Below the pieces are notes generated by a model. That model saw only the letters and a list, made by a program, of their open reading frames with translations. It made no database searches and was not told where the DNA came from. Made by a program: the position numbers and the translations under genes. From Deltaproteobacteria bacterium (GTDB lineage Bacteria; BMS3Abin14), in NCBI GenBank assembly GCA_013151915.1, contig JAADHJ010000041.1, positions 1-61,422 on the forward strand: a stretch of 61,422 nucleotides of DNA, in the 5' to 3' direction. This document shows, piece after piece, positions 1 to 61,422 of the stretch. Numbering within the stretch: the first letter of the stretch is position 1; every line of letters begins with the position of its first letter.

Positions 1-854
1 TACAGGCTGATCTTCGGATTTCCGACCGTTCCCCTCACCTGGACAGTGACGGATCCGTCGGTTTTTGCCCTGGCTCCGGCGAGAAGAAACAGGGGGGCCA
101 GCCGCTTACGCGACGACGCCGAGGGACGCAGGCTAAGCGTCATATTGAGTCGGGAATTTTTGATATTCGATGGGAAAAGCAGGGCGGTTCCCCTGGCATC
201 GCCGATGATGTCACCCTGAACGGTGGTCTCGCCGAGCGTGAGAAGATTATCCTTAACGGTCCAGAAAACAAGGGCCCGTGAGATTCCCAGAGACCCGGCG
301 CCCAGAATGTCCATGGCGCCTCCGGAAAGCGAAGCGTCGCCAACCCGCGCGTTTCCCTTGCCGGATATCTTCCCCTTTCCATCGCTGTCCACGTCAAGAT
401 CCACATCGAGGGAAAGTCGGCCCGAAAGCTTCACGGGGAGGTTCTGCCCACCGGGGATGCGGGCAAGCTCAATCCCCTTTCCCCGGCCCTTGATGTGCCA
501 TGTCCGCCCTTCCTTCTCAAGGGTGACAGGCAGTTCTCCCCAGGGTCCTTTCAGGACAATCCCCGCACTCCTGTCATGTCCCACAAAGCTCTTCAGACCG
601 AAGGACACCATCGCGTTTCCAAGGTTGACATGGGCACCGCCGATCATGGCGTCAAGCCCGGTCACCTTCAGGGACAGGGGGAAAACAAATGCGGCCGAAT
701 CCATGGACAGGACTCCCCCGGTAACATCCTTCATCCGCGCGTTCAGCATTTCAGCCATCCTGCCCCCGGGAAAGGTCGAAATCAGAAAGATTGCCGTTCC
801 CGACAGGAAAAGAAGCAGGTAGACCACGTATCTGACAGCGCCGCGTCCCCTCAT
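1..854 (-). CDS. gspN: Type II secretion system protein GspN (3' end outside window)
   Basis: GspN is a bitopic inner-membrane accessory protein of the type II secretion system. The visible 284 codons show a short basic N-terminus, one membrane segment at about residues 8-24, and a long beta-rich periplasmic region of the T2SSN/AsmA-like type. No stop is reached, so the gene runs off the left edge of the window; because the family is usually 250-300 residues, little should be missing. The ATG overlaps the gspM stop as ATGA, which implies translational coupling at the distal end of the gsp operon. The call rests on position after gspM and on overall architecture, since GspN sequences are poorly conserved. 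Confidence 0.72.
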   Translation of the reverse strand, partial: MRGRGAVRYVVYLLLFLSGTAIFLISTFPGGRMAEMLNARMKDVTGGVLSMDSAAFVFPLSLKVTGLDAMIGGAHVNLGNAMVSFGLKSFVGHDRSAGIVLKGPWGELPVTLEKEGRTWHIKGRGKGIELARIPGGQNLPVKLSGRLSLDVDLDVDSDGKGKISGKGNARVGDASLSGGAMDILGAGSLGISRALVFWTVKDNLLTLGETTVQGDIIGDARGTALLFPSNIKNSRLNMTLSLRPSASSRKRLAPLFLLAGARAKTDGSVTVQVRGTVGNPKISL

Positions 855-1387
855 TTGCCCTCCAGGGTGCTGACCAACAACGTGACGTCAAGCAACTTGG
901 GATCGTCGAAACGGGCCTTGATACGAATCCGCCTGGTTCTGACAAGGCGGTTCTCATTCTCCACGTTCTTCAGAAATCCAACGAGAGAACCAAGATCCAG
1001 CTTCTCCAGCCTGATCTCCACGGATGATTCCTCGATTCCCGATTCCATCTGAGTTTTCAGCGGTTTCATTGACGCGATTTTGTCCTGGACCCCTGATTCC
1101 CTGGCTCCCGATTCAAGTCGGGCGAGAAGTGAACCTTCATCCCGGGAGGACCCGATACGTTTTTCAAAACCGGACAACGATTGAGTCAGCTCCATATATC
1201 GGGTTTTCAGCTCCTCAAACCTGGCAAGCTCCTGTTTTTTTCGAACCGCCATACTCTGCCACCGGTCTCGCCTTTCCAGGGCGGGAGAGAGAACAAGGCT
1301 GTAGAGAAGGGTGCTGAGGACAAACAGTGCCCCCAGGACGATAACGATTCTCTCCCTTTCTGAAAGGCGGTGAAGGAAACTACGCAA
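851..1387 (-). CDS. gspM: Type II secretion system protein GspM
   Basis: GspM is the small bitopic inner-membrane component that pairs with GspL in the T2SS assembly platform. I place the start at a TTG at 1387, because a GGAGG lies nine bases upstream inside the gspL stop region; a longer frame reaches further into gspL but has no such site. The 178-aa product has a short cytoplasmic tail, a membrane segment at about residues 14-35 (IVIVLGALFVLSTLLYSLVL), a charged probable coiled coil, and a periplasmic ferredoxin-like domain ending in LLVSTLEGK. It is four bases downstream of gspL and overlaps gspN by four bases. Confidence 0.78.
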   Translation of the reverse strand: MRSFLHRLSERERIVIVLGALFVLSTLLYSLVLSPALERRDRWQSMAVRKKQELARFEELKTRYMELTQSLSGFEKRIGSSRDEGSLLARLESGARESGVQDKIASMKPLKTQMESGIEESSVEIRLEKLDLGSLVGFLKNVENENRLVRTRRIRIKARFDDPKLLDVTLLVSTLEGK

Positions 1388-1388
1388 G

Positions 1389-2801
1389 TTAAAGAACCTC
1401 CATCTGGAGACGGAAGGAGACCTTGGATGGGTCAGCGCCGACCCGCGCATTCTGAACCTTGACATCCTTGAACTTTCCGGATTTATCGAGGGCGCTTTTA
1501 ATCCTGTCAATGACATCGAAGGATGGGGCCGTACCTTCCAGGCGGAGCCGACCCGAGTCCAGGGACAGCTCGTTGAGCTTCAGGTCCAGATCGCTGGGGA
1601 TGGCCCGGCCAAGATCTGCCATTACCGAAAGTGCAGTCCTTCCGGAAAAGCCCGCGTAATCGGCCGCCTTTTTCTGAAGGGTGGAAATTTTCTCCTCCAT
1701 CTGGGCCACCACATTGACGATTCTTGCATCCGGAAACATCATTTGAAAGGAGGATTTGAGTGTCCCTGCATAGGTCTGGTATTCGTCCTTCGCGGCAGTG
1801 TAATCACCCCAAAGGTATCCAGCGCCCAGGAGAACCACCAATCCGGCTAGGATCGCGGTCCGAAAACCGGCTTCTTTCAGGCCGGTAAGTATGTTTTCGG
1901 GCTTAAAAGGCCCCTGTCGAAGGTCGAACGGCAAAGATTCCCGGCGCCCAAGGGCCCGGAGGGCCAATCCCAGGGCGGGAAGGTATTGACCGGCCTCACC
2001 TGATACGGAGAAATCGCTTTCATTGAATACCGCCCAGTCCCTTGCCGTCTTAACCCTGGATACCCCAGCCTCATTGAACGCAGCCAACATCGGTTCGAGG
2101 AGAGAACCGCAGGCCAGGAGGAGTTCTCCTCCCTCGGCCAGGAGACCTGTCGTCATATCCACCAGATTGTTCAATTCCCCGGTGGGTTCACCGGCAAGCC
2201 GTCTCCTCCTTATTGCGACCGGCCTTCCGGAGGCAAGCCCCACGGCGATGGCCTCCCCCTCGCTGCAGTAAAGGATGCCGCCATCCCTGATCCCACCGAA
2301 GACGGACGCGGCGGCCAATCCCAGGGCGTCGGTCTGAATCGCCGCAGGGGAAATACCTGCGGGCAGAACCTTTAAAACCTCCCGGAGAAGTTCCTGTTCG
2401 CAGGCGACCGCCACACCTTTGCATCCATGCTTGTCCATGGTGAAGGGAATGAAATCGGAAACCGATTCATCGGACGGAATGGGGATTTCACCCTCAAGCT
2501 CTGAAGGAAGGACCTGGTTGATCCGTCGCCGCCCGGTAAACGGGAATGAAAGGGTCCGTTGAAAAGTGCGCACAGCGGGGATTCCCACAACGACCCTCTC
2601 CATAGAAAAGCCGTTTTCCACAACCAGCCTTAGAGCCGAGGACCAGCAGTCGTAGAGCGTCTCCCCCTCTCCGGGAAAAACAGCGGCGCGGTTAAGTGAA
2701 ACTCCCCTCAAATTGGCGGAAAGTTCAACTACCGTGACGTTTCCACTCTCCTTAAGGGATATGCCTGTGCCTGTTCCGGCAAACATTTCCATAAGTGGCA
2801 A
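1389..2801 (-). CDS. gspL: Type II secretion system protein GspL (PilM-like)
   Basis: GspL links the secretion ATPase GspE to the inner-membrane platform. The first roughly 300 residues form a PilM/actin-like cytoplasmic domain; a membrane segment (ILAGLVVLLGAGYLW) follows at about 315-330, then a periplasmic region with a coiled coil and a ferredoxin-like end. Length (470 aa) is usual. The start is a TTG at 2801, eleven bases after an AGGGGG in the gspK stop region; an ATG three codons later is the alternative. It is a tight operon member between gspK and gspM. Confidence 0.85.
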   Translation of the reverse strand: MPLMEMFAGTGTGISLKESGNVTVVELSANLRGVSLNRAAVFPGEGETLYDCWSSALRLVVENGFSMERVVVGIPAVRTFQRTLSFPFTGRRRINQVLPSELEGEIPIPSDESVSDFIPFTMDKHGCKGVAVACEQELLREVLKVLPAGISPAAIQTDALGLAAASVFGGIRDGGILYCSEGEAIAVGLASGRPVAIRRRRLAGEPTGELNNLVDMTTGLLAEGGELLLACGSLLEPMLAAFNEAGVSRVKTARDWAVFNESDFSVSGEAGQYLPALGLALRALGRRESLPFDLRQGPFKPENILTGLKEAGFRTAILAGLVVLLGAGYLWGDYTAAKDEYQTYAGTLKSSFQMMFPDARIVNVVAQMEEKISTLQKKAADYAGFSGRTALSVMADLGRAIPSDLDLKLNELSLDSGRLRLEGTAPSFDVIDRIKSALDKSGKFKDVKVQNARVGADPSKVSFRLQMEVL

Positions 2802-2806
2802 AATTA

Positions 2807-3829
2807 TCAGAACCCCCTATAGTACACAAGGCTGACATGCTCTCCTTGCCTGGCGAAGACGCCGGCGGCTGTGCTGGAGGACCTTTCAGTCTCCCCGGTA
2901 ATCACAGCGGAGAAATGACTGCTGTTGACATCGATCAGCGATAAAACCTGATTGTAGAGATCCTCGTGAAAATCCGCCACCCTCTCTTTCAGCTCGTTGG
3001 TTGTCTGAAACGGGGCATCGGACCTGACCGAAATGATCTCCTCGGCAAGATCGCGGTCGATTATGTAGTCCACGCCCCCTACCCCTTTCGGGGTCAGGGA
3101 CATGAGAACCTCGGCAGACGCGGTATTGATATTTATTTTACCGTCCCGCCTCCCGTATATCGTGACAAATTTCCTTAGAGGAGGGATATCCCCTTCGCCG
3201 CGGTTCAGGAGGGCGTCGCCGACCCCTTTGACAAGAGCCAACTCACCCACAGTTCGAAGCCTTTCATTGGGGCAGGAATAGGGCCCGGGCAGATCCGAAT
3301 AATACCGTTCCTCAGCCCCATTTTCCAGGGCGATGTTGTCCTCGTCCATCCAGTCGGTAAGGCTGTCGACAATCTCGTCCGCACGTTTGTTAGAGATGCC
3401 GAGAGATGTCAGCAGGGACCAGAGCCGGCCGGCCGCCTTTGCCGTCTCCTCATCGGTCTCGCCGTCATTGTTGACCAGAGCGTTGATGTCCAGTTTTCCC
3501 TCCTCGTCTTCGACCCTGCCGCTTACCCAACCGATATCAGCGATGGGTATTGTTCCAGCGGAATTGGCGGCTGCCCAATCGTCGCTGAATGAATCCACCT
3601 TGACATCGTCCTTCTCCAGGGCGGCCTGCACCAGGGCCAGGCCCGAGCGGGCGATATATTCGGTCTGAAGCTCGTAGGCGGCATTGTAAGCGATATCCTC
3701 AAACAGATTTACCCCGGCCCTTGTATCCAGCACCACCACGGAGAGGAGGAGCACCGCCACAATGGCCATAAGAAGGGCAACGCCCCTCTCCCCTTCCGAA
3801 CGCGGTATTAATGCCATGGTGCCGCTCAT
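2807..3829 (-). CDS. gspK: Type II secretion system minor pseudopilin GspK
   Basis: GspK is the large minor pseudopilin that caps the pseudopilus tip. After a short leader, the prepilin peptidase site reads ERG/VALLMAIVAVLLLS; as is normal for GspK, the hydrophobic segment lacks Glu at position 5. The 340-aa length and the large inserted alpha domain (DEIVDSLTDWMDEDN, then INTASAEVLMSL) are diagnostic, and the latter resembles helix-hairpin-helix motifs seen in this family. Upstream gspI ends seven bases before the start. No gspJ lies between them. Confidence 0.9.
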   Translation of the reverse strand: MSGTMALIPRSEGERGVALLMAIVAVLLLSVVVLDTRAGVNLFEDIAYNAAYELQTEYIARSGLALVQAALEKDDVKVDSFSDDWAAANSAGTIPIADIGWVSGRVEDEEGKLDINALVNNDGETDEETAKAAGRLWSLLTSLGISNKRADEIVDSLTDWMDEDNIALENGAEERYYSDLPGPYSCPNERLRTVGELALVKGVGDALLNRGEGDIPPLRKFVTIYGRRDGKININTASAEVLMSLTPKGVGGVDYIIDRDLAEEIISVRSDAPFQTTNELKERVADFHEDLYNQVLSLIDVNSSHFSAVITGETERSSSTAAGVFARQGEHVSLVYYRGF

Positions 3830-3835
3830 GACATT

Positions 3836-4234
3836 TTATTCCGGCAGGTAGGCCACCACATGGTAGGATTCCTCCCTTGTGCCTTCCATCCACTTCACCG
3901 TGAGGCTGATCTCCTTGACCCCGGAAAATTCCGTATCGGTGACGGTGTCGGACCAGGTGTATATTCCTTTCTCATCCCTGGCTTCCTCCTGGGTGGAGTC
4001 GGGAACACCATTATAAATGATCCCTTCCATCTTCTCCCGGGCCAGGTAGGAGGCTCCCATGAGGCGGGCGGCGTGAAGGGTTCGGCGGCTGTTAAGGCCA
4101 TCGGTCTGAAGAAGGACCAACAGGCCCGCCGCCAGGACGGCAAGAGCCGCTAGGATCTCCAGGAGGGTAAAACCATCCTCCCCCCCCTGGATGCTTCGTC
4201 GGAGGCTACGACGCAGGAAGTTCCACATACCCAT
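3836..4234 (-). CDS. gspI: Type II secretion system minor pseudopilin GspI
   Basis: A 132-aa prepilin-like protein with leader GGEDG/FTLLEILAALAVLAAG, carrying the Glu at mature position 5 needed for pseudopilus assembly, followed by a small C-terminal domain with a T2SSI-like beta pattern (SLTVKWMEGTREESYHVVAYLPE). Position between gspH and gspK supports GspI; a PilV/GspJ assignment is possible but less likely because of the short C-terminal domain. The start overlaps the gspH end by 29 bases, and a second in-frame ATG lies two codons later. Confidence 0.8.
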   Translation of the reverse strand: MGMWNFLRRSLRRSIQGGEDGFTLLEILAALAVLAAGLLVLLQTDGLNSRRTLHAARLMGASYLAREKMEGIIYNGVPDSTQEEARDEKGIYTWSDTVTDTEFSGVKEISLTVKWMEGTREESYHVVAYLPE

Positions 4235-4787
4235 CCTTCAGCCGAATCCCTCCGCTCAACATCTCCGGCTGAATACTCCAGACCCTCCCTTTTCTGTCCC
4301 CCACATGGATAATTGAAGGCTCGATAATCCCCCGGGGCGACAGATGGATCTCCCCTGTTCCCTCGTTTTTCTTCCCCTCACCGACCGTTATCACGTCCAC
4401 TATCTTCATCCCTTCGGGAAGCCGTAGAATCCTGACATCCTCATCTGGAATATATTTGTCCTCCGGGCCAAAGTATGAAGCCGTGACGACCGACTGGTCC
4501 ATATCAAAATCCAGCCTGTAGTAGCGCCTGAGGGTTACGGCCCGATCCCTGGTGAGCTGGATCAGCATTCCCAGCTTTCTGATGCCGCGATCCAGCTCCA
4601 ACCCCGAGATATCGGGCAGTCTTGGCAGGATAATCCCGATGGCGATACCGATTATCACCATAACTATGACCAACTCCAGGAGGGTAAATCCCCCATCGGT
4701 AACGATTCTTCCACTCCGGGCATTTCCGGGGACGGGGTATCTGCCGCACGGTCTTCTACTCAAGGGTCCAGGATTCGATGTCCGCAT
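4206..4787 (-). CDS. gspH: Type II secretion system minor pseudopilin GspH
   Basis: Minor pseudopilin with the cleavage and assembly motif DGG/FTLLELVIVMVIIGIAI and a beta-rich globular domain (about 193 aa from the chosen ATG). The start is uncertain: the ATG at 4787 lies inside gspG after GGCGAAGGAAAGG and gives a roughly 33-residue leader, while a TTG at 4763 overlaps the gspG stop. The much longer frame reading back to 5042 is an artefact of overlap with gspG. Operon position between gspG and gspI fits. Confidence 0.85.
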   Translation of the reverse strand: MRTSNPGPLSRRPCGRYPVPGNARSGRIVTDGGFTLLELVIVMVIIGIAIGIILPRLPDISGLELDRGIRKLGMLIQLTRDRAVTLRRYYRLDFDMDQSVVTASYFGPEDKYIPDEDVRILRLPEGMKIVDVITVGEGKKNEGTGEIHLSPRGIIEPSIIHVGDRKGRVWSIQPEMLSGGIRLKDGYVELPAS

Positions 4788-5202
4788 CCTTTCCTTCGCC
4801 CCCTTCAACCCCATCGGCCCCATAGGAAACGATATCGAACTCTCCGTGCAGACCGGGAGAAAGATAGATGTAATCCCTGCCCCAGGGATCTGCGGGAACC
4901 TTTCCCTTTTCAAGATAGCCCCCATCACGGTATTTTCCGGGAACCGGATCGGTGGTGGGTTCCCTGACCAGGGCCTCAAGGCCCTGATCCGTAGTCGGAT
5001 AAAAACCATTATCCAGATAATAGGTCTTGAGGGCCGTCTCAAGATTGGAAATGGTCACTTCAGCCTTCAAATGTCTTGCTTTCTCCGGTTCACCCAGGAA
5101 CCGGGGGGCAACGATGGTAATGAGCGTCGCAAGAATGACCATGACCACCATGAGCTCGATGAGCGTGAATCCGTTCTCCCGTCCACCTTTTGGAATTTTC
5201 AT
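4756..5202 (-). CDS. gspG: Type II secretion system major pseudopilin GspG
   Basis: Major subunit of the periplasmic pseudopilus. The leader is short and the processing site NG/FTLIELMVVMVILATL is canonical, with Glu at mature position 5. The C-terminal domain has the family signature DPWGRDYIYLSPG and a probable calcium-binding loop around DGVEGGEGKDADI. The ATG at 5202 follows GGAGAAGGATA; a longer frame upstream lacks a ribosome site. Length 148 aa is typical. It is separated from upstream gspF by a 237-base gap that contains a dispersed repeat. Confidence 0.95.
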   Translation of the reverse strand: MKIPKGGRENGFTLIELMVVMVILATLITIVAPRFLGEPEKARHLKAEVTISNLETALKTYYLDNGFYPTTDQGLEALVREPTTDPVPGKYRDGGYLEKGKVPADPWGRDYIYLSPGLHGEFDIVSYGADGVEGGEGKDADIESWTLE

Positions 5203-5251
5203 TATCCTTCTCCTGTGAAAAAATCCAATTGCCGGCTTCTTTATATTTATG

Positions 5252-5432
5252 CTTCGTCCGGTCAATGCGTACCTGGATCAATACCGGAACAGGGAAAAAC
5301 TTATTTAACACAGAGTACACAGGGTTTCACAGAGTTTCACAGAGTTTTTTCAAGTTAACTTCTTTGTCAAACCCTCTTCAAAACCCTGTGGAGCAGTCTG
5401 CGAAAGGCTGCGCTGTGTTAAAAGCTTTTGAC
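5252..5432. repeat. Composite dispersed repeat (family 2) inside the gsp operon
   Basis: Between gspF and gspG. It begins with the module TTCGTCCGGTCAATGCGTACC, continues with TTAACACAGAGTACACAGGG and repeats of TTTCACAGAG, and closes with AAACCCTGTGG and CTGTGTTAAAAGCTTTTGAC. The outer parts (TTAACACAG and CTGTGTTAA) and inner parts (ACAGGGTTT and AAACCCTGT) are complementary, so RNA could fold into one long imperfect hairpin. Related segments lie near 24850, 57460-57680 and 59225. Confidence 0.75.
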
Positions 5433-5439
5433 TATACCT

Positions 5440-6663
5440 CTATCCCGATCTGACAAGCTGGTTCAGATCAAATATGGGAAGAAGCACCGCAAGGACAACA
5501 AACAGCACTACCCCGGCCATTAGAAGAATGAGGAGGGGCTCCATGACCGAGGTCAAAGCCTGAATGGAGGTGGTAACCTCCTCCTCGTAGGACTCCGCAA
5601 CACCCGTCAACATCCCACCCAGTTCTCCGCTCTCTTCCCCCACCGCAACAACCCTCGGAACAAGGGGTGGAAAGACCGCGCCGGCCCTCAGGGCATCCGC
5701 CAGGGAACCACCGCGAGAGACGGACAGGGCGGCCTCTCCAACTGCCGAACTGAGAACCCGGTTCCCGAGTACCTGTCCCGCAACCTCGAGGGACTTCAAA
5801 AGCGGAACGCCGCTCTGAAGGAGAGACCCGAGGATGAAGCACATCCTGACGGTCGCGATCTTCAGGACAAGCCGGCCGAACACGGGCACTTTCAGCTTCA
5901 GACCGTCCACGACCGGCCCGAACCTGGCGCTGCCCGACAGGTTTCTATACAGAAGAAAAATCAGCACGACGGCAACGATAAGGGCAGGCCAGTAACGCGA
6001 GGCGAGATCGCTGACAACCAGCAGGATCCGTGTGGGCACCGGGAGGGTTCTGCCGAAATCCGAAAAGATTCCCACGACCTGGGGCACAACATAGGCAAAA
6101 AGAAAGAGCAGGAAGGTAAAACCGAGGATCGTCATGATAATCGGGTAGGTAAGCGCCGCCATGATCCTGCCCCGAAGACGGGTTTCCTTCTCCAGGGTGA
6201 GGGCCAGACGCGTCATAATGGTGTCCAGAAAACCTCCGGATTCCCCTGCCCTTACCATCTGTATAAAGATAGGCGGAAACACCGATGGATGCTCCGCAAG
6301 AGCTTCATGGAAAGATTTTCCTTCGTTAATCCCATTGCGGACACTGCTTAGCACCTTGCGGACAGCTGGTTTTTCTACCTGTTCCATGAGGGCTTCCAGT
6401 GCCTGAACGAGCGTGAGCCCGGCTTTAAGGAGCGTTGCGAGCTGACGGGCGGTAGTGGCAAGGTCTTTTCGGTTCATACGCTCGAAAAGAAAAAATTCCC
6501 TGGAAGAAGAATCGTCCTTCCGGGCAGCCGCGTTTTCCAGTGAAATTACGTAAAGCCCATTGGTCTTTAACCGTTCGCGGGCCGCATGCAGGGTGCCGGC
6601 GTCAACAAACCCGGCGCGCTTTCTACCCTTGGTATCCAGGGCGCTGTACTCAAACAGGGGCAT
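5440..6663 (-). CDS. gspF: Type II secretion system inner-membrane platform protein GspF
   Basis: Polytopic platform protein that couples GspE to pseudopilus assembly. It shows the family's two duplicated T2SSF cytoplasmic domains (about residues 70-190 and 270-395), each with the motif around FIQMVRAGESGG and VVAVGEESGELGGML, three membrane segments, and the N-terminal opening PLFEYSALDTKGRKRAG. Length of 407 aa is standard. The start overlaps the gspE end by 14 bases. Confidence 0.96.
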   Translation of the reverse strand: MPLFEYSALDTKGRKRAGFVDAGTLHAARERLKTNGLYVISLENAAARKDDSSSREFFLFERMNRKDLATTARQLATLLKAGLTLVQALEALMEQVEKPAVRKVLSSVRNGINEGKSFHEALAEHPSVFPPIFIQMVRAGESGGFLDTIMTRLALTLEKETRLRGRIMAALTYPIIMTILGFTFLLFLFAYVVPQVVGIFSDFGRTLPVPTRILLVVSDLASRYWPALIVAVVLIFLLYRNLSGSARFGPVVDGLKLKVPVFGRLVLKIATVRMCFILGSLLQSGVPLLKSLEVAGQVLGNRVLSSAVGEAALSVSRGGSLADALRAGAVFPPLVPRVVAVGEESGELGGMLTGVAESYEEEVTTSIQALTSVMEPLLILLMAGVVLFVVLAVLLPIFDLNQLVRSG

Positions 6664-8377
6664 GACCGGCCTCCTCCTGAGTAACCCTGAGAATCTCCTC
6701 CACCGTGGTCACTTCATCCAGGACCTTCCTCCCCCCGTCCTGCCGCAGGGTTCTCATGCCCTCCTCGATGGCTATCCGGTGAACCGTGCCGCTGTCAGGA
6801 TTTTTCAGGGCCGCAGCCTTGATCCTGTCCGTCACCATGAGTAGCTCATAGATTCCCGTCCTGCCAACGTAGCCGGTCCCCAGACATTGATGACACCCCG
6901 CGCCCTTCCACAGACGGCCATCGGGTATCTCATTCGATTCCCAGCCGAGTTCTGCCAACTCCTCCTCAAGGGGAACGTATGTTTCTGCGCAGTGGGGGCA
7001 GATTTTCCGAACGAGCCTCTGTGCCAGAATGGCGGTGACGGAGGACGCCACCAGAAACGGCTCAACCCCCATGTCGATAAGCCGGGTAACCGCTCCCGCC
7101 GCATCATTGGTATGAAGGGTCGATAAAACGAGATGGCCTGTCAGGGAAGCCTGAATCGCAATCTCCGCCGTCTCCAGATCCCGTATCTCGCCTACCATAA
7201 TCACATTGGGATCCTGCCGAAGGATGGATCGCAGCCCGTTGGCAAAGGTGAGATCTATTTTCGGGTTGATCTGGATCTGGCTTATCCCCCTGAGTTGATA
7301 TTCCACCGGATCCTCCACCGTGATTATGTTCCTGTCGGCGGAGTTGATCCTGGTAAGCGCCCCGTAGAGGGTGGTTGTCTTTCCGCTTCCTGTTGGACCG
7401 GTCACGAGGGTAATGCCATGGCTGGAATGGACGATCCTTTCCATGGACCTGAGGTGATCGGAAGCCATCCCGATCTCCTCTAAGCCCAGCAGAACCTGGG
7501 ATCGATCCAGGAGCCTTAAAACGCCCCGCTCTCCAAAACGTGTCGGCACGATGGACACCCGGATGTCAATGTCCTTTCCGGCGATCTTGATCCGAATCCT
7601 CCCATCCTGGGGCAGGCGCTTCTCGGCGATATCGAGGTCCGCCATAACTTTGACACGTGAAATTATGGGGGAATGAAGCCTCTTGGGCAGGGAGTGAACG
7701 TTGTGCAGGACCCCATCCACCCGGTAGCGAACGGAGAGGTCTCCCTCGAATGGCTCGATATGGATGTCGCTGGCCCTCTCCCGAACCGCTTCATAAAGGA
7801 GGGAATTGACGAAGCTGATAATGGGAGCCTCGTCGGAAGAGTCAAGGAGGTCCTGGGGTTCATCGAACTCGCCGGCATGAATGGCAAGGCCACCGTTATC
7901 AAGATTTTCAATGACCATATCGGCGGAGTCGGAGGATCTCTCGTAGGTCAGATTGATGGCCTCGGATATGGCCTTTCTTGTGGAAAGGACGGGTTTCACC
8001 ACCGCTCCCAGAAAGACGCTGACGTTTTCAAGCACCTCATGATTCAGTTGATTTACCGCGACCCTGGTCTCCCCGGTTTCAGCATCCACGAAGGGATAAA
8101 GAAAGTGTTTACGCGCATATTGGATGGGGATCTGATGCCCTGCGGACCTCTCACGCACCCGGACCGAAAAATCCTCGATGAAGGGTACGCCGGACACATC
8201 CCCGAGCATATCAAGAATTTCGGTTTCCCCCAGCATTTTAAGGTGGAGAAGGGCCTCGTCCAGGGTCGTTCCCATCCTCTCCCCCTGGAGGTTCGCCTCC
8301 TCGACCTGGGCAATGGTCAGAAGGCCACGTTCCACGAGGGCCTCACCGAGCCTGTCCGAAAAAGCGTGTCCTTTCAT
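6650..8377 (-). CDS. gspE: Type II secretion system ATPase GspE
   Basis: Cytoplasmic hexameric ATPase that powers pseudopilus assembly. The N-terminal MshEN-type domain (about residues 1-170) binds GspL or, in some homologues, a nucleotide second messenger. The ATPase core contains Walker A GPTGSGKTTTLY, Asp box VEDPVEY, Walker B IMVGEIRD, and a His box (LSTLHTNDA). The tetracysteine zinc motif typical of GspE is present (CPHC ... CHQC). 575 aa. The start overlaps the gspD stop as ATGA. Confidence 0.97.
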   Translation of the reverse strand: MKGHAFSDRLGEALVERGLLTIAQVEEANLQGERMGTTLDEALLHLKMLGETEILDMLGDVSGVPFIEDFSVRVRERSAGHQIPIQYARKHFLYPFVDAETGETRVAVNQLNHEVLENVSVFLGAVVKPVLSTRKAISEAINLTYERSSDSADMVIENLDNGGLAIHAGEFDEPQDLLDSSDEAPIISFVNSLLYEAVRERASDIHIEPFEGDLSVRYRVDGVLHNVHSLPKRLHSPIISRVKVMADLDIAEKRLPQDGRIRIKIAGKDIDIRVSIVPTRFGERGVLRLLDRSQVLLGLEEIGMASDHLRSMERIVHSSHGITLVTGPTGSGKTTTLYGALTRINSADRNIITVEDPVEYQLRGISQIQINPKIDLTFANGLRSILRQDPNVIMVGEIRDLETAEIAIQASLTGHLVLSTLHTNDAAGAVTRLIDMGVEPFLVASSVTAILAQRLVRKICPHCAETYVPLEEELAELGWESNEIPDGRLWKGAGCHQCLGTGYVGRTGIYELLMVTDRIKAAALKNPDSGTVHRIAIEEGMRTLRQDGGRKVLDEVTTVEEILRVTQEEAGHAPV

Positions 8378-10395
8378 TTTCCCTCTTTCCCGGGTTTGTC
8401 CGGGGCCTTCTCTCCATCAACAGCGGGGCGCTCCACCAACCCGGTATCTTCCATCCTCTCCATGGGGAGGAGTGTCTGCTTCCGGACACTGTATTGGGAG
8501 GCCTCCTGCATATCCTTCGGATTTGCGATAATATGAGGGGTGAGAAAGATCAGGAGGTTTGTTTTGCTCGCAACGGTCGACTCCTTGCGGAACAGAGCCC
8601 CGAGTATCGGCAGGCTTCCAAGCACCGGGACCCGGCTGACGACTTTGGTCTTGTCGTCCCTGATCAGCCCTCCGATAACCACCGTCTGACCATCAGAGAC
8701 AACCACACTTGTATTGGCCTTGCGCTTGAGGGTCGTTGGGGCGATCTCCCGGGAAAGGCCGGTGTTGATGGTGTTGGCAACCAGAGCCTCAAGCTGGGTA
8801 AAGATATCCAGTTTGACAAACCGTTCGGAGTTGATCTGGGGGGTAATCCTCAGGGTCAGGCCCACATCCCGGTAATCGAAGGTGATGACCGGCTGATTGT
8901 TGGCATCAAACTTGGTGCTGGTCTGAAACGGAACGTTCTGGGCCACGACGATTTCAGCTTCATGGTTATCCATGGTCACGATAGTGGGGGTGGAAAGGAT
9001 GTTCACGTCCGAATCCGTGCGGAGCAGACTGATGAGCGTTCCAAGGTTTGGAACGTCAACCACCTGACCGCCCACATTAAAGGAAATCGTCTCACCGAGG
9101 GCCCCGACGACAAGTCCGCTCGGGGTACTTGGAAATGAAGTGACCAGTGAATCCAACGCGCCGAAGGTGGATCCTCCAAACCCCAGGGTACCATTATTGA
9201 ATTTGTTGGCGGCGCGCCATTCCACACCCATTGACAGCGTCTTGTCCATCGATACCTCAGCGATCAGGACCTCCACAAGGACCTGCTCCCGCGGCACATC
9301 CAGTTTCCTGATTACAGACTCCAGGACAGCGTAATCCTCGGGTTTGGCTGTGATCACCAGGGAGTTGGTCGCCGGATCCGAGATAATGGAAATATCCAGT
9401 TCAGGCGTGCCGGTTCTTGCTGCAGCCTGTCCCGGATTGCCGGAGGTTGCCTTGACCTGGTTCGATACCTGCTTCACAGGAATTCCCATGAGGACCTTGG
9501 ACAGATCATCCGAATCCGCGTTCTGCAGGTAGTAGACGTGGATCTTCCCCTTCCCCGCCGGCATTGATACGTCCAGTTGTTTTACTAAAGCCTCCACCCG
9601 ATCGAGGGTTTGGACGTCTCCTATGGCGATGATGGAGTTGGTCCTGTCATCCGGGATAATCTTTGTCTCCATCAGAGACGCCGCCTGCGCCGGCTGGATG
9701 CCCCTGGCCGAGCGGCGGGGCACGACCACCGGCCTGGATTGTTTCTGAATAATCTGGGTAATCTTCCCGGCGAGATCTTCCACGGGGGCGTAGTTCACCT
9801 TGATAGTGCGGATCTCTTCCCGCGCTCCGGCCACATCCACCACGGATATGATCTGGCCGAGGCGGGACAGGAGGGACTCGGTGGTGGTGATGATAAGCAG
9901 GTTTGTCGGGCCATAGGCGGTGATGCTGTCGCTCTTGGGGATAAGGGGCGCGAGCAGGTTCCTAAGGTCATCCGCGCTGGTGTATTGGACGTGTATGACC
10001 TGGGTTATGTACTGGTCCCCCACCTTTTTTTTGGCCGTAGCGCCTACCTCCGTGTCCATATTATAACTAGCTACGTTGGCCGCCGGTACGATCTTGTTGA
10101 TCCTGCCGGCGGGGACCAGGGCATACCCCTTTACCCTCAGAATCGACAGAAACACCTGGTAGATCTCATCGGCAGTCAGGGATTTGGGGCCAACCATCGT
10201 AACCCGCCCCTGGACACGATCATCGATCAGGAAGTTTTTGCCGGTGATTTCGCTCACCGTCTCAATAACCTTCCGTATATCCACACCGTTAAAATCAATT
10301 TTATAGGCCGACGCGGCCAGGGCTTTCATGGGTATGGCCATGAGGATTACAGTAAGAAGGATCGCCGGAATTTTCCTGTGGATTTTCTTTTTCAT
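8374..10395 (-). CDS. gspD: Type II secretion outer-membrane secretin GspD
   Basis: Outer-membrane channel of the T2SS. A Sec signal peptide (residues 1-28, ending KALA/A) precedes an N0 domain (YKIDFNGVDIRKVIETVSEI), N1-N3 repeats with NTNS-type motifs (TNSIIAIGDVQTLDRVEALV), and the C-terminal secretin domain with the signature VPVLGSLPILGALFR. 673 aa matches the family. The C-terminal tail past the barrel (about 60 residues) may serve as an S-domain for a pilotin, though no pilotin is recognised here. Gap of seven bases after gspC. Confidence 0.97.
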   Translation of the reverse strand: MKKKIHRKIPAILLTVILMAIPMKALAASAYKIDFNGVDIRKVIETVSEITGKNFLIDDRVQGRVTMVGPKSLTADEIYQVFLSILRVKGYALVPAGRINKIVPAANVASYNMDTEVGATAKKKVGDQYITQVIHVQYTSADDLRNLLAPLIPKSDSITAYGPTNLLIITTTESLLSRLGQIISVVDVAGAREEIRTIKVNYAPVEDLAGKITQIIQKQSRPVVVPRRSARGIQPAQAASLMETKIIPDDRTNSIIAIGDVQTLDRVEALVKQLDVSMPAGKGKIHVYYLQNADSDDLSKVLMGIPVKQVSNQVKATSGNPGQAAARTGTPELDISIISDPATNSLVITAKPEDYAVLESVIRKLDVPREQVLVEVLIAEVSMDKTLSMGVEWRAANKFNNGTLGFGGSTFGALDSLVTSFPSTPSGLVVGALGETISFNVGGQVVDVPNLGTLISLLRTDSDVNILSTPTIVTMDNHEAEIVVAQNVPFQTSTKFDANNQPVITFDYRDVGLTLRITPQINSERFVKLDIFTQLEALVANTINTGLSREIAPTTLKRKANTSVVVSDGQTVVIGGLIRDDKTKVVSRVPVLGSLPILGALFRKESTVASKTNLLIFLTPHIIANPKDMQEASQYSVRKQTLLPMERMEDTGLVERPAVDGEKAPDKPGKEGK

Positions 10396-10402
10396 GGCAT
10401 TA

Positions 10403-11332
10403 TCACCTTATTTCATAATGAAGGGTGAGATTTTTCCGGAACCGCTCAATCACCAGGGTGATGCGGCTTTCGTCCTTTAGCTGCTGGAACATCTGCAGGG
10501 CCTGTTCAGGACCGGATATCTCCAGCCCGTTTACCCGTTTAATGATGTCGCCGTTGACCATGCCCAACTTCATGAAGAGACTGTTGGGTCGGATATTAAA
10601 AACCTTGAACCCGTCCGGCTTCCCGTTGGAGAAGTGTGGAATCAGACGTACTTGGGTCAAAAGCTTGCTGAAATTCCCAAGAACTCCATCAACCTCTCTG
10701 CGGTCCATGACATAGTTATTGTCGGAAACCTTTCTGACCGTTATGCCGCCGGTGTTTTCCCTTCCGGAACGAACCGCCCGGACGCCGAACTTCCTCGCAG
10801 ACGGGGCGGCGGCTCTTTCTGCAATCTTCTCCAGGACCTCCCGATGTCCGTTCCTCATCAGTATGACCCTGTTCCTGGCCACTGAGACCAGGGTCACCCC
10901 GTCGGCGACAAAATCCCCCGCAAAGTACAGCTGCTGCTTATTCGTACTGCTGTTTTGAATAATGGCGAATGAACGTCCACCCTTGACATTGACCACCGTC
11001 CCCAGCAGCTGGAGGGGAAGGGCGCTTCCCGGAAGACTCCCCCCGACGGCCGCGTTTTCGTTCTTATCGGAAGGGGTTTGACCGATACGACTGCCGAACA
11101 GGTTTCTGTGCAGTACCGCGGCCGCGTCGGCGTCTCCGCCATAACCTTTCCCGGAGGGGTTCTTGGATAAAACAACGGTTCGGGACCGCGCAACCGATTC
11201 GGCCCCGGGAGGAACAAAGGCGGTGAGGATGATCTGCGATGCAAAAAAGGCCGCCGCCATGATGAGAAGCAGGTCAACCGCCGTGAATATATATTTACCT
11301 GACTTTGACAGGGTCGTAAAAAGTCCATCCAT
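10403..11332 (-). CDS. gspC: Type II secretion system protein GspC; N-terminus encoded by a dispersed repeat
   Basis: GspC connects the inner platform to the secretin. After a nine-residue tail MDGLFTTLS comes a membrane segment (AVDLLLIMAAAFFASQIILT), an HR domain (LPLQLLGTVVNVKGGRSFAIIQ), and a C-terminal PDZ domain (FMKLGMVNGDIIKRVNGLEI). The start codon, the GGAG nine bases before it and the first nine codons all lie in a diverged copy of repeat family 1. No other initiation codon sits before the membrane segment, so this repeat-derived start is probably the real one. 309 aa. Confidence 0.92.
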   Translation of the reverse strand: MDGLFTTLSKSGKYIFTAVDLLLIMAAAFFASQIILTAFVPPGAESVARSRTVVLSKNPSGKGYGGDADAAAVLHRNLFGSRIGQTPSDKNENAAVGGSLPGSALPLQLLGTVVNVKGGRSFAIIQNSSTNKQQLYFAGDFVADGVTLVSVARNRVILMRNGHREVLEKIAERAAAPSARKFGVRAVRSGRENTGGITVRKVSDNNYVMDRREVDGVLGNFSKLLTQVRLIPHFSNGKPDGFKVFNIRPNSLFMKLGMVNGDIIKRVNGLEISGPEQALQMFQQLKDESRITLVIERFRKNLTLHYEIR

Positions 11333-11349
11333 GGCTCTTTACTCCACGG
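11310..11349. repeat. Repeat family 1, copy A (partial, forms the gspC start)
   Basis: On the plus strand reads CAGGGTCGTAAAAAGTCCAT then CCATGGCTCTTTACTCCACGG. Only the left end of the element is left. The minus strand supplies GTGGAG, a nine-base spacer and ATG, followed by codons for DGLFTTLS that continue into gspC. One change (CTCTTTAC for CTTTTTAC) weakens the hairpin seen in the other copies, which suggests an older, fixed copy. Confidence 0.8.
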
Positions 11350-11355
11350 GTTCCA

Positions 11356-13788
11356 TTACGGCGCAAGATCCGGGTTCTGGTAATCGGGATCAGCCAGATC
11401 ACCGGAGAAAACCAACGGATAGATGGCACTTGGGAAATCTACAAGGTCCCCGTTCGTGTGATTATACGTTTCCAAAAAGTCTTTATATTGCAGATACGGC
11501 GGTTCCGATGCCAGGTTGGTGGCCCGGTTCATGGTAGAAATTTTGAGGATGCCCAAAAAATCACCGCCGATATTCTTCGAGAATACCGCCTCGCCGTACC
11601 TGTTGGTCTGATATCTGATTACCATCTGATTGACCTGGTCGGGGTCGGTCCCGGATTCAAGGAGGCCGGCAAAATCCGAGGCGGGCCGCTGTTGATAACT
11701 GTTATTGGGGGTGGCGGAGCTGTCGAGGGGCGACCCCATGATATCGCTGGCCAGGTTGAGCGGGGGAATGCCGGCCTCCATAAAGGAGAAGACCCTATGG
11801 TGGTTCACATTGGAAGAAGGTCCCGTCATCTGGAGGGCGCCGGACGCGGTGGAGGAGTAGTAGTATCCGTTGTAGGTATAAAAGGCGCCCAGTTTACCGT
11901 CGATGTGTGCGGCCGGCTCCCCGTTGTCCTGGATCACACGCCAGACGTACTCACCCTCGGGTGGGGTTGCCGCGGGATCCTGCCCCAGGGGGAAGCCGTC
12001 ATAGCGGTAGGTCCAGCCCAGGGGATAGACGGTGGAGCCTGAAGACCAACGGACGCTGGAGAAGATGGAGGGCGATCCGGTGTCCCATACGGGGCCGCCT
12101 GAACCGGAGAGAGTCGAGGTGGTGGTCAACCACCTCGACGAACCGTTTCCCGCGCTGTCTATGGCAACGACGGCAAACCCGTAGGAAACATCGTTCACCA
12201 TGTCCCCAACGGTGGCGGATGTGCCGGTGGTGTCGATGAAGGCGTAGGTCCCTGATGCGTAGGCGCCGGCGTCGGATGCGGCGACGGAGCCGGGCGCGTG
12301 GTACAGCCGGTAGGTAATGGTTGAAGATGCAGCTGCCGTACCCCATGAGGCGAGGACCGTCCCGGGGGTTCCCGGCGAAATGGTGAAGTTGGTGGCGATC
12401 CAGGAAGGTCCGGAAGTGGAACCCACCGGGACCGCCGGGACGGCGGAGATTGGCGTTCCGGCAATTCCGACGTCGCCGTTTGCCGCGAAGGGCTCAACAC
12501 CGATGTAGTAGTTCGTCCCGTTGACAAGGCCGGTAAGTGTTACAGGGACCGGAGATCCGGTGTATGAGACATCTTTTCGAATGTATCTCGGGTCGTAAGT
12601 CTCGGTAGCTGAAGGGGCTGCATAAACATGATGGAGTATGGTTCCGGAGTTAAGGGAATTGTCCAGAACAAAACTCAATTCCCCACCCACGTCTGTCGCA
12701 ATGGTTGAGGAAATGCTGGCGCTCCCCAGCGATGTACCCCCCGAAACAGGCGTAACGTTCCGGGTGGATGTGGCCGAAAGGGTGTCAAGGTTGGCGGATG
12801 CATCCCGGGCGCGAAGGCCGAAAGTGTACCCGGTTCCGTTTTTCAGCAGCAACGTGTCGTTGGGATAGGGAGCGCCGGGACCCACGGTGAAGAAGAGCGC
12901 CCCTCCTGCGGGGGCCCACTGAATACCCCTGACCACCAAGTTTTTCCCCCAATCAACGTTGTTCCACGAGGCCGTGGGCGCGTAGTAAAGATCGTAGGCG
13001 TCCGCCGGGTACCCATCCGTCCGGGAGGACCAGAGGATCGTCTGACCTGTGCCCGCCGCCCGCGCCCCCTGGAGACCCGCCAGCGGAACCTCCCAGTCGG
13101 GCTCGATGCCGGGCAGGGTGTTGGTGTATCCGGACGCATCCCGGATACCGAGGGGAAACCGGGTGTCGCCGTCCGTGTCCTGCCAGAGCTGGAATCTGAA
13201 ACCAACCGTGCCGGTGAGGGATGGTTCCTGCCGCCACCAGAAGGTGGGCAGAATCGTCGACGCGAACTCATCGGTATCGCCCGCACGGTAAGGGGATGAG
13301 GTGTCCCGCCCGTCCGTCAGCCACTGGTTGTCAACAGGAGATACCTGCAATTCATCGAGGTAGACGGTGACAACCGTGATGAAGCCATCGGCGACAGGGA
13401 CAGCCATTGTCGTATCTCCCACTGCGAAACCGCGATCGGCGTAGGCCTGGTACGTTCCCTCCGCGCCCTCCCCCGAGATGTGGCTCCCCCGGATGACCCA
13501 CCCCCTGCCTCCCTGTGGGTCGAGGAGACTCGCCGGATCCACCTGGACCGTATGGACCCCGCCTACGGACAGGCTCTTAAATACCTGGCCCGTATTGCGT
13601 ACGCCGGTAACAAGGGTGGTCCCGTCCACGCGGACCTGGACGCCGTCCACAGGAATCCCATTGGGATCCGCCCCTTCCATGACCTGAACGACGATGGCCG
13701 TTTCCTTGGGAAGCGGGATCCAACAGGCCGTGAGGGTCAAAGACAGGCCGAACAGAACAAGTAGGGACAGTGGTCCCCATTTTTTCAT
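11356..13788 (-). CDS. Large FN3-repeat lipoprotein, function unknown
   Basis: An 810-aa exported protein. Residues 1-22 form a lipoprotein signal peptide with lipobox LTLTAC. The body contains several fibronectin type III-like beta-sandwich domains with recurring elements such as GYTFGLRARDASANLD, NGTNYYIGVEPFAANGD and NDVSYGFAVVAIDSAGNG, then a C-terminal segment rich in aromatic and Asn/Gln residues that I do not recognise. No catalytic motif was seen. Its ATG overlaps the alaS stop (ATGA), and gspC starts 23 bases after its own stop, so it is likely co-expressed with the T2SS. It may be a secreted substrate or surface protein, but that is inference from position. Confidence 0.8.
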   Translation of the reverse strand: MKKWGPLSLLVLFGLSLTLTACWIPLPKETAIVVQVMEGADPNGIPVDGVQVRVDGTTLVTGVRNTGQVFKSLSVGGVHTVQVDPASLLDPQGGRGWVIRGSHISGEGAEGTYQAYADRGFAVGDTTMAVPVADGFITVVTVYLDELQVSPVDNQWLTDGRDTSSPYRAGDTDEFASTILPTFWWRQEPSLTGTVGFRFQLWQDTDGDTRFPLGIRDASGYTNTLPGIEPDWEVPLAGLQGARAAGTGQTILWSSRTDGYPADAYDLYYAPTASWNNVDWGKNLVVRGIQWAPAGGALFFTVGPGAPYPNDTLLLKNGTGYTFGLRARDASANLDTLSATSTRNVTPVSGGTSLGSASISSTIATDVGGELSFVLDNSLNSGTILHHVYAAPSATETYDPRYIRKDVSYTGSPVPVTLTGLVNGTNYYIGVEPFAANGDVGIAGTPISAVPAVPVGSTSGPSWIATNFTISPGTPGTVLASWGTAAASSTITYRLYHAPGSVAASDAGAYASGTYAFIDTTGTSATVGDMVNDVSYGFAVVAIDSAGNGSSRWLTTTSTLSGSGGPVWDTGSPSIFSSVRWSSGSTVYPLGWTYRYDGFPLGQDPAATPPEGEYVWRVIQDNGEPAAHIDGKLGAFYTYNGYYYSSTASGALQMTGPSSNVNHHRVFSFMEAGIPPLNLASDIMGSPLDSSATPNNSYQQRPASDFAGLLESGTDPDQVNQMVIRYQTNRYGEAVFSKNIGGDFLGILKISTMNRATNLASEPPYLQYKDFLETYNHTNGDLVDFPSAIYPLVFSGDLADPDYQNPDLAP

Positions 13789-16430
13789 CCAGACATCTCC
13801 TGAAGCGTCGTCCCCACACGGCCGATAATCTCGTCCAGCCCTCCCGGCCGCTTGCCCCCTGCCTGGGCCATGTCCGGACGCCCGCCGCCTCTTCCATCCA
13901 CGAGGGGGGCCAGCCGGTTTATCAATTCGGAGGCCGGGAAGTTTTCCACCAGGTCACGGCTCACCACGCATACCAGGTAGGCCTTGTTTTCATCCCTTGT
14001 TCCAAGGAGGACCACTCCGCTTCCGATTTTGTCCCTCATCCGGTCGGCGGTATCCCTCAGGGAGGTGGGATCCTGACCGGGCACCTCGGCTGCAAGGTAC
14101 TTGATCCCGCCGGCCTCCTTAACCATGTTCGCCAGATCCGTCCCGCCTCCGGCCAATCCCCTCTGGAGATCCCGGATTTTCTTTTCCTGTTCCTGAATCG
14201 TCGACAGGAGTTTGCGAATTCGCGCCGGGAGTTCCGGAGCCGATACCTTCACCGCTTCGGCCATCTCCCGGAGGGCGTCTTCCTCCTCCCTGATCCTGCT
14301 CAGAACGCCGGCCCCTGTCACGGCCTCGATCCTTCGCACACCGGCAGCGACACTGGATTCCTGAAGAACCCTGAAAAGACCGATATCACCCGTCCGGTTC
14401 ACATGGGTGCCGCCGCAAAGTTCCATGCTGACTCCCGGCACCGACACGACCCGGACCACATCCCCGTACTTTTCCCCAAAGAGGGCCATGGCGCCCTCCT
14501 TCATCGCCTCCTCGGAGGACATTTCACGGGTCTTGACGGAAATATTTTCCATGATATTCCCGTTGACAAGGTCCTCGATCCGTTCAATCTCCTCCCTGAG
14601 CAGGCCGGAAAAGTGGGTGAAGTCGAAGCGCAGGCGGCTGGGATTCACCAGGGATCCCGACTGTTTCACATGCTCGCCAAGGGTCCGTCTCAGTGCCGCC
14701 TGGAGAAGATGTGTAGCGGTGTGATTACGCCTGGTAGCTGATCTGGCGTCATGATCGATACGGGCGGTGCATATGTCGCCCAGTTTGACCTTAGCCGCAT
14801 CCGGGAAACGGCAGTGGTGGACGACCAGGTCCGGCAGAGGACGGGTAGTGTTGAAAACGGATGCCTTGAATCCGTCGCCTTCCAGCAAACCGGTGTCGCC
14901 GGCCTGTCCGCCGCTCTCACCGTAGAAAGGGGTATGGTCCAGGACGAGCTCGATCTCGCCTTCGCCGGACCATGCGTCAAGCACACGCCCGCCCTCGGAA
15001 ATTCCGACGATAGTGGCTGCGGCGTTTTCTTCTTCCTCGTATCCTATAAAATGGACGGTGCCGGTCTTTTCCCGAAGGGCTCGGTATACCGCGGGCACAT
15101 CCTCTTCACCAGATCCCGTCCAGGCGGCTCTCGCCCGCTTTTTCTGAAGCTCCATTTCGCGGTTGAAACCCTCGACATCCACAGTCATACCGCTCTCGGA
15201 AGCGATATCCTCTGAAAGATCGAGGGGGAAGCCGAACGTGTCGTACAGGCGGAAGATCTCGTCCCCGGGCAGTTCCTTCAGGTTCCGGCTCCGTGTCTGC
15301 TCCATGAGCTCGGAAAGGCGCCGTAATCCTTGGTCCAGGGTCCTGACGAAACGTTCCTCCTCCAGATGTACGGCCTTGACCACGGTATCCATATTCTCTT
15401 CGAGCTCAGGGAAAGCGCCCCCCATATTCTTCCCAACGAGGGGACATATCCTGTACAGGAAAGGATCATCCAGGCCAAGCAGCTTCCCGTGCCGGGCGGC
15501 CCTTCTCATGATCCTCCTGAGGACATAGCCCCTGCCCTCGCTGGATGGGAAAACACCATCCGCTACCAGAAAAGTGACCGCGCGTATGTGGTCGGCTATC
15601 ACGCGGAGGCTCACGTCGCTCCCCTCGGCGGCTCCGTATTTTACGCCGGAGATCCTGGATGCCTCCTGGAGATATGGAAAAACGAGGTCCGTGTGGTAGT
15701 TGCTGTCTTGGCCCTGAAGGACGGCGGTCAGCCGCTCAAGACCCATGCCCGTGTCGATACTGGGTTTTGGAAGGGGGGCTAGTTTTCCGGACTTATCCCG
15801 ATTGTACTGCATGAAGACAAGGTTCCACAGTTCCAGGAATCGTCCACAGTCGCAGGCAGGCCCGCAGGTCTTCTCGCCGCACCCGTATTTCTCCCCCTGG
15901 TCATAAATGATCTCGGAACAAGGGCCGCACGGTCCCGTGTCGCCCATGGACCAGAAATTATCCTTTTCTCCGAGCCTGACGATCCTCTCGGTCGGGAGGC
16001 CGGCGATTTCTTCCCACAGGTCATAGGCCTCGTCATCGTCCTGAAAAACCGTAGCGGTGAGCCTGTCCGGATCCAGGTTTACTACCCTGGTCAGAAATTC
16101 CCAGCCGAAGGAAATGGCGTCTTTCTTGAAATAGTCCCCGAAGGAAAAGTTGCCTAACATCTCGAAAAAGGTATGGTGCCTGGCTGTTCTACCGACGTTC
16201 TCCAGGTCGTTGTGCTTACCTGATACCCTCATGCACTTCTGGGTAGATGTAGCTCTGACATAATCACGTTTCTCCAGCCCCAGGAAAAGGTCCTTGAACT
16301 GCACCATCCCGGCGTTAGTGAAGAACAGGCTGGGATCGCTCCGCGGGACCAGGGAAGAGCTTCCCACCCGTTGATGCCCCTTGCTCTCGAAATATTCCAG
16401 GTACGCTTCCCTGATCTCGGCACCCTTCAA
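13785..16430 (-). CDS. alaS: Alanyl-tRNA synthetase
   Basis: Charges tRNA-Ala in the cytoplasm. Full-length (881 aa): class II catalytic domain (SKGHQRVGSSSLVPRSDPSL, motif region FTNAGMVQFKD), tRNA recognition domain, editing domain with zinc-binding pattern HTATH ... CGGTH, and a C-terminal DHHA1-type domain ending near GRGGGRPDMAQAGG. The start is TTG at 16430, seven bases after GGAGG. Two tandem copies of repeat family 1 separate it from upstream pilT. The stop overlaps the start of the FN3 lipoprotein. Confidence 0.98.
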   Translation of the reverse strand: MKGAEIREAYLEYFESKGHQRVGSSSLVPRSDPSLFFTNAGMVQFKDLFLGLEKRDYVRATSTQKCMRVSGKHNDLENVGRTARHHTFFEMLGNFSFGDYFKKDAISFGWEFLTRVVNLDPDRLTATVFQDDDEAYDLWEEIAGLPTERIVRLGEKDNFWSMGDTGPCGPCSEIIYDQGEKYGCGEKTCGPACDCGRFLELWNLVFMQYNRDKSGKLAPLPKPSIDTGMGLERLTAVLQGQDSNYHTDLVFPYLQEASRISGVKYGAAEGSDVSLRVIADHIRAVTFLVADGVFPSSEGRGYVLRRIMRRAARHGKLLGLDDPFLYRICPLVGKNMGGAFPELEENMDTVVKAVHLEEERFVRTLDQGLRRLSELMEQTRSRNLKELPGDEIFRLYDTFGFPLDLSEDIASESGMTVDVEGFNREMELQKKRARAAWTGSGEEDVPAVYRALREKTGTVHFIGYEEEENAAATIVGISEGGRVLDAWSGEGEIELVLDHTPFYGESGGQAGDTGLLEGDGFKASVFNTTRPLPDLVVHHCRFPDAAKVKLGDICTARIDHDARSATRRNHTATHLLQAALRRTLGEHVKQSGSLVNPSRLRFDFTHFSGLLREEIERIEDLVNGNIMENISVKTREMSSEEAMKEGAMALFGEKYGDVVRVVSVPGVSMELCGGTHVNRTGDIGLFRVLQESSVAAGVRRIEAVTGAGVLSRIREEEDALREMAEAVKVSAPELPARIRKLLSTIQEQEKKIRDLQRGLAGGGTDLANMVKEAGGIKYLAAEVPGQDPTSLRDTADRMRDKIGSGVVLLGTRDENKAYLVCVVSRDLVENFPASELINRLAPLVDGRGGGRPDMAQAGGKRPGGLDEIIGRVGTTLQEMSG

Positions 16431-16449
16431 CTTTTTTCCTCCATCCTCT

Positions 16450-16583
16450 GGTAGGGTCGTAAAAAGTCCTTCAATGGCTTTTTACTCAACGGAAAGCGAA
16501 AAATGTCATTTTCACTTCCCTCACAAATCTTCGATTTGAGCGCCCCTAAGCGGGCGCTTTGATGGTAATAAGTCATCAACTTT
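16450..16583. repeat. Repeat family 1, copy B
   Basis: Near-complete element upstream of alaS. Hairpin modules: GTAAAAAG ... CTTTTTAC, GAAAAATG/CATTTTC, and AGCGCCC ... GGGCGCT, then a degenerate right end (AAGTCATCAAC). The loop of the first hairpin reads CCTTCAATGG, so unlike the copies at gspC, cinA and pgpA it offers no minus-strand ATG. It is followed directly by copy C. Confidence 0.85.
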
Positions 16584-16671
16584 GGTAGGGTCGTAAAAAG
16601 TCCTTCAATGGCTTTTTACTCAACGGAAAGCGAAAAATGTCATTTTCACTTCCCTCACAAATCTTCGATTT
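16584..16671. repeat. Repeat family 1, copy C (tandem duplicate, truncated)
   Basis: The first 88 bases appear identical to copy B through TTCGATTT, then the element ends four bases before the pilT stop codon. A tandem pair of identical copies points to recent duplication or recombination. The element may insulate pilT from alaS, but no run of T residues typical of an intrinsic terminator follows the hairpins. Confidence 0.85.
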
Positions 16672-16675
16672 AACA

Positions 16676-17881
16676 TCAAAACCTGTCGATCTGCATGCCG
16701 TCTGTCTTTGTGTCTCCCTCACCATTCCCGTTTTCCGACGGGACTTCCTGGTCTTTCTGCATTTTCTCAAACTCCACCCACGACTCATCGGTGGCATCAA
16801 TGCCCTTGACCTTAAGCGCGAAATCGTCGGGACGCGTGCTTTGGCGAAGGGCTTCCTCGTATGTGATAAGCTTCCTTTTGAAAAGTATCATCAGTGCCTG
16901 GTCAAAGGTCTGCATCCCATACTGGGTATAACCGGCCCCGATGATATCGGTAATCTCGTGTGTCCGGTCCTTGTCGACTATGCATTCCTTAACGCGGTTG
17001 GTCGCAACGAGAATCTCCACAGCTGGAACCCTTCCCTTTCCATCGGACCTCGGGACGAGGCGCATGGAGATGACCCCCCGCAGGACCCCGGCCAACTGGA
17101 TCCTGACCTGTTTCTGCTGATAGGGCGGGAATACAGAGATAATCCTGTTGATCGTCTCCGTTGCGTCCACGGTGTGGACGGTGCTCATGACGAGGTGCCC
17201 CGTCTCCGCTGCCACCAATGCAGTCTCGATGGTCTCAAAATCCCTCATCTCGCCGACCATCACCACATCGGGATCCTGCCTCAGTGCGCTCTTTAGCGCC
17301 GCTCCGAAGGACAGGGTGTCGGAGCCTACTTCCCTCTGGTTGATCAGGCTCTTGATGTCCCGGTGAAGGTACTCGATGGGATCCTCGATGGTCATGATGT
17401 GGGCCGTTCGTTTCTGATTGACATGATGGATCATGGCCGCCAGAGTAGTGGACTTTCCACTGCCGGTGGTGCCCGTAACGAGGATCAGTCCACGTGCTTG
17501 CATGGCAAGGGACTCCAGAACTTCAGGCAGGTTCAGTTCATCAATGGATTTGATTTTCACCGGTATGAGCCGAAAAACGATACCGATTGTCCCCCTCTGC
17601 TGGAAAATATTGACCCTGAATCGGCCAAGCCCGGGTACGCTGTAGGCCATGTCCAGTTCGCTGCTCCTCTTGAATCGATCTTTCTGCGCGTCATTCATGA
17701 CGCTGAAGGCTATATCCATGACCTCTTCCTGGGTAACGCGTCTTGTCTGGGGAAGAGGGTGAAGCGCGCCATCCACCCGGATAACCGGTGGATTACCCAC
17801 CTTCACATGGAGGTCAGACGCCCCGTAGCCCGCAGCTTGTCGGAGCAGTTGATTGATGTCCAGTGGAGCCTGCTCACTCAT
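16676..17881 (-). CDS. pilT: Type IV pilus retraction ATPase PilT
   Basis: Cytoplasmic hexameric ATPase that drives type IV pilus retraction. PAS-like N-terminal domain ([18 protein letters not shown]), Walker [15 protein letters not shown], Asp box [10 protein letters not shown], Walker [11 protein letters not shown], His box (MSTVHTVDA), and the PilT signature region [11 protein letters not shown]. At 401 aa it has a C-terminal extension of about 30 hydrophilic residues beyond the core ([18 protein letters not shown]). No other pilus genes are in the window apart from the gsp homologues. Overlaps the recA stop as ATGA. Confidence 0.95.
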
Positions 17882-18909
17882 TCGGATTCTCCTTTTACCT
17901 CAGGTTCCCGGGGTACAATCTCGTAATGCTCCCTGACCTTCCCTTCGAGCTCCATGGTAACATCAGGATTTTCCTTGAGAAATTTCCGTGTATTTTCCCT
18001 CCCCTGTCCGATACGCTGTTCACCGTAGGAGTACCAGGCGCCGCTCCGACTGACCAGATCCGCATCCAGGGCCATATCCAACAGGGCGCCTTCCTTTGAA
18101 ATCCCCTCTCCATTGATCAGGTCGAATTCGGCCTGGCGGAAGGGCGGGGCCATCTTGTTCTTGACAACTTTCACCCGAACCCTGCTCCCGATGGGAGTGT
18201 CTCCATCCTTCAGTGTGCCGATACGACGTATATCCATTCTGACGGAGGCGTAGAATTTCAGGGCGTTACCCCCGGTGGTCGTCTCCGGGTTGCCGAACAT
18301 TACACCTATCTTCATCCTGATCTGATTGATAAAAACGAGGGCCGTCCTCGTCTTGCTTATGGCCCCTGTGAGCTTTCTCAAGGCCTGGGACATGAGCCGG
18401 GCCTGGAGCCCCATGTGGGAATCACCCATTTCACCCTCTATTTCGGCCCGGGGTACGAGGGCGGCCACCGAGTCGATGACTATGATATCGATGGCCCCGC
18501 TTCGCAGCAGCATCTCGGTAATCTCCAGGGCCTGCTCACCCGTATCGGGCTGCGATATGAGCATGTCGTTGGTTTTGACACCAAGCTTTCGCGCGTAGCC
18601 GATGTCAAGGGCGTGTTCCGCGTCGATAAACGCGGCAACTCCTGAACCCTTCTGGGCCTCAGCAATAAAATGGAGCGTCATGGTGGTTTTCCCCGAGGAT
18701 TCCGGGCCGTATATTTCTGTGACCCTGCCGCGGGGGATGCCACCCACCCCCAGAGCAAGGTCCAGGGGCAAAGCGCCGGAAGATATGACGGGAATGTTCG
18801 GCAGCGGTTCATCCGACCCCAACCGCATTATCGATCCCTTGCCGAATTGCCTTTCTATCTGGCCGACAGCTGCTTCGATCGCTTTTTCTCTATCCTTATT
18901 CTGTGCCAT
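17878..18909 (-). CDS. recA: Recombinase RecA
   Basis: Strand-exchange protein of homologous recombination and SOS co-protease. Core shows Walker [25 protein letters not shown], the L2/DNA-binding region [18 protein letters not shown] and [10 protein letters not shown]. The start is set at 18909: GGAGG lies nine bases before this ATG, whereas the ATG three codons upstream abuts the GGAGG. 343 aa. pilT is coupled downstream; thpR, cinA and pgpA lie upstream on the same strand. Confidence 0.98.
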
Positions 18910-18959
18910 TTTACACATCCTCCAGATGTTCCCGGCCTGGTAGCGCTAATAACCGAGGA

Positions 18960-18989
18960 ATAATAGCAAATTCCATACCATTTTGCCAT
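18960..18989 (-). promoter_or_regulatory. Possible sigma-70 promoter for recA
   Basis: Between thpR and recA the minus strand reads ATGGCA (-35), an 18-base spacer and TATTAT (-10), placing the RNA start about 45 bases upstream of the recA ATG. The -35 match is only moderate. No clear LexA-type dyad was seen, so SOS control is not supported from sequence. Confidence 0.35.
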
Positions 18990-18996
18990 AAAGGGG

Positions 18997-19563
18997 CTAC
19001 GTACCCCCGAGGAAGGGGAAAAACCGTATTACCTCATATTTCGCCCCGCCGGGATCGAGATAACTGCGGTAAAGAGACAGTCCCCTCGACTCCTGTTCCC
19101 CCCAGACACTATCCTGCATATTTCCCACTGCTGAGGCAAGTTGCTTGATATTGATATTTCCCTTGACCCTTCCGACCGTCACATGGGGGCGAAAACCTCT
19201 TCGTTCCCTCTTCCAGCCCATGGCAGCGGCAGCAGCCTCCAGCGAGTCCCAAACCTTTTCCAGGGAACCCGATGGCTCCAGGACACCGGCCCATATGATC
19301 CTCGGATTTGACAGAGTCGGAAATGCTCCCATCCCCGATACCGTGATGGGAAAAGGATAGACGCCGGATGTAATTCTCTCAAGGGTCGACTTCAGGGAAT
19401 CTATCTTTTCGCCGGGGGTTTCGCCCAGAAATTTCAGGGTCAGGTGAATTCCATCAGGTTTTACCCACCTGACGGGAACACGGGTCCTCCTCAGTTCGTC
19501 CACAGCGGCTTTAAGAGCATCCCTGATCTTTTCGTCCAGGGCCAGGGCGACAAACAGCCTCAT
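18997..19563 (-). CDS. thpR: RNA 2',3'-cyclic phosphodiesterase (2'-5' RNA ligase family)
   Basis: Member of the 2H phosphoesterase family: two HxTx motifs, HLTL at about residue 40 and HVTV at about residue 126, frame the active site, and the opening RLFVALALDE is typical. Known homologues open 2',3'-cyclic phosphates on RNA ends. 188 aa is full length. The start overlaps the cinA stop as ATGA; the cinA-thpR-recA order recurs in deltaproteobacteria. Confidence 0.93.
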   Translation of the reverse strand: MRLFVALALDEKIRDALKAAVDELRRTRVPVRWVKPDGIHLTLKFLGETPGEKIDSLKSTLERITSGVYPFPITVSGMGAFPTLSNPRIIWAGVLEPSGSLEKVWDSLEAAAAAMGWKRERRGFRPHVTVGRVKGNINIKQLASAVGNMQDSVWGEQESRGLSLYRSYLDPGGAKYEVIRFFPFLGGT

Positions 19564-20066
19564 GAATCCGTTTTCTCCAAGGCTTCCACCAGAAATTCAA
19601 GAGCTTTGGAGACCGTCAACTCCCTTATCTCTTTCCGGCTGCCGGCAAGAGATAACATTTTCGACTCAAGCCCCTTTGGGGTCTTCACAGCGATATGAAC
19701 CGTACCGGGGGGTTTTTGATCGGAACTTCCCGGGCCGGCCACGCCGGTTATGGACAGACCCACCTGCACCCCTGTTGCGCGAACAACGCCAACGGCCATT
19801 GTGCGTGCGACAGCCTCGCTTACCGCACCCTCCTTATCTATCAGTTCGGACGGAACACCGAGAAGCGCAATCTTCAACTGGTTGGAATAGGCGATCACCC
19901 CACCCGAAAAATATTCGGAGCTTCCAGGCACAGAGGTAATTCTGCTCCCGACCATTCCACCGGTACAGGATTCGGCCACCGCGATACGCCATCGATTCCG
20001 TTTACAGATGGGGCCCAGCTTATTCTCAGGTTCCATGTTTGATAGGGTCGTAAAAAGTCCATCCAT
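19560..20066 (-). CDS. pncC: CinA C-terminal-type nicotinamide-nucleotide amidase
   Basis: Stand-alone CinA/PncC amidase domain, which deamidates nicotinamide mononucleotide in pyridine-nucleotide salvage. Motifs: AESCTGGMVGSRIT, FSGGVIAYSNQLK, GAVSE, and ITGVAGPGS ... PPGTVHIA. Two starts compete: ATG at 20066 inside repeat family 1, preceded by GTGGAG at nine bases and adding MDGLFTTLSN; and ATG at 20036 (MEPENKLG) with no visible ribosome site. The repeat start looks better for initiation, although the domain itself begins after the second. 168 or 158 aa. Confidence 0.9.
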   Translation of the reverse strand: MDGLFTTLSNMEPENKLGPICKRNRWRIAVAESCTGGMVGSRITSVPGSSEYFSGGVIAYSNQLKIALLGVPSELIDKEGAVSEAVARTMAVGVVRATGVQVGLSITGVAGPGSSDQKPPGTVHIAVKTPKGLESKMLSLAGSRKEIRELTVSKALEFLVEALEKTDS

Positions 20067-20126
20067 GGCTTTTTACTCCACGGAAAGTGAAAATGGGCGC
20101 TACGATGACTTTTTACGAAGTCATCA
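20041..20126. repeat. Repeat family 1, copy D (internally deleted)
   Basis: Has both ends but a shortened middle: left end GGGTCGTAAAAAGTCCATCC, right end GATGACTTTTTACGAAGTCATC. The two ends are imperfect inverted repeats sharing TCGTAAAAAGTC. On the minus strand the left end encodes the start MDGLFTTLS of the cinA-type gene. Confidence 0.85.
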
Positions 20127-20147
20127 TAGTTTCCGCCGGTTTTGGCA

Positions 20148-20636
20148 TCAAAGAAACATCCACTCCATGACCCGGAGCGCGCCCCAGGAAAACAGGCCGG
20201 CCATTATGTCATCGGCGACTATACCGTACCCTCCGGGTAGTGTCTCCTCCAGCCACCTCGCGGGTTGAAGTTTTGTTACGTCGAAGAACCTGAAGAGAAG
20301 GAAACCGGCCGCAATGTGGAGAAGATCCGGAGGCGACCCGGCCATGGTGACCAGGTACCCCGCGATTTCGTCGATGACAACCGGTTTGGGATCTTTGGCC
20401 CCCAGGAGAATCTCCATCCTGGATGAGACCGGGATGCCTACAAGAGCAACAGCGATAGCACCCGCCAGAACTCCCGCACCGCCCCACCAGTGCGAGAGAA
20501 AAAGGAAAAGGGGGATGGCGGCAACTGTTCCGGCTGTCCCCGATGCCACCGGAAAATAGCCGGCCCCCAACCCCGTGGATATAATTCGAACAAAAGCGTC
20601 CTTCATCATTGATAGGGTCGTAAAAAGTCCATCCAT
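20148..20636 (-). CDS. pgpA: Phosphatidylglycerophosphatase A
   Basis: Inner-membrane phosphatase converting phosphatidylglycerophosphate to phosphatidylglycerol. Conserved blocks: SGTAGTVAAIPLF, DEIAGYLVTM, FRFFDVTKLQPARWLE and GYGIVADDIMAG, with hydrophobic helices between them. Native-looking starts are the twin ATGs at 20609 and 20606; the ATG at 20636 in repeat copy E is also in frame and would add MDGLFTTLS, but here the sequence upstream is GTTGAG, a weaker ribosome site. 153 to 162 aa. Confidence 0.92.
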   Translation of the reverse strand: MDGLFTTLSMMKDAFVRIISTGLGAGYFPVASGTAGTVAAIPLFLFLSHWWGGAGVLAGAIAVALVGIPVSSRMEILLGAKDPKPVVIDEIAGYLVTMAGSPPDLLHIAAGFLLFRFFDVTKLQPARWLEETLPGGYGIVADDIMAGLFSWGALRVMEWMFL

Positions 20637-20742
20637 GGCTTTTTACTCAACGGAAAGCGAAAAATGTCATTTTCACTCTCCTCACAAATCTTCGATTTGC
20701 GCGCCCCTAAATGGGCGCGTTGATGACTTTTGCAAAGTCATC
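20611..20742. repeat. Repeat family 1, copy E (full length)
   Basis: Best-preserved copy, between pgpA and the RDD gene. In order: GTAAAAAG ... CTTTTTAC hairpin with CCATGG in the loop; GAAAAATG/CATTTTC hairpin; GCGCCC ... GGGCGC hairpin; and the right end GATGACTTTTGCAAAGTCATC, itself a hairpin. About 132 bp. A further partial copy (F) follows six bases later. Confidence 0.9.
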
Positions 20743-20748
20743 TTATTT

Positions 20749-20776
20749 GATAGGGTCGTAAAAAGTCTATCCATGG
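20749..20776. repeat. Repeat family 1, copy F (left end only)
   Basis: Reads GATAGGGTCGTAAAAAGTCT then ATCCATGG, ending close to the 3' end of the RDD gene. On the minus strand it opens a short reading frame MDRLFTTLS that runs into copy E and has no gene-like continuation. Confidence 0.8.
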
Positions 20777-20784
20777 TATTTTGA

Positions 20785-21210
20785 TCAGCGAAGCCTCTCG
20801 ACCACATGGGTGTCGGCAATCCGGTCACCCAGACGTTCTCCTGTCTCGTCCACAAATACGAGCCACATCTCGACGAGGATAAGGGGAATCGCTGCAATGA
20901 CCAGCAGTATCCATCCAAGAATCGGAATGGCGGCGAACAGGAACAGGAGGACAAAAGGAAGGTTGCGGAAGATTGAGGACTTCAGGTCGCACGGGCTGCC
21001 ATCCCTCATGAGCACCTCAAGCCCAAACACCATCTTTCCCAGGCTCTGACCCTTCTGAATGCCATCGGCGACGGCCAGATAGATAAGCCCCAGGATAATT
21101 CCTGCAGGCGGGATAAAAAGAGCGAGGGCCCAGGCAACCAGGAAATCCACCAGCCTGGCCATTACCCTTTTCAGGATGCTCGCCTTGTGCATATCTCCAT
21201 CATACACCAT
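20785..21210 (-). CDS. RDD family membrane protein
   Basis: Small (141 aa) multi-pass membrane protein of the RDD family, named for conserved Arg and Asp residues: RLVDFLVAWALALF in helix 1, GQSLGKMVFGLEV in the loop, RNLPFVLLFLF, and LGDRIADTHVV at the end. Roles of the family are mostly unknown, with ion or small-molecule transport proposed for some. The ATG at 21210 follows GGAGG at nine bases. It lies 37 bases downstream of gpsA in transcription order. Confidence 0.85.
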   Translation of the reverse strand: MVYDGDMHKASILKRVMARLVDFLVAWALALFIPPAGIILGLIYLAVADGIQKGQSLGKMVFGLEVLMRDGSPCDLKSSIFRNLPFVLLFLFAAIPILGWILLVIAAIPLILVEMWLVFVDETGERLGDRIADTHVVERLR

Positions 21211-21247
21211 CGTGGTTCCCCTCCTCCGGGTCAGGATTTTCTTTCAC

Positions 21248-22264
21248 TCAAGAACCCTCCTCCTTGAGGGAGCGGCTCAGAAGGCTCTTTAGAGCGGACC
21301 GGGCGTCTTTACCCTCGTACAGGACCATGAAGACCTCCCTTGCTATGGGCATCTCGACCCCGGTCCTGGCGGCCAGCCCGCGGGCGGACCGTGTCGTCCT
21401 GACTCCCTCGGCGATCATGGGTGACGATCCGATTATCTCATCCAGTGATTCGCCTCGGCCCAGCCTCAGTCCAAGCGTCCTGTTGCGTGAAAGGTCCCCC
21501 GTACAGGTAAGAACCAGGTCCCCGACACCGGCAAGCCCCTGAAAGGTCAAAGGTTCCGCTCCCAAGGCAACGCCAAGACGAGTAATTTCAGCAAGGCCCC
21601 TGGTAATAAGCGCCGCCCTGGCATTGAGCCCCAACTGGAGGCCGTCGCACATGCCCACAGAGATAGCCATGACGTTCTTCAGTGCCCCCGCGATTTCTAC
21701 ACCGATTGGATCCATGTTGGTGTAGAGCCGAAAGGTCTCAGCCGCGAGGACCTCCTGAACTACTGTGTTGTGGCGGCTGTCCATGCCCGCGATGACAGCG
21801 GCGGCGGGCAGCCCCATGGAAACCTCCCTGGCGAAGGTGGGACCCGACAGGGTCACCTTCCTTTTCAAGACTTCCTGTCCCAGGGTGTCGGCAAGAACCC
21901 CGTTCGCCGTCAGGTATGTACCCTCCTCAATTCCCTTCGTTGCATTGACGATTATGGCGTCTACCGGCAGGAAAAACCGCGCTTTATCCCAGACCTCCCT
22001 GATCACATGGGACGGAACAACGGAGAGAACCATCTGTGCGCCGGCCAGGCACTCCTCCAGGCTTGCGGTGGGGATTATCCCGGAAGGCAGCATGATCCCC
22101 GGAAGAAAGACATCGTTCTCCCTTGTCCGGGCCATCCTCCGGGCCAGATCCTCCTCGAATACCCACAGGGAAACCGGTATTTCCAACCGGGCACAGTGGA
22201 CGGCGAGGGCCGTACCCCAGCTGCCGCCCCCGATAACGGCGATTTTCGATGGTCGTTCACCCAT
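21248..22264 (-). CDS. gpsA: Glycerol-3-phosphate dehydrogenase [NAD(P)+]
   Basis: Reduces dihydroxyacetone phosphate to sn-glycerol 3-phosphate for phospholipid synthesis. Rossmann motif AVIGGGSWGTALA, the NATKGIE motif, SGPTFAREV, catalytic region GALKNVMAISVG, and TFQGLAGVGDLVLTC. Full length at 338 aa. Seventeen bases separate it from upstream pfp; together with pgpA nearby it gives a small phospholipid theme. Confidence 0.97.
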   Translation of the reverse strand: MGERPSKIAVIGGGSWGTALAVHCARLEIPVSLWVFEEDLARRMARTRENDVFLPGIMLPSGIIPTASLEECLAGAQMVLSVVPSHVIREVWDKARFFLPVDAIIVNATKGIEEGTYLTANGVLADTLGQEVLKRKVTLSGPTFAREVSMGLPAAAVIAGMDSRHNTVVQEVLAAETFRLYTNMDPIGVEIAGALKNVMAISVGMCDGLQLGLNARAALITRGLAEITRLGVALGAEPLTFQGLAGVGDLVLTCTGDLSRNRTLGLRLGRGESLDEIIGSSPMIAEGVRTTRSARGLAARTGVEMPIAREVFMVLYEGKDARSALKSLLSRSLKEEGS

Positions 22265-22281
22265 GTGATTCTTTTGTCTCT

Positions 22282-23316
22282 TTACCCAAAGAAGATCTCC
22301 GCGATCTTATAGATATTCATATCCACGGTCTTCAGTTTCCTGACCGCGTCTTCGAGACTGACGGAATCGATATGTCCACCCACGAGGGCGGCCATGGTCC
22401 CGAATTTACCCTCATGAACAAGGTCATGGGCCTTGACACCGTAAATGGTAGCCAGGATACGGTCATGGGGTGTCGGGGACCCTCCCCTCTGGACATGCCC
22501 CAATACCGTAACCCTGCTCTCGAATCCGGTCCTGTTTTCAAGTTCTTTGGCGAGGAATTGGCCGATGCCGCCCAGACGCGCGTGACCGAACTCGTCCAGT
22601 TCCTCGGATTGTTTGATAAGACCCTGGTCATTTTTTGAACCCATGTGGGCACCTTCTGCAGCCACAACGATGGAAAAGTTCTTTCCACGCGAATGTCTGG
22701 CCTTGATAACCTCGGCCACCTCGTCGAGATTAAACGGCTTCTCAGGGATCAGGATAACGTCCGCGCCGCCTGCGAGGCCGGAGTATACGGCAATCCATCC
22801 CGCTTGCCTGCCCATCACCTCAACAACCATTACGCGGTCGTGGGATTCGGCGGTGGTGTGCAGCCGGTCTATGGCTTCCGTTGCCACCGTCACCGCCGTA
22901 TCGAAACCAAAGGTAAAATCGGTCCCGGAAAGATCATTATCGATGGTCTTCGGAACACCCACGACAGGCAGACCCATTTTGAACAATTTATTCGCCACGC
23001 CCAGTGTATCATCACCACCTATGGCGATGAGTCCGTCCAGGTTAAACCGCTTGAAGGTAGCAACGACCTTTTCACTGCCGCCATCCTCTTTGAAAGGGTT
23101 GGTACGCGAAGTGTGAAGGATAGTGCCGCCTCGATGTATCAGGCCGGAAACGGAACGCTGGGTCAACTCCTCGTGCTGACCGGTAAGCATCCCCTGCCAG
23201 CCATGGTGAATCCCAAGAATGGCGTCACCTTCCCGAACACCCTTGCGAACTACGGCACGGATGACTGCATTAAGCCCGGGGCAATCCCCGCCTCCCGTCA
23301 GAATTCCAATCCTCAT
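22282..23316 (-). CDS. pfp: 6-phosphofructokinase, PPi-dependent type
   Basis: Phosphorylates fructose 6-phosphate. The phosphoryl-donor site reads GGDDTLG and PKTIDND. In this family, Asp after GGD and Lys in PKTIDND mark pyrophosphate-dependent enzymes, whereas ATP enzymes have Gly at both places. I infer a PPi enzyme, which works reversibly in glycolysis and gluconeogenesis. Substrate motif MGRQAGW is present. Start ATG at 23316, eight bases after GGAGG; an in-frame ATG five codons earlier overlaps the ribosome site. 344 aa. Confidence 0.9.
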   Translation of the reverse strand: MRIGILTGGGDCPGLNAVIRAVVRKGVREGDAILGIHHGWQGMLTGQHEELTQRSVSGLIHRGGTILHTSRTNPFKEDGGSEKVVATFKRFNLDGLIAIGGDDTLGVANKLFKMGLPVVGVPKTIDNDLSGTDFTFGFDTAVTVATEAIDRLHTTAESHDRVMVVEVMGRQAGWIAVYSGLAGGADVILIPEKPFNLDEVAEVIKARHSRGKNFSIVVAAEGAHMGSKNDQGLIKQSEELDEFGHARLGGIGQFLAKELENRTGFESRVTVLGHVQRGGSPTPHDRILATIYGVKAHDLVHEGKFGTMAALVGGHIDSVSLEDAVRKLKTVDMNIYKIAEIFFG

Positions 23317-23395
23317 TGTACTTTCCTCCATCGCCGACAGTGGCCTGAAAAATTATCAGAGGGTTCATTACCTGTCAAACAACCTTTCCAACATT

Positions 23396-23548
23396 GATAG
23401 GGTCGTAAAAAGTCCGTTAATGGCTTTTTACTCCACGGAAAGCGAAAAGTGTCATTTTCACTTTCCTTACAAATAAACAACTTGCGCTGCAAGTTGTTTA
23501 TTTGGGCGCCCATTAGTGGGCGCATTGATGACTTTTTGCGAGTCTGTC
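23396..23548. repeat. Repeat family 1, copy G (longest form)
   Basis: Lies upstream of pfp. It keeps the left end, the CTTTTTAC hairpin (loop CCGTTAATGG, so no minus-strand ATG), the CATTTTC hairpin, an extra palindrome AAATAAACAACTTG ... CAAGTTGTTTATTT absent from the others, the GGGCGCCCATTAGTGGGCGC hairpin, and the right end GATGACTTTTTGCGAGTC. About 153 bp. Confidence 0.85.
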
Positions 23549-23570
23549 AATATTGATCATTATACCTGAG

Positions 23571-23595
23571 TTTCATCCGGTTAATGCGCATCTTA
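23571..23595. repeat. Family 2 module upstream of rsmI
   Basis: TTTCATCCGGTTAATGCGCA followed by TCTTA, a variant of the module GGTTCATCCGG-N-TAATGCGTACCTTA found at 5252, 25087, 32892, 57467 and 57655. The rest of the gap from 23600 to 23833 holds the possible rsmI promoter, a perfect palindrome GAAAAATTTTTC near 23775 and the ribosome site; no gene was seen. Confidence 0.6.
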
Positions 23596-23668
23596 TTGCA
23601 TTATCGCCAATTGGTCCAACCCCGCGGGAGACGGCCCAGTGTCCAGAGGGGAAGAACAGATACGGGGA

Positions 23669-23698
23669 TTGGACATTTTTCTTTCTCTGCTCTATAGG
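23669..23698 (+). promoter_or_regulatory. Possible promoter of rsmI
   Basis: TTGGAC, 18-base pyrimidine-rich spacer, TATAGG. It would give a leader of about 130 bases before the rsmI start. Moderate match only. Confidence 0.35.
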
Positions 23699-23833
23699 TT
23701 GGAGGACTGAACCATCACGATAATGCACATCCATCGTCGATCCATCTCACGCGCAAGCCGTGGACCCGTGGTGAAAAATTTTTCCGCAAGGGCGTGATGC
23801 AACCGCCCGATTTGTTTAGAGGAGGCTCTGAAG

Positions 23834-24667
23834 TTGAAGCCCGGCATCCTTTATGTGGTCGCGACACCCATCGGCAACCTTGATGACATCACCCACCGGG
23901 CAGTCCTGACCCTCCAGTCCATCTCTATTGTTGCAGCCGAGGACACCCGCCGAACACGCAATCTCCTTAATCATCTCGATATCGCAAAACGCCTTGTCAG
24001 CTACCGGGAGGAAAACAGGGAAGCGGCCTCCATAGGGATACTGGAGGCCCTGGAGAATGGCCAATCCGTTGCCCTGGTAACTGATGCCGGCACACCCGGG
24101 CTTTCGGATCCGGGTCACCACCTCGTCAGGGCCGCCCTTGACAGGGGCATTCAGATCGTACCGGTTCCAGGCCCCAACGCCCTGGGAGCCGCCCTTAGTG
24201 TGTCTGGGATGTCCCTTGAGAGATTTATTTTCGAGGGGTTTTTGCCGACGCGCAGCGCGGCCAGGAAAAGGCGGCTCGGGGAACTGGCCTATGCAGGCTA
24301 TCCCCTGGTAATCTATGAGTCACCCCACCGAATCCGGGATACACTGGCCGATATCATGGAGGTCCTGGGCAACCGTGAGGCCATGATCGCCCGCGAGATT
24401 ACCAAAATCTACGAAGAATTCCTGCGCGGATCAGTTAAGAATATTCTCGACATGATGGAGAACCGGAAGATCAAGGGAGAAATCACACTTCTTCTGGCAG
24501 GGGGCGAGGCTCCCCGCCTTCCCATGGATCTGGATAGAGCCATTAATGAGATGAGACAGGCCGGCCTGTCCGCAAAACAGACGGCGGTGATCCTTTCGGA
24601 CCTTGCCGGGGAGAACCGGCGGAAGATCTACAAAAAGGCCTGCGAAGTGAGGAGCAAATATGGATGA
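23834..24667 (+). CDS. rsmI: 16S rRNA (cytidine(1402)-2'-O)-methyltransferase
   Basis: SAM-dependent methylase that 2'-O-methylates C1402 in the ribosomal decoding site. Family motifs: VATPIGNLDDITHRA, AAEDTRRTRNLL, VTDAGTPGLSDPG, VPGPNALGAALS and VIYESPHRI. The start is TTG at 23834, eight bases after GGAGG. 277 aa is full length. Its TGA overlaps the start of a conserved-looking small gene. Confidence 0.96.
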   Translation: MKPGILYVVATPIGNLDDITHRAVLTLQSISIVAAEDTRRTRNLLNHLDIAKRLVSYREENREAASIGILEALENGQSVALVTDAGTPGLSDPGHHLVRAALDRGIQIVPVPGPNALGAALSVSGMSLERFIFEGFLPTRSAARKRRLGELAYAGYPLVIYESPHRIRDTLADIMEVLGNREAMIAREITKIYEEFLRGSVKNILDMMENRKIKGEITLLLAGGEAPRLPMDLDRAINEMRQAGLSAKQTAVILSDLAGENRRKIYKKACEVRSKYG

Positions 24668-24839
24668 AAAACAGATACGGAAGATTATCGAGAAACACAT
24701 GGTTGACGGAAAGCTGTCCTGCGCCGATGCCCATCATATCGCAGATGAGAACAGGATACACCTGACAACCATCGGCAGAATCTGCAACGAAGGAGAGGAG
24801 CAGATTCGGATCACAAAGTGCATGCTGGGGTGTTTTTAA
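24660..24839 (+). CDS. Small Cys/His-containing protein coupled to rsmI
   Basis: A 59-aa reading frame whose ATG overlaps the last codons of rsmI (ATGGATGA). The product starts MDEKQIRKIIEKHM, has a central segment with helix-turn-helix-like spacing (SCADAHHIADENRIHLTTIGR) and ends ITKCMLGCF. I recall small deltaproteobacterial and clostridial proteins with similar HTH-like segments and KxCQLGCF endings, of unknown function; I could not confirm this. Three Cys and two His might bind metal. Codon use and tight coupling argue that it is real. Confidence 0.65.
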   Translation: MDEKQIRKIIEKHMVDGKLSCADAHHIADENRIHLTTIGRICNEGEEQIRITKCMLGCF

Positions 24840-24847
24840 CCTTTGGG

Positions 24848-25145
24848 TCACCCTGGAAATGAGTACCTGGATGAATACCAGATCGGGTAAAAAGATAATT
24901 TAACACAGAGTACACGGGGTTTCACCGGCCGAAGCTTTACGCGAAGGCTGGTGAAACCCTCTTGAAAAAACCCTGTGGCATGACTGTGATAAATCAGCTT
25001 TTGACCTTTTCAGCTCCGCCCGGGATTGCCGCGTCACTCTCGTCTGCCTCGATGCTCCTCGCAATGACAGCAAAATAGTAATATAAGGTACGCATTAACC
25101 GGATGAACCTTTTCTTTAAAACCCTGTGGTGCAGCCTGCAAGCGA
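24848..25145. repeat. Composite repeat region between convergent rsmI and rodA (family 2)
   Basis: No gene seen. From left: AATGAGTACCTGGATGAATACC; TTAACACAGAGTACACGGGG; a hairpin GGGTTTCACC ... GGTGAAACCC (24917-24959) that could serve as a bidirectional terminator; CAGCTTTTGACCTTTTCAGC; GCCCGGGATTGCCGCG ... CTCCTCGCAATGACAG; then AAGGTACGCATTAACCGGAT and a second CCCTGTGG module. Much of 24965-25110 reappears in inverse orientation at 57510-57680. Confidence 0.75.
24917..24959. terminator. Hairpin between convergent genes, possible bidirectional terminator
   Basis: GGGTTTCACC-G-GCC, 15-base loop, GGC-T-GGTGAAACCC: a stem of ten plus three base pairs with one mismatch, located about 80 bases after the small gene downstream of rsmI and about 210 bases after the rodA stop. 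No long T run follows, so termination is only a suggestion. Confidence 0.4.
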
Positions 25146-25170
25146 CTGCACTGTGGTGAAAGAATGGGGT

Positions 25171-26262
25171 CTAGGGCCAAGTTTTCCGTCTTCTAAATCC
25201 GGCGACTATGCCGAGCCCCAACCACACACTGACCAGGGACGACCCCCCGTAACTGAGAAACGGCAGCGGAAGACCGACCACGGGCAGAATTCCGATGGCC
25301 ATGGCGATGTTGATGACTTCCTGCATGGCCAGGCCGCAGGAAATGCCCACCACGGTCAGGACACCGAAACGGGTCCGGGTCGCCTCAACGTGACTGAGCA
25401 TCCAGAGCGTCAGGAACAGCATCAGCCCTAGGACCAGTACGATCCCGACGAAGCCGAACTCCTCACCCAGGACGGAGACAATGAAATCGGTGTGCTGTTC
25501 GGGGATGAAACGAAGCTGTGACTGGGTTCCCTGGAGATATCCTTTGCCGAAAAACCCTCCTGATCCTATGGCGATTTTGGACTGGACGATGTGGTACCCG
25601 GACCCCAGGGGATCCCTTTCGGGGTTGAGGAAATTCAGGATTCTCTCCTGCTGATATCCCTTCATGGTGAAAAAGAGAAAGGGAGCCACCAGAGCCGCGC
25701 TTCCGGTCATGAAGAGGATTGTCCACCTCTTTATCCCAACCATCAGAAAAATTGGTATCGCCAGAAGGATGAAAAAAATGGCGGTCCCCAGGTCCGGCTG
25801 TAATGCAACGGGGATCACATAAGCCGCGACCATGGCCATGGGAACGGCGATTCCGTCCAGCCCGTAGGGCGGGGATTGCTTCTGTTTGTGGAAATACCGT
25901 GCAAGGGCCAGGACAAGAGCGAGCTTGGCTATCTCAGAAGGCTGAATGGTCAACCCGCCGATGTGAATCCAGCGCTGAACGCCTCCCGATATTTTCCCCA
26001 CGACGGCAAGAGTGGTAAGAACCGCAAAAACGGCTCCGTAAAGCAGATAAGCGCTCCGTCTCAGATGACGCCTGTCGATGAAATATCCCACAAAGTAGGC
26101 CGCTACGGCCACAGCCAGCCAGTAGGCCTGTTTGAGATAGTATCCCTCCGAGGGGTTGTTAACCGTGGCGGATCGTATGATCATGATACCGATGAAAGAC
26201 AGGATCAGCGCTGAAGCGAGCATTACCCAGTCAACGTCCGGGAGTCCGAAAAACCTTTTCAT
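25171..26262 (-). CDS. rodA: Rod-shape SEDS peptidoglycan polymerase RodA
   Basis: SEDS-family glycosyltransferase that polymerises glycan strands during elongation with its partner PBP2. About ten membrane helices; signature blocks LQPDLGTAIFFILLAIP, RFIPEQHTDFIVSVLGEEFGF and PLPFLSYGGSSLVSVW. 363 aa is standard. The start overlaps the mrdA stop as ATGA. Last gene of the mreBCD-mrdA-rodA operon. Confidence 0.97.
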   Translation of the reverse strand: MKRFFGLPDVDWVMLASALILSFIGIMIIRSATVNNPSEGYYLKQAYWLAVAVAAYFVGYFIDRRHLRRSAYLLYGAVFAVLTTLAVVGKISGGVQRWIHIGGLTIQPSEIAKLALVLALARYFHKQKQSPPYGLDGIAVPMAMVAAYVIPVALQPDLGTAIFFILLAIPIFLMVGIKRWTILFMTGSAALVAPFLFFTMKGYQQERILNFLNPERDPLGSGYHIVQSKIAIGSGGFFGKGYLQGTQSQLRFIPEQHTDFIVSVLGEEFGFVGIVLVLGLMLFLTLWMLSHVEATRTRFGVLTVVGISCGLAMQEVINIAMAIGILPVVGLPLPFLSYGGSSLVSVWLGLGIVAGFRRRKTWP

Positions 26263-28133
26263 GTCCCCTCTCCCGGCGGTTTGGCGGCATCGTAACCGGA
26301 TTTTACCATGATCTCCCTGTATTTTCTGAGGATGCGGCCCACTATGGGGGCAGCCGAGGAAGAACCATGGCCCCCGTGCTCGACCACCACGGCGACGGCC
26401 ACTTCAGGGTCCTCCGCTGGAGCAAAAGCGGCAAACCAGCCATGGTCCCTCAACTCCAGCGGTATCTCCTCCGGCTTCTTGCCTTCCCAATCCTTCAGGC
26501 GGACAACCTGCGCCGTGCCGGTCTTCCCCGCAACCGTGAAACCTGGAATCCTCGCAGCATGGGCCGTGCCTTTCGGGTCGTTCACCGCTCCCACCAAAGC
26601 GGGAATGATCCGATCCCAGACATCAGGGGAAACCTTTGAGTTCAACGAAGCGGACGGGTCTTTTCGGTATAGTTCCTCTCCATCTGCGCTTACGATCACC
26701 TCGGCGAGATAGGGCGCCTTGATAATTCCCCGTCTCGCGATCGTGGCAAAGAGATTAGCCATCTGGATGGGGGTCACCAGGACGTAGCCCTGTCCTATGG
26801 AGGCGGAAAGGGTTTCGCCTGGGAACCAGGGAACATCGTGGACAGAGCGTTTCCATTGGGGGGTGGGGATCAGCCCCGCGGATTCACCGGGAAGATCGAT
26901 TCCGGTTTTTCTCCCGAGCCCCAGTGCGAAGGCCCATTTCGACAACCCTTCGATCCCGGTTTTTTCCCCCGCCTGATAGAAATAGACGTCGCATGACTCG
27001 ACAATCCCCTTATACAGGTTTACATTCCCATGCCCGCCGCGCTTCCAGTCATGATAAAGCCTGCCCCCGTAATAGAAACCCCCTTTACAGGTCACATCCT
27101 TGTCCGGGTCCAGCGTCCCCGTCATCAGGGCCGCCACGGCAGTGACTACCTTGAAGGTTGACCCGGGCGGGTAGACACCCCTGATTGCACGGGTCTGAAG
27201 CGGGTGGTTCGGATCCTTCAGGATCTCCTCCCATCTCTGTCTGGTAAGCCTGAGAGAGAACTCGTTGGGATCGAAACCCGGCCGGCTTACCATCGCAAGG
27301 ACCTCACCGGTTCTTATGTTCAGCAGGACACCGGCTCCATGGTTGTCGCCTATTGCATCCTCCAGCTCCTTCTGAAGACGGATATCTATGGTCGTGGTCA
27401 GATCAGCCCCGGGCACAGGTGCGGTGATACCGAGAACGTTAATCTCTCGTCCCCGGGCATCCACCTCCACCTGTCTGCCGCCATCCCTTCCGCGCAGATA
27501 TCGATCATAAACCTTCTCCAATCCGAACTTCCCAACCATATCTTCCCTGCGCGCCCCTTGGTATTTCCCTGAGGCGAGTTGGGCGGAGGATATCTCCCCG
27601 ATATATCCCAGAAGATGGGAGGCCGTGCTGCCGTAGGGGTAAAAACGCCGTGGGACAGGCTTGAGGATAGTACCCGGGAAGCTGTCCCGCCGGGTCTCAA
27701 AAAGGGCCACCTCCCGATAATCAAGGTTTTCAAATATGATAATCGCTCTATATGGCGCACGTCTGGCCTCGGTCAGGAGCCGGTCCAGGACATCACCAGG
27801 GTCTCTGCCCAGAAGGCTGCCCAGTTTTATGATTTCCGCCTTCCGGTCGGGATTCATATCAACGGGCATCACGGACAACTGGTAATTGGGGGTACTGTCC
27901 GCCAGAATTGTCCCATTCCTGTCCCTGATAATCCCGCGGGTCGCGAGCATCTCAACGAGCCTTATCCGGTTATTGTCGGAAAGGTTCAGGTATTTTCCGT
28001 AAAGGAGGACCTGAAGTCTCCAGAAATCACCCAGGAGGAACAGAAAACCCAGGACGACAAGCCCGACAGTGACGGCCAGTTTCTTTTCCATCAGGGGAAG
28101 CTGTTCCCTGACACTCTTTGAGATGGAAGACAT
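26259..28133 (-). CDS. mrdA: Penicillin-binding protein 2 (elongasome transpeptidase)
   Basis: Class B PBP, cross-links peptidoglycan in lateral-wall growth. One N-terminal membrane segment (VTVGLVVLGFLFLLGDFW), a dimerisation/pedestal domain, and the transpeptidase domain with SxxK as STFK, SxN as SCD and KTG as KTGTA. The SCD form of the second motif is common in PBP2. 624 aa. It sits three bases after mreD and overlaps rodA. Confidence 0.97.
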   Translation of the reverse strand: MSSISKSVREQLPLMEKKLAVTVGLVVLGFLFLLGDFWRLQVLLYGKYLNLSDNNRIRLVEMLATRGIIRDRNGTILADSTPNYQLSVMPVDMNPDRKAEIIKLGSLLGRDPGDVLDRLLTEARRAPYRAIIIFENLDYREVALFETRRDSFPGTILKPVPRRFYPYGSTASHLLGYIGEISSAQLASGKYQGARREDMVGKFGLEKVYDRYLRGRDGGRQVEVDARGREINVLGITAPVPGADLTTTIDIRLQKELEDAIGDNHGAGVLLNIRTGEVLAMVSRPGFDPNEFSLRLTRQRWEEILKDPNHPLQTRAIRGVYPPGSTFKVVTAVAALMTGTLDPDKDVTCKGGFYYGGRLYHDWKRGGHGNVNLYKGIVESCDVYFYQAGEKTGIEGLSKWAFALGLGRKTGIDLPGESAGLIPTPQWKRSVHDVPWFPGETLSASIGQGYVLVTPIQMANLFATIARRGIIKAPYLAEVIVSADGEELYRKDPSASLNSKVSPDVWDRIIPALVGAVNDPKGTAHAARIPGFTVAGKTGTAQVVRLKDWEGKKPEEIPLELRDHGWFAAFAPAEDPEVAVAVVVEHGGHGSSSAAPIVGRILRKYREIMVKSGYDAAKPPGEGT

Positions 28134-28136
28134 GTG

Positions 28137-28652
28137 TCACCCGCCCAGGCTCAGTTCCTCATCACCCCGGATGCCGATCTTAGATTCAACACGGTCCAGG
28201 AGAGAACTGATGAGCAGGACGAGGGCGGTGTTGACAACCACAAACCCCACGACAGACAAGGACACAATGGAGGGCGCGGGAAGGGAAAAGCTGTACAGGG
28301 TCAGAAGCTTGGAAACGAGCCCGCCCAGGACGGCTCCCAATGCCGAACCGGCCCGGTGAAAGGCATCTTTGGCGAAAAGTTTCTCCTTGAGCACACCTCC
28401 CAGGTATCCGGCAACGATCTTGCTGATTCCATTGATTCCAAGTATCCCTCCGGCCATGGCATCCTGAAAATAACCGAGGAAGATGCCGGAAACCATTCCG
28501 GCCCTCTTTCCCCTGGTGATCGCAAAATGGACCACCCCAATCAGAGGCAGGTCAATGCAGTTCGTCAACCACTGGGGAAAAACAAGCGGGATGAGCACTG
28601 ACTGGGCGACCAACAGAAAAGCGAAGAGAACGATATAATAAAAGACGATCAT
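28137..28652 (-). CDS. mreD: Rod shape-determining protein MreD
   Basis: Small integral membrane protein of the elongasome, 171 aa with five to six predicted helices (IVLFAFLLVAQSVLIPLVF; ITRGKRAGMVSGIFLGYFQD; IVSLSVVGFVVVNTALVLLI). The block RAGMVSGIFLGYFQDAMAGG is typical. Identified with help from its place between mreC (ATGA overlap) and mrdA. Confidence 0.92.
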   Translation of the reverse strand: MIVFYYIVLFAFLLVAQSVLIPLVFPQWLTNCIDLPLIGVVHFAITRGKRAGMVSGIFLGYFQDAMAGGILGINGISKIVAGYLGGVLKEKLFAKDAFHRAGSALGAVLGGLVSKLLTLYSFSLPAPSIVSLSVVGFVVVNTALVLLISSLLDRVESKIGIRGDEELSLGG

Positions 28653-29506
28653 TCCGCGTCCCCCATCCCCTCTCTTCGGGTGAGGACCAGAACGTCCTCA
28701 AGACGGTTAATGGGGGCCGCCGGCAGGAGTTTGGCATACTGGTAAAGACCATGTTCTTTCTTGATAACCTGGGTGATGGTACCAACCTGGATGCCCCGAG
28801 GATATGTTCCGGCCAGCCCGCTGGTGGTTACTGAATCACCCTTACGGACGTCCTCCGTCCTGTCCAGATATTTCATCTGGCATGTCCCCGAGTTCTCGCC
28901 TTCGAGGATGGCCCTGGCCCTGGACCTGCTCACCAGGACCGGGACCTGAGAGGACCGATCAACGAGGAGGCGAACAACGGAGCTTCCCTCGGCAACCTCA
29001 ATTACCAGTCCTGCAAGTCCCTCAGGGGTAACCACCGGCATATCCGTCCTGATACCATCACCGGATCCGCGATTGATCACTATCGTTCTGACCCACGGAT
29101 CAGGGGACTCGCCGATAACACGTGCCGCGACGCCCACGAAGCCGGTTTCATTTTTAAACTGCTCAAATTCGACAAGGCGCCCCGCCCGGTGCAGTTCCTC
29201 CCTGAGAAACTGCACCTCGCCTTTTAACAGGTTAACCTCGCTTTTCAACCGACGATTCTCCGACCGGACACCGAAGAGGTAGAAATAATCGCGCCAGATC
29301 CCGGACGTCGTATGGGTCAGGGCACTAGCGCCCCTCTGGAAGGGCGACATCAGGGTGAGACCTTCCCTTTTCAGGTAGGTCATACCGGTCTCATCCTTGA
29401 CCTGTTGGCTAATTATGAGAAGGGACGCGACCAGAAGACACGCCAGCAGCAGCCCCTCTCGGTGGCGCGTCAGGAAATCGCGCAGGGGACCGCCGGAATC
29501 GGACAT
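28649..29506 (-). CDS. mreC: Rod shape-determining protein MreC
   Basis: Bitopic periplasmic scaffold of the elongasome. N-terminal membrane segment (LLLACLLVASLLIIS), a coiled coil (LFGVRSENRRLKSEVNLLKG ... FLREELHRAG), then two beta-barrel subdomains with motifs RVIGESPDPWVRTIVINRG and VVTPEGLAGLV. 285 aa. Between mreB and mreD with four-base gap or overlap. Confidence 0.96.
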   Translation of the reverse strand: MSDSGGPLRDFLTRHREGLLLACLLVASLLIISQQVKDETGMTYLKREGLTLMSPFQRGASALTHTTSGIWRDYFYLFGVRSENRRLKSEVNLLKGEVQFLREELHRAGRLVEFEQFKNETGFVGVAARVIGESPDPWVRTIVINRGSGDGIRTDMPVVTPEGLAGLVIEVAEGSSVVRLLVDRSSQVPVLVSRSRARAILEGENSGTCQMKYLDRTEDVRKGDSVTTSGLAGTYPRGIQVGTITQVIKKEHGLYQYAKLLPAAPINRLEDVLVLTRREGMGDAE

Positions 29507-29510
29507 GGGA

Positions 29511-30707
<1,197 letters not shown>

Positions 30708-30721
30708 TCATTGGGCGGGAC

Positions 30722-30749
30722 TTGCATTCAACAGCCTTTTTCTTATAAT
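30722..30749 (+). promoter_or_regulatory. Promoter of ppiD
   Basis: TTGCAT, 16-base spacer, perfect TATAAT. The RNA would start near 30756 and have a leader of about 79 bases to the ppiD ATG. Confidence 0.65.
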
Positions 30750-30834
30750 AGCTTGCTGGCTTTCATTCCCCGGGAACGGGGCCGGTGGTTTTTCCGCTGG
30801 AGTGACACCATGAACCTTCTGAAGGAGATATGAA

Positions 30835-32742
30835 ATGCTCAGGTACATGAGAAACAACGCCGGATCCTGGATGGTGAGAATAATGCTGTTCGGAATCGTT
30901 ATCATTTTCGCCTTCTGGGGGGTTGGCAGCTACAGCAGCAGAAATCTGACCACGGTTCTGACAATCGATAAGGATCGGGTCCCCTACAGCGAATACCAGG
31001 ATATCTACAACTCCCTGAAAGAAGCGTACCGTCAGACTTACGGCGGTGTGGACTCCAAAGCCATTGAGGGGCTTGATATCAAGAATATGGCCATGGATCT
31101 TCTCGTCGAGCGCCATCTTCTTTTGGCGGCCGCAAAGAACCTGGGTGTAACCGCCACCCAGGATGAGATAGAAGGGATGATCCGCAGGAACAATCTTTTC
31201 TTCGAAGGGGGCGTTTTTTCCCAACGTCTCCTCCAGGCATACCTCGATCGCAACCGCTTGACCGTGAACAAATACGAAAAAGGTATCGCTGCAGATATTA
31301 CCGTTGGAAAGATCCGCGACCTTGTCAAGCTTTCCGCGGTGGTCACACCCCAGGAGGTGGATGAAAACCTGAATCTGCTCACCAGGAAAATCGTCGTGGA
31401 CCTTGTCAAAATCGACCCCAACCGATTCATCCGTAACCTGCCGCCCGCCTCCGAGGAAGACCTCATGGACTATTATGATGACCACGTGGAGGATTACCGG
31501 GTTCCGGAACGGTTCACCGAGGCCGTTGTCATCATAGACCCCGAGGACATGGCCAAAAAGGTGCCGGTCACCATGGAGGAAATCGAGGATCGATATGATG
31601 AGAATGCTGAGGATTATGCCCGCCCCGCAGCGTTCAGAATTCGACACATCCTTTTTTCCATACCGGATGCGGCGGCGGCGAACACCATTAATGAGATCCG
31701 CACCAAGGCGGAAGGGGTATCCAAGAACCTCCAGGAGGGCAAACTGACTTTTGATCAGGCAGCGAAGAGATGGTCCGACGACGAGGGGAGTGCATCTTCC
31801 GGTGGAAAGCTCGGCTTTTTGACTGAGGATGAACTTGATCCGGCCATCGTTGACGCTGCATCTTCCCTTAAAGGAGATGAAGTCAGCGATCCTATCCTGA
31901 CACGGAAAGGGTTTGAGATCATCAGCGTCATGGAACGCAGGGAGAAAAGCGAGGTCCCCCTCGACGAGGTCAAGGGGGAAATTAAAGCCCAGATCCTGAA
32001 GGAAAAGGAGCAGGAGGCCGCCTACGATCTTGCCGATGATCTCATCGACGATGTGGAAAAAGCCGGAAAAAGTCTCCAGGAGGCGGCTCAGGCACGCAAC
32101 CTGGCTGTGGTTATCACGCCGCCGTATAGCCGGGGGGGGGCTTTACCTCGCTCCGTTGATCTGCCCCAGGGCCTTCTCAAGGAGGCATTTGATACCGAGG
32201 AGAAGGAACTGGGAGACACCTTCGAATTCGAGGGCAAGCTCTATGTCATGCAGACCGTCAAACGCTCTGAAACGTATCTCCCGAAACTGGACGAGGTCAG
32301 GGACCAGGTCAACGCCGGCCTCCTGGTCAAGCGCGCCCTCAACGCGGCCTACGAGAGAGGCAAGGAGATGATCGGGCAGTTGAATAAAGGAACGACGCTA
32401 AAGTCATTGGCCCGGGAACTGCGAACCAGGGTGGTGACGACCGAGCCATTTACGATACTGGACCCTGCCCTGCCGGGCGTTGGCGGCACTGAAGAACTGA
32501 CCAGGGCCGCTTTCGCCATCGGGAAACCGGGTAAGGCGACACTGGTCAAAGGGAAGCAGGAACACTATCTGGTCGTTCTCAGGAAAATTATCCCCCCGGA
32601 TGAGGGGCAGATGAAATCCGACCGGGCCTCCCTGGAGAGGGCGGTAAGAGCACAGCTGGAGCAGAAGGTCCTGGCCGGTTACGTGGAATCCCTGAAGGCC
32701 GAGTACGCGGGCCGTATCGAGATCAACAAGGATCTGCTCTAG
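30835..32742 (+). CDS. ppiD: Periplasmic peptidyl-prolyl isomerase / chaperone PpiD-like (SurA N-domain plus parvulin)
   Basis: Membrane-anchored periplasmic folding factor. N-terminal anchor MVRIMLFGIVIIFAFWGVG, a SurA_N-type chaperone domain, a parvulin domain at about residues 265-365 (RIRHILFSIP ... WSDDEGSASSGGKLGFLTEDELDPAIVDAASSL ... FEIISVMER), and a second helical region with a degenerate parvulin fold. 635 aa matches PpiD. GAAGGAG lies eight bases before the ATG. It is monocistronic and divergent from mreB. Confidence 0.93.
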   Translation: MLRYMRNNAGSWMVRIMLFGIVIIFAFWGVGSYSSRNLTTVLTIDKDRVPYSEYQDIYNSLKEAYRQTYGGVDSKAIEGLDIKNMAMDLLVERHLLLAAAKNLGVTATQDEIEGMIRRNNLFFEGGVFSQRLLQAYLDRNRLTVNKYEKGIAADITVGKIRDLVKLSAVVTPQEVDENLNLLTRKIVVDLVKIDPNRFIRNLPPASEEDLMDYYDDHVEDYRVPERFTEAVVIIDPEDMAKKVPVTMEEIEDRYDENAEDYARPAAFRIRHILFSIPDAAAANTINEIRTKAEGVSKNLQEGKLTFDQAAKRWSDDEGSASSGGKLGFLTEDELDPAIVDAASSLKGDEVSDPILTRKGFEIISVMERREKSEVPLDEVKGEIKAQILKEKEQEAAYDLADDLIDDVEKAGKSLQEAAQARNLAVVITPPYSRGGALPRSVDLPQGLLKEAFDTEEKELGDTFEFEGKLYVMQTVKRSETYLPKLDEVRDQVNAGLLVKRALNAAYERGKEMIGQLNKGTTLKSLARELRTRVVTTEPFTILDPALPGVGGTEELTRAAFAIGKPGKATLVKGKQEHYLVVLRKIIPPDEGQMKSDRASLERAVRAQLEQKVLAGYVESLKAEYAGRIEINKDLL

Positions 32743-32754
32743 GCGGTGGGCAGG

Positions 32755-32901
32755 AGGGCAGGCTCACTGCAGGCAAGCTCAGGGTCCTCGCAATGACAGC
32801 TCTTTGTTCCCCGCGTCCTCTTTTCTACTCTGGACTCTGGACTCTGGACCTTGAATCCCGCCGTTGAACATTGAACGTTGAACACCGGGTTAAGGTACGC
32901 A
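32755..32901. repeat. Repeat-rich spacer between ppiD and the KamA-family gene
   Basis: Short spacer of direct-repeat text: CAGGCAAGCTCAGGGTCCTCGCAATGACAG (family 2 module), three tandem ACTCTGG units near 32827, TTGAACATTGAACGTTGAAC, then AAGGTACGCATTACTCGGAT, which continues past 32901 into the coding end of the next gene. No gene. Confidence 0.7.
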
Positions 32902-34488
32902 TTACTCGGATGAACCATATTTCAGGAGCCCGAAATCCCTGTTCTCATATTCTTCCTGGTCGGTGTCCGGGTAGGAGACCTCCTCCCCGGACCACGGTTT
33001 TTTCATGGTCACCATGTCGCCGTCCCTTCCGATGATATTGTCCCGGTGCATGGGGATCTTGCCTCCCGCCGTAGAGATATACCGGGGGATGGCATCCCCG
33101 GAGATGTTCCCGTACATGCCTTCCACGATATCCCTCCCTGTCTCCACGGGCACCCGCAGGTGACGGAACTGGGGATTCCGGTAGGAACAGTTAAACACAT
33201 AATAGGGCCGCACGTAGGATTCGTGGATTGTCTCGCACAGCTTCCACATCTTCACACTGGTATCGTTGATGCCCTTTAGCAGTACGGCCTGGTTCAATAC
33301 GGCCGACACCTGGCTGGAAAGATTTCTAAAACCTTCCCGGCTTACGGGGGTTATCTCCTGCGCGGTGTTGATCTGGGTCACCACACGCAGAGGTTTTTTC
33401 AGGTTGCTGGCATTCAGGATATCGAGAAGTTCAGCGTCAAGCCGCATGGGAACCGTCACGGGAATCCGGGTGCCGAGACGCTTCATCCTGACATGGTCGA
33501 TAGCGTCCAGCTGCTCCAGTATCCAGCGGATCATCCTGTTGGGAAGCATGAAGGCGTCGCCACCCGTTATCAGGACATCACGGATTAGAGGGTTGCCGCG
33601 GATATAATCAAGAGCCTCCTGATAGGCGTCCTTCGAATAGATCCGATCCTTTTTCCCGATGTGGGCAATGCGAAGACAGTGGGTACAGTACATGGCACAT
33701 ATATTGGTCACCTTTACACTCACGACCCGGGGATAAAACTGGTCCACAAGGCGGGCAGGAGAATGGTCGGCCGCAACGGGTGGTATCTCCTCGCCCACAT
33801 TATCCACCATCTCTCCGGTGGGTACCGACTGGATCAGAACAGGGTCATCCAGACGGCCGGGCATAATGAGGCCGGCATAGTACGGCGTCAGCCTCATACG
33901 GTAATCCCTGGTAACACAGGTGACATCCCTGATCGCTGCGGCCGGCAGATCGATCACCCTGGCCAATTCGTCAACGGTGTTGATGGCATACTTCAACTGA
34001 CCTGGAAACGAACCCCAGTCCTCGTCGCTCATGCCCAGGGCACTCCTGATCCTGGCACCGTTCTTCTGAATCTGCTCCCAAAGCTCTATACCGCTGGGGG
34101 CATCAGCATCCTTTTTGGCCATGTAATCGGCCACCCTGGCGTTGGCCGCCTTCACAATCGGTATCGCCTTGAGAAGCCGGCCTCCAACAGTCACACCGTG
34201 CTCGTCGATGAGCTGATGTTTCGACGCCAGCTCCTCGAGATCCCCCCGGGTAAGACCGAAATCGTCGGGAGTAAACCCCGTCTCGCGTCGATATTTGAGC
34301 AGCGCATCGAAAACCAGCAGGATTTTCCCGGTGGAGTTGCCCTGGAGAGCACTGCTGCAGGCTTCCTTTAACCCCGCTGCCTGGCCTGGGGAAGGCTTGT
34401 TCCCGGTTCCGGTACCCGTGAAAAGTTCGTTAATAAGCTCCCTGGTAAACGAGTCCGTTTCCCCACCTGTTAAACCGCATCCATTCAT
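32902..34488 (-). CDS. KamA-family radical SAM aminomutase, substrate not lysine
   Basis: Member of the lysine 2,3-aminomutase family, which uses SAM, a [4Fe-4S] cluster and PLP to shift amino groups. Cluster motif CAMYCTHC near residues 264-271; the Arg after the third Cys that binds substrate carboxylate is kept, and a Lys in AGGKIP matches the PLP lysine. The two Asp residues that hold the lysine epsilon-amino group in clostridial KamA appear replaced (NCSYRN for QCDLSLG; STAGGK for VDAPGGGGK), so another substrate is likely. The N-terminal part is about 120 residues longer than KamA. Start ATG 34488 with AAGGG at six bases. The last codons (GSSE-stop) lie in a family 2 module. 528 aa. Confidence 0.8.
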   Translation of the reverse strand: MNGCGLTGGETDSFTRELINELFTGTGTGNKPSPGQAAGLKEACSSALQGNSTGKILLVFDALLKYRRETGFTPDDFGLTRGDLEELASKHQLIDEHGVTVGGRLLKAIPIVKAANARVADYMAKKDADAPSGIELWEQIQKNGARIRSALGMSDEDWGSFPGQLKYAINTVDELARVIDLPAAAIRDVTCVTRDYRMRLTPYYAGLIMPGRLDDPVLIQSVPTGEMVDNVGEEIPPVAADHSPARLVDQFYPRVVSVKVTNICAMYCTHCLRIAHIGKKDRIYSKDAYQEALDYIRGNPLIRDVLITGGDAFMLPNRMIRWILEQLDAIDHVRMKRLGTRIPVTVPMRLDAELLDILNASNLKKPLRVVTQINTAQEITPVSREGFRNLSSQVSAVLNQAVLLKGINDTSVKMWKLCETIHESYVRPYYVFNCSYRNPQFRHLRVPVETGRDIVEGMYGNISGDAIPRYISTAGGKIPMHRDNIIGRDGDMVTMKKPWSGEEVSYPDTDQEEYENRDFGLLKYGSSE

Positions 34489-34845
34489 AACCATCCCTTT
34501 CCTAAAAAAACATAATTGCCTGGTTCGAAATCATGGCCGATGGGAGCCTTTCATATATGGAAGCGAGGTCCGTGTCAAGCTTGTTGCCTGCCGAAGGTTC
34601 AACGTTCCAGATTCCGGGTAACTTCGTCGATACCGCGATACTCCCATACCTGTCCCCTCAGGGTTGTCACTGCGAGGAGTATCGAGTTTAACGAGGGCAA
34701 CGTAGCAGTCCCGGGCTGCGGGACCGTCACCCGCCGCTGTCCTGACGACGGCCACCAACTTTTTTATCCGAACCATCTCTCCGGATGAACTTTCCATGGA
34801 CTTACCCTCGACCATCGATAAAAACCCCCGGCAGCTTATTTTTAC
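34489..34845. other. Spacer upstream of the KamA-family gene, no gene seen
   Basis: Mostly unique sequence with no convincing reading frame on either strand. Near 34669-34720 a degenerate family 2 segment reads GTCACTGCGAGGAGTATCGAG ... CGTAGCAGTCCCGGGC. A promoter for the KamA-family gene must lie here, but I could not place one with confidence. Confidence 0.5.
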
Positions 34846-34874
34846 TTGCAATTGTCCGGTATATTAAATACAAT
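34846..34874 (+). promoter_or_regulatory. Sigma-70-type promoter upstream of the DUF3467 gene
   Basis: TTGCAA, exactly 17 bases, TACAAT, in a locally AT-rich patch (AAATACAATTTTGTAATTAA). The predicted RNA start near 34881 gives a leader of about 230 bases before the DUF3467 gene. The leader contains a possible 53-codon frame and a hairpin. Confidence 0.65.
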
Positions 34875-34911
34875 TTTGTAATTAAACTGGGTTGGAGGCG
34901 TTTTTATTGAC

Positions 34912-35073
34912 ATGATCCTTCTCGATGCTCTGACATTCAGCGTCGGCATATTACTTCTGCACTCCTGCAAGGACATTGCTCCCTTCATGAAATCCGCTGA
35001 TTTAGCCGTGCATACCGCCAAGAAGGGCGGTAGCAGCCGAATCCAGTCAACCGTTTGCGATACCGGGCCCTGA
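34912..35073 (+). CDS. Possible leader ORF (53 aa), uncertain
   Basis: An ATG at 34912 opens a 53-codon frame in the leader of the DUF3467 gene. The product has a hydrophobic N-terminal part (LTFSVGILLLHSCKDIAPF) that could be a weak membrane or signal segment. GGAGG is 13 bases upstream, farther than ideal. No homology is recognised. It overlaps a stem TACCGCC-AAGAAG-GGCGGTA, so the RNA structure may be the functional element instead. Confidence 0.25.
   Translation: MILLDALTFSVGILLLHSCKDIAPFMKSADLAVHTAKKGGSSRIQSTVCDTGP
35013..35036 (+). promoter_or_regulatory. Leader hairpin upstream of the DUF3467 gene
   Basis: TACCGCC, six-base loop, GGCGGTA: a seven-pair GC-rich stem about 80 bases upstream of the DUF3467 start. 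A second small hairpin (ACAGG ... CCTGT) lies immediately before the ribosome site GGGAGG. I do not recognise a known riboswitch class. Confidence 0.35.
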
Positions 35074-35111
35074 ACTGATATGGACAGGAAAAGCCCTGTG
35101 GGAGGTGTAAC

Positions 35112-35417
35112 ATGAACCAGGAGAAAAGACCGGAGAAAGGCAAAGGCCTCATCACCATCGAACCGGAGATGGAGAATGGCCGATATTCAAACGCAGCCAA
35201 TATCATCCACTCCTTCAATGAATTTATCCTGGATTTCATCATGCTCCTCCCCGGGGACAGGCAGAAGGTCGTGTCCCGCATAGTAACCTCACCGGCCCAT
35301 GCCAAGCAACTGGCGGAAGCCATGGAGCGTAATGTCCGGAAATACGAAACAACCTATGGGAAAATCAAGATACCCGACAGGGTCGAAGACGGTGAGTTCT
35401 CCGGGCCGGTAAATTAG
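35112..35417 (+). CDS. DUF3467 family protein
   Basis: 101-aa protein of the DUF3467 family. Conserved stretch: YSNAANIIHSFNEFILDFIMLLPG, then VVSRIVTSPAHAKQLAEAMERNVRKYE, which matches the usual pattern of one alpha/beta unit and a long helix. Function unknown; homologues are widespread in bacteria and archaea. GGAGG is six bases before the ATG. It converges with the sigma-54 activator gene and the stop codons overlap by three bases. Confidence 0.85.
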   Translation: MNQEKRPEKGKGLITIEPEMENGRYSNAANIIHSFNEFILDFIMLLPGDRQKVVSRIVTSPAHAKQLAEAMERNVRKYETTYGKIKIPDRVEDGEFSGPVN

Positions 35418-38200
35418 CCGGACTTCCCGGCGCCGATGGTTTTGTACATGAAGTTTTTGAACCTCATCAGAGCCTTTTGCTCACCATATGGGGTTTCCTC
35501 CAGCGCACGGAGGAGAAGTGCGGCCTCTTTCACCCCCCCTCCCTCGGCGAGGGCTATTTTGTAGATCCTGAGCACCATGGATCGGGTCATGTCATGGGCT
35601 ATGAAGGGTGCGTGGATCATATCCCAGAAATTCCCCTTGCCTCCCCTGATGAGGTCATAAAGGGCGGATTCATTGTCCCCATCCGGGCCCGGCCCTCTAA
35701 AGTGCCGGAGCGCTTTCCTGATCTCCTGCTCTCCGACTAAACCATCAACGCTCTCAAACAACCCCCCCTGGAGGATGCTCACCAGCTGCCTGATATTTCC
35801 AGGATATTCCAACCCGGTCAAAAAGAGGGATGCCTGGGGAGTCAGGTGAGGGGGGGAAGCATTCCTGGAGAATTTGGAGTGTAGCCGCCCGAGGAAATGT
35901 TTCGCCAGATCTGGAATATCCTCCCGACGTTCCCTCAAGGGCGGCACTTTGAGAACGATCTCCCTTAGACGGTGATAAAGGTCCTCTCGGAAGTTTCCCA
36001 GTTCTATCTCCTTCCCGAGGTCCCTGTTTGTAGCGGCAACGAATATCACCCTGCTCCTCTGGATGCGGCTGTCACCCAGCCGTGAAAACTCGCCGCTGTC
36101 TAAAAACCTCAGAAGCTGGACCTGGGTTTTCTGATCCGCGTCTCCTATCTCGTCCAGGAACACGATCCCGCCATCGGCCTCGTCAAAGATCCCCTTGCGG
36201 TCCGCGTAAGCCCCCGTATACGCGCCTTTTCTATGTCCGAAAAGTTCGGAGAAGGTCAGGTCGCCGCCATAGGCCGCTATGTTGGTCTTTCTCAGGGGCA
36301 GTTCCTCTCTTTTTCCCACGGCTTCCCGATAACGCTCATTGAGAAGAGAGTACAGGTTGTTGAAAACAAACTCCTTCCCCGAACCTGTCTCCCCCGTGAT
36401 CAGCAGGGTGGGAAGTCCAAACTCGATCCCTTCCCCGACATCACCATCCCAGTTCAGCAGCCAGCTTGTCAGTGGCGGCACCAGAAGCCCCAGACGGTCC
36501 ACCAGTTCCGTGGATGCTCTGCTCTTTCCTATGATATTACCGAGGAGATAGGAACTGACCGCAGGATCTCTGTACTCGACCTCCCTTTTCAACCTGGCCA
36601 CTTTCTGGGTCAACTCCGATATCTTTATCAGGTCGGCGATCCTGTTGGCGATCAGGCGGGAAATGAGAAGAATGATCCTCTGATGCTCCTGATTAAAGTA
36701 TCTCTCCTGATAGCTGTCCAGGTTGATAACCCCGATTACGCTTCCGCCAACAACGATAGGTACGGCCAGTTCGGATCGGACAAGACTGCTCAAATTCTTG
36801 AAAAACCCCCCTTTTCCGGCCTCTTCAACGGTATCGTTGCACAGGAAAGGTTTTCCGGTATGGGCTACGTAACCTGTAAGGGATCTCTCCTCGACCGGCA
36901 GTTCCTCACCCCCCACCTTTAAAAGGGGGATCTGCGCTTTTCTCCACCCCCTGGATTTCGCCCCGGACGGCCCGCTGTCCTCCACCCTGTCCACGACCAC
37001 CCAGCGCTGTTCATCCTCTCTGCTTAAAAGCCCGATGGAACCGGTATCCGCCCCCACCAACTCAACAACCATTGAAACAACCTTATTGAGAAAGACAGGG
37101 AGCTCTGTGTCCTCACCGAGGAGCTGCTCAATTTCGGACAGGACTTTTATCTCGAAGTGTTCTTCACCTGTATCGGCGATGCCCCTGCCAAGCGCCATGG
37201 CATGGTTTTTCAGGAGGCCCAGATCCCACTCGGTGTATTGATGGGGCCTTTTTGTGAAGTAGTTGACCACACAGACTACGGCATCATCATAATCCATCAC
37301 GGGAATCATGAGAAGGGTCCTCAATGAAAGATGATGAAAAACATCCCACCTCTCAAACTGTCTGGACAGGATGTCCTCGAAGAACAGGACATCAGGCGCC
37401 CCGGGACGCATGACAACGCTGTCCCCATCCTGCATTACCAGCAAAGACAACAGGCTTTTGCCTTCCAGAAGGCTGATACGTTCAAGGGTCTCGTAAACCG
37501 GGGGGTCTCCCATGTCCCTGGACGCGGACGCGAGGATTTCCATATGCCCGCCCCGGGCCGTTCTGAGAACTTCGGGCACGGTGGACTCGGCCGGTATCAG
37601 GACCGAGGTCATATCAAGCGCCATCTCCAGTTCAAAGGCTCCGCCGAGGAGAATACGGGCGATTTCTCTTTTTCTCGAGCGATCCAGGTGGCGGTTGAGC
37701 ATAATCTGTTGATGAAACCGATGGGCCTTCTCCAGAACCGGCATGATTCTTTTGAGGAGGCCCCTCACCGCGTCCCGGCTTTCGCCGGACAGTACGCTCC
37801 CCTTGCCATTTTGGGCATCAATGCTGAGGACACCTATGGAGCGGCCTCCCGCATTAAATGGAAAGATGACGGATCGTGTGAGGCTTCTTTCGGAGAACCA
37901 ACGGGTGTGAAGATCGTCACCCCCGGTTTTTTGCGTAGCGGCATCAATAAGCTGGGACGCGAGAAAGGCCCGGACCAGGTAGTTTTCTCTCCACTGGATC
38001 GGGATCCTTGCGCCCTTGCGCTCCAGCTCCCCTTCGGGGGTATAAAGGCAGATGAGGGCACCTTCCCTCATATCTTCCATATAAACCCGGATATTGCTGC
38101 ACCCGGTTATTTCGGTTACGCTTACGGAAAGGTAATGAAGGATATCAAGAAGGTTCTCCTTCCCAAGGGAAAGGATATGTTTAATATCTTTGCCGGTCAT
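35414..38200 (-). CDS. GAF-domain sigma-54-dependent transcriptional activator
   Basis: 928-aa enhancer-binding protein. About 560 N-terminal residues contain probably three GAF-type sensor domains (about 20-190, 200-340 and 360-520; FPFNAGGRSIGVLSIDAQNG; ELAVPIVVGGSVIGVINLDS). The AAA+ core has Walker A GETGSGKEF, Walker B GGIVFLDEIGD and the sigma-54 contact loop as GAYTGA instead of GAFTGA. The C-terminus lacks an obvious Fis-type helix-turn-helix, so DNA binding is uncertain. No receiver domain. Last gene of the ten-gene operon, 28 bases after the M23 gene. Confidence 0.88.
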   Translation of the reverse strand: MTGKDIKHILSLGKENLLDILHYLSVSVTEITGCSNIRVYMEDMREGALICLYTPEGELERKGARIPIQWRENYLVRAFLASQLIDAATQKTGGDDLHTRWFSERSLTRSVIFPFNAGGRSIGVLSIDAQNGKGSVLSGESRDAVRGLLKRIMPVLEKAHRFHQQIMLNRHLDRSRKREIARILLGGAFELEMALDMTSVLIPAESTVPEVLRTARGGHMEILASASRDMGDPPVYETLERISLLEGKSLLSLLVMQDGDSVVMRPGAPDVLFFEDILSRQFERWDVFHHLSLRTLLMIPVMDYDDAVVCVVNYFTKRPHQYTEWDLGLLKNHAMALGRGIADTGEEHFEIKVLSEIEQLLGEDTELPVFLNKVVSMVVELVGADTGSIGLLSREDEQRWVVVDRVEDSGPSGAKSRGWRKAQIPLLKVGGEELPVEERSLTGYVAHTGKPFLCNDTVEEAGKGGFFKNLSSLVRSELAVPIVVGGSVIGVINLDSYQERYFNQEHQRIILLISRLIANRIADLIKISELTQKVARLKREVEYRDPAVSSYLLGNIIGKSRASTELVDRLGLLVPPLTSWLLNWDGDVGEGIEFGLPTLLITGETGSGKEFVFNNLYSLLNERYREAVGKREELPLRKTNIAAYGGDLTFSELFGHRKGAYTGAYADRKGIFDEADGGIVFLDEIGDADQKTQVQLLRFLDSGEFSRLGDSRIQRSRVIFVAATNRDLGKEIELGNFREDLYHRLREIVLKVPPLRERREDIPDLAKHFLGRLHSKFSRNASPPHLTPQASLFLTGLEYPGNIRQLVSILQGGLFESVDGLVGEQEIRKALRHFRGPGPDGDNESALYDLIRGGKGNFWDMIHAPFIAHDMTRSMVLRIYKIALAEGGGVKEAALLLRALEETPYGEQKALMRFKNFMYKTIGAGKSG

Positions 38201-38228
38201 GTCGGATAACTCTGTTGCCTTTTACCCG

Positions 38229-39566
38229 TCACCTGGTTCCGGGCACTTGGTTCCGGGCACTGAGCTCCAGACTCCCGTCGGAAAGCAGGGCTGCCCTTTC
38301 GTCGACCATCTGCAGGTACGACTCCATTTCATCCCGTGGAACAGAGGATGCCCTCGGGACATTCACCTTCCTCGGATCCACATATCGGCCGTTGCGGTAC
38401 ATGGCGAAATGAAGGTGCGGCCCGGTGGTTCTTCCGGTTGCCCCAACAAAGCCGATGACCTGCCCCTGGCGGACGTGGACACCTCTCGAAATACCGGATG
38501 CGAAGGAGTTCAGATGCGCATATGCGCTGGAATAGGTCGAATTGTGGCGTATTTTCAACATTCTTCCATTGAATCGATCTGTTTTCCTGAGGATCACCGT
38601 GCCGTCGCCGATGGTGTGCACCGGTGTGCCGGTTCTGGCGGTGTAGTCAACCCCCAGATGGGGCGCCATTTTTTTAGTCACGGGGTTGAGCCTTCTGTGT
38701 GAAAACCCTGAGCTGATCCTTCTGAATTTCAAGGGCGCCTTGAGAAACTGCTTCCTCAGGCTGCCGCCCTCCTCATCGAAATATCCGCCACTGCCCTGCG
38801 CCGGCCTGTAAAGAAAAGCCTGGTAGAGGTGCCCGGCATTTTTAAAACGGGCTGCCAGGATGCGTCCATATTTGACAAATTTCCCGTCGCGGTAGAATTT
38901 CTCCAGCAGGATCGAAAAGACGTCCCCTTTCCTTAAGTCCCTGAAGAAATCGATCTGCCACGCAAATATTTCAGCAAGATCCATGGCCAGGATAGGGTTT
39001 TCTCCCAGGGACTCGATGGCGTTAAAAAGGGAATTTTCAATGACGCCCGATACCAAAACAGTTTTTACATTGTACTCGATGGGTTCTACGCTGACCTCCG
39101 GTTTTTTGCTGCCTAAGGAAACTTTGACAAGTCTGTTTTCATCGGGCTCGTACTGGTATTCCACCGCCGTATCATTCCTTTTGATGATCCTGTATGGTCG
39201 CCCTGCCACAAGCCTGGCAATATTCACCCCATCCACCCTTTTGGATGCCAGCGTCATGATGGAATCGTCGCTGACCCCAAGGCCTTTGAGTATGCCATAA
39301 AAGGTTTCCCCTTTTTTCACCTTGAATTCGCTGACCACAGGTCGAGTTATCGAAGGGGCTGCTTCCTTCGGGCCGGTCGGTTTTTCGGAGACAATGGGAG
39401 GCTTCGGCAACCTCTTTTCAGATCTCCCCGGGAAATAACTGAAACCGACCAGGCCGAGACTGATAAGGAGTAGAAAAACGAAACGGATTCTCACCGGTCG
39501 TCTTCGGATGTGGCTGTTTCGTTTCTGCCTCTGAGAGGCTGGATATTTTGGGCGGTTTTCTCTCAT
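38229..39566 (-). CDS. M23-family murein endopeptidase with LysM/OapA-like domain
   Basis: 445-aa envelope protease of the MepM/Csd3 type. A membrane anchor near residues 27-45 (IRFVFLLLISLGLVGFSYF) is followed by an OapA/LysM-like region (EFKVKKGETFYGILKGLGV), a Csd3-type second domain, and a C-terminal M23 domain with zinc ligands HLGVD and HLHF. It should cut cross-link peptides in murein. It overlaps the upstream 95-aa gene as ATGA. Confidence 0.92.
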   Translation of the reverse strand: MRENRPKYPASQRQKRNSHIRRRPVRIRFVFLLLISLGLVGFSYFPGRSEKRLPKPPIVSEKPTGPKEAAPSITRPVVSEFKVKKGETFYGILKGLGVSDDSIMTLASKRVDGVNIARLVAGRPYRIIKRNDTAVEYQYEPDENRLVKVSLGSKKPEVSVEPIEYNVKTVLVSGVIENSLFNAIESLGENPILAMDLAEIFAWQIDFFRDLRKGDVFSILLEKFYRDGKFVKYGRILAARFKNAGHLYQAFLYRPAQGSGGYFDEEGGSLRKQFLKAPLKFRRISSGFSHRRLNPVTKKMAPHLGVDYTARTGTPVHTIGDGTVILRKTDRFNGRMLKIRHNSTYSSAYAHLNSFASGISRGVHVRQGQVIGFVGATGRTTGPHLHFAMYRNGRYVDPRKVNVPRASSVPRDEMESYLQMVDERAALLSDGSLELSARNQVPGTR

Positions 39567-39850
39567 TCCCAGATTTTCTCCTCCACCATCAGGCGGAGTA
39601 TGGCATCCCGATCTCCATCTCCTGAATCCTGAAGGTACGCGTAAAAAATCTCTTCCAGGTCCATAAGCGCCATCTCGTGGACCTTGACAATCGGGAAGAA
39701 ATTCTCCGAAAGCTCGGGCAAGTCCAGTCGGACCATGTTTCTCGTGGCCAGGCCTCGAACCGCTCCGATGCTGTAGTCACGTCCATAGTAAGAGAGAACC
39801 TCCCTCGCGTTGCGGATAAGTTCTTCAAGGTTATTTTCCCTGTTTGTCAT
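39563..39850 (-). CDS. Small hypothetical protein, 95 aa
   Basis: Unrecognised. Begins MTNRENNLEELIRNAREVL, acidic and mainly helical, no membrane segment or metal motif. The ATG at 39850 overlaps the TPR gene end by 20 bases and its stop overlaps the M23 start. A longer upstream frame would overlap the TPR gene further and has no ribosome site. Its place in a dense operon suggests a soluble partner or adaptor of the envelope proteins. Confidence 0.7.
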   Translation of the reverse strand: MTNRENNLEELIRNAREVLSYYGRDYSIGAVRGLATRNMVRLDLPELSENFFPIVKVHEMALMDLEEIFYAYLQDSGDGDRDAILRLMVEEKIWE

Positions 39851-40877
39851 CGCTTTCTTCCTGAATTTTTTCAATGCTGTCCAGACGTTTTCGGACCTCA
39901 TCAAGATAACCCTTCAGTTTTCTGTTTTTCGGATCCCGCGCCAGGGCCAGATTCCAGGTCTCCCGGGCCTGCGTGAACCGTCCCTTGGCGTAGAATTTCA
40001 GACCCAGCAGCCTGGCGAACTCCACAACCTCGTCGAGCCTCCCTTTTTCCATGGGGGGCTCGCTCAGGGTCAGCCCCAGATAATAGTAAGCGTCGTTCAG
40101 GTTTCCCTGTTCCTCCACCTGGACGGCCATCTTGAACGCCTCCCTCGACCGGGCCTCTCTGAGGGTCTTAATTTCAATCAGCAGGCGTTGGGCAGGCATG
40201 GGGAGGACCGTGGCGACCTTGTATTTCTGCAAGGTTTTTTCGGCATCGCGGAGACGCCCCGCCTTAAAATATTTTCTGGCCAAAGCCAGATTCTTTTCCG
40301 CTTCCCGGCGGATCTCCTGATGCTTCTCGGCCTTCCTGAGGAATGCCATCTTCTCCGCAGTTCCCGGCCTTGCCGGCGTCAGAGATGAAATCGCTTCCAA
40401 CCGTTTTATGGCTCCCGCAAAATCTCCCCGTTCTTCCAGGTATTGCGCCTCCTCTTCAAGTCCCTCCACACGCGCCTCAATGGATCGCTCTACACCCGAC
40501 AGCAGCTTTTTGACCCAGTAGTAACGAGGGTAGATCTTCAATGCCTTCCTCATGCTGTCCCTGGCGCCGCCGAGATCTCCCTGGCTCTTCTCCTTGAATG
40601 CCTCTCTTACGAAAGAATCGGCTCTGTCGAGTGTATCACTGGAACGCTTCAGGGCGACCTGGACATCCTCGGAACACAGCTGAATCTCTTCCTGAAGTTT
40701 CCGGGCCGCTTCAACTGCCGCCTGGTGCTCGCCGGCCCGGGAAAATTTGCCTATTCTGCCGCACCTGGTCGTCCTGTCCGTCAATGCCTCCAGGTGAGCG
40801 CAACCTGCCATAACCAGTGCAAGGAGCACAATACACGATATATTACCTAGGTTGTTATTTCCTTGACCTCGGAACAT
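39831..40877 (-). CDS. TPR-repeat lipoprotein
   Basis: 348 aa. A lipoprotein signal with lipobox LVMAGC at about residues 21-26, then helical tetratricopeptide-like repeats (DAYYYLGLTLSEPPMEKGRLDEVVEFA; GRFTQARETWNLALARDPKNRKLKGYLDEV). Likely an outer- or inner-membrane tethered scaffold. The start overlaps the HD-GYP gene by 31 bases. Confidence 0.85.
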   Translation of the reverse strand: MFRGQGNNNLGNISCIVLLALVMAGCAHLEALTDRTTRCGRIGKFSRAGEHQAAVEAARKLQEEIQLCSEDVQVALKRSSDTLDRADSFVREAFKEKSQGDLGGARDSMRKALKIYPRYYWVKKLLSGVERSIEARVEGLEEEAQYLEERGDFAGAIKRLEAISSLTPARPGTAEKMAFLRKAEKHQEIRREAEKNLALARKYFKAGRLRDAEKTLQKYKVATVLPMPAQRLLIEIKTLREARSREAFKMAVQVEEQGNLNDAYYYLGLTLSEPPMEKGRLDEVVEFARLLGLKFYAKGRFTQARETWNLALARDPKNRKLKGYLDEVRKRLDSIEKIQEESDDKQGK

Positions 40878-42211
40878 ATTTCCCCGATCACACCTTCCCG
40901 CTCCAGACTAAGGAACACTTCCACGACCGCCGGGTCAAACTGCGCGCCGGAGTCCGATTTCACCCTGCTTACGGCTTCCTTATGGCCCAGTGCCGATCGG
41001 TAGGCTCGGTCCGAAGTCATGGCATCAAACGCATCGACCAGATTGATGATCCGGGATGGCAGGGGAATATCATCGCCTTTCAAACCATCCGGGTATCCGG
41101 TCCCGTCGAAATGTTCATGGTGGTATTTGACATAGAATCCCGCCCGTTCAAGAGAAGACATGGGACCTAATATGCGCGCACCGATTTCGGGATGGCGTTT
41201 CATGTTAAACAGTTCGCTATCCTTCAGGGGCCCGGTCTTGCCCAGGATATTCCCATCTATTCCTATCTTCCCGATATCGTGCAGGATGGCCGCCATCTCG
41301 AGGTTCTTCTGGTCATCGCCGCCCATTTTCATCCGTTCAGCAATGGCGTGGGAGATCCTGCCCACCCTCTCGCAGTGCCCCCTCGTATAAGCGTCCTTGG
41401 CTTCAACAGCGGCTGCCAGGGATCTGATCGTCTCCCGAAAATTCCTCTCTTTTTCGCTTCGAGTCTCCTGAATCTGTCTGACCATCTCGTTGAAATGCCT
41501 GGTAAGTCTTCCCACTTCGTCTCTTCCCTGCACATCGACGTGCACGAGGAAATTCCCAAATCCGACAGCACGTACCGCCTTGGCCAACATCTCAATCTTT
41601 TTGACCTGAACCCCGGCCAGAAAAAAAATCGCCACAATTCCCAGGGCGGTGACCGCGAACAGGGGAAGCAGAAGACCCTTGAGGGTCTCCTTCATTGCGC
41701 TGTAAATATGTTCTGCGCTCAATCCAACTACCGCCTTGCCTACTGTGACATCCTCGGCCACTATTGGCGCGACAAACTGAATAATACCGGGGGCGGCTGG
41801 GGGAATTTGGTCAAAGTCAATAATATTGCCCGTTTTTCCCTGGGTCGAATGGTAAACAATCTTTCCCTGATGGTTCACAAGATAGGCGTAACGAACGTCC
41901 TCGTCGAGAAGCGTGGACTCGGTCGCCGGGCCAAGACGAAGGTCATCCGATGCGAGGAGAGGGTCTGTAGCGTTTACCGCCAGGTTTTCCGCAAGCGATT
42001 TGGCCCTCTTCTGGCTCTCCATGGAAAGAAAGATCCACTCGTAACGCACAAGGGAAACGGCGATAACCCCGGAAAGGAGGAGCAGAAGAAGTGAGAAAGA
42101 GAGAGCTACTTTAAAACGCAGGGAAAACAGAAAGGGCACACCTTCCGTCGAAAAGAGGCCTTTTGCCCGGGCATTCACGCCTGGCACAATGTTCTTCTTA
42201 TCACGCTCCAA
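40847..42211 (-). CDS. Membrane HD-GYP cyclic di-GMP phosphodiesterase with HAMP domain
   Basis: 454 aa. Two membrane segments (about 32-52 and 180-200) enclose a periplasmic sensor of the dCACHE/PAS type; a HAMP domain follows (IEMLAKAVRAVGFGNFLVHV ... DEVGRLTRHFNEMV), then the HD-GYP domain with HDIGKIGI, HPEIGARIL and the GYP loop HHEHFDGTGYPDGL. The signature residues for metal and c-di-GMP hydrolysis look intact. Start is TTG at 42211, ten bases after GGAGG. Confidence 0.93.
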   Translation of the reverse strand: MERDKKNIVPGVNARAKGLFSTEGVPFLFSLRFKVALSFSLLLLLLSGVIAVSLVRYEWIFLSMESQKRAKSLAENLAVNATDPLLASDDLRLGPATESTLLDEDVRYAYLVNHQGKIVYHSTQGKTGNIIDFDQIPPAAPGIIQFVAPIVAEDVTVGKAVVGLSAEHIYSAMKETLKGLLLPLFAVTALGIVAIFFLAGVQVKKIEMLAKAVRAVGFGNFLVHVDVQGRDEVGRLTRHFNEMVRQIQETRSEKERNFRETIRSLAAAVEAKDAYTRGHCERVGRISHAIAERMKMGGDDQKNLEMAAILHDIGKIGIDGNILGKTGPLKDSELFNMKRHPEIGARILGPMSSLERAGFYVKYHHEHFDGTGYPDGLKGDDIPLPSRIINLVDAFDAMTSDRAYRSALGHKEAVSRVKSDSGAQFDPAVVEVFLSLEREGVIGEICSEVKEITT

Positions 42212-42216
42212 AGGTT

Positions 42217-42777
42217 TTATTCCTCCCTGTTTACTGCGAGCGTTGTGTTCCCGATGGTAAACGTATCACCAAAATTCAGCCGGGCTGTGAGGACCTTCTT
42301 TCCACCCACGAAAGTTCCGTTTGTGCTCTCCATGTCAATGAGAAACAGATATTCATCGAAGATCCTGACCTGACAGTGTTTCCGGGAAACCTCAGAATCG
42401 TTGATTACAATATCAGCCTCGCTCCTCCCCAACGAGACCGCAGGTTTGTCAACGAGATAGACGTCACCGCCGGGCAAGGTCGTCAGAAAATATTTTTTCC
42501 CCTCCTGGAGATGGGGTTTTTCCCGGGAAGCTTCACGCAAAAGATCCGTCACCTCGCTCCTGCTCTGATCAACCTCCTGAAAATCGTAAGACATGGTCTG
42601 GCTGTAATCCACCCCGGGGGGGTCCATAAGGTTTACGGAAGAACTGCCGCCTCCTCTCCTGGGTGGTATCAGAATATCCTGACCGCAGTTGGGGCAGCTC
42701 AACTTCGTTCCCCTGGCCGGGATCTTTCTATCGGCCACCTGACAGGGAGTCTGGCAGTTGCTGCAGGTTATTTTCAT
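42217..42777 (-). CDS. Zinc-ribbon FHA-domain protein
   Basis: 186 aa. The N-terminus is a MJ0042-type zinc ribbon (CSNCQTPC ... LSCPNCGQDI); the C-terminus is a FHA domain (SLGRSEADIVINDSEVSRKH, STNGTFVGGKKV) that reads phospho-threonine peptides. Ser and Gly in GRS and the SRKH and STNGT motifs are all present, so it should bind. No Ser/Thr kinase is in the window. Starts directly after the CHB/propeller gene stop (TAG then ATG). Confidence 0.9.
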   Translation of the reverse strand: MKITCSNCQTPCQVADRKIPARGTKLSCPNCGQDILIPPRRGGGSSSVNLMDPPGVDYSQTMSYDFQEVDQSRSEVTDLLREASREKPHLQEGKKYFLTTLPGGDVYLVDKPAVSLGRSEADIVINDSEVSRKHCQVRIFDEYLFLIDMESTNGTFVGGKKVLTARLNFGDTFTIGNTTLAVNREE

Positions 42778-45570
42778 CTATCGTCGCCTGTATACCGGCA
42801 TCTTAACCACGGAAAAACGCTTTCCATCGTATTTAAAAACTCCCTGGTCCGTATGAAACCACTTGTTATCCGACAGGTCCACAGCAATCACGGGAACAGA
42901 GCGTCCAAAAAATCCCTGGTCCGGACCGAAAACCACCCATTTTTTCCCATCAAACCGGGCGATTCCGCTTTCCCTGGTTCCGATCCAGACATTCCAGCGT
43001 CCGTCAACGGCAATGGCGGTCACCCTGTCGGAAGGAAGACCGTCAAGATGGGTAAAGACCCTGATCACCTTGTCGCGAAAACTGGCTACCCCCTTGTCCG
43101 TAGCGATCCAGAAAACTCCGTTGGCATCGATGGCCAGCGCGTTCACATTGTCGTCCGGAAGACCATCCCTGGATGTATAGACCTTAAAGGAATTGCCGTC
43201 AAAACGGGCCAACCCCTTGTCCGTGCCGAACCAGAGATGCTTTCTCTGATCCACGACGATACAGTTGATAAAGTTGCTCGGCAAACCATCGCCGTAATCA
43301 AAGGTTACCCAGTTCTTCGCGCCATCGAACTGGGAAACACCTTTATCGGTTCCGATCCATTTAAAGCCCAGATGGTCAACCGCGATGGCCCGGACAGAAT
43401 TACTGATGAGGCCGTTGTCCCTGGTGAAGTTCTTCCTCCTCTTGTTAATGATGTTTACTCTGAAAAGCCCCTCATCGCCTCCGACCCACAGGAAGTTTCC
43501 ATCCAATACGCTGGGAAAGATAAACACTCCATTGGTGTTGTCTCTCCATAGACCGCTTGCCACTGTGTAACTGGCGGTTTTAACTTTTTCGTGGTTCCCC
43601 GCCCTGTCCACGGCGAAAAATCTGATTGTGGCTTTGTCACGGAGAATCAGCGGAACGGTATACTGAGGGGACCCGTCCGTGGGTTCCGTACCGTCCAGGG
43701 TATAACGAATAATCGCGTTTTCCTCGCTCTTCAGCTCCAGGGTTATGGGGGGATTATATTGACCCGGCGCTGGATAAGAGATGGTGTTGGGCGGCTCGGA
43801 ATCGATGGTATATTCGGCCATCTGGATCCCTTCCCTGTTCCCGGCCGCATCCTCGGAATAAAAGAATATTTTTCCGCTTTGGCTCAGTACGAAGGGTCCG
43901 CCATAAATGGAGAACTTCTTATTTACTCCCGTTCTGATGAATATTCTGCCGCCTTTCTCGGATTTCAGGGATACACTCACAGGCCTGTTGTATATTCCGG
44001 CCGGCGGATCAACGGTGGTTGACGGAGGTGTCTGATCAAATGTGTATTTTTCGACTTTAACCGCCTCCCTGTTGCCGGATTCGTCAACTGCGAAAAACTT
44101 CAGAACAGTATCCCGGGCTACGGGAACAGGGTTTTCATATTCCGGCGAGGCGTCGCTCGGGGTGCTTCCGTCAGTGGTGTATCGAATGACAGCATTATCC
44201 TCGGTCTTCAACACGACGAGGATAGGCCCTGAAAACATCCCTTCGCCGGGGTCAGCGGAGGTAACCGGCGGTGTCCGGTCCAGAATATAGCGCTGGCTGA
44301 CAACATCACTACGGTTGCCGACTTTATCCACAGCGAAGTAGGATAAAACAGCATTCCTGGTCACATTGATGGGGCCACGGTATCTCGATGACTGACGTGT
44401 TACCGAACTCCCGTCAAGTGTGTAGAAAATATTCGCCGGTTCGGACGTTTCCAGTTTAACCCGGATTCTTCCCGAATAATTGCCTCCCTTCGGGCGCGGC
44501 ACCACAGTGGGCGCAGTAGTATCGATGATAAATTCGGCTGTGGCTGTTTCTCCCCTGTTTCCAGCTTCGTCCACCGCAAAATATTTAAGGACCATCGAAC
44601 GGTTCAGTTTTATGGCACCATGGAAAATTGGTGACGAGGGACCTGGTTCACGTTCACCGATCTCGTACCGGATCGTTCCCTTCTCATTGGATGACAGGGT
44701 CACATTAACCGCGGTTCCATAGGTCCCCGGATGAGGCTCCACTTTAACCTTGGGGGGAACGGTATCGATCACATATCGTTCCTCACGGACATTTTCCTTG
44801 TTCCCGGCGCCATCAACAGCAAAAAAACGCAGAACCCCGCTGCGTTGAAAGGTGATGGGTTTCAAATAGGCACGGGACCGGGAGGTAGGCCGGCTTCCAT
44901 CGAGCGTGTAATGGATCCTGGCCCCCTCTTCACCAACGAGGGAAACGGTGACGGGACTGTTGAACAGTCCGCCGGACGGATCGGCGATGGTCACAGGCCT
45001 GGTAGTGTCGATAAGGATATGGTAAATCTCCGTCCTGACCGCCTCCTTGTTTCCCGCCTTATCCATGGAGAAGAATTTAAGCGATGTATCCTTTTTTATT
45101 CTAAGGGGCTTACCGTAGACAGGTGAGCCTTCTCCGGGGACACTTCCATCAAGGGTAAATCGGGTGACGGCATCCTCTTCGGTGGTCAGGCGGATGGATA
45201 TCGGATGGTTGTACTTACCCCCCTTCGGACGGGCAGCCGTAACGGGAGGCTCCGTATCCAGGCGCACATGAAAAATCGAGGTCTGTATCTCCGACCGGTT
45301 GCCTGCCCGGTCGGCGGCAAAATAACGAACCTGAGCGTCATTCCGCAAGGTGACGGGAACGATGTAGGGCATAGGTTCCTGATCGCCGATGGAATAGAAA
45401 ACGACGGCGCCCTGCTCGGTGGTAAAAACCAGGGAAACCGCCTTATTGTAGGTTCCGGGGGGAGGTTGGATGGAAACGGCCGGAGGGGTTCTATCAAAAG
45501 GAAAGAACCGGGCAACGACAGCCACAACTGCCAGAAGAATGGCCAGGAATAGAAAGACCTTGCCTCTCAT
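42778..45570 (-). CDS. Exported protein with eight chitobiase-like repeats and a C-terminal beta-propeller (paralogue A)
   Basis: 930 aa. One N-terminal membrane or signal segment (FLFLAILLAVVAVVARFF), then eight tandem chitobiase C-terminal-like (CHB_HEX_C) beta-sandwich repeats of about 80 residues with the frame IRYTLDGSxP ... LKFFAVDxAGNxE, and a two-component-regulator-type beta-propeller (about 690-930) of six to seven blades (KWIGTDKGVSQFDG; LWFGTDKGLARFDG; GLPSDRVTAIAVD). The usual histidine kinase or Y_Y_Y domain of such sensors is absent. It may bind glycans or wall fragments. Preceded by a 29-codon frame and followed without gap by the FHA gene. Confidence 0.85.
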   Translation of the reverse strand: MRGKVFLFLAILLAVVAVVARFFPFDRTPPAVSIQPPPGTYNKAVSLVFTTEQGAVVFYSIGDQEPMPYIVPVTLRNDAQVRYFAADRAGNRSEIQTSIFHVRLDTEPPVTAARPKGGKYNHPISIRLTTEEDAVTRFTLDGSVPGEGSPVYGKPLRIKKDTSLKFFSMDKAGNKEAVRTEIYHILIDTTRPVTIADPSGGLFNSPVTVSLVGEEGARIHYTLDGSRPTSRSRAYLKPITFQRSGVLRFFAVDGAGNKENVREERYVIDTVPPKVKVEPHPGTYGTAVNVTLSSNEKGTIRYEIGEREPGPSSPIFHGAIKLNRSMVLKYFAVDEAGNRGETATAEFIIDTTAPTVVPRPKGGNYSGRIRVKLETSEPANIFYTLDGSSVTRQSSRYRGPINVTRNAVLSYFAVDKVGNRSDVVSQRYILDRTPPVTSADPGEGMFSGPILVVLKTEDNAVIRYTTDGSTPSDASPEYENPVPVARDTVLKFFAVDESGNREAVKVEKYTFDQTPPSTTVDPPAGIYNRPVSVSLKSEKGGRIFIRTGVNKKFSIYGGPFVLSQSGKIFFYSEDAAGNREGIQMAEYTIDSEPPNTISYPAPGQYNPPITLELKSEENAIIRYTLDGTEPTDGSPQYTVPLILRDKATIRFFAVDRAGNHEKVKTASYTVASGLWRDNTNGVFIFPSVLDGNFLWVGGDEGLFRVNIINKRRKNFTRDNGLISNSVRAIAVDHLGFKWIGTDKGVSQFDGAKNWVTFDYGDGLPSNFINCIVVDQRKHLWFGTDKGLARFDGNSFKVYTSRDGLPDDNVNALAIDANGVFWIATDKGVASFRDKVIRVFTHLDGLPSDRVTAIAVDGRWNVWIGTRESGIARFDGKKWVVFGPDQGFFGRSVPVIAVDLSDNKWFHTDQGVFKYDGKRFSVVKMPVYRRR

Positions 45571-45659
45571 TATCCGGTCCCCCCGGTTCGGGCACTACCA
45601 TCGAAAAACTCATCGTCAAGGGTGCGTGGTTGGGCCTCGCCAACACCAGCCATCAGCAT
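45570..45659 (-). CDS. Possible 29-aa coupled peptide
   Basis: ATG at 45659 with GAGG eight bases upstream; product begins MLMAGVGEAQPRTLDDEFFDG and ends at a TAA that overlaps the start of paralogue A (TAATG). It follows the 613-aa gene by ten bases. The tight start-stop coupling supports translation; no function is known. Could be a purely regulatory re-initiation element. Confidence 0.4.
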   Translation of the reverse strand: MLMAGVGEAQPRTLDDEFFDGSARTGGTG

Positions 45660-45669
45660 AACCTTTTCC

Positions 45670-47511
45670 TCATGGGTTGCTCCTCCTGATCCGATCCATG
45701 GCTCCATCCTCCAACCTGTATTGAACCTGGAACTCCCTCTCGAGTTCCTCGACCCTGATGAGATCCAGGCCGCTGGAACGGATAAACTCCTCCCGGACCT
45801 TGGGGTTCATCCCCTTGACCGCCCTGGGAAGAACCGTGTTGACGTAAACACGTTCCATTTTCAGATCATCAAGGGCTTTTCGCAGGAAGGCATCCGGTAT
45901 GCCGGACCTGACGAAGCCCCTGGATGTCAACATCTTCTTTACATCTCCGACGAAGGCATTCTCCTCGTCCGCACCCCGGAGTGAACGCCCGAATTTCTTC
46001 AACCACCGGTCCATGGCAGCTTTGACGATATGGTATTCCTTCTCCTCCCTTGTGAGGGTCTCAAGGGAGATAACCAGGTCATGGAGCGAAAGATCACCTG
46101 TGGCTATTTTTCCGAGCCCCGAGGAAAGGGCCTCGATCTTTTTTCTGCCGGTGTTGGGGAGAAAGGGGTTTTTCAGAATAGGGTTCAGGAACAGCTCGCG
46201 AAAGAGGCCATCCTGTATTTCCTCAAAAATCCTGCGATTGGCCAGGAGGCTTCGGGCCCGTTCCAGTGAAAGCTTCTCCTCCTCGTGGAAAGCCATCCGG
46301 TTGACCATATTATAGACCGTATCGAACCTGTCGAAGTAGGTGATAATATTTCCGAACTCCTCGAGGATGGTCGGGTTCTCCATCCTGGTACTGAGATCGT
46401 CGCACTCCTTGCCAACCTCGATTAATATTCTATCGAACGCGGAATCGCGATTCTCCAGAGCGGAAAGCTTTGTCTTCAGCAGGCGGATAAGGTCAATCCT
46501 CTCCAGATGAACACCTGTCCGCCGGGTCCGGAGCAATATGGTTTCCAGTACGCCTCTGGCCTCAATGAGATATTCCGGCGCCTCGGTCGTCATGATTTTT
46601 TTGTCACCAAGGAGTTTTTCATCCAGTACGTTCAGGAAGCTATCCGGGATCCCCTTGCGGAGTGCCAAAGTCCTCAATCGAGATATCTTGGCGCTCTGGT
46701 CGAAGCGGATCTCCTCTCCTCTCCAGATTTCAGCCAGGACGGATCTGTACTCATCTATGACCTGTCTGTTCTCGTTGTCCCGAAACATGATATCGATCTT
46801 TATGCGCTCCTGAGAATAGGGATCGATCCTCAGCCGGTTCGCCAGATCCTGCAGGATGGTCTGCTCGTCTTCCCCGATAGCGTGCGAACGGGAATAGAGT
46901 TCCTCGTACTTGACGTAGAAATCGCGATGAGACTGGTTCACAAGTTTCAGCAAAAAAAAGGCCGTTCCCAGTTCAGACCACTTATCGTTCAGTTCCTCCG
47001 CTATTTTCGAGTCATCGCCGTCCAACGCGAGGGGAAACCTCTTGAGGGATCTACCAAGAACCTTGAGGATCTCCTCCTGTTGTTTCCTGAGAACTGTGCG
47101 GTGGAAAAACTGTATGAAGAAGTAATAGTTGAAGACGGTGTGCCCGCGGAGGAAGATATCCTTGAACGATTCGTATCCCGAGGTATCCTTTGTGAACCGA
47201 ATACCGGGAACCCCGTCGTGCCGGGCCCCGAAAAGAACAAGACGGTTGACTACATCCGCTTTGACAAGATCTTCAACCGGTTCATCGACACCGAACATAT
47301 AGGGACAGAAACTGCCCCCATTGCCGGTGTGGGAAATCCCGTCCGGGCTGATAATAAACTCATTGCCGCCGCTGAAAAAGCGGTGCCTGGCGACGACGCC
47401 TTCATCAAGCACCTCGTGAAAATAATGGCTCCCCAGTCCAAATCCGCTTAGCGTCGCATAGAATTCTTTGTCCGGTCCAGCCACCCCATGGACCCTGAAA
47501 TCCTTTATCAT
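45670..47511 (-). CDS. Uncharacterised 613-aa protein (TIGR04442-like)
   Basis: Soluble, helix-rich protein. N-terminal roughly 115 residues look like a globular domain (HGVAGPDKEFYATLSGFG, GNEFIISPDGISHTGNGGSF); the remainder is charged and helical with repeated short motifs such as RKGIPDSFLNVLDEKLLG and RSGIPDAFLRKALDDLKM. I recall a family annotated TIGR04442 in Geobacter-like organisms with this opening, function unknown; that link needs a search. It lies between the two CHB/propeller paralogues, which suggests a cytoplasmic partner. Confidence 0.7.
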   Translation of the reverse strand: MIKDFRVHGVAGPDKEFYATLSGFGLGSHYFHEVLDEGVVARHRFFSGGNEFIISPDGISHTGNGGSFCPYMFGVDEPVEDLVKADVVNRLVLFGARHDGVPGIRFTKDTSGYESFKDIFLRGHTVFNYYFFIQFFHRTVLRKQQEEILKVLGRSLKRFPLALDGDDSKIAEELNDKWSELGTAFFLLKLVNQSHRDFYVKYEELYSRSHAIGEDEQTILQDLANRLRIDPYSQERIKIDIMFRDNENRQVIDEYRSVLAEIWRGEEIRFDQSAKISRLRTLALRKGIPDSFLNVLDEKLLGDKKIMTTEAPEYLIEARGVLETILLRTRRTGVHLERIDLIRLLKTKLSALENRDSAFDRILIEVGKECDDLSTRMENPTILEEFGNIITYFDRFDTVYNMVNRMAFHEEEKLSLERARSLLANRRIFEEIQDGLFRELFLNPILKNPFLPNTGRKKIEALSSGLGKIATGDLSLHDLVISLETLTREEKEYHIVKAAMDRWLKKFGRSLRGADEENAFVGDVKKMLTSRGFVRSGIPDAFLRKALDDLKMERVYVNTVLPRAVKGMNPKVREEFIRSSGLDLIRVEELEREFQVQYRLEDGAMDRIRRSNP

Positions 47512-47605
47512 CGGGAAAATGTTATATTATTTTGCCGGGGATGTCTTGTGTTTGTTATGTAGCTCCATCGGGGACGCTCGCGCCTTCACGCCCTGACAGG
47601 CTCTC

Positions 47606-49702
47606 CTAAGGTAATTCCTCCTTGACCCAATGGTCCCCCGTAAATCGGGCCACTCCGCCCCGGGTCGCAACCCAGATATCTCCGTCGACATCCGGGGTGA
47701 TGAGGGTAATGGCATCGCTCGGCAACCCGTCCTTCTGCCTGTAGCTTCTCCAACCGGTGCCATCAAACACTGAAATACCATCAGGTGTGCCGCACCATAC
47801 GTTCCAATGGGAATCCAGCGCCACGGTACGAACCTCGTTTCTTATCAGACCGCTTTCCCTGGTGAAGTTATGCCACTCCGACCCCGTGAATTTTGAAAGG
47901 CCTTTCTTTGTGCCGAACCACTTGTTTCCGAGAGCATCCACGGCGATGGCCAGGACAGTATTGTCCACAAGCCCGTCCTTCTTTTCGAGGATCTCCAGGA
48001 CGACATTCCTCTTGATGTGGGCCACCCCATTTTTTGTTCCGGCCCACACGGAGTTGTCGATGTCCACACCCAGGCTGATGACCTCTTCGGACGGCAGCCC
48101 CTGTTTTTTTCCGATATGGAAAAATCCGCCCCTCTTCTTCATGACGGTGATGCCCGCCTCGGTGGCCACCCAGAGGTTGTCTTCCTCATCCAGGACCATA
48201 TCGTTGATTGTATTTCCGAGGAAACCCTCCCGTTGGCCGACAAACTGCTGCGAACCCGATCCGACCGTGTAGACAACCAGACCCGCTTCGGAACCCATCC
48301 AGAATGTATGACCGTCGGTTACGCTGGGCAGAAGGAACACCCCCCGTGCGTACTTCCGCCACACTCCATTGATAAATCGGTATCGATGGGTTTGGACAGC
48401 TTCTTCATTGCCGAGATTGTCCACGGCGAAGAGCTTCAAAACGGTGGGGACCTTGAATGTCAGGGTGTTGGAATAGACGGGGCTGTTCATGTCCGGGGTA
48501 CTCCCATCCAAAGTGTAATGGATGGCTGCTCCTTCCTCGGTTTCCAGCGTAACGGATACGGGCGGCCTGTATTCGCCCCCCGGGGGCGTTACTTCGGTTT
48601 CCGGGGGGGTTGAGTCGAAGGTGTATTCCGCCGTTTTAACCTCCTCCCTGTTGCCCATCCGGTCCACTGAAAAGTACTTTATGATGGTGTGGTAATTCAG
48701 AACGAGGGGAGCATTATAGACATGGGAATCAACGCCGGGGTCGGATCCATCCAATGTGAAGTGAACGACTGCATCTTCCTCGGAGGTCTCAATCCTGACA
48801 GTCAGCGGTGGAACATATAGGCCCGGTGCGGGGATCGTCCTGGATTCCGCTGGAACGGTATCAACCACATACTTTGCAACATGGATCTCGCTGCGGTTGT
48901 GTGCCCGGTCAACAGCGAAAAACCTCAGAACGGTATTACCCTGAATAGGGAAAGGATTTTCATATTTAATTGATTTTTCAGTGGGCTTTGATCCGTCAAG
49001 TGTGTAGTAGAATTCGCATTCCTCATTGGCCTCAAGGTGAACCAGGTCGCCGATTTTATACTCCCCGGGGGAGGGCGCAACGGTGGGCTCCGGCGGTGTC
49101 GTGTCCACAATCTTTTCGGTGAGGCTGAAACTATAACGCTCGGATCTTACAGGCTCTCTTGTCCCATCGCTTCCCATGGAGAAAAATTTTAAAACGGTAT
49201 CGTTGGTCAGAAGGATAGGCGATGTAAACACAGGGCTGCTCGTATCCGGGTCCGAACCGTCTATGGTGTAATAGAGGGCAGCCCCGGCCCTGCCTTCCAG
49301 TTTGACCCAGACGCCTCTGGAAAAATGCCCCCCCGGGGGATTTGCGACAGTCAGCAGACGGTCCTTCCGGGAGTCGGGCAAATCTATTCTATAAAAGGCC
49401 TCTTTGACGGCGCCCATGATCCCCGACACGTCCACGGTAAAATAGCGGATAACCGTATCTTCGCCGATGGTGACAGGGGACTTGAAGGCGGGAGACCTTA
49501 CAGTGGGTTCGGAACCATCCAGTGTGAAATGGACCTCGGCCCCGGCGGGGACCGCAAATCTGAGAACGACAGGTTCGTGGTATGTTCCCGGCGGCGGGGT
49601 CAGGACGACACCCATTGATCGGGCATCCGGGATGCGGAAAATCCCTGTAAAACCAACAAGAATCAGGAAAACCAGAATGACAGGGCCACGACGTCGTTTC
49701 AA
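47606..49702 (-). CDS. Exported protein with five chitobiase-like repeats and a C-terminal beta-propeller (paralogue B)
   Basis: 698 aa from TTG at 49702, chosen because AAGGAG lies nine bases upstream; it then begins with a basic stretch and a hydrophobic segment (GPVILVFLILVGFTGIF), a signal or anchor. Five CHB_HEX_C-like repeats (HFTLDGSEPTVRSPAF, YYTLDGSKPTEKSIKY, HYTLDGSTPDMNSPVY) precede a beta-propeller with blades such as KWFGTKKGLSKFTG and IWVATRGGVARFTGDHW. Shorter paralogue of the 930-aa gene. First gene of the operon, downstream of a good promoter. Confidence 0.85.
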   Translation of the reverse strand: MKRRRGPVILVFLILVGFTGIFRIPDARSMGVVLTPPPGTYHEPVVLRFAVPAGAEVHFTLDGSEPTVRSPAFKSPVTIGEDTVIRYFTVDVSGIMGAVKEAFYRIDLPDSRKDRLLTVANPPGGHFSRGVWVKLEGRAGAALYYTIDGSDPDTSSPVFTSPILLTNDTVLKFFSMGSDGTREPVRSERYSFSLTEKIVDTTPPEPTVAPSPGEYKIGDLVHLEANEECEFYYTLDGSKPTEKSIKYENPFPIQGNTVLRFFAVDRAHNRSEIHVAKYVVDTVPAESRTIPAPGLYVPPLTVRIETSEEDAVVHFTLDGSDPGVDSHVYNAPLVLNYHTIIKYFSVDRMGNREEVKTAEYTFDSTPPETEVTPPGGEYRPPVSVTLETEEGAAIHYTLDGSTPDMNSPVYSNTLTFKVPTVLKLFAVDNLGNEEAVQTHRYRFINGVWRKYARGVFLLPSVTDGHTFWMGSEAGLVVYTVGSGSQQFVGQREGFLGNTINDMVLDEEDNLWVATEAGITVMKKRGGFFHIGKKQGLPSEEVISLGVDIDNSVWAGTKNGVAHIKRNVVLEILEKKDGLVDNTVLAIAVDALGNKWFGTKKGLSKFTGSEWHNFTRESGLIRNEVRTVALDSHWNVWCGTPDGISVFDGTGWRSYRQKDGLPSDAITLITPDVDGDIWVATRGGVARFTGDHWVKEELP

Positions 49703-49746
49703 AATCGAAAACTCCTTCGGCAATATAATTTATGGACAATATGGTG

Positions 49747-49775
49747 ATGATATTGAATATGCCCGGAAATGGCAA
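49747..49775 (-). promoter_or_regulatory. Promoter of the CHB/propeller operon
   Basis: Minus strand: TTGCCA, 17-base spacer, TATCAT, about 45 bases upstream of the first start. It is arranged back to back with the promoter for the dehydrogenase-like gene at 49795-49822, so the two operons may share regulation. Confidence 0.55.
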
Positions 49776-49794
49776 TATTCTTCCCGTAAGTTCA

Positions 49795-49822
49795 TTGCCC
49801 GAAACGCATGATCTGCTATAAT
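49795..49822 (+). promoter_or_regulatory. Promoter giving a probably leaderless mRNA
   Basis: TTGCCC, 16-base spacer, perfect TATAAT ending at 49822. The RNA should start at about 49829-49830, which is the first ATG of the dehydrogenase-like gene, and no ribosome site precedes that ATG. The alternative ATG at 49845 would leave only a 15-base leader. Confidence 0.55.
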
Positions 49823-49829
49823 TTCAACC

Positions 49830-50945
49830 ATGACCATACAGACCATGAGAGCCCTGACAGTGACCCCCTCCACGGGTGAATTTGCCGTCAGGGATGTGCC
49901 GATGCCGATTTTGGAAGCCGACGAGGTTCTCGTCCGCATTACACGGGTCGCCTTTACCCGCAGGGACCGCCTCATCATGGAGAACCCGAAAGCCGTCTCC
50001 CCTGAAGGGTCAAAATACCTGATACCCGGCCATATCGCCGCAGGCAGGGTGGCGGAAACCGGATCCCTTGTAAAGAACCTTGCCGCCGGGGACCTCGTTG
50101 TCCCGACCATTCGCCGCGACTGCGACAAATGCATCGACGCACGCAGCGACATCTGTCCCCATCCGGACAAATACATGGATTCGGGGCTTATGAGAGCCCA
50201 CGGTTTTGCGAGAGAGTTTATTGTCCTTAAAAGCCGTTATCTCATTAATCTGCCCGACGACCTGGAAAACCTGGCCCTGCTGCTTACGCCCTTAAGCGTG
50301 GCCGAAAAAGCCCACCGCGAGGCGGTTCAGATCCTTGAGCGGTACAACTTTTACTGTTTCCACAATGACGATCCTTTCCCACCCCGCACCCTGGTGACCG
50401 GCATGGGGCTGGTGGGAATAATGGCCGCTTTTCTCCTGTCCCTTTACAACTACCGGATAACGGTTTTCGGCCGCCGGGAGTCGGACGACTCCAGGTCCGC
50501 CGTATTAGACCCCCTGGACGTGGAGTTCATTAATACAGCCCGTGTCCCATTGGAAAGGTTGGAAAAGACCAGATACCATTTTAACCATATTTTCGAGACC
50601 ACCGGAGACCCCTCCTACATCATGCGCACCATCCCGTTCATGGGCTTTAACGCCATTATGGTCCTAATGGGTATACCGGAAAATATCGCGGGAGAGACTC
50701 ACCTGGATATAGAGGGTACCGCCCTTTTCAGCAGGATGATAGAAGGCAACCAGATACTGATGGGCAGTCTTAAAGCGGGCAGAGACGCATTCAACTCTTC
50801 CGTAAAACATCTGATCGAGCTAAGCGATCTTTATGGAAAACAGCTGGCAGGGCTTATTACACACACGTTTCCCCTGGAGGAATACCGGAAGGTCCTCGCC
50901 CTGGATTCGAGGGAAGCCATCCTTCCCGTTCTCGATCTGACCTGA
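49830..50945 (+). CDS. Medium-chain dehydrogenase-like protein, zinc ligands degenerate
   Basis: 371 aa, similar in layout to glucose 1-dehydrogenases of the MDR family: GroES-like N-terminal part, GHIAAGRVAETGSLVKNLAAGD, a four-cysteine-like lobe reduced to CDKC ... C, HGFAREF, and a NAD(P)-binding part (TLVTGMGLVGIMAAFLLSL). The catalytic-zinc Cys of GDH (in CGTDKE) aligns with Thr in AFTRRDRL, and the Glu of GHE is Ile. Activity may be zinc-independent or lost. Its TATAAT box abuts the ATG. Confidence 0.75.
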   Translation: MTIQTMRALTVTPSTGEFAVRDVPMPILEADEVLVRITRVAFTRRDRLIMENPKAVSPEGSKYLIPGHIAAGRVAETGSLVKNLAAGDLVVPTIRRDCDKCIDARSDICPHPDKYMDSGLMRAHGFAREFIVLKSRYLINLPDDLENLALLLTPLSVAEKAHREAVQILERYNFYCFHNDDPFPPRTLVTGMGLVGIMAAFLLSLYNYRITVFGRRESDDSRSAVLDPLDVEFINTARVPLERLEKTRYHFNHIFETTGDPSYIMRTIPFMGFNAIMVLMGIPENIAGETHLDIEGTALFSRMIEGNQILMGSLKAGRDAFNSSVKHLIELSDLYGKQLAGLITHTFPLEEYRKVLALDSREAILPVLDLT

Positions 50946-50961
50946 TACTATTTTTACCGGG

Positions 50962-52251
50962 TCAGTCCTTATCCTCCCCCTCGTCTTTTCCGTCCTGGGA
51001 GATGCCGTATTTTTTTGCCCGGTCAAAAAAGGTTGATTTGGGTATTCCCAGCCACTTGGCGGCCGCCCTGATGTTCCCCTCCGACTTTTCCATAGCGCGG
51101 GTGTAGTACATCCTCTCCAGATCCTCCAGGGTATGAGGGGTCGCCTCATCCGCCTCGCGGCCGGCCATGGGGTCATCCCCATCATCAAAAAAGATAAGGT
51201 CCTCCCTGTCTATGGGGCTGCCCCCCTTCAGTATGCAGGCACGCTCCAGAACGTTTTTGAGTTCCCTGATATTGCCCTGCCACGTGTGTCCCTTAAGCCT
51301 TTCCATGGCATCGGGAAGTATCTCGGACCGACCCATCAAAAAATGCTGCGCCAAAACAGGTATGTCATCCTTCCTTCGCCGCAGGGGGGGTACCGCAAGG
51401 GGAAGGACGAAAAGACGGTAGAGAAGATCGGCGCGAAAAGCCCCCTGTTCCACTTCCTTTTTCAGATGTCGGTGGGTAGCGGCCACCACCCGGACATCCA
51501 CGCTGATACTGTTCTGGGAACCTACCCTTCTGATCTCGCCCGTCTCAAGGACCCTCAGGAGCTTCGGCTGGAGGCCAAGGGACAGTTCGCCGATCTCGTC
51601 GAGAAAAAGGGTGCCGCCATGCGCCTGCTCGAAGGCCCCTTTCCTGGCCGCAATGGCGCCGGTAAACGCCCCTTTCTCATGGCCGAACAGCTCACTTTCC
51701 ACAAGGTCGCGCGAAATCGCTCCACAGTTGATGGCGATGAAGGGACCCGACGAACGCGCACTTCGATTATGGATGGCCCTGGCCACAAGCTCCTTGCCGC
51801 ATCCCGTTTCACCCATGACCAAAGCGGTTCCCACGGAGGAGGCGACCTTGTCGATCATCTCGAACAGGCGAGCCATGGCGTCGGAACTTCCCACCATACC
51901 CTCGAATATCGCTCCATCCCCATGGGAAGAGCTCCCCCTGATCTCGGTTTCCTTGTCCCACTCGGATTCCTCCTGGGTCAGGCGGAGACGGTACGGACCT
52001 ATGGTGAACTCATCGCCGCGGGAGAGAACGGCCTTTTCAATTCTCTCCCCATCGAGCCAGGTTCCGTTACTGCTCCGGTCCATAAGGGTGTAGCGGGTGC
52101 CCTGACGTACCAGGTTGGCGTGGTGACGGCTCACCGTCTGATGTGGAAGGATGATCTGATTTTTCCTGCCGCGGCCGATGCGTAACTGGGAGCTGCTCCC
52201 GATGTGATACCCTCCAAGGTACTGGTCGCCTTTATAAACATCGACACGCAT
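50962..52251 (-). CDS. FHA-domain sigma-54-dependent activator
   Basis: 429 aa. N-terminal FHA domain (RIGRGRKNQIILPHQTVSRH, RSSNGTWLDGERI) replaces the usual receiver; then the AAA+ domain with Walker A GETGCGKE, GHEKGAFTGA loop and Walker B GGTLFLDEIGE; then a Fis-type helix-turn-helix (IRAAAKWLGIPKSTFFDRAKKYG). A Ser/Thr kinase should signal to it, but none is here. Start ATG at 52251, two bases after the aldolase stop; a longer frame overlaps that gene. Same operon as AOR and aldolase. Confidence 0.9.
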   Translation of the reverse strand: MRVDVYKGDQYLGGYHIGSSSQLRIGRGRKNQIILPHQTVSRHHANLVRQGTRYTLMDRSSNGTWLDGERIEKAVLSRGDEFTIGPYRLRLTQEESEWDKETEIRGSSSHGDGAIFEGMVGSSDAMARLFEMIDKVASSVGTALVMGETGCGKELVARAIHNRSARSSGPFIAINCGAISRDLVESELFGHEKGAFTGAIAARKGAFEQAHGGTLFLDEIGELSLGLQPKLLRVLETGEIRRVGSQNSISVDVRVVAATHRHLKKEVEQGAFRADLLYRLFVLPLAVPPLRRRKDDIPVLAQHFLMGRSEILPDAMERLKGHTWQGNIRELKNVLERACILKGGSPIDREDLIFFDDGDDPMAGREADEATPHTLEDLERMYYTRAMEKSEGNIRAAAKWLGIPKSTFFDRAKKYGISQDGKDEGEDKD

Positions 52252-52252
52252 T

Positions 52253-52876
52253 CTACCAGTCCCCATGCCCGTCATCATCCATGACCACCTCGGGTGACAG
52301 TCCCATGGCCAGGCAGCGAAGGAGAATATCGCACGACCACTCCAGCGAGTGGGAAATCTGAAGCCCTTCCTCGAGATTTCCGCCCGTCGCGAAGGCCCCG
52401 TGGCCCCTGATCATAACGATGGGGAAATTCTCGAGGAGAACGGGCAGGCCTCCCTCCAGTTCCTCAGAACCGATGGCACGTTTGGCCTGAAAAACCGGGA
52501 CCCTCTTGAAATAGTACCGGCCCTCAACATCCACGGGCACGATATTGTCTCCCCTTAAAGAAAGGGCCGTGGCGGAACGCGGGTGGGAATGGACAATAGC
52601 GAGAGCCGAGGTGGAACGATAGATCGCCCTGTGGACATTGACCTCCGTGGACGCGATGGCGATTCCGCTGTCGTCCTGCTTAAGGTCGATCGGAACAAGA
52701 TCGGAGGCGGAAAGTTCCCCCAACATCGCCCCACGGCGGGTGATTACCAGTTTGTCACCAATGCGAACGCTGAGATTGCCGCTATGTGAGTTGTTAAGCC
52801 CCCCTTGAAACAGGAGCCTTCCGATACGGGCAAATTCCGCTGTCAACCTGTCCCAGGATTCACCTTCCATTCTCAT
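52253..52876 (-). CDS. Class II aldolase/adducin family protein
   Basis: 207 aa, FucA/AraD-type fold. Zinc ligand pattern VHSHPRSATAL and later MIRGHGAFATG, with a GNLSVRIGDKLVITRRGAMLG N-terminal block. The family cleaves or epimerises sugar phosphates such as fuculose 1-phosphate, or decarboxylates oxo acids; the precise substrate cannot be read. Chosen start ATG at 52876 overlaps the AOR stop as ATGA. Its product aldehyde could feed the AOR. Confidence 0.87.
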   Translation of the reverse strand: MRMEGESWDRLTAEFARIGRLLFQGGLNNSHSGNLSVRIGDKLVITRRGAMLGELSASDLVPIDLKQDDSGIAIASTEVNVHRAIYRSTSALAIVHSHPRSATALSLRGDNIVPVDVEGRYYFKRVPVFQAKRAIGSEELEGGLPVLLENFPIVMIRGHGAFATGGNLEEGLQISHSLEWSCDILLRCLAMGLSPEVVMDDDGHGDW

Positions 52877-54645
52877 GACAGTCCCAACTCCTCTCTCTTC
52901 TCCCGGTCCGGAACTCCGCCCGGCCATCCTCTCCGGGCATAGTATTCTTCCAGCATGTCATCGAGCCTGACCACCTCGCCGGCGCAAGCCCCCTCCCCAA
53001 GGGGCTCGGACAGAAAACGCCGGGGGAGAGTATCCTGCTCCGGTTCAATCCCTCTTTCCACATTCAATATTCGTTCCAGATTGATTATTCTCTCCCCCGC
53101 CCGCATCATATCCTCCCCGGACATTTCCCATCCGGTGACGGCGGACACCATTCTGGACCAGTATTCCTGGGTCAGGGCAAAGGTGGCGAACCGGCAGGAA
53201 GAGAGGGAATCGGCCACCGCCCCGAAGTCCTGTGCCCTCGCGACATGCCCGCCTTTGCCCAGGACCTCCCGCCCCGAAACCTTCTTGGGAATGCCGAGAA
53301 CCTCTCTGGCAATGAGGTATCCGCCTCTCAGATGGCAGCCGCCACGGCTGGATGTCGCGTAGGCCAGCCCCTGGCCCTGGACGCCCCGGGGATCATAACC
53401 TGGAAGTTCGAGACCCTTGACCTGCATGGAGTATTCCTCGGCCCCGGCTTTCCGGGACAGGGTACGGGAGCCCTCCGCCAGTTCATCGCCTTCGCCTTCC
53501 CTGGCCGCGATAAGGCCGATGGCCTTCAGGACGGCCTCGGAATCACCGAAGTTCAGGGATGATCTCCTTATATCGAGGCTGCCTAGTTCCATGGCGCAAG
53601 AGAGTGTCCCGCCGGTGGAGATGGTGTCCAGGCCCAGCTCGTTGCACAGGTGGGCGGCCCGGATGATAGCTTTCAGATCGGTGATATCGAGGTTTGGACC
53701 CAGGGCCCAAAGGCTTTCATATTCCGGGCCCTCGCCCCTGACACCGTCCACCTCGGTAATTCGGCCGCACCTTATGTAGCACCCCGTACATCCGCTCCGC
53801 CCAACGGTGAATTCCCTGGCCAGCAGTTCTCCAGAGTAGGCTTTCGATTCCCCCACAGCCACTCTCCGGAAGTTGGCCATTGGAAAGATGCCCGCACGGG
53901 TGCAGATGTTCACCAGCATGGGTGTGCCGAGGGCCGGAAGCGCCTTGGAGGTGACCGGATGGGCGCGAAGCCACCTGTTGGATTCCTCCAGAACCACTTT
54001 CAGGCGTCCCCGGTCATGGACCTTGACCTCGCCGCTCCCCATGACCACAATGGCCTTGAGGTTCTTGCTTCCCATGACGGCCCCAGCCCCTCCTCTGCCC
54101 ATGGCCCTCATCCGTTCCGTCATGATGGAAGCGTAGCGTACAACACGTTCCCCGGCAGGCCCTATGACCGCCATCCCGCAACTTTTACCGTAGGTCCTTC
54201 CCAATTTCCCCAGGACTGTTGAGACCCTCTCGCCACGCATTTCCCCGGCCGGCAGCAGCTCGCCCCCGCTATTATCCACCTTGAGGATGGAAAGGCTTTG
54301 AGCCGCCCCGCGAATAATAAGGAGATCCCAGCCAGCCCTTTTCAGGGAGCGCCCCAGCCGGCCGCCGGAATTGGTGTCGAGGACGGTGCCGGTGAGGGGG
54401 GAAAGGGTGCTGAGGCTGAAGCGGTCACCCGAAGGAACCCCGGCTCCCGTTAATGGGCCGGTGGCAAAAATAAGGGGTGTATCGGAACCCAGGGGCTCCG
54501 TACCGGGACCTGTCAGATCCCTGAGGATAGCGGCGCCGAGCCCCCTCCCACCCAGAAAAAGCCGGACCCGGCTTTCAGGGAATTCGGTATTGAAGATTCG
54601 GCCCGTGGAAAGATCGATATCGAGGGCACGCCAGTGAGGGGACAT
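52873..54645 (-). CDS. Aldehyde:ferredoxin oxidoreductase (AOR family)
   Basis: Tungsto- or molybdo-pterin enzyme that oxidises aldehydes to acids with ferredoxin. Domain 1 opens ALDIDLSTGRIFNTEFPESR and FLGGRGLGAAIL; cluster ligands CTGCYIRC with a fourth Cys in LSSCRFATFAL; pterin region RGGAGAVMGSKNLKAIVVMG. 590 aa from ATG 54645, which fits the family. Start codons further upstream lack homology. First gene of the AOR/aldolase/activator operon. Confidence 0.93.
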   Translation of the reverse strand: MSPHWRALDIDLSTGRIFNTEFPESRVRLFLGGRGLGAAILRDLTGPGTEPLGSDTPLIFATGPLTGAGVPSGDRFSLSTLSPLTGTVLDTNSGGRLGRSLKRAGWDLLIIRGAAQSLSILKVDNSGGELLPAGEMRGERVSTVLGKLGRTYGKSCGMAVIGPAGERVVRYASIMTERMRAMGRGGAGAVMGSKNLKAIVVMGSGEVKVHDRGRLKVVLEESNRWLRAHPVTSKALPALGTPMLVNICTRAGIFPMANFRRVAVGESKAYSGELLAREFTVGRSGCTGCYIRCGRITEVDGVRGEGPEYESLWALGPNLDITDLKAIIRAAHLCNELGLDTISTGGTLSCAMELGSLDIRRSSLNFGDSEAVLKAIGLIAAREGEGDELAEGSRTLSRKAGAEEYSMQVKGLELPGYDPRGVQGQGLAYATSSRGGCHLRGGYLIAREVLGIPKKVSGREVLGKGGHVARAQDFGAVADSLSSCRFATFALTQEYWSRMVSAVTGWEMSGEDMMRAGERIINLERILNVERGIEPEQDTLPRRFLSEPLGEGACAGEVVRLDDMLEEYYARRGWPGGVPDREKREELGLS

Positions 54646-54818
54646 AATTGGTTTCCAGTCTCGGGTTCCAGGTTTAATTCCAGGGTTTTTGACTTCGCAG
54701 CGCTCGGCCATTAGCACCGTTTTTCACTCTACTGCCTTTCCCCCGGCTTTTCAAGGACACCCGCCGGGAGACGATTGCCTCCTTGCCCCACCCGGTCCAT
54801 TCTGCTATTCATCCCGGT

Positions 54819-56066
54819 ATGGGAGAGAAAAAACAACACTGCATCTACCACCCCGACAGGGACGCGCGACGGCGCTGTTATCACTGTCTTTCTCCCATTT
54901 GTCCCACGTGCCAGCGTCGGGCCGGCGGCCACATCTTCTGTTCCTTTCGCTGCCAGTCTCTTTATCGGCTGTCCGAAGGATCGGTGCGCCTCAAACGCAT
55001 GTTCCTCAGGGGAAGCCTTCGGCTCAGAAGGGTGGAAAGAGCCCTGGAGAAGGTGACGGGAAACGGCATCTTCAGGATCATCTATCTCGGTGTTCTGCTT
55101 CTTATCCTGGCCCAGACCGCGGTCCTGCTCCGTACCACCAGGGAGATCGGTGATCTCATGCGAGCCCCGCCCGTTTATTCATCCCCCGTTCTTCCTTCCC
55201 CTTCTCTTGCTCCGGCCGCGGGGTTGACCATCGAAATCCCCGTGCGACCCTTGGCGGCAAAAACGGCGGTACAAAAACCCAAGAGGGAAAACAGCTCCAG
55301 ACCCATCTCCCTGAAGGCATCGGGATCCGGCAGGATTTTAATCCCCATAGGTGATTTGACCCGAGGTGATCCCCTGTCGAGGAAGGTCGCCATCACATTC
55401 GACGGAGGTGGACAGGGAAACGCGGCCAAGCGCATCCTCGACGCCCTGAAAACCAGGGGACTGAAGACCACATTTTTCCTTACCGGAGAGTTTATCAGGA
55501 GATATCCGGCCATCGTCCGCCGGATCGCCTCCGAGGGTCACGAGGTGGGAAACCACACGTACAGCCATCCGCACCTGACCACATATGCCGCCAACTATCG
55601 TCAGAATACGCTTCCGGGGGTCACCCGAAAGTTCCTCATATCCGAGCTAAAAAGGAACGAGGCCCTTTATGAAAAGGTTACCGGCAGGAAGATGGAACAC
55701 CTCTGGCGTGCGCCTTACGGGGAACAGAACAAGACTATCCGGCGCTGGGCCTGGGAAGCCGGGTACCGCCACGTCTCATGGACCTACGATTCAAAGACGC
55801 ACCAAAGCCTGGATGGGTTGGACTGGGTAAGCGACAGGAGTTCCGCCCTATACCTGAGCTCAGAGCAGATCGTGGATAAGATCTTATCCTTCGATCAAGG
55901 GACCGAATCCGGGCTCGGCGGCGGAATACTCCTGTTCCACCTGGGGTCGGAGCGAAAGGTGGATCCTTTCTATCCCAGGATCGGTGAACTGCTCGACCAG
56001 CTCAAGGACAGAGGGTACAAGGTAGTGTCGGTCGGTTCCATGATTGGGACGGTGGGTGGAGGATAG
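54819..56066 (+). CDS. Polysaccharide deacetylase with N-terminal B-box-like zinc domain
   Basis: 415 aa. Residues 8-44 hold two clusters of Cys/His (CIYHPDRDARRRCYHC; CPTC ... CSFRC) resembling a B-box zinc-binding domain; a membrane segment lies at about 83-103 (FRIIYLGVLLLILAQTAVLL); the NodB-type deacetylase domain follows with ITFDGG, HTYSHPH and RAPYG motifs. The canonical TFDDG is TFDGG, so the second Asp, a metal ligand, is missing. The zinc domain would be cytoplasmic and the catalytic domain periplasmic. Start uncertain; a TTG frame begins at 54783. Confidence 0.82.
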   Translation: MGEKKQHCIYHPDRDARRRCYHCLSPICPTCQRRAGGHIFCSFRCQSLYRLSEGSVRLKRMFLRGSLRLRRVERALEKVTGNGIFRIIYLGVLLLILAQTAVLLRTTREIGDLMRAPPVYSSPVLPSPSLAPAAGLTIEIPVRPLAAKTAVQKPKRENSSRPISLKASGSGRILIPIGDLTRGDPLSRKVAITFDGGGQGNAAKRILDALKTRGLKTTFFLTGEFIRRYPAIVRRIASEGHEVGNHTYSHPHLTTYAANYRQNTLPGVTRKFLISELKRNEALYEKVTGRKMEHLWRAPYGEQNKTIRRWAWEAGYRHVSWTYDSKTHQSLDGLDWVSDRSSALYLSSEQIVDKILSFDQGTESGLGGGILLFHLGSERKVDPFYPRIGELLDQLKDRGYKVVSVGSMIGTVGGG

Positions 56067-56097
56067 CAGAAGGTCCGGGGTCCGGCCGCTCTGACCC

Positions 56098-57357
56098 CTA
56101 GCTTCCATTCTCCCCTTCGTTATCCGTCAGCTCAGGAGCCTGCAGGTCTCTGGACCGTTTCTCCACGGGCTCTAAAGGGGTGATCTCCTTCATGCTTCCG
56201 GCGCTCATCTCGTTAAACCTCCTGGCCGAAACAAGGACCCGGCTCTCCATGGAAGATACCGCCCTGTTGTAGGAGTCCACCGCCTTATCCAGGCCCTTGC
56301 CCACTCCCGCGAAGTGGTCGGCGAGAACCCTCAGGCGGTCGTAGAGCTCCCGGCCGAGGTTCCAGATGGACTGGGCGCTTTCCGCCACCTTTTCCTGCTG
56401 CCATCCATAAGCGACCGCCTTGAGGAGAGCAATGAGGGTGGTCGGGGTCGCCAGGATAACCCGCTGGTCCACTCCTGCCTCGATGAGACCGGGATCCTTC
56501 TCCAACGCCGCGGAAAAAAAGTTCTCACCGGGTATGAACATGACCACAAACTCGGGTGACTGGTCGAACTGTTCCCAGTAGCCCTTTTCGGCGAGTTTTC
56601 TCATGTGGTCCCTGATGTGCCGGGCATGCCTTTTAAGCTGGGTGTCCCTCTCCCCGTCATCCTGTGTTTCCTGGGCGTCCATATAGGCCTCCAGCGGCGA
56701 CTTGGCATCCACCACAATTCTTTTGTCTCCCGGAAGCCTGACGATGAGATCGGGGCGCAGCCTTCCGTCCCCGGTGTTCACCGACTCCTGTTCGATGAAA
56801 TCGCAATGGTCCAGCATGCCGGCCAGCTCCACAACCCGCTTGAGCTGCATCTCCCCCCACTTGCCCCGGACAACAGGTGAACGGAGGGCCTTGACCAGGT
56901 TTCCGGTCTCCAGCCTGAGGTTCTCCTGGGTGCTGGACATCTGTCTGACCTGTTCCTTCAGTTCCACGTAGGCCTCCAGGCGGACCTTCTCGAGATCCTG
57001 GATTTTCGAATCGACCTTTTCCAGGGACTGTTTAATCGGGGTGACCAGATTCTCCACGGCCTGCTGTCTCTTCTCCAGTTCCCCCCTGGATTGGGATTGG
57101 ACCTTTTCCAGCTCAAGCCTGGCCATCTCGAGGAAGGTTTTGCCGCTGCTCTGCAAAACATCGGAGGAAAGCGCCTTGAAGGTGTCGCTCAGGGTCTCCC
57201 TGGCCGTTTCGATAACCTTGAGGTTTTCCCCGGCTGCCTCCCTCTCGATTTCGAGGGTGGTTTCCAGGCGAACGATTTTCGTCCTGGCGATCAGCCAGGC
57301 AAGTATGGCGCCGGTAACGACACCCGCGAGGGCGAGAATTATGGCAGACAAATCCAT
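56098..57357 (-). CDS. rmuC: DNA recombination protein RmuC
   Basis: 419 aa. Membrane anchor at the N-terminus ([19 protein letters not shown]), a long coiled coil (about 25-150), and the RmuC nuclease-like domain with [25 protein letters not shown], which contains a PD-(D/E)xK-like VDAKSP element. Implicated in limiting inverted-repeat-mediated rearrangement in E. coli, which may be of interest here given the abundance of palindromic repeats. Convergent with the deacetylase gene. Confidence 0.95.
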
Positions 57358-57466
57358 GGGGCTTCTCCTTCTGGGAAAATAACTGCTCTCATCATAGAGG
57401 AGGAGGATGAGGAGTTCAACGAGGATTTCCCGTCCGGAAATTTCATGTTATTCTTCCTCAAGACCT

Positions 57467-57680
57467 GGTTCATCCGGCTAAAGCGCGCACCTTTATTATT
57501 TTGCTGTCATTGCGAGGACCCTGAGCTTGTCGAAGGGGACGCGGCAATCCCGGGCGGAGCTGAAAAGGTCAAAAGCTAATTCATCACAGTCACGCCGATG
57601 GCGTGATTTGAAGGTCACCCCACAGGGTTTTTAAAGAAAGGTTTTAAAAAACACGGTTCATCACAATAATGCGTACCTTA
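57467..57680. repeat. Composite repeat region (family 2), inverse of the 25000 region
   Basis: Starts with GGTTCATCCGGCTAAAGCGC, then TCATTGCGAGGACCCTGAGC, GGGACGCGGCAATCCCGGGC, GGAGCTGAAAAGGTCAAAAGCT, CCCACAGGGTTTTTAAAG, and ends with GGTTCATCACAATAATGCGT ACC. In reverse orientation the same modules occur at 24965-25110. No gene. Confidence 0.8.
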
Positions 57681-58149
57681 CTGCATCTAAAGGCCTGATT
57701 TAACAGGGATGAAGGGGATGGCGGGGATAGGACAAACATCGTAAGCGCAGAGAACCTGAAACTCTGGACTTCGGCATCTGGGGCCCGCGGAGCGCAGCGT
57801 GCATCAGCGGCCAAGAAGCCTTTAAGTTCCTTTACCGCGGATGGACGCAGATGGACGCGGATAAGGCGCATCCCTCACCAAAGCCGTTGAGGCACTTCGG
57901 GTTGCGATGAAAGCTTGCTTTAATCTCAATCCGAAGTGCCTCAATCAGCCGATTTCAGAGAAATCCCTCTCCCCCTGGAGAGGTTTGGTGAGGGGGGTAT
58001 CTTTTCCATGGACACCGGGGCTCTGAAAGGGGTTGTTCGGGAATTTATCCCCTCCATCCCCTTCATCCCTGTGAGAAAAGGTTCATGATGATTATCCGCT
58101 CCAGACTCCGACGAAGCTGAACAGGGAGCGAGCGTGAGAAAAGAGGAAA
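57681..58149. other. Repeat-rich spacer upstream of the ADP-ribosylglycohydrolase, no gene seen
   Basis: Contains low-complexity repeat text found scattered in many environmental genomes: AACAGGGATGAAGGGGATGG, GCGGATGGACGCAGATGGAC, CCATCCCCTTCATCCCTGTG. It also contains an 18-base inverted repeat at 57887-57944. No reading frame looked genuine. Confidence 0.65.
57887..57944. repeat. 18-bp inverted repeat
   Basis: TTGAGGCACTTCGGGTTG, 22-base loop, CAATCCGAAGTGCCTCAA, with one mismatch. Strong enough to fold as RNA; not followed by a T run. Confidence 0.7.
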
Positions 58150-59088
58150 ATGCCGAAAAACGGAATTGACCGCTACCGAGGCTGTCTTCTGGGGCTGGCC
58201 GTCGGAGACGCCTTGGGCGCGCCCCTGGAGTTTCAGGAGCCGGGAACTTTCACATCCCTTACGGACATGACGGGCGGCGGGATTTTCGGTCTCGAACCCG
58301 GACAGTGGACCGACGACACATCCATGGCCCTTTGCCTGGCGGAAAGCCTTATCGAGTGCAACGGCTTTAACGAGACCGACCAGATCGCCCGGTTCCTTCG
58401 ATGGTATCGTGAGGGTCACCTGAGCAGCACCGGGAACTGTTTCGATATCGGGGATACCATCCGGGAGGCCCTCGAGAGGTATGAACGAACCGGCGATCCC
58501 TTCGCGGGTCCTACGGAACCGGATCGAGCCGGCAACGGTTCCATCATGCGCCTGGCGCCGGTGCCGCTGGCCTTCGCGGACACCCCATGCAAGGGAATCC
58601 ATCTTTCGGGAAAAAGTTCGAGGACGACCCACGGAGCCCTCGCGGCGATCGATACCTGCCGTCTCCTCGGCCAGATCATTATCAGCATAGTTAACGGGGC
58701 GGGGCGAAAGGAACTTTTTTCCGGCAGCTCTTACCAGGCCCCGGAGGGATGGAAACTGGATCCGCCCCTTGTCCCGGAGGTCCAGGCAATAGCCGACGGT
58801 TCCTTCCAACGGCTCACACCGCCGAAAATCAGGGGAACGGGATACGCCGTCAAGTCCCTGGAGGCGGCGCTCTGGGCCTTTTACCACAGCACATCCTTCC
58901 AGGAGGGGGCGCGAAAGGCCGTCAACCTGGGCGACGACGCCGACACAACCGGAGCGGTGTACGGCCAGATTGCCGGGGCCTTTTACGGGGAGTCGGGCAT
59001 CCCGAAAGAGTGGAAGGAAACCATCGCCCGCAAAGACCTGATTCTGCAGTATGCCGACAGGCTTTACGGCCTGGCCTGGGGGGAATAA
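58150..59088 (+). CDS. ADP-ribosylglycohydrolase family protein
   Basis: 312 aa, DraG/ARH-type fold that removes ADP-ribose from proteins or metabolises ADP-ribosylated small molecules. Binuclear metal motifs: GDALGAPLEF, WTDDTSMAL, NGSIMRLAPV and LGDDADTTGAVYGQIAGA. All ligand Asp positions look present. No partner ADP-ribosyltransferase is seen nearby, so the biological substrate is open. Monocistronic between repeat-rich spacers. Confidence 0.93.
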   Translation: MPKNGIDRYRGCLLGLAVGDALGAPLEFQEPGTFTSLTDMTGGGIFGLEPGQWTDDTSMALCLAESLIECNGFNETDQIARFLRWYREGHLSSTGNCFDIGDTIREALERYERTGDPFAGPTEPDRAGNGSIMRLAPVPLAFADTPCKGIHLSGKSSRTTHGALAAIDTCRLLGQIIISIVNGAGRKELFSGSSYQAPEGWKLDPPLVPEVQAIADGSFQRLTPPKIRGTGYAVKSLEAALWAFYHSTSFQEGARKAVNLGDDADTTGAVYGQIAGAFYGESGIPKEWKETIARKDLILQYADRLYGLAWGE

Positions 59089-59397
59089 GAGTCCAGAGTC
59101 CATCCACCTTCGCTCTGCGAGCTATGGCGGACAGGGAGTCCGGAGTCCAGGGTCTGGAGTCGCGAGTCCAGAGTCCAGGGTCCAGAGTCCAGAGTTGAAG
59201 AACGGCTCGCCGCGATAGGGCACATTATTTTACCACAGTGCAGCCCCTCGAAGGCTGCCCCACAGGGTTTAAAAACAGGGTTTCAGACCGCACTATCCAA
59301 AGCTGGTGTCAGAGCTCTTTGGTAAGCAGCGCGATGGCCCTCATCTTGCATTTCCATTCCTGCCATTTTGACCGGGACCTTGCACAGGAGGTCTGTC
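59089..59397. repeat. Spacer with tandem CCAGAGT-type repeats and a family 2 module
   Basis: From 59090 to 59197 the text CAGAGTCCAGAGTCC with variations (GGAGTCCGGAGTCCAGGG, GGTCTGGAGTC) repeats irregularly; 59225-59285 has ACCACAGTGCAGCCCCTCGA and CCCCACAGGGTTTAAAAACA, a family 2 module. No gene. Confidence 0.7.
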
Positions 59398-60003
59398 ATG
59401 CAGGAGTCCGCAGGTACTATCACGAAGTTTCCCGGCAACGATTGGCTGGAGGATAAGCTCAGAGTAACTACCCCCGAAAGGACCATAGCCTTTATCCACG
59501 GTGTTATACGAGGCGCCGCTGCCAACCCGCTCGCCATTACCCAGGAAAAAATTCTAGGGGAAGCACTGGGAGATGTGGATGTTCGCAACCTGCCTCAGAC
59601 TGACCGCGAGGAACTGAAGTTGGGCCTCCTCCACCTTTTGAGGGCGGTCCTTGGGTCAATCCAGTCACAGGACTTCTTCCCGGAGGCGGTGAATCCCGAC
59701 TCGCACGCCGAGCCGGACGACTTCCGCGTATTGGAAAATGCGGCCGCCCTTTCGGAAGGATTCCTTAAGGGGTTCCGGCTTCGCAGGCCGCCCACCGGTG
59801 TCCGTCTGACCAACGCCAACTCCTGGTTGAGGGATGTGAAGAAGGAAGGCGAGTGGTGCAGGATGATGGCCGGTGATTCCATTCTGTGGACAAGGACCTT
59901 CCCTGATGCACCGTCCAGATCGCAGGTCGCCTGGGATGCACTGTCCTGGATCGAGGAGTGCATGGGCTGGGTGGCACTGTATGCGCGGATGGATCTGAAT
60001 TAG
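59398..60003 (+). CDS. Uncharacterised 201-aa protein, possibly UPF0149/YecA-like
   Basis: The ATG at 59398 follows AGGAGG at six bases, an excellent ribosome site. Helical, acidic protein. SEGFLKGFRLRRPP and a C-terminal region ending in MGWVALYARMDLN recall YecA/UPF0149 proteins, but I do not see their C-terminal metal motif and the match is weak. No membrane segment. Flanked by repeat-rich spacers and upstream of the toxin-antitoxin pair. Confidence 0.6.
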   Translation: MQESAGTITKFPGNDWLEDKLRVTTPERTIAFIHGVIRGAAANPLAITQEKILGEALGDVDVRNLPQTDREELKLGLLHLLRAVLGSIQSQDFFPEAVNPDSHAEPDDFRVLENAAALSEGFLKGFRLRRPPTGVRLTNANSWLRDVKKEGEWCRMMAGDSILWTRTFPDAPSRSQVAWDALSWIEECMGWVALYARMDLN

Positions 60004-60314
60004 CCTACCCGGCCTGACACCAGGTCATCCTTGCTATAGTTATCAGCTGCTGATGCACGCTGATTTTCGCTGATAGATCTAACCAAAAGGTCCTGGTCTA
60101 TTCTAAACTTCGCGAAACTTCGTTAACTTGTGGGCAGTTGGCTCTTGACCTGCGCGTAAGCAGACACAAAAGCGAAGACGGGACCCCGGCGGAACGCATA
60201 GGAAAACCTGAGGATCTGGGCTTTGACCCCAGCAGATCTCAACCGAGACGAAGAAATGCCCCTTGGCCTTCCTTTTGCACTGTCCGGTGCATGAGAGTCG
60301 TCCGTAAAAAAGCT
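60004..60314. other. Spacer, no gene seen
   Basis: Contains GCTGATGCACGCTGATTTTCGCTGAT repeat-like text near 60045; otherwise unique sequence and no plausible reading frame. Confidence 0.5.
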
Positions 60315-60364
60315 TGCGATGATATCGCAGAATTGCGATTGACTTGGTATTTCAATTTTGCGAT
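60315..60364 (+). promoter_or_regulatory. Operator and promoter of the higBA-type pair
   Basis: The palindrome TGCGAT-GAT-ATCGCA (60315-60329) is followed by two further TGCGAT half-sites at 60334 and 60359. Two of these overlap the promoter TTGACT, 17 bases, GATAAT (60339-60367), with the RNA start near 60374. The layout fits autorepression by the encoded HTH antitoxin. Confidence 0.6.
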
Positions 60365-60388
60365 AATTCCAGAATCAGGTATTCCCTG

Positions 60389-60751
60389 ATGCCTGAGACG
60401 AAAGTCATTCTCTTCGTCGAGGCAGACGGTACCTGCCCGTTGCTCCACTGGCTGGACAGTTTGCCTCCCAAGATTCAGGACAAGTGCATTGTCAGGATAG
60501 AGCGGCTTGCCGAAATGGGTCATGAGCTTCGCCGGCCGGAGGCAGACTTCCTGAGGAACGGAATTTACGAACTGCGGGCAAGCTATCAGGGGATCCATTA
60601 CCGTATGCTCTATTTCTATTATGGAAAGGCGGCTGTTATCTCTCATGGAATGATCAAGGAAAAGGCGGTGCCGGGACTTGAGATAGAACTGGCAATTAAG
60701 CGCCGAACGATGTTCGTGACTGATCCGGTGACGCACACCTTCAAGGGATGA
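60389..60751 (+). CDS. higB: RelE/HigB-type toxin (phage Gp49-like family)
   Basis: 120 aa. Toxin of the DUF891/Gp49-like branch of the RelE superfamily, probable ribosome-dependent mRNA interferase. Typical stretch LRNGIYELRASYQGIHYRML followed by FYYGKAAVISHGMIKEK and the core WLDSLPPKIQDKC. The ATG at 60389 is 15 bases downstream of the predicted RNA start. Overlaps the antitoxin start as ATGA; toxin-first order is usual for HigBA. The symbol is by family, not proven. Confidence 0.85.
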   Translation: MPETKVILFVEADGTCPLLHWLDSLPPKIQDKCIVRIERLAEMGHELRRPEADFLRNGIYELRASYQGIHYRMLYFYYGKAAVISHGMIKEKAVPGLEIELAIKRRTMFVTDPVTHTFKG

Positions 60752-61083
60752 TGATAGTGAGCGGAAGAAAAAAAACAGATAAGGCGATAAAGATACTTCA
60801 CGACCGTTACATAGGCGATGATGCGGGGCGTCTGGCATCTCTGGAAAAAGAACGCATAAGTGCCCAGATGGCTCGGATGATATACCGGATGAGAGCGGAA
60901 GCGGGCCTGACCCAGAAGCAGCTGGCCGAACTGGTGAACACGACCCAGTCGGTCATCAGCAGGCTGGAGGACGCCGACTACGAGGGGCACTCCCTGTCCA
61001 TGGTGAACCGCATCGCCCAGACCCTCGACAGACATTTTACGGTTCAGCTGGTGGAGCGAAAAGCAGGGAAGGGAAAAAGATAG
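60748..61083 (+). CDS. higA: HigA-type antitoxin, XRE helix-turn-helix
   Basis: 111 aa. XRE-family helix-turn-helix GLTQKQLAELVNTTQSVISR near residues 55-75 with typical downstream LEDADYEGHSLSMVNRIAQTL. It should neutralise the toxin and repress the operon at the TGCGAT dyads. Overlaps the toxin gene by four bases. The following DNA forms two strong hairpins of repeat family 1 that may act as terminator. Confidence 0.88.
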   Translation: MMIVSGRKKTDKAIKILHDRYIGDDAGRLASLEKERISAQMARMIYRMRAEAGLTQKQLAELVNTTQSVISRLEDADYEGHSLSMVNRIAQTLDRHFTVQLVERKAGKGKR

Positions 61084-61097
61084 TAGCAAGTATAAAG

Positions 61098-61150
61098 TTG
61101 ATGACTTCGCAAAAAGTCATCAACGCGCCCATTGAAGGGCGCCCAAATCA
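61098..61150. repeat. Repeat family 1, copy H (right half, opposite orientation)
   Basis: Reads GTTGATGACTTCGCAAAAAG TCATCAAC, then GCGCCC-ATTGAA-GGGCGC and CCAAATC. This is the right end of repeat family 1 in the opposite orientation to the other copies. The two hairpins lie 15 bases after higA and could end its transcript. Confidence 0.8.
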
Positions 61151-61318
61151 ATGACTTGCGATAGTGCCTCTGGCGCGATGGCCTACGGATTGAGGACTCA
61201 AATACAACTCGCCGCGAATATCGGTTATATCGACAAGGAAACGGCTGGAAAGCTTGTCGATCAGAGTATCGAAGTGAGTAAAATGGTAAAAGGGTTGAGA
61301 GTGAAGATCAGTTCCTAG
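61151..61318 (+). pseudogene. Fragment of a four-helix-bundle (S23-type) protein
   Basis: The 55-codon frame reads MTCDSASGAMAYGLRTQIQL and on through GYIDKETAGKLVDQSIEVSK. This matches the C-terminal third of four-helix-bundle proteins encoded within 23S rRNA intervening sequences and elsewhere (usual pattern ELETQLxIAxxLGYI). The N-terminal two thirds are missing; the break coincides with the boundary of repeat copy H. No ribosome site, so it is best read as a remnant. Confidence 0.6.
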
Positions 61319-61377
61319 TACCTGGTATCTGGTGCCCAGGAAAATCAGTCCCTAGTACCTGGTGCCTAGTTGTTAAA

Positions 61378-61422
61378 TGCCACAACATAGCTAACAGAAA
61401 GCTGTGCCACAACATCGCTAAC
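61378..61422. repeat. Direct repeat of 18 bp running off the window
   Basis: TGCCACAACATAGCTAAC at 61378-61395 and TGCCACAACATCGCTAAC at 61405-61422, one difference, period 27. The window ends at the second copy, so the number of units is unknown. The stretch before it (61315-61375) holds TACCTGGTATCTGGTGCC-type repeats. Confidence 0.55.

Follow-up and report, generated by a model that had tools for sequence, protein, structure and literature searches.

A conserved TIGR04442 gene block near the mre operon in a deltaproteobacterial family: a possible peptidoglycan-remodeling module with a lost ParM-family actin

Several described systems resemble the gene block analyzed here in part. The GPMC system of the Geobacterales (NF038230, NF038231) contains, like the block, a member of the protein family TIGR04442 and a GAF/sigma-54 regulator of the same architecture. 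However, these two genes are directly adjacent in the Geobacterales, whereas an envelope/actin cassette lies between them here, and the MBL protein that is part of GPMC is absent from the genomes of the family studied. In filamentous cyanobacteria, FcmB/FcmC likewise involve a chromosomal ParM-derived actin beside a retained MreB; FcmB is linked to morphology, as it controls rod shape in Nostoc and its loss abolishes that shape (PMC12645912). The actin-like gene product found in relatives of our locus (ALP) reaches 57 bits against the FcmB model, short of the cut-off of 300, and, in contrast to FcmB with its ParR-like partner FcmC, it lacks such a partner and sits in a multi-gene envelope block. 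The DD-endopeptidases MepM, ShyA, ShyC and Csd3 share with the M23 peptidase of the block a membrane anchor, a Csd3_N2 domain and both metal motifs; the nearest NCBIfam models are ShyC, ShyA and MepM, but the block's enzyme falls below the equivalog cut-offs of all three and its gene is linked with those for HD-GYP, FHA, propeller and TIGR04442 proteins. Finally, the Glt apparatus of Myxococcus has FHA and MJ0042 zinc-ribbon domains, TPR, periplasmic parts and the use of actin in common with the block, although this resemblance is at the level of domains only.

The block lies in a window of 61,422 nucleotides (the whole stretch of DNA that was analyzed), which forms contig 41 of a deltaproteobacterial genome of 2.27 Mb (G000; GCA_013151915.1). 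Gene calls and Pfam matches place nine tightly spaced protein genes on the minus strand at 35414-49723 (Table 1), in the order propB, p613, propA, FHA, HD-GYP, TPR lipoprotein, p95, M23 and GAF/sigma-54 regulator from the promoter side. Read from the regulator gene to propB, the distances between neighbors are 28, -4, -74, -31, 5, 0, 99 and 94 bases, all at or below 99, and four junctions touch or overlap. The original prediction of a ten-gene operon holds for these nine genes in place and strand, but its tenth item, a 29-codon frame, is a deletion scar. The promoter proposed upstream of propB is present as a pattern, but the scan gave 13 such sites where 10 ± 3 are expected, and the site is kept in one congener (G001) and absent in G008 and G005; alone, it is poor evidence. 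Genes for MreB, MreC, MreD, PBP2 and RodA occupy positions 25171-30680 of the window, mreD being assigned by position and by the congener and not by Pfam. An mreBCD-PBP2-RodA operon lies no more than about 8 kb from the block in G000, G001, G003, G004 and G005, and was not found in the fetched stretches of G002 and G009.

Table 1. Positions of the block's features in the window, listed from the promoter side.
Feature	Position	Strand	Description	Basis
promoter-like site	49747..49775	-	sigma-70-type, before propB	TTGCCA-17-TATCAT, 10 of 12
propB	47606..49723	-	705 aa	Pfam: 5 CHB_HEX_C_1 Ig-like repeats, C-terminal Reg_prop propeller
p613	45670..47511	-	613 aa, predicted cytoplasmic	NCBIfam TIGR04442
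ALP scar	45570..45659	-	scar of deleted ALP/ParM-family gene, 29 codons	alignment to intact G001 gene
propA	42778..45570	-	930 aa	Pfam: 7 CHB_HEX_C_1 repeats, C-terminal Reg_prop propeller
FHA	42217..42777	-	zinc-ribbon (MJ0042-type) and FHA protein, 186 aa, cytoplasmic	Pfam FHA 7e-17, Zn_ribbon_4
HD-GYP	40847..42211	-	membrane HD-GYP protein, 454 aa	Pfam HD_5 1e-34, HAMP 8e-10, sCache_3_2 0.007
TPR lipoprotein	39831..40877	-	348 aa	Pfam TPR; N-terminal LALVMAGC
p95	39563..39904	-	113-codon frame, conserved core ~95 aa, cytoplasmic	no Pfam/NCBIfam family
M23	38229..39566	-	membrane-anchored M23 peptidase, MepM/ShyA-like, 445 aa	Pfam M23 9e-29, Csd3_N2 3e-13
regulator	35414..38200	-	GAF/sigma-54 AAA+ activator, 928 aa	Pfam GAF, Sigma54_activat

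The conservation of the block was examined in 12 genomes of the phylum, all from one family, with the MAGs SZUA-204, PFL40 and ZodW_Metabat.265 among the relatives. G002, G004 and G005 keep the order p613, ALP, propA, FHA, HD-GYP, TPR lipoprotein, p95, M23 and GAF/sigma-54 regulator, as do G007, G008, G010 (which lacks ALP) and G011 as far as the contigs reach, with identities of 47-69% for most proteins and down to ~36% for the TPR lipoprotein. The congener G001 retains the whole block at 74-89% identity with the exception of the regulator, which is absent. In G003 and G009 the block runs from ALP to the regulator and p613 is displaced or missing, which may be an assembly effect, as both genomes are gap-filled single scaffolds. 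Because the gene order is kept in relatives, the cluster is more than a chance arrangement, and the co-occurrence of the gene set on which the original prediction was staked is borne out in other genera. Judging from this comparison, the core spans the genes from p613 through M23, in most cases together with the regulator, and neither propB nor the regulator is obligatory. While propA accompanies the block in all 12 genomes, barring contig ends, its paralogue propB is loosely linked: it was rightly placed beside the block here, but it is unlinked, elsewhere in the genome, in G002 and G009, and in G004, G005 and G011 it is separated from p613 by ~4-4.6 kb filled by a polyamine gene cluster.

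The relatives carry an intact ALP gene of 341-345 codons between p613 and propA, the position occupied in G000 by the 29-codon frame, which encodes MLMAGV-GEAQPRTLDDEFFDG-SARTGGTG. The DNA of this frame consists of three retained pieces of the G001 gene, left by two deletions of 63 and 876 bp, the larger of which ends in the 11-base direct repeat TTTTTC(G/A)ATGG. Both deletions are multiples of three and in frame, which could be accidental or the result of selection to preserve translational coupling. The frame had been counted as an item in its own right, and the actin-like gene of the relatives was overlooked. No ALP orthologue was found elsewhere in G000. Nine of the 12 family genomes have ALP; apart from G000, it is missing from G006 and G010, and the junction in G010 (genus g6) is likewise without the gene. 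Its absence from these three genomes suggests that ALP was lost at least twice in the family.

The intact proteins of the relatives match Pfam ALP_N (9e-37) as well as MreB-like_C, and searches of the PDB by sequence return ParM (6ixw, 3e-29) and CorM (9rmi, 8e-10). Nucleotide motifs are found in all ALP orthologues, consistent with an actin-like ATPase of the ALP/ParM kind. The match to ParM structures, together with ~25-31% identity to plasmid ParM/StbA proteins, would suit a plasmid-type DNA partition system in which ALP is a DNA-segregating ParM and the other genes are bystanders. We consider this very improbable, as a ParR gene was not found beside ALP, whose neighbors are p613 and propA, and ALP is chromosomal and co-conserved with envelope genes. 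Furthermore, of the eight relatives in which the gap between p613 and ALP was measured, six have 20 bases or fewer and two have 23 and 109, and ALP directly precedes propA with an overlap or up to 84 bases between them, so that a parC array would have little or no space. Assignment as a ParM plasmid partition system was rejected on these ParR and parC results. Outside the family, ALP orthologues at E <1e-20 occur in only 2 of 354 genomes (G149 and G286), and a third outside orthologue is found in G443, a member of the same phylum. These proteins are 45-48% identical to ALP and are also encoded among envelope genes, adjoining a TPR lipoprotein, a LysM protein and a small membrane protein. The C-terminus of this small protein looks SPOR-like by eye and has no Pfam match. 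TIGR04442 is encoded in G149 and G286 as well, on contigs other than that of ALP; because these genomes belong to the same family, they represent one co-occurrence rather than two. A literature search returned nothing on a chromosomal ParM of Desulfitobacterium.

The protein p613 is a member of TIGR04442 (527.4 bits against a cut-off of 150, spanning positions 1-608 of the 608 in the model), an uncharacterized family present in several phyla. It has no Pfam family, and no hydrophobic segment was found in it. Within the family studied, p613 is found in 11 of 12 genomes; TIGR04442 also occurs in 48 of 58 genomes of the Geobacterales (an order identified through the NCBIfam models matched by its genomes), in 73 of 296 genomes sampled from the phylum of G134, and in a small number of genomes from other families. 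At the Geobacterales loci L097, L098 and L100 the gene is flanked by the GPMC MBL gene on one side and a GAF/sigma-54 regulator gene on the other. At 9 of 21 loci from six families in the phylum of G134, it is arranged divergently from an SLT lytic transglycosylase gene, which is followed by ZapB-like and ZapA genes, and some other loci there adjoin LptF/LptG genes. These neighborhoods are envelope, wall and division contexts. Together with the nearby mre operon and the actin contexts in other genomes, they strengthen the link to wall remodeling made in the original prediction. The core role of TIGR04442 would not need actin, since most Geobacterales carry TIGR04442 without an ALP neighbor in the loci seen.

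An AlphaFold model of p613 built from a 26-sequence alignment (mean pLDDT 85, with a low pTM of 0.52) predicts a mixed, beta-rich N-terminal domain (~1-210) followed by a long all-helical part. Fold searches of the PDB with two models gave no significant match, and neither did a sequence-profile search of the PDB give any match. For the model from a deeper alignment, the top PDB match is the PP2C domain of SpoIIE (E 0.095), with more PP2C chains next and low global TM-scores, and none of 26 TIGR04442 members has a Pfam phosphatase match. A phosphatase fold is not claimed on these values, and the possible PP2C resemblance is a lead only.

The second component shared with GPMC is the regulator, which has the Walker A motif GETGSGKE and a conservative variant, GAYTGA, in place of GAFTGA, as expected of a sigma-54 activator. 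The G004 regulator has GSYTGA, the two Geobacterales relatives checked have GAFTGA, and no C-terminal DNA-binding domain was detected by Pfam in the regulator of the block. The protein is a full-length relative of the regulator at the Geobacterales locus L057 (39.8% identity), a kinship that, like the identity of p613, had escaped the original prediction. Because Geobacterales loci pair TIGR04442 with a relative of the same regulator, these two proteins form a shared core, and they are also what would be expected if the block were a new instance of GPMC. Such an identity is scarcely credible, however, as the regulator reaches 912 bits on NF038230 where the cut-off is 1200 (the L057 regulator passes with 1561), eight other genes intervene, and the MBL protein NF038231 is over its cut-off in none of the 12 genomes. 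GPMC membership was rejected on the NF038230 score and the absence of NF038231. A literature search found nothing on TIGR04442 or the GPMC system, and the earlier statement that no named system has this gene set stands.

The propeller proteins have hydrophobic N-termini (segment 13-31 in propB; segment 5-23 in propA, predicted to be a membrane anchor). They had been regarded as sensors of glycans, a claim that lacks support: CHB_HEX_C_1 is an Ig-like accessory domain, Reg_prop is a propeller, and neither match shows sugar binding. The glycan-sensor identity, for which the name of the Ig-like repeat family was the sole basis, is dropped.

The HD-GYP, FHA and M23 assignments fare better, as the catalytic or binding motifs are intact. 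The FHA protein keeps its CxxC pairs and its GR, SRxH and NGT motifs in all orthologues checked, consistent with a phospho-threonine reader. The HD-GYP protein has transmembrane segments at 28-46 and 180-198 with a weak sCache match between them, and carries HDIGKIG at 311 and HHEHFDGTGYP at 364, the motifs of a putative phosphodiesterase. Its activity is presumed from these motifs, and a c-di-GMP input to the block is plausible. The genome encodes a dozen HD-GYP proteins. A second FHA and HD-GYP pair is carried by G002. The M23 protein has a transmembrane segment at 27-45 and both HxxxD and HxH metal motifs. The p95 profile (A3) detects a match in 11 of the 12 family genomes but in the other genomes gives only a single weak one; this protein family is essentially confined to the lineage. 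The domains of the FHA protein also bear on whether the block encodes a surface-motility or gliding machine like the Glt apparatus. The protein matches GltG (2e-14) and GltJ (9e-4) at the domain level, and the layout (actin, FHA, zinc ribbon, TPR and periplasmic beta-rich parts) resembles that of Glt. Nevertheless, a gliding machine is improbable, as both cut-offs are missed (GltG, 53 of 650 bits; GltJ, 18.5 of 450 bits), the matches are to single shared domains, and an AglRQS/TolQR-type motor gene was not recognized in the block or in the examined genes of the window.

The block could also be a c-di-GMP-linked regulon for envelope stress or surface sensing, in which the M23 enzyme and the periplasmic proteins are mere outputs and there is no physical machine. 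Its own GAF/sigma-54 regulator, an HD-GYP protein with a HAMP domain and an extracytoplasmic segment, and an FHA reader would all fit a regulon, as would the persistence of the block without ALP. On the other hand, G001 has kept the rest of the block without the regulator, and sigma-54 promoters in the window number 22 matches with two or fewer mismatches against 21 expected, none above chance. A regulon of this kind is unlikely.

It is quite possible, and is our tentative preference, that the block specifies a module reaching from periplasm to cytoplasm that serves local peptidoglycan remodeling and cell shape, built on a TIGR04442/regulator core and ancestrally equipped with its own actin. 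The products would assemble into one complex, with propA (and propB where present) forming long Ig-like rods that end in a propeller on the periplasmic side and the TPR lipoprotein seated on a membrane, also facing the periplasm. Cross-links would be cut by the effector, the anchored M23 enzyme that bears a Csd3-type domain, and the HD-GYP membrane protein may respond to a periplasmic cue through its extracytoplasmic segment by lowering c-di-GMP. In the cytoplasm, the FHA/zinc-ribbon protein, p95 and TIGR04442 would act as adaptors and scaffold, and the ancestral ParM-family actin filament may have positioned the complex alongside the MreB rod machinery encoded nearby, in the manner of the FcmB filaments of Nostoc. 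The GAF/sigma-54 protein would tune expression where present. Against the module stand the persistence of the block without ALP here and in genus g6, the loss of the regulator in G001, the variable linkage of propB, the Geobacterales loci that have TIGR04442 but no neighboring ALP, and the presence of a dozen HD-GYP proteins in the genome.

More broadly, the block may represent a new kind of actin-organized, envelope-spanning peptidoglycan-remodeling machine, with TIGR04442 as a previously unrecognized, widespread cytoplasmic coordinator of wall cleavage or division that in this lineage was coupled to a ParM-derived actin of its own, the machine being able to run even after actin loss; this broader proposal is possible but doubtful. 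If it is right, the block would provide the first functional handle on TIGR04442, for which no described function was found in the literature search, and, alongside the cyanobacterial example, would extend the recruitment of ParM-type actins to the envelope to a further lineage. The actin was lost and the other genes were kept in this genome and in genus g6, which would then be natural knock-outs.

The complete rod-complex operon mreB-mreC-mreD-PBP2-RodA lies close to the block, and this closeness is conserved in five genomes. A RumA-like RNA methyltransferase also survives beside the block as a degraded fragment, with a 53% match over the first 29 residues; an intact copy is found near the block in seven related genomes (G001-G005, G007 and G009). 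Just past a divergent ADH-like gene is a second sigma-54 activator carrying an N-terminal FHA domain, and the congener G001 likewise has a second, FHA-bearing activator.

Features in and around the block
Feature	Sequence	Position	Strand
Rod-complex operon	window	25171-30680	minus
RumA-like fragment	window	34723-34824 (within frame 34531-34851)	minus
ADH-like gene	window	49830-50945	
Second sigma-54 activator	window	50962-52278	minus
Tandem duplication of FHA + HD-GYP pair	L027 (G002)	4699-7482	

In several relatives (L028, L029, L031, L107, L108), but not in the window, a polyamine cluster comes after propB. This cluster comprises an XRE-cupin regulator together with SpeD-like, arginine decarboxylase-like, spermidine synthase-like and agmatinase-like genes, the latter four named by eye from sequence. 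In the related genome G002, the FHA and HD-GYP pair is duplicated in tandem. About a dozen HD-GYP domains are encoded in the whole 2.27 Mb genome of the window's organism, and c-di-GMP signalling therefore seems to be heavily used.

In six families of another phylum (that of G134), the gene for TIGR04442, the family of the 613-aa protein, lies in divergent orientation to genes for an SLT transglycosylase, a ZapB-like protein and ZapA (loci L138, L147-L150, L153-L155, L056), an arrangement that offers a lead to TIGR04442 function.
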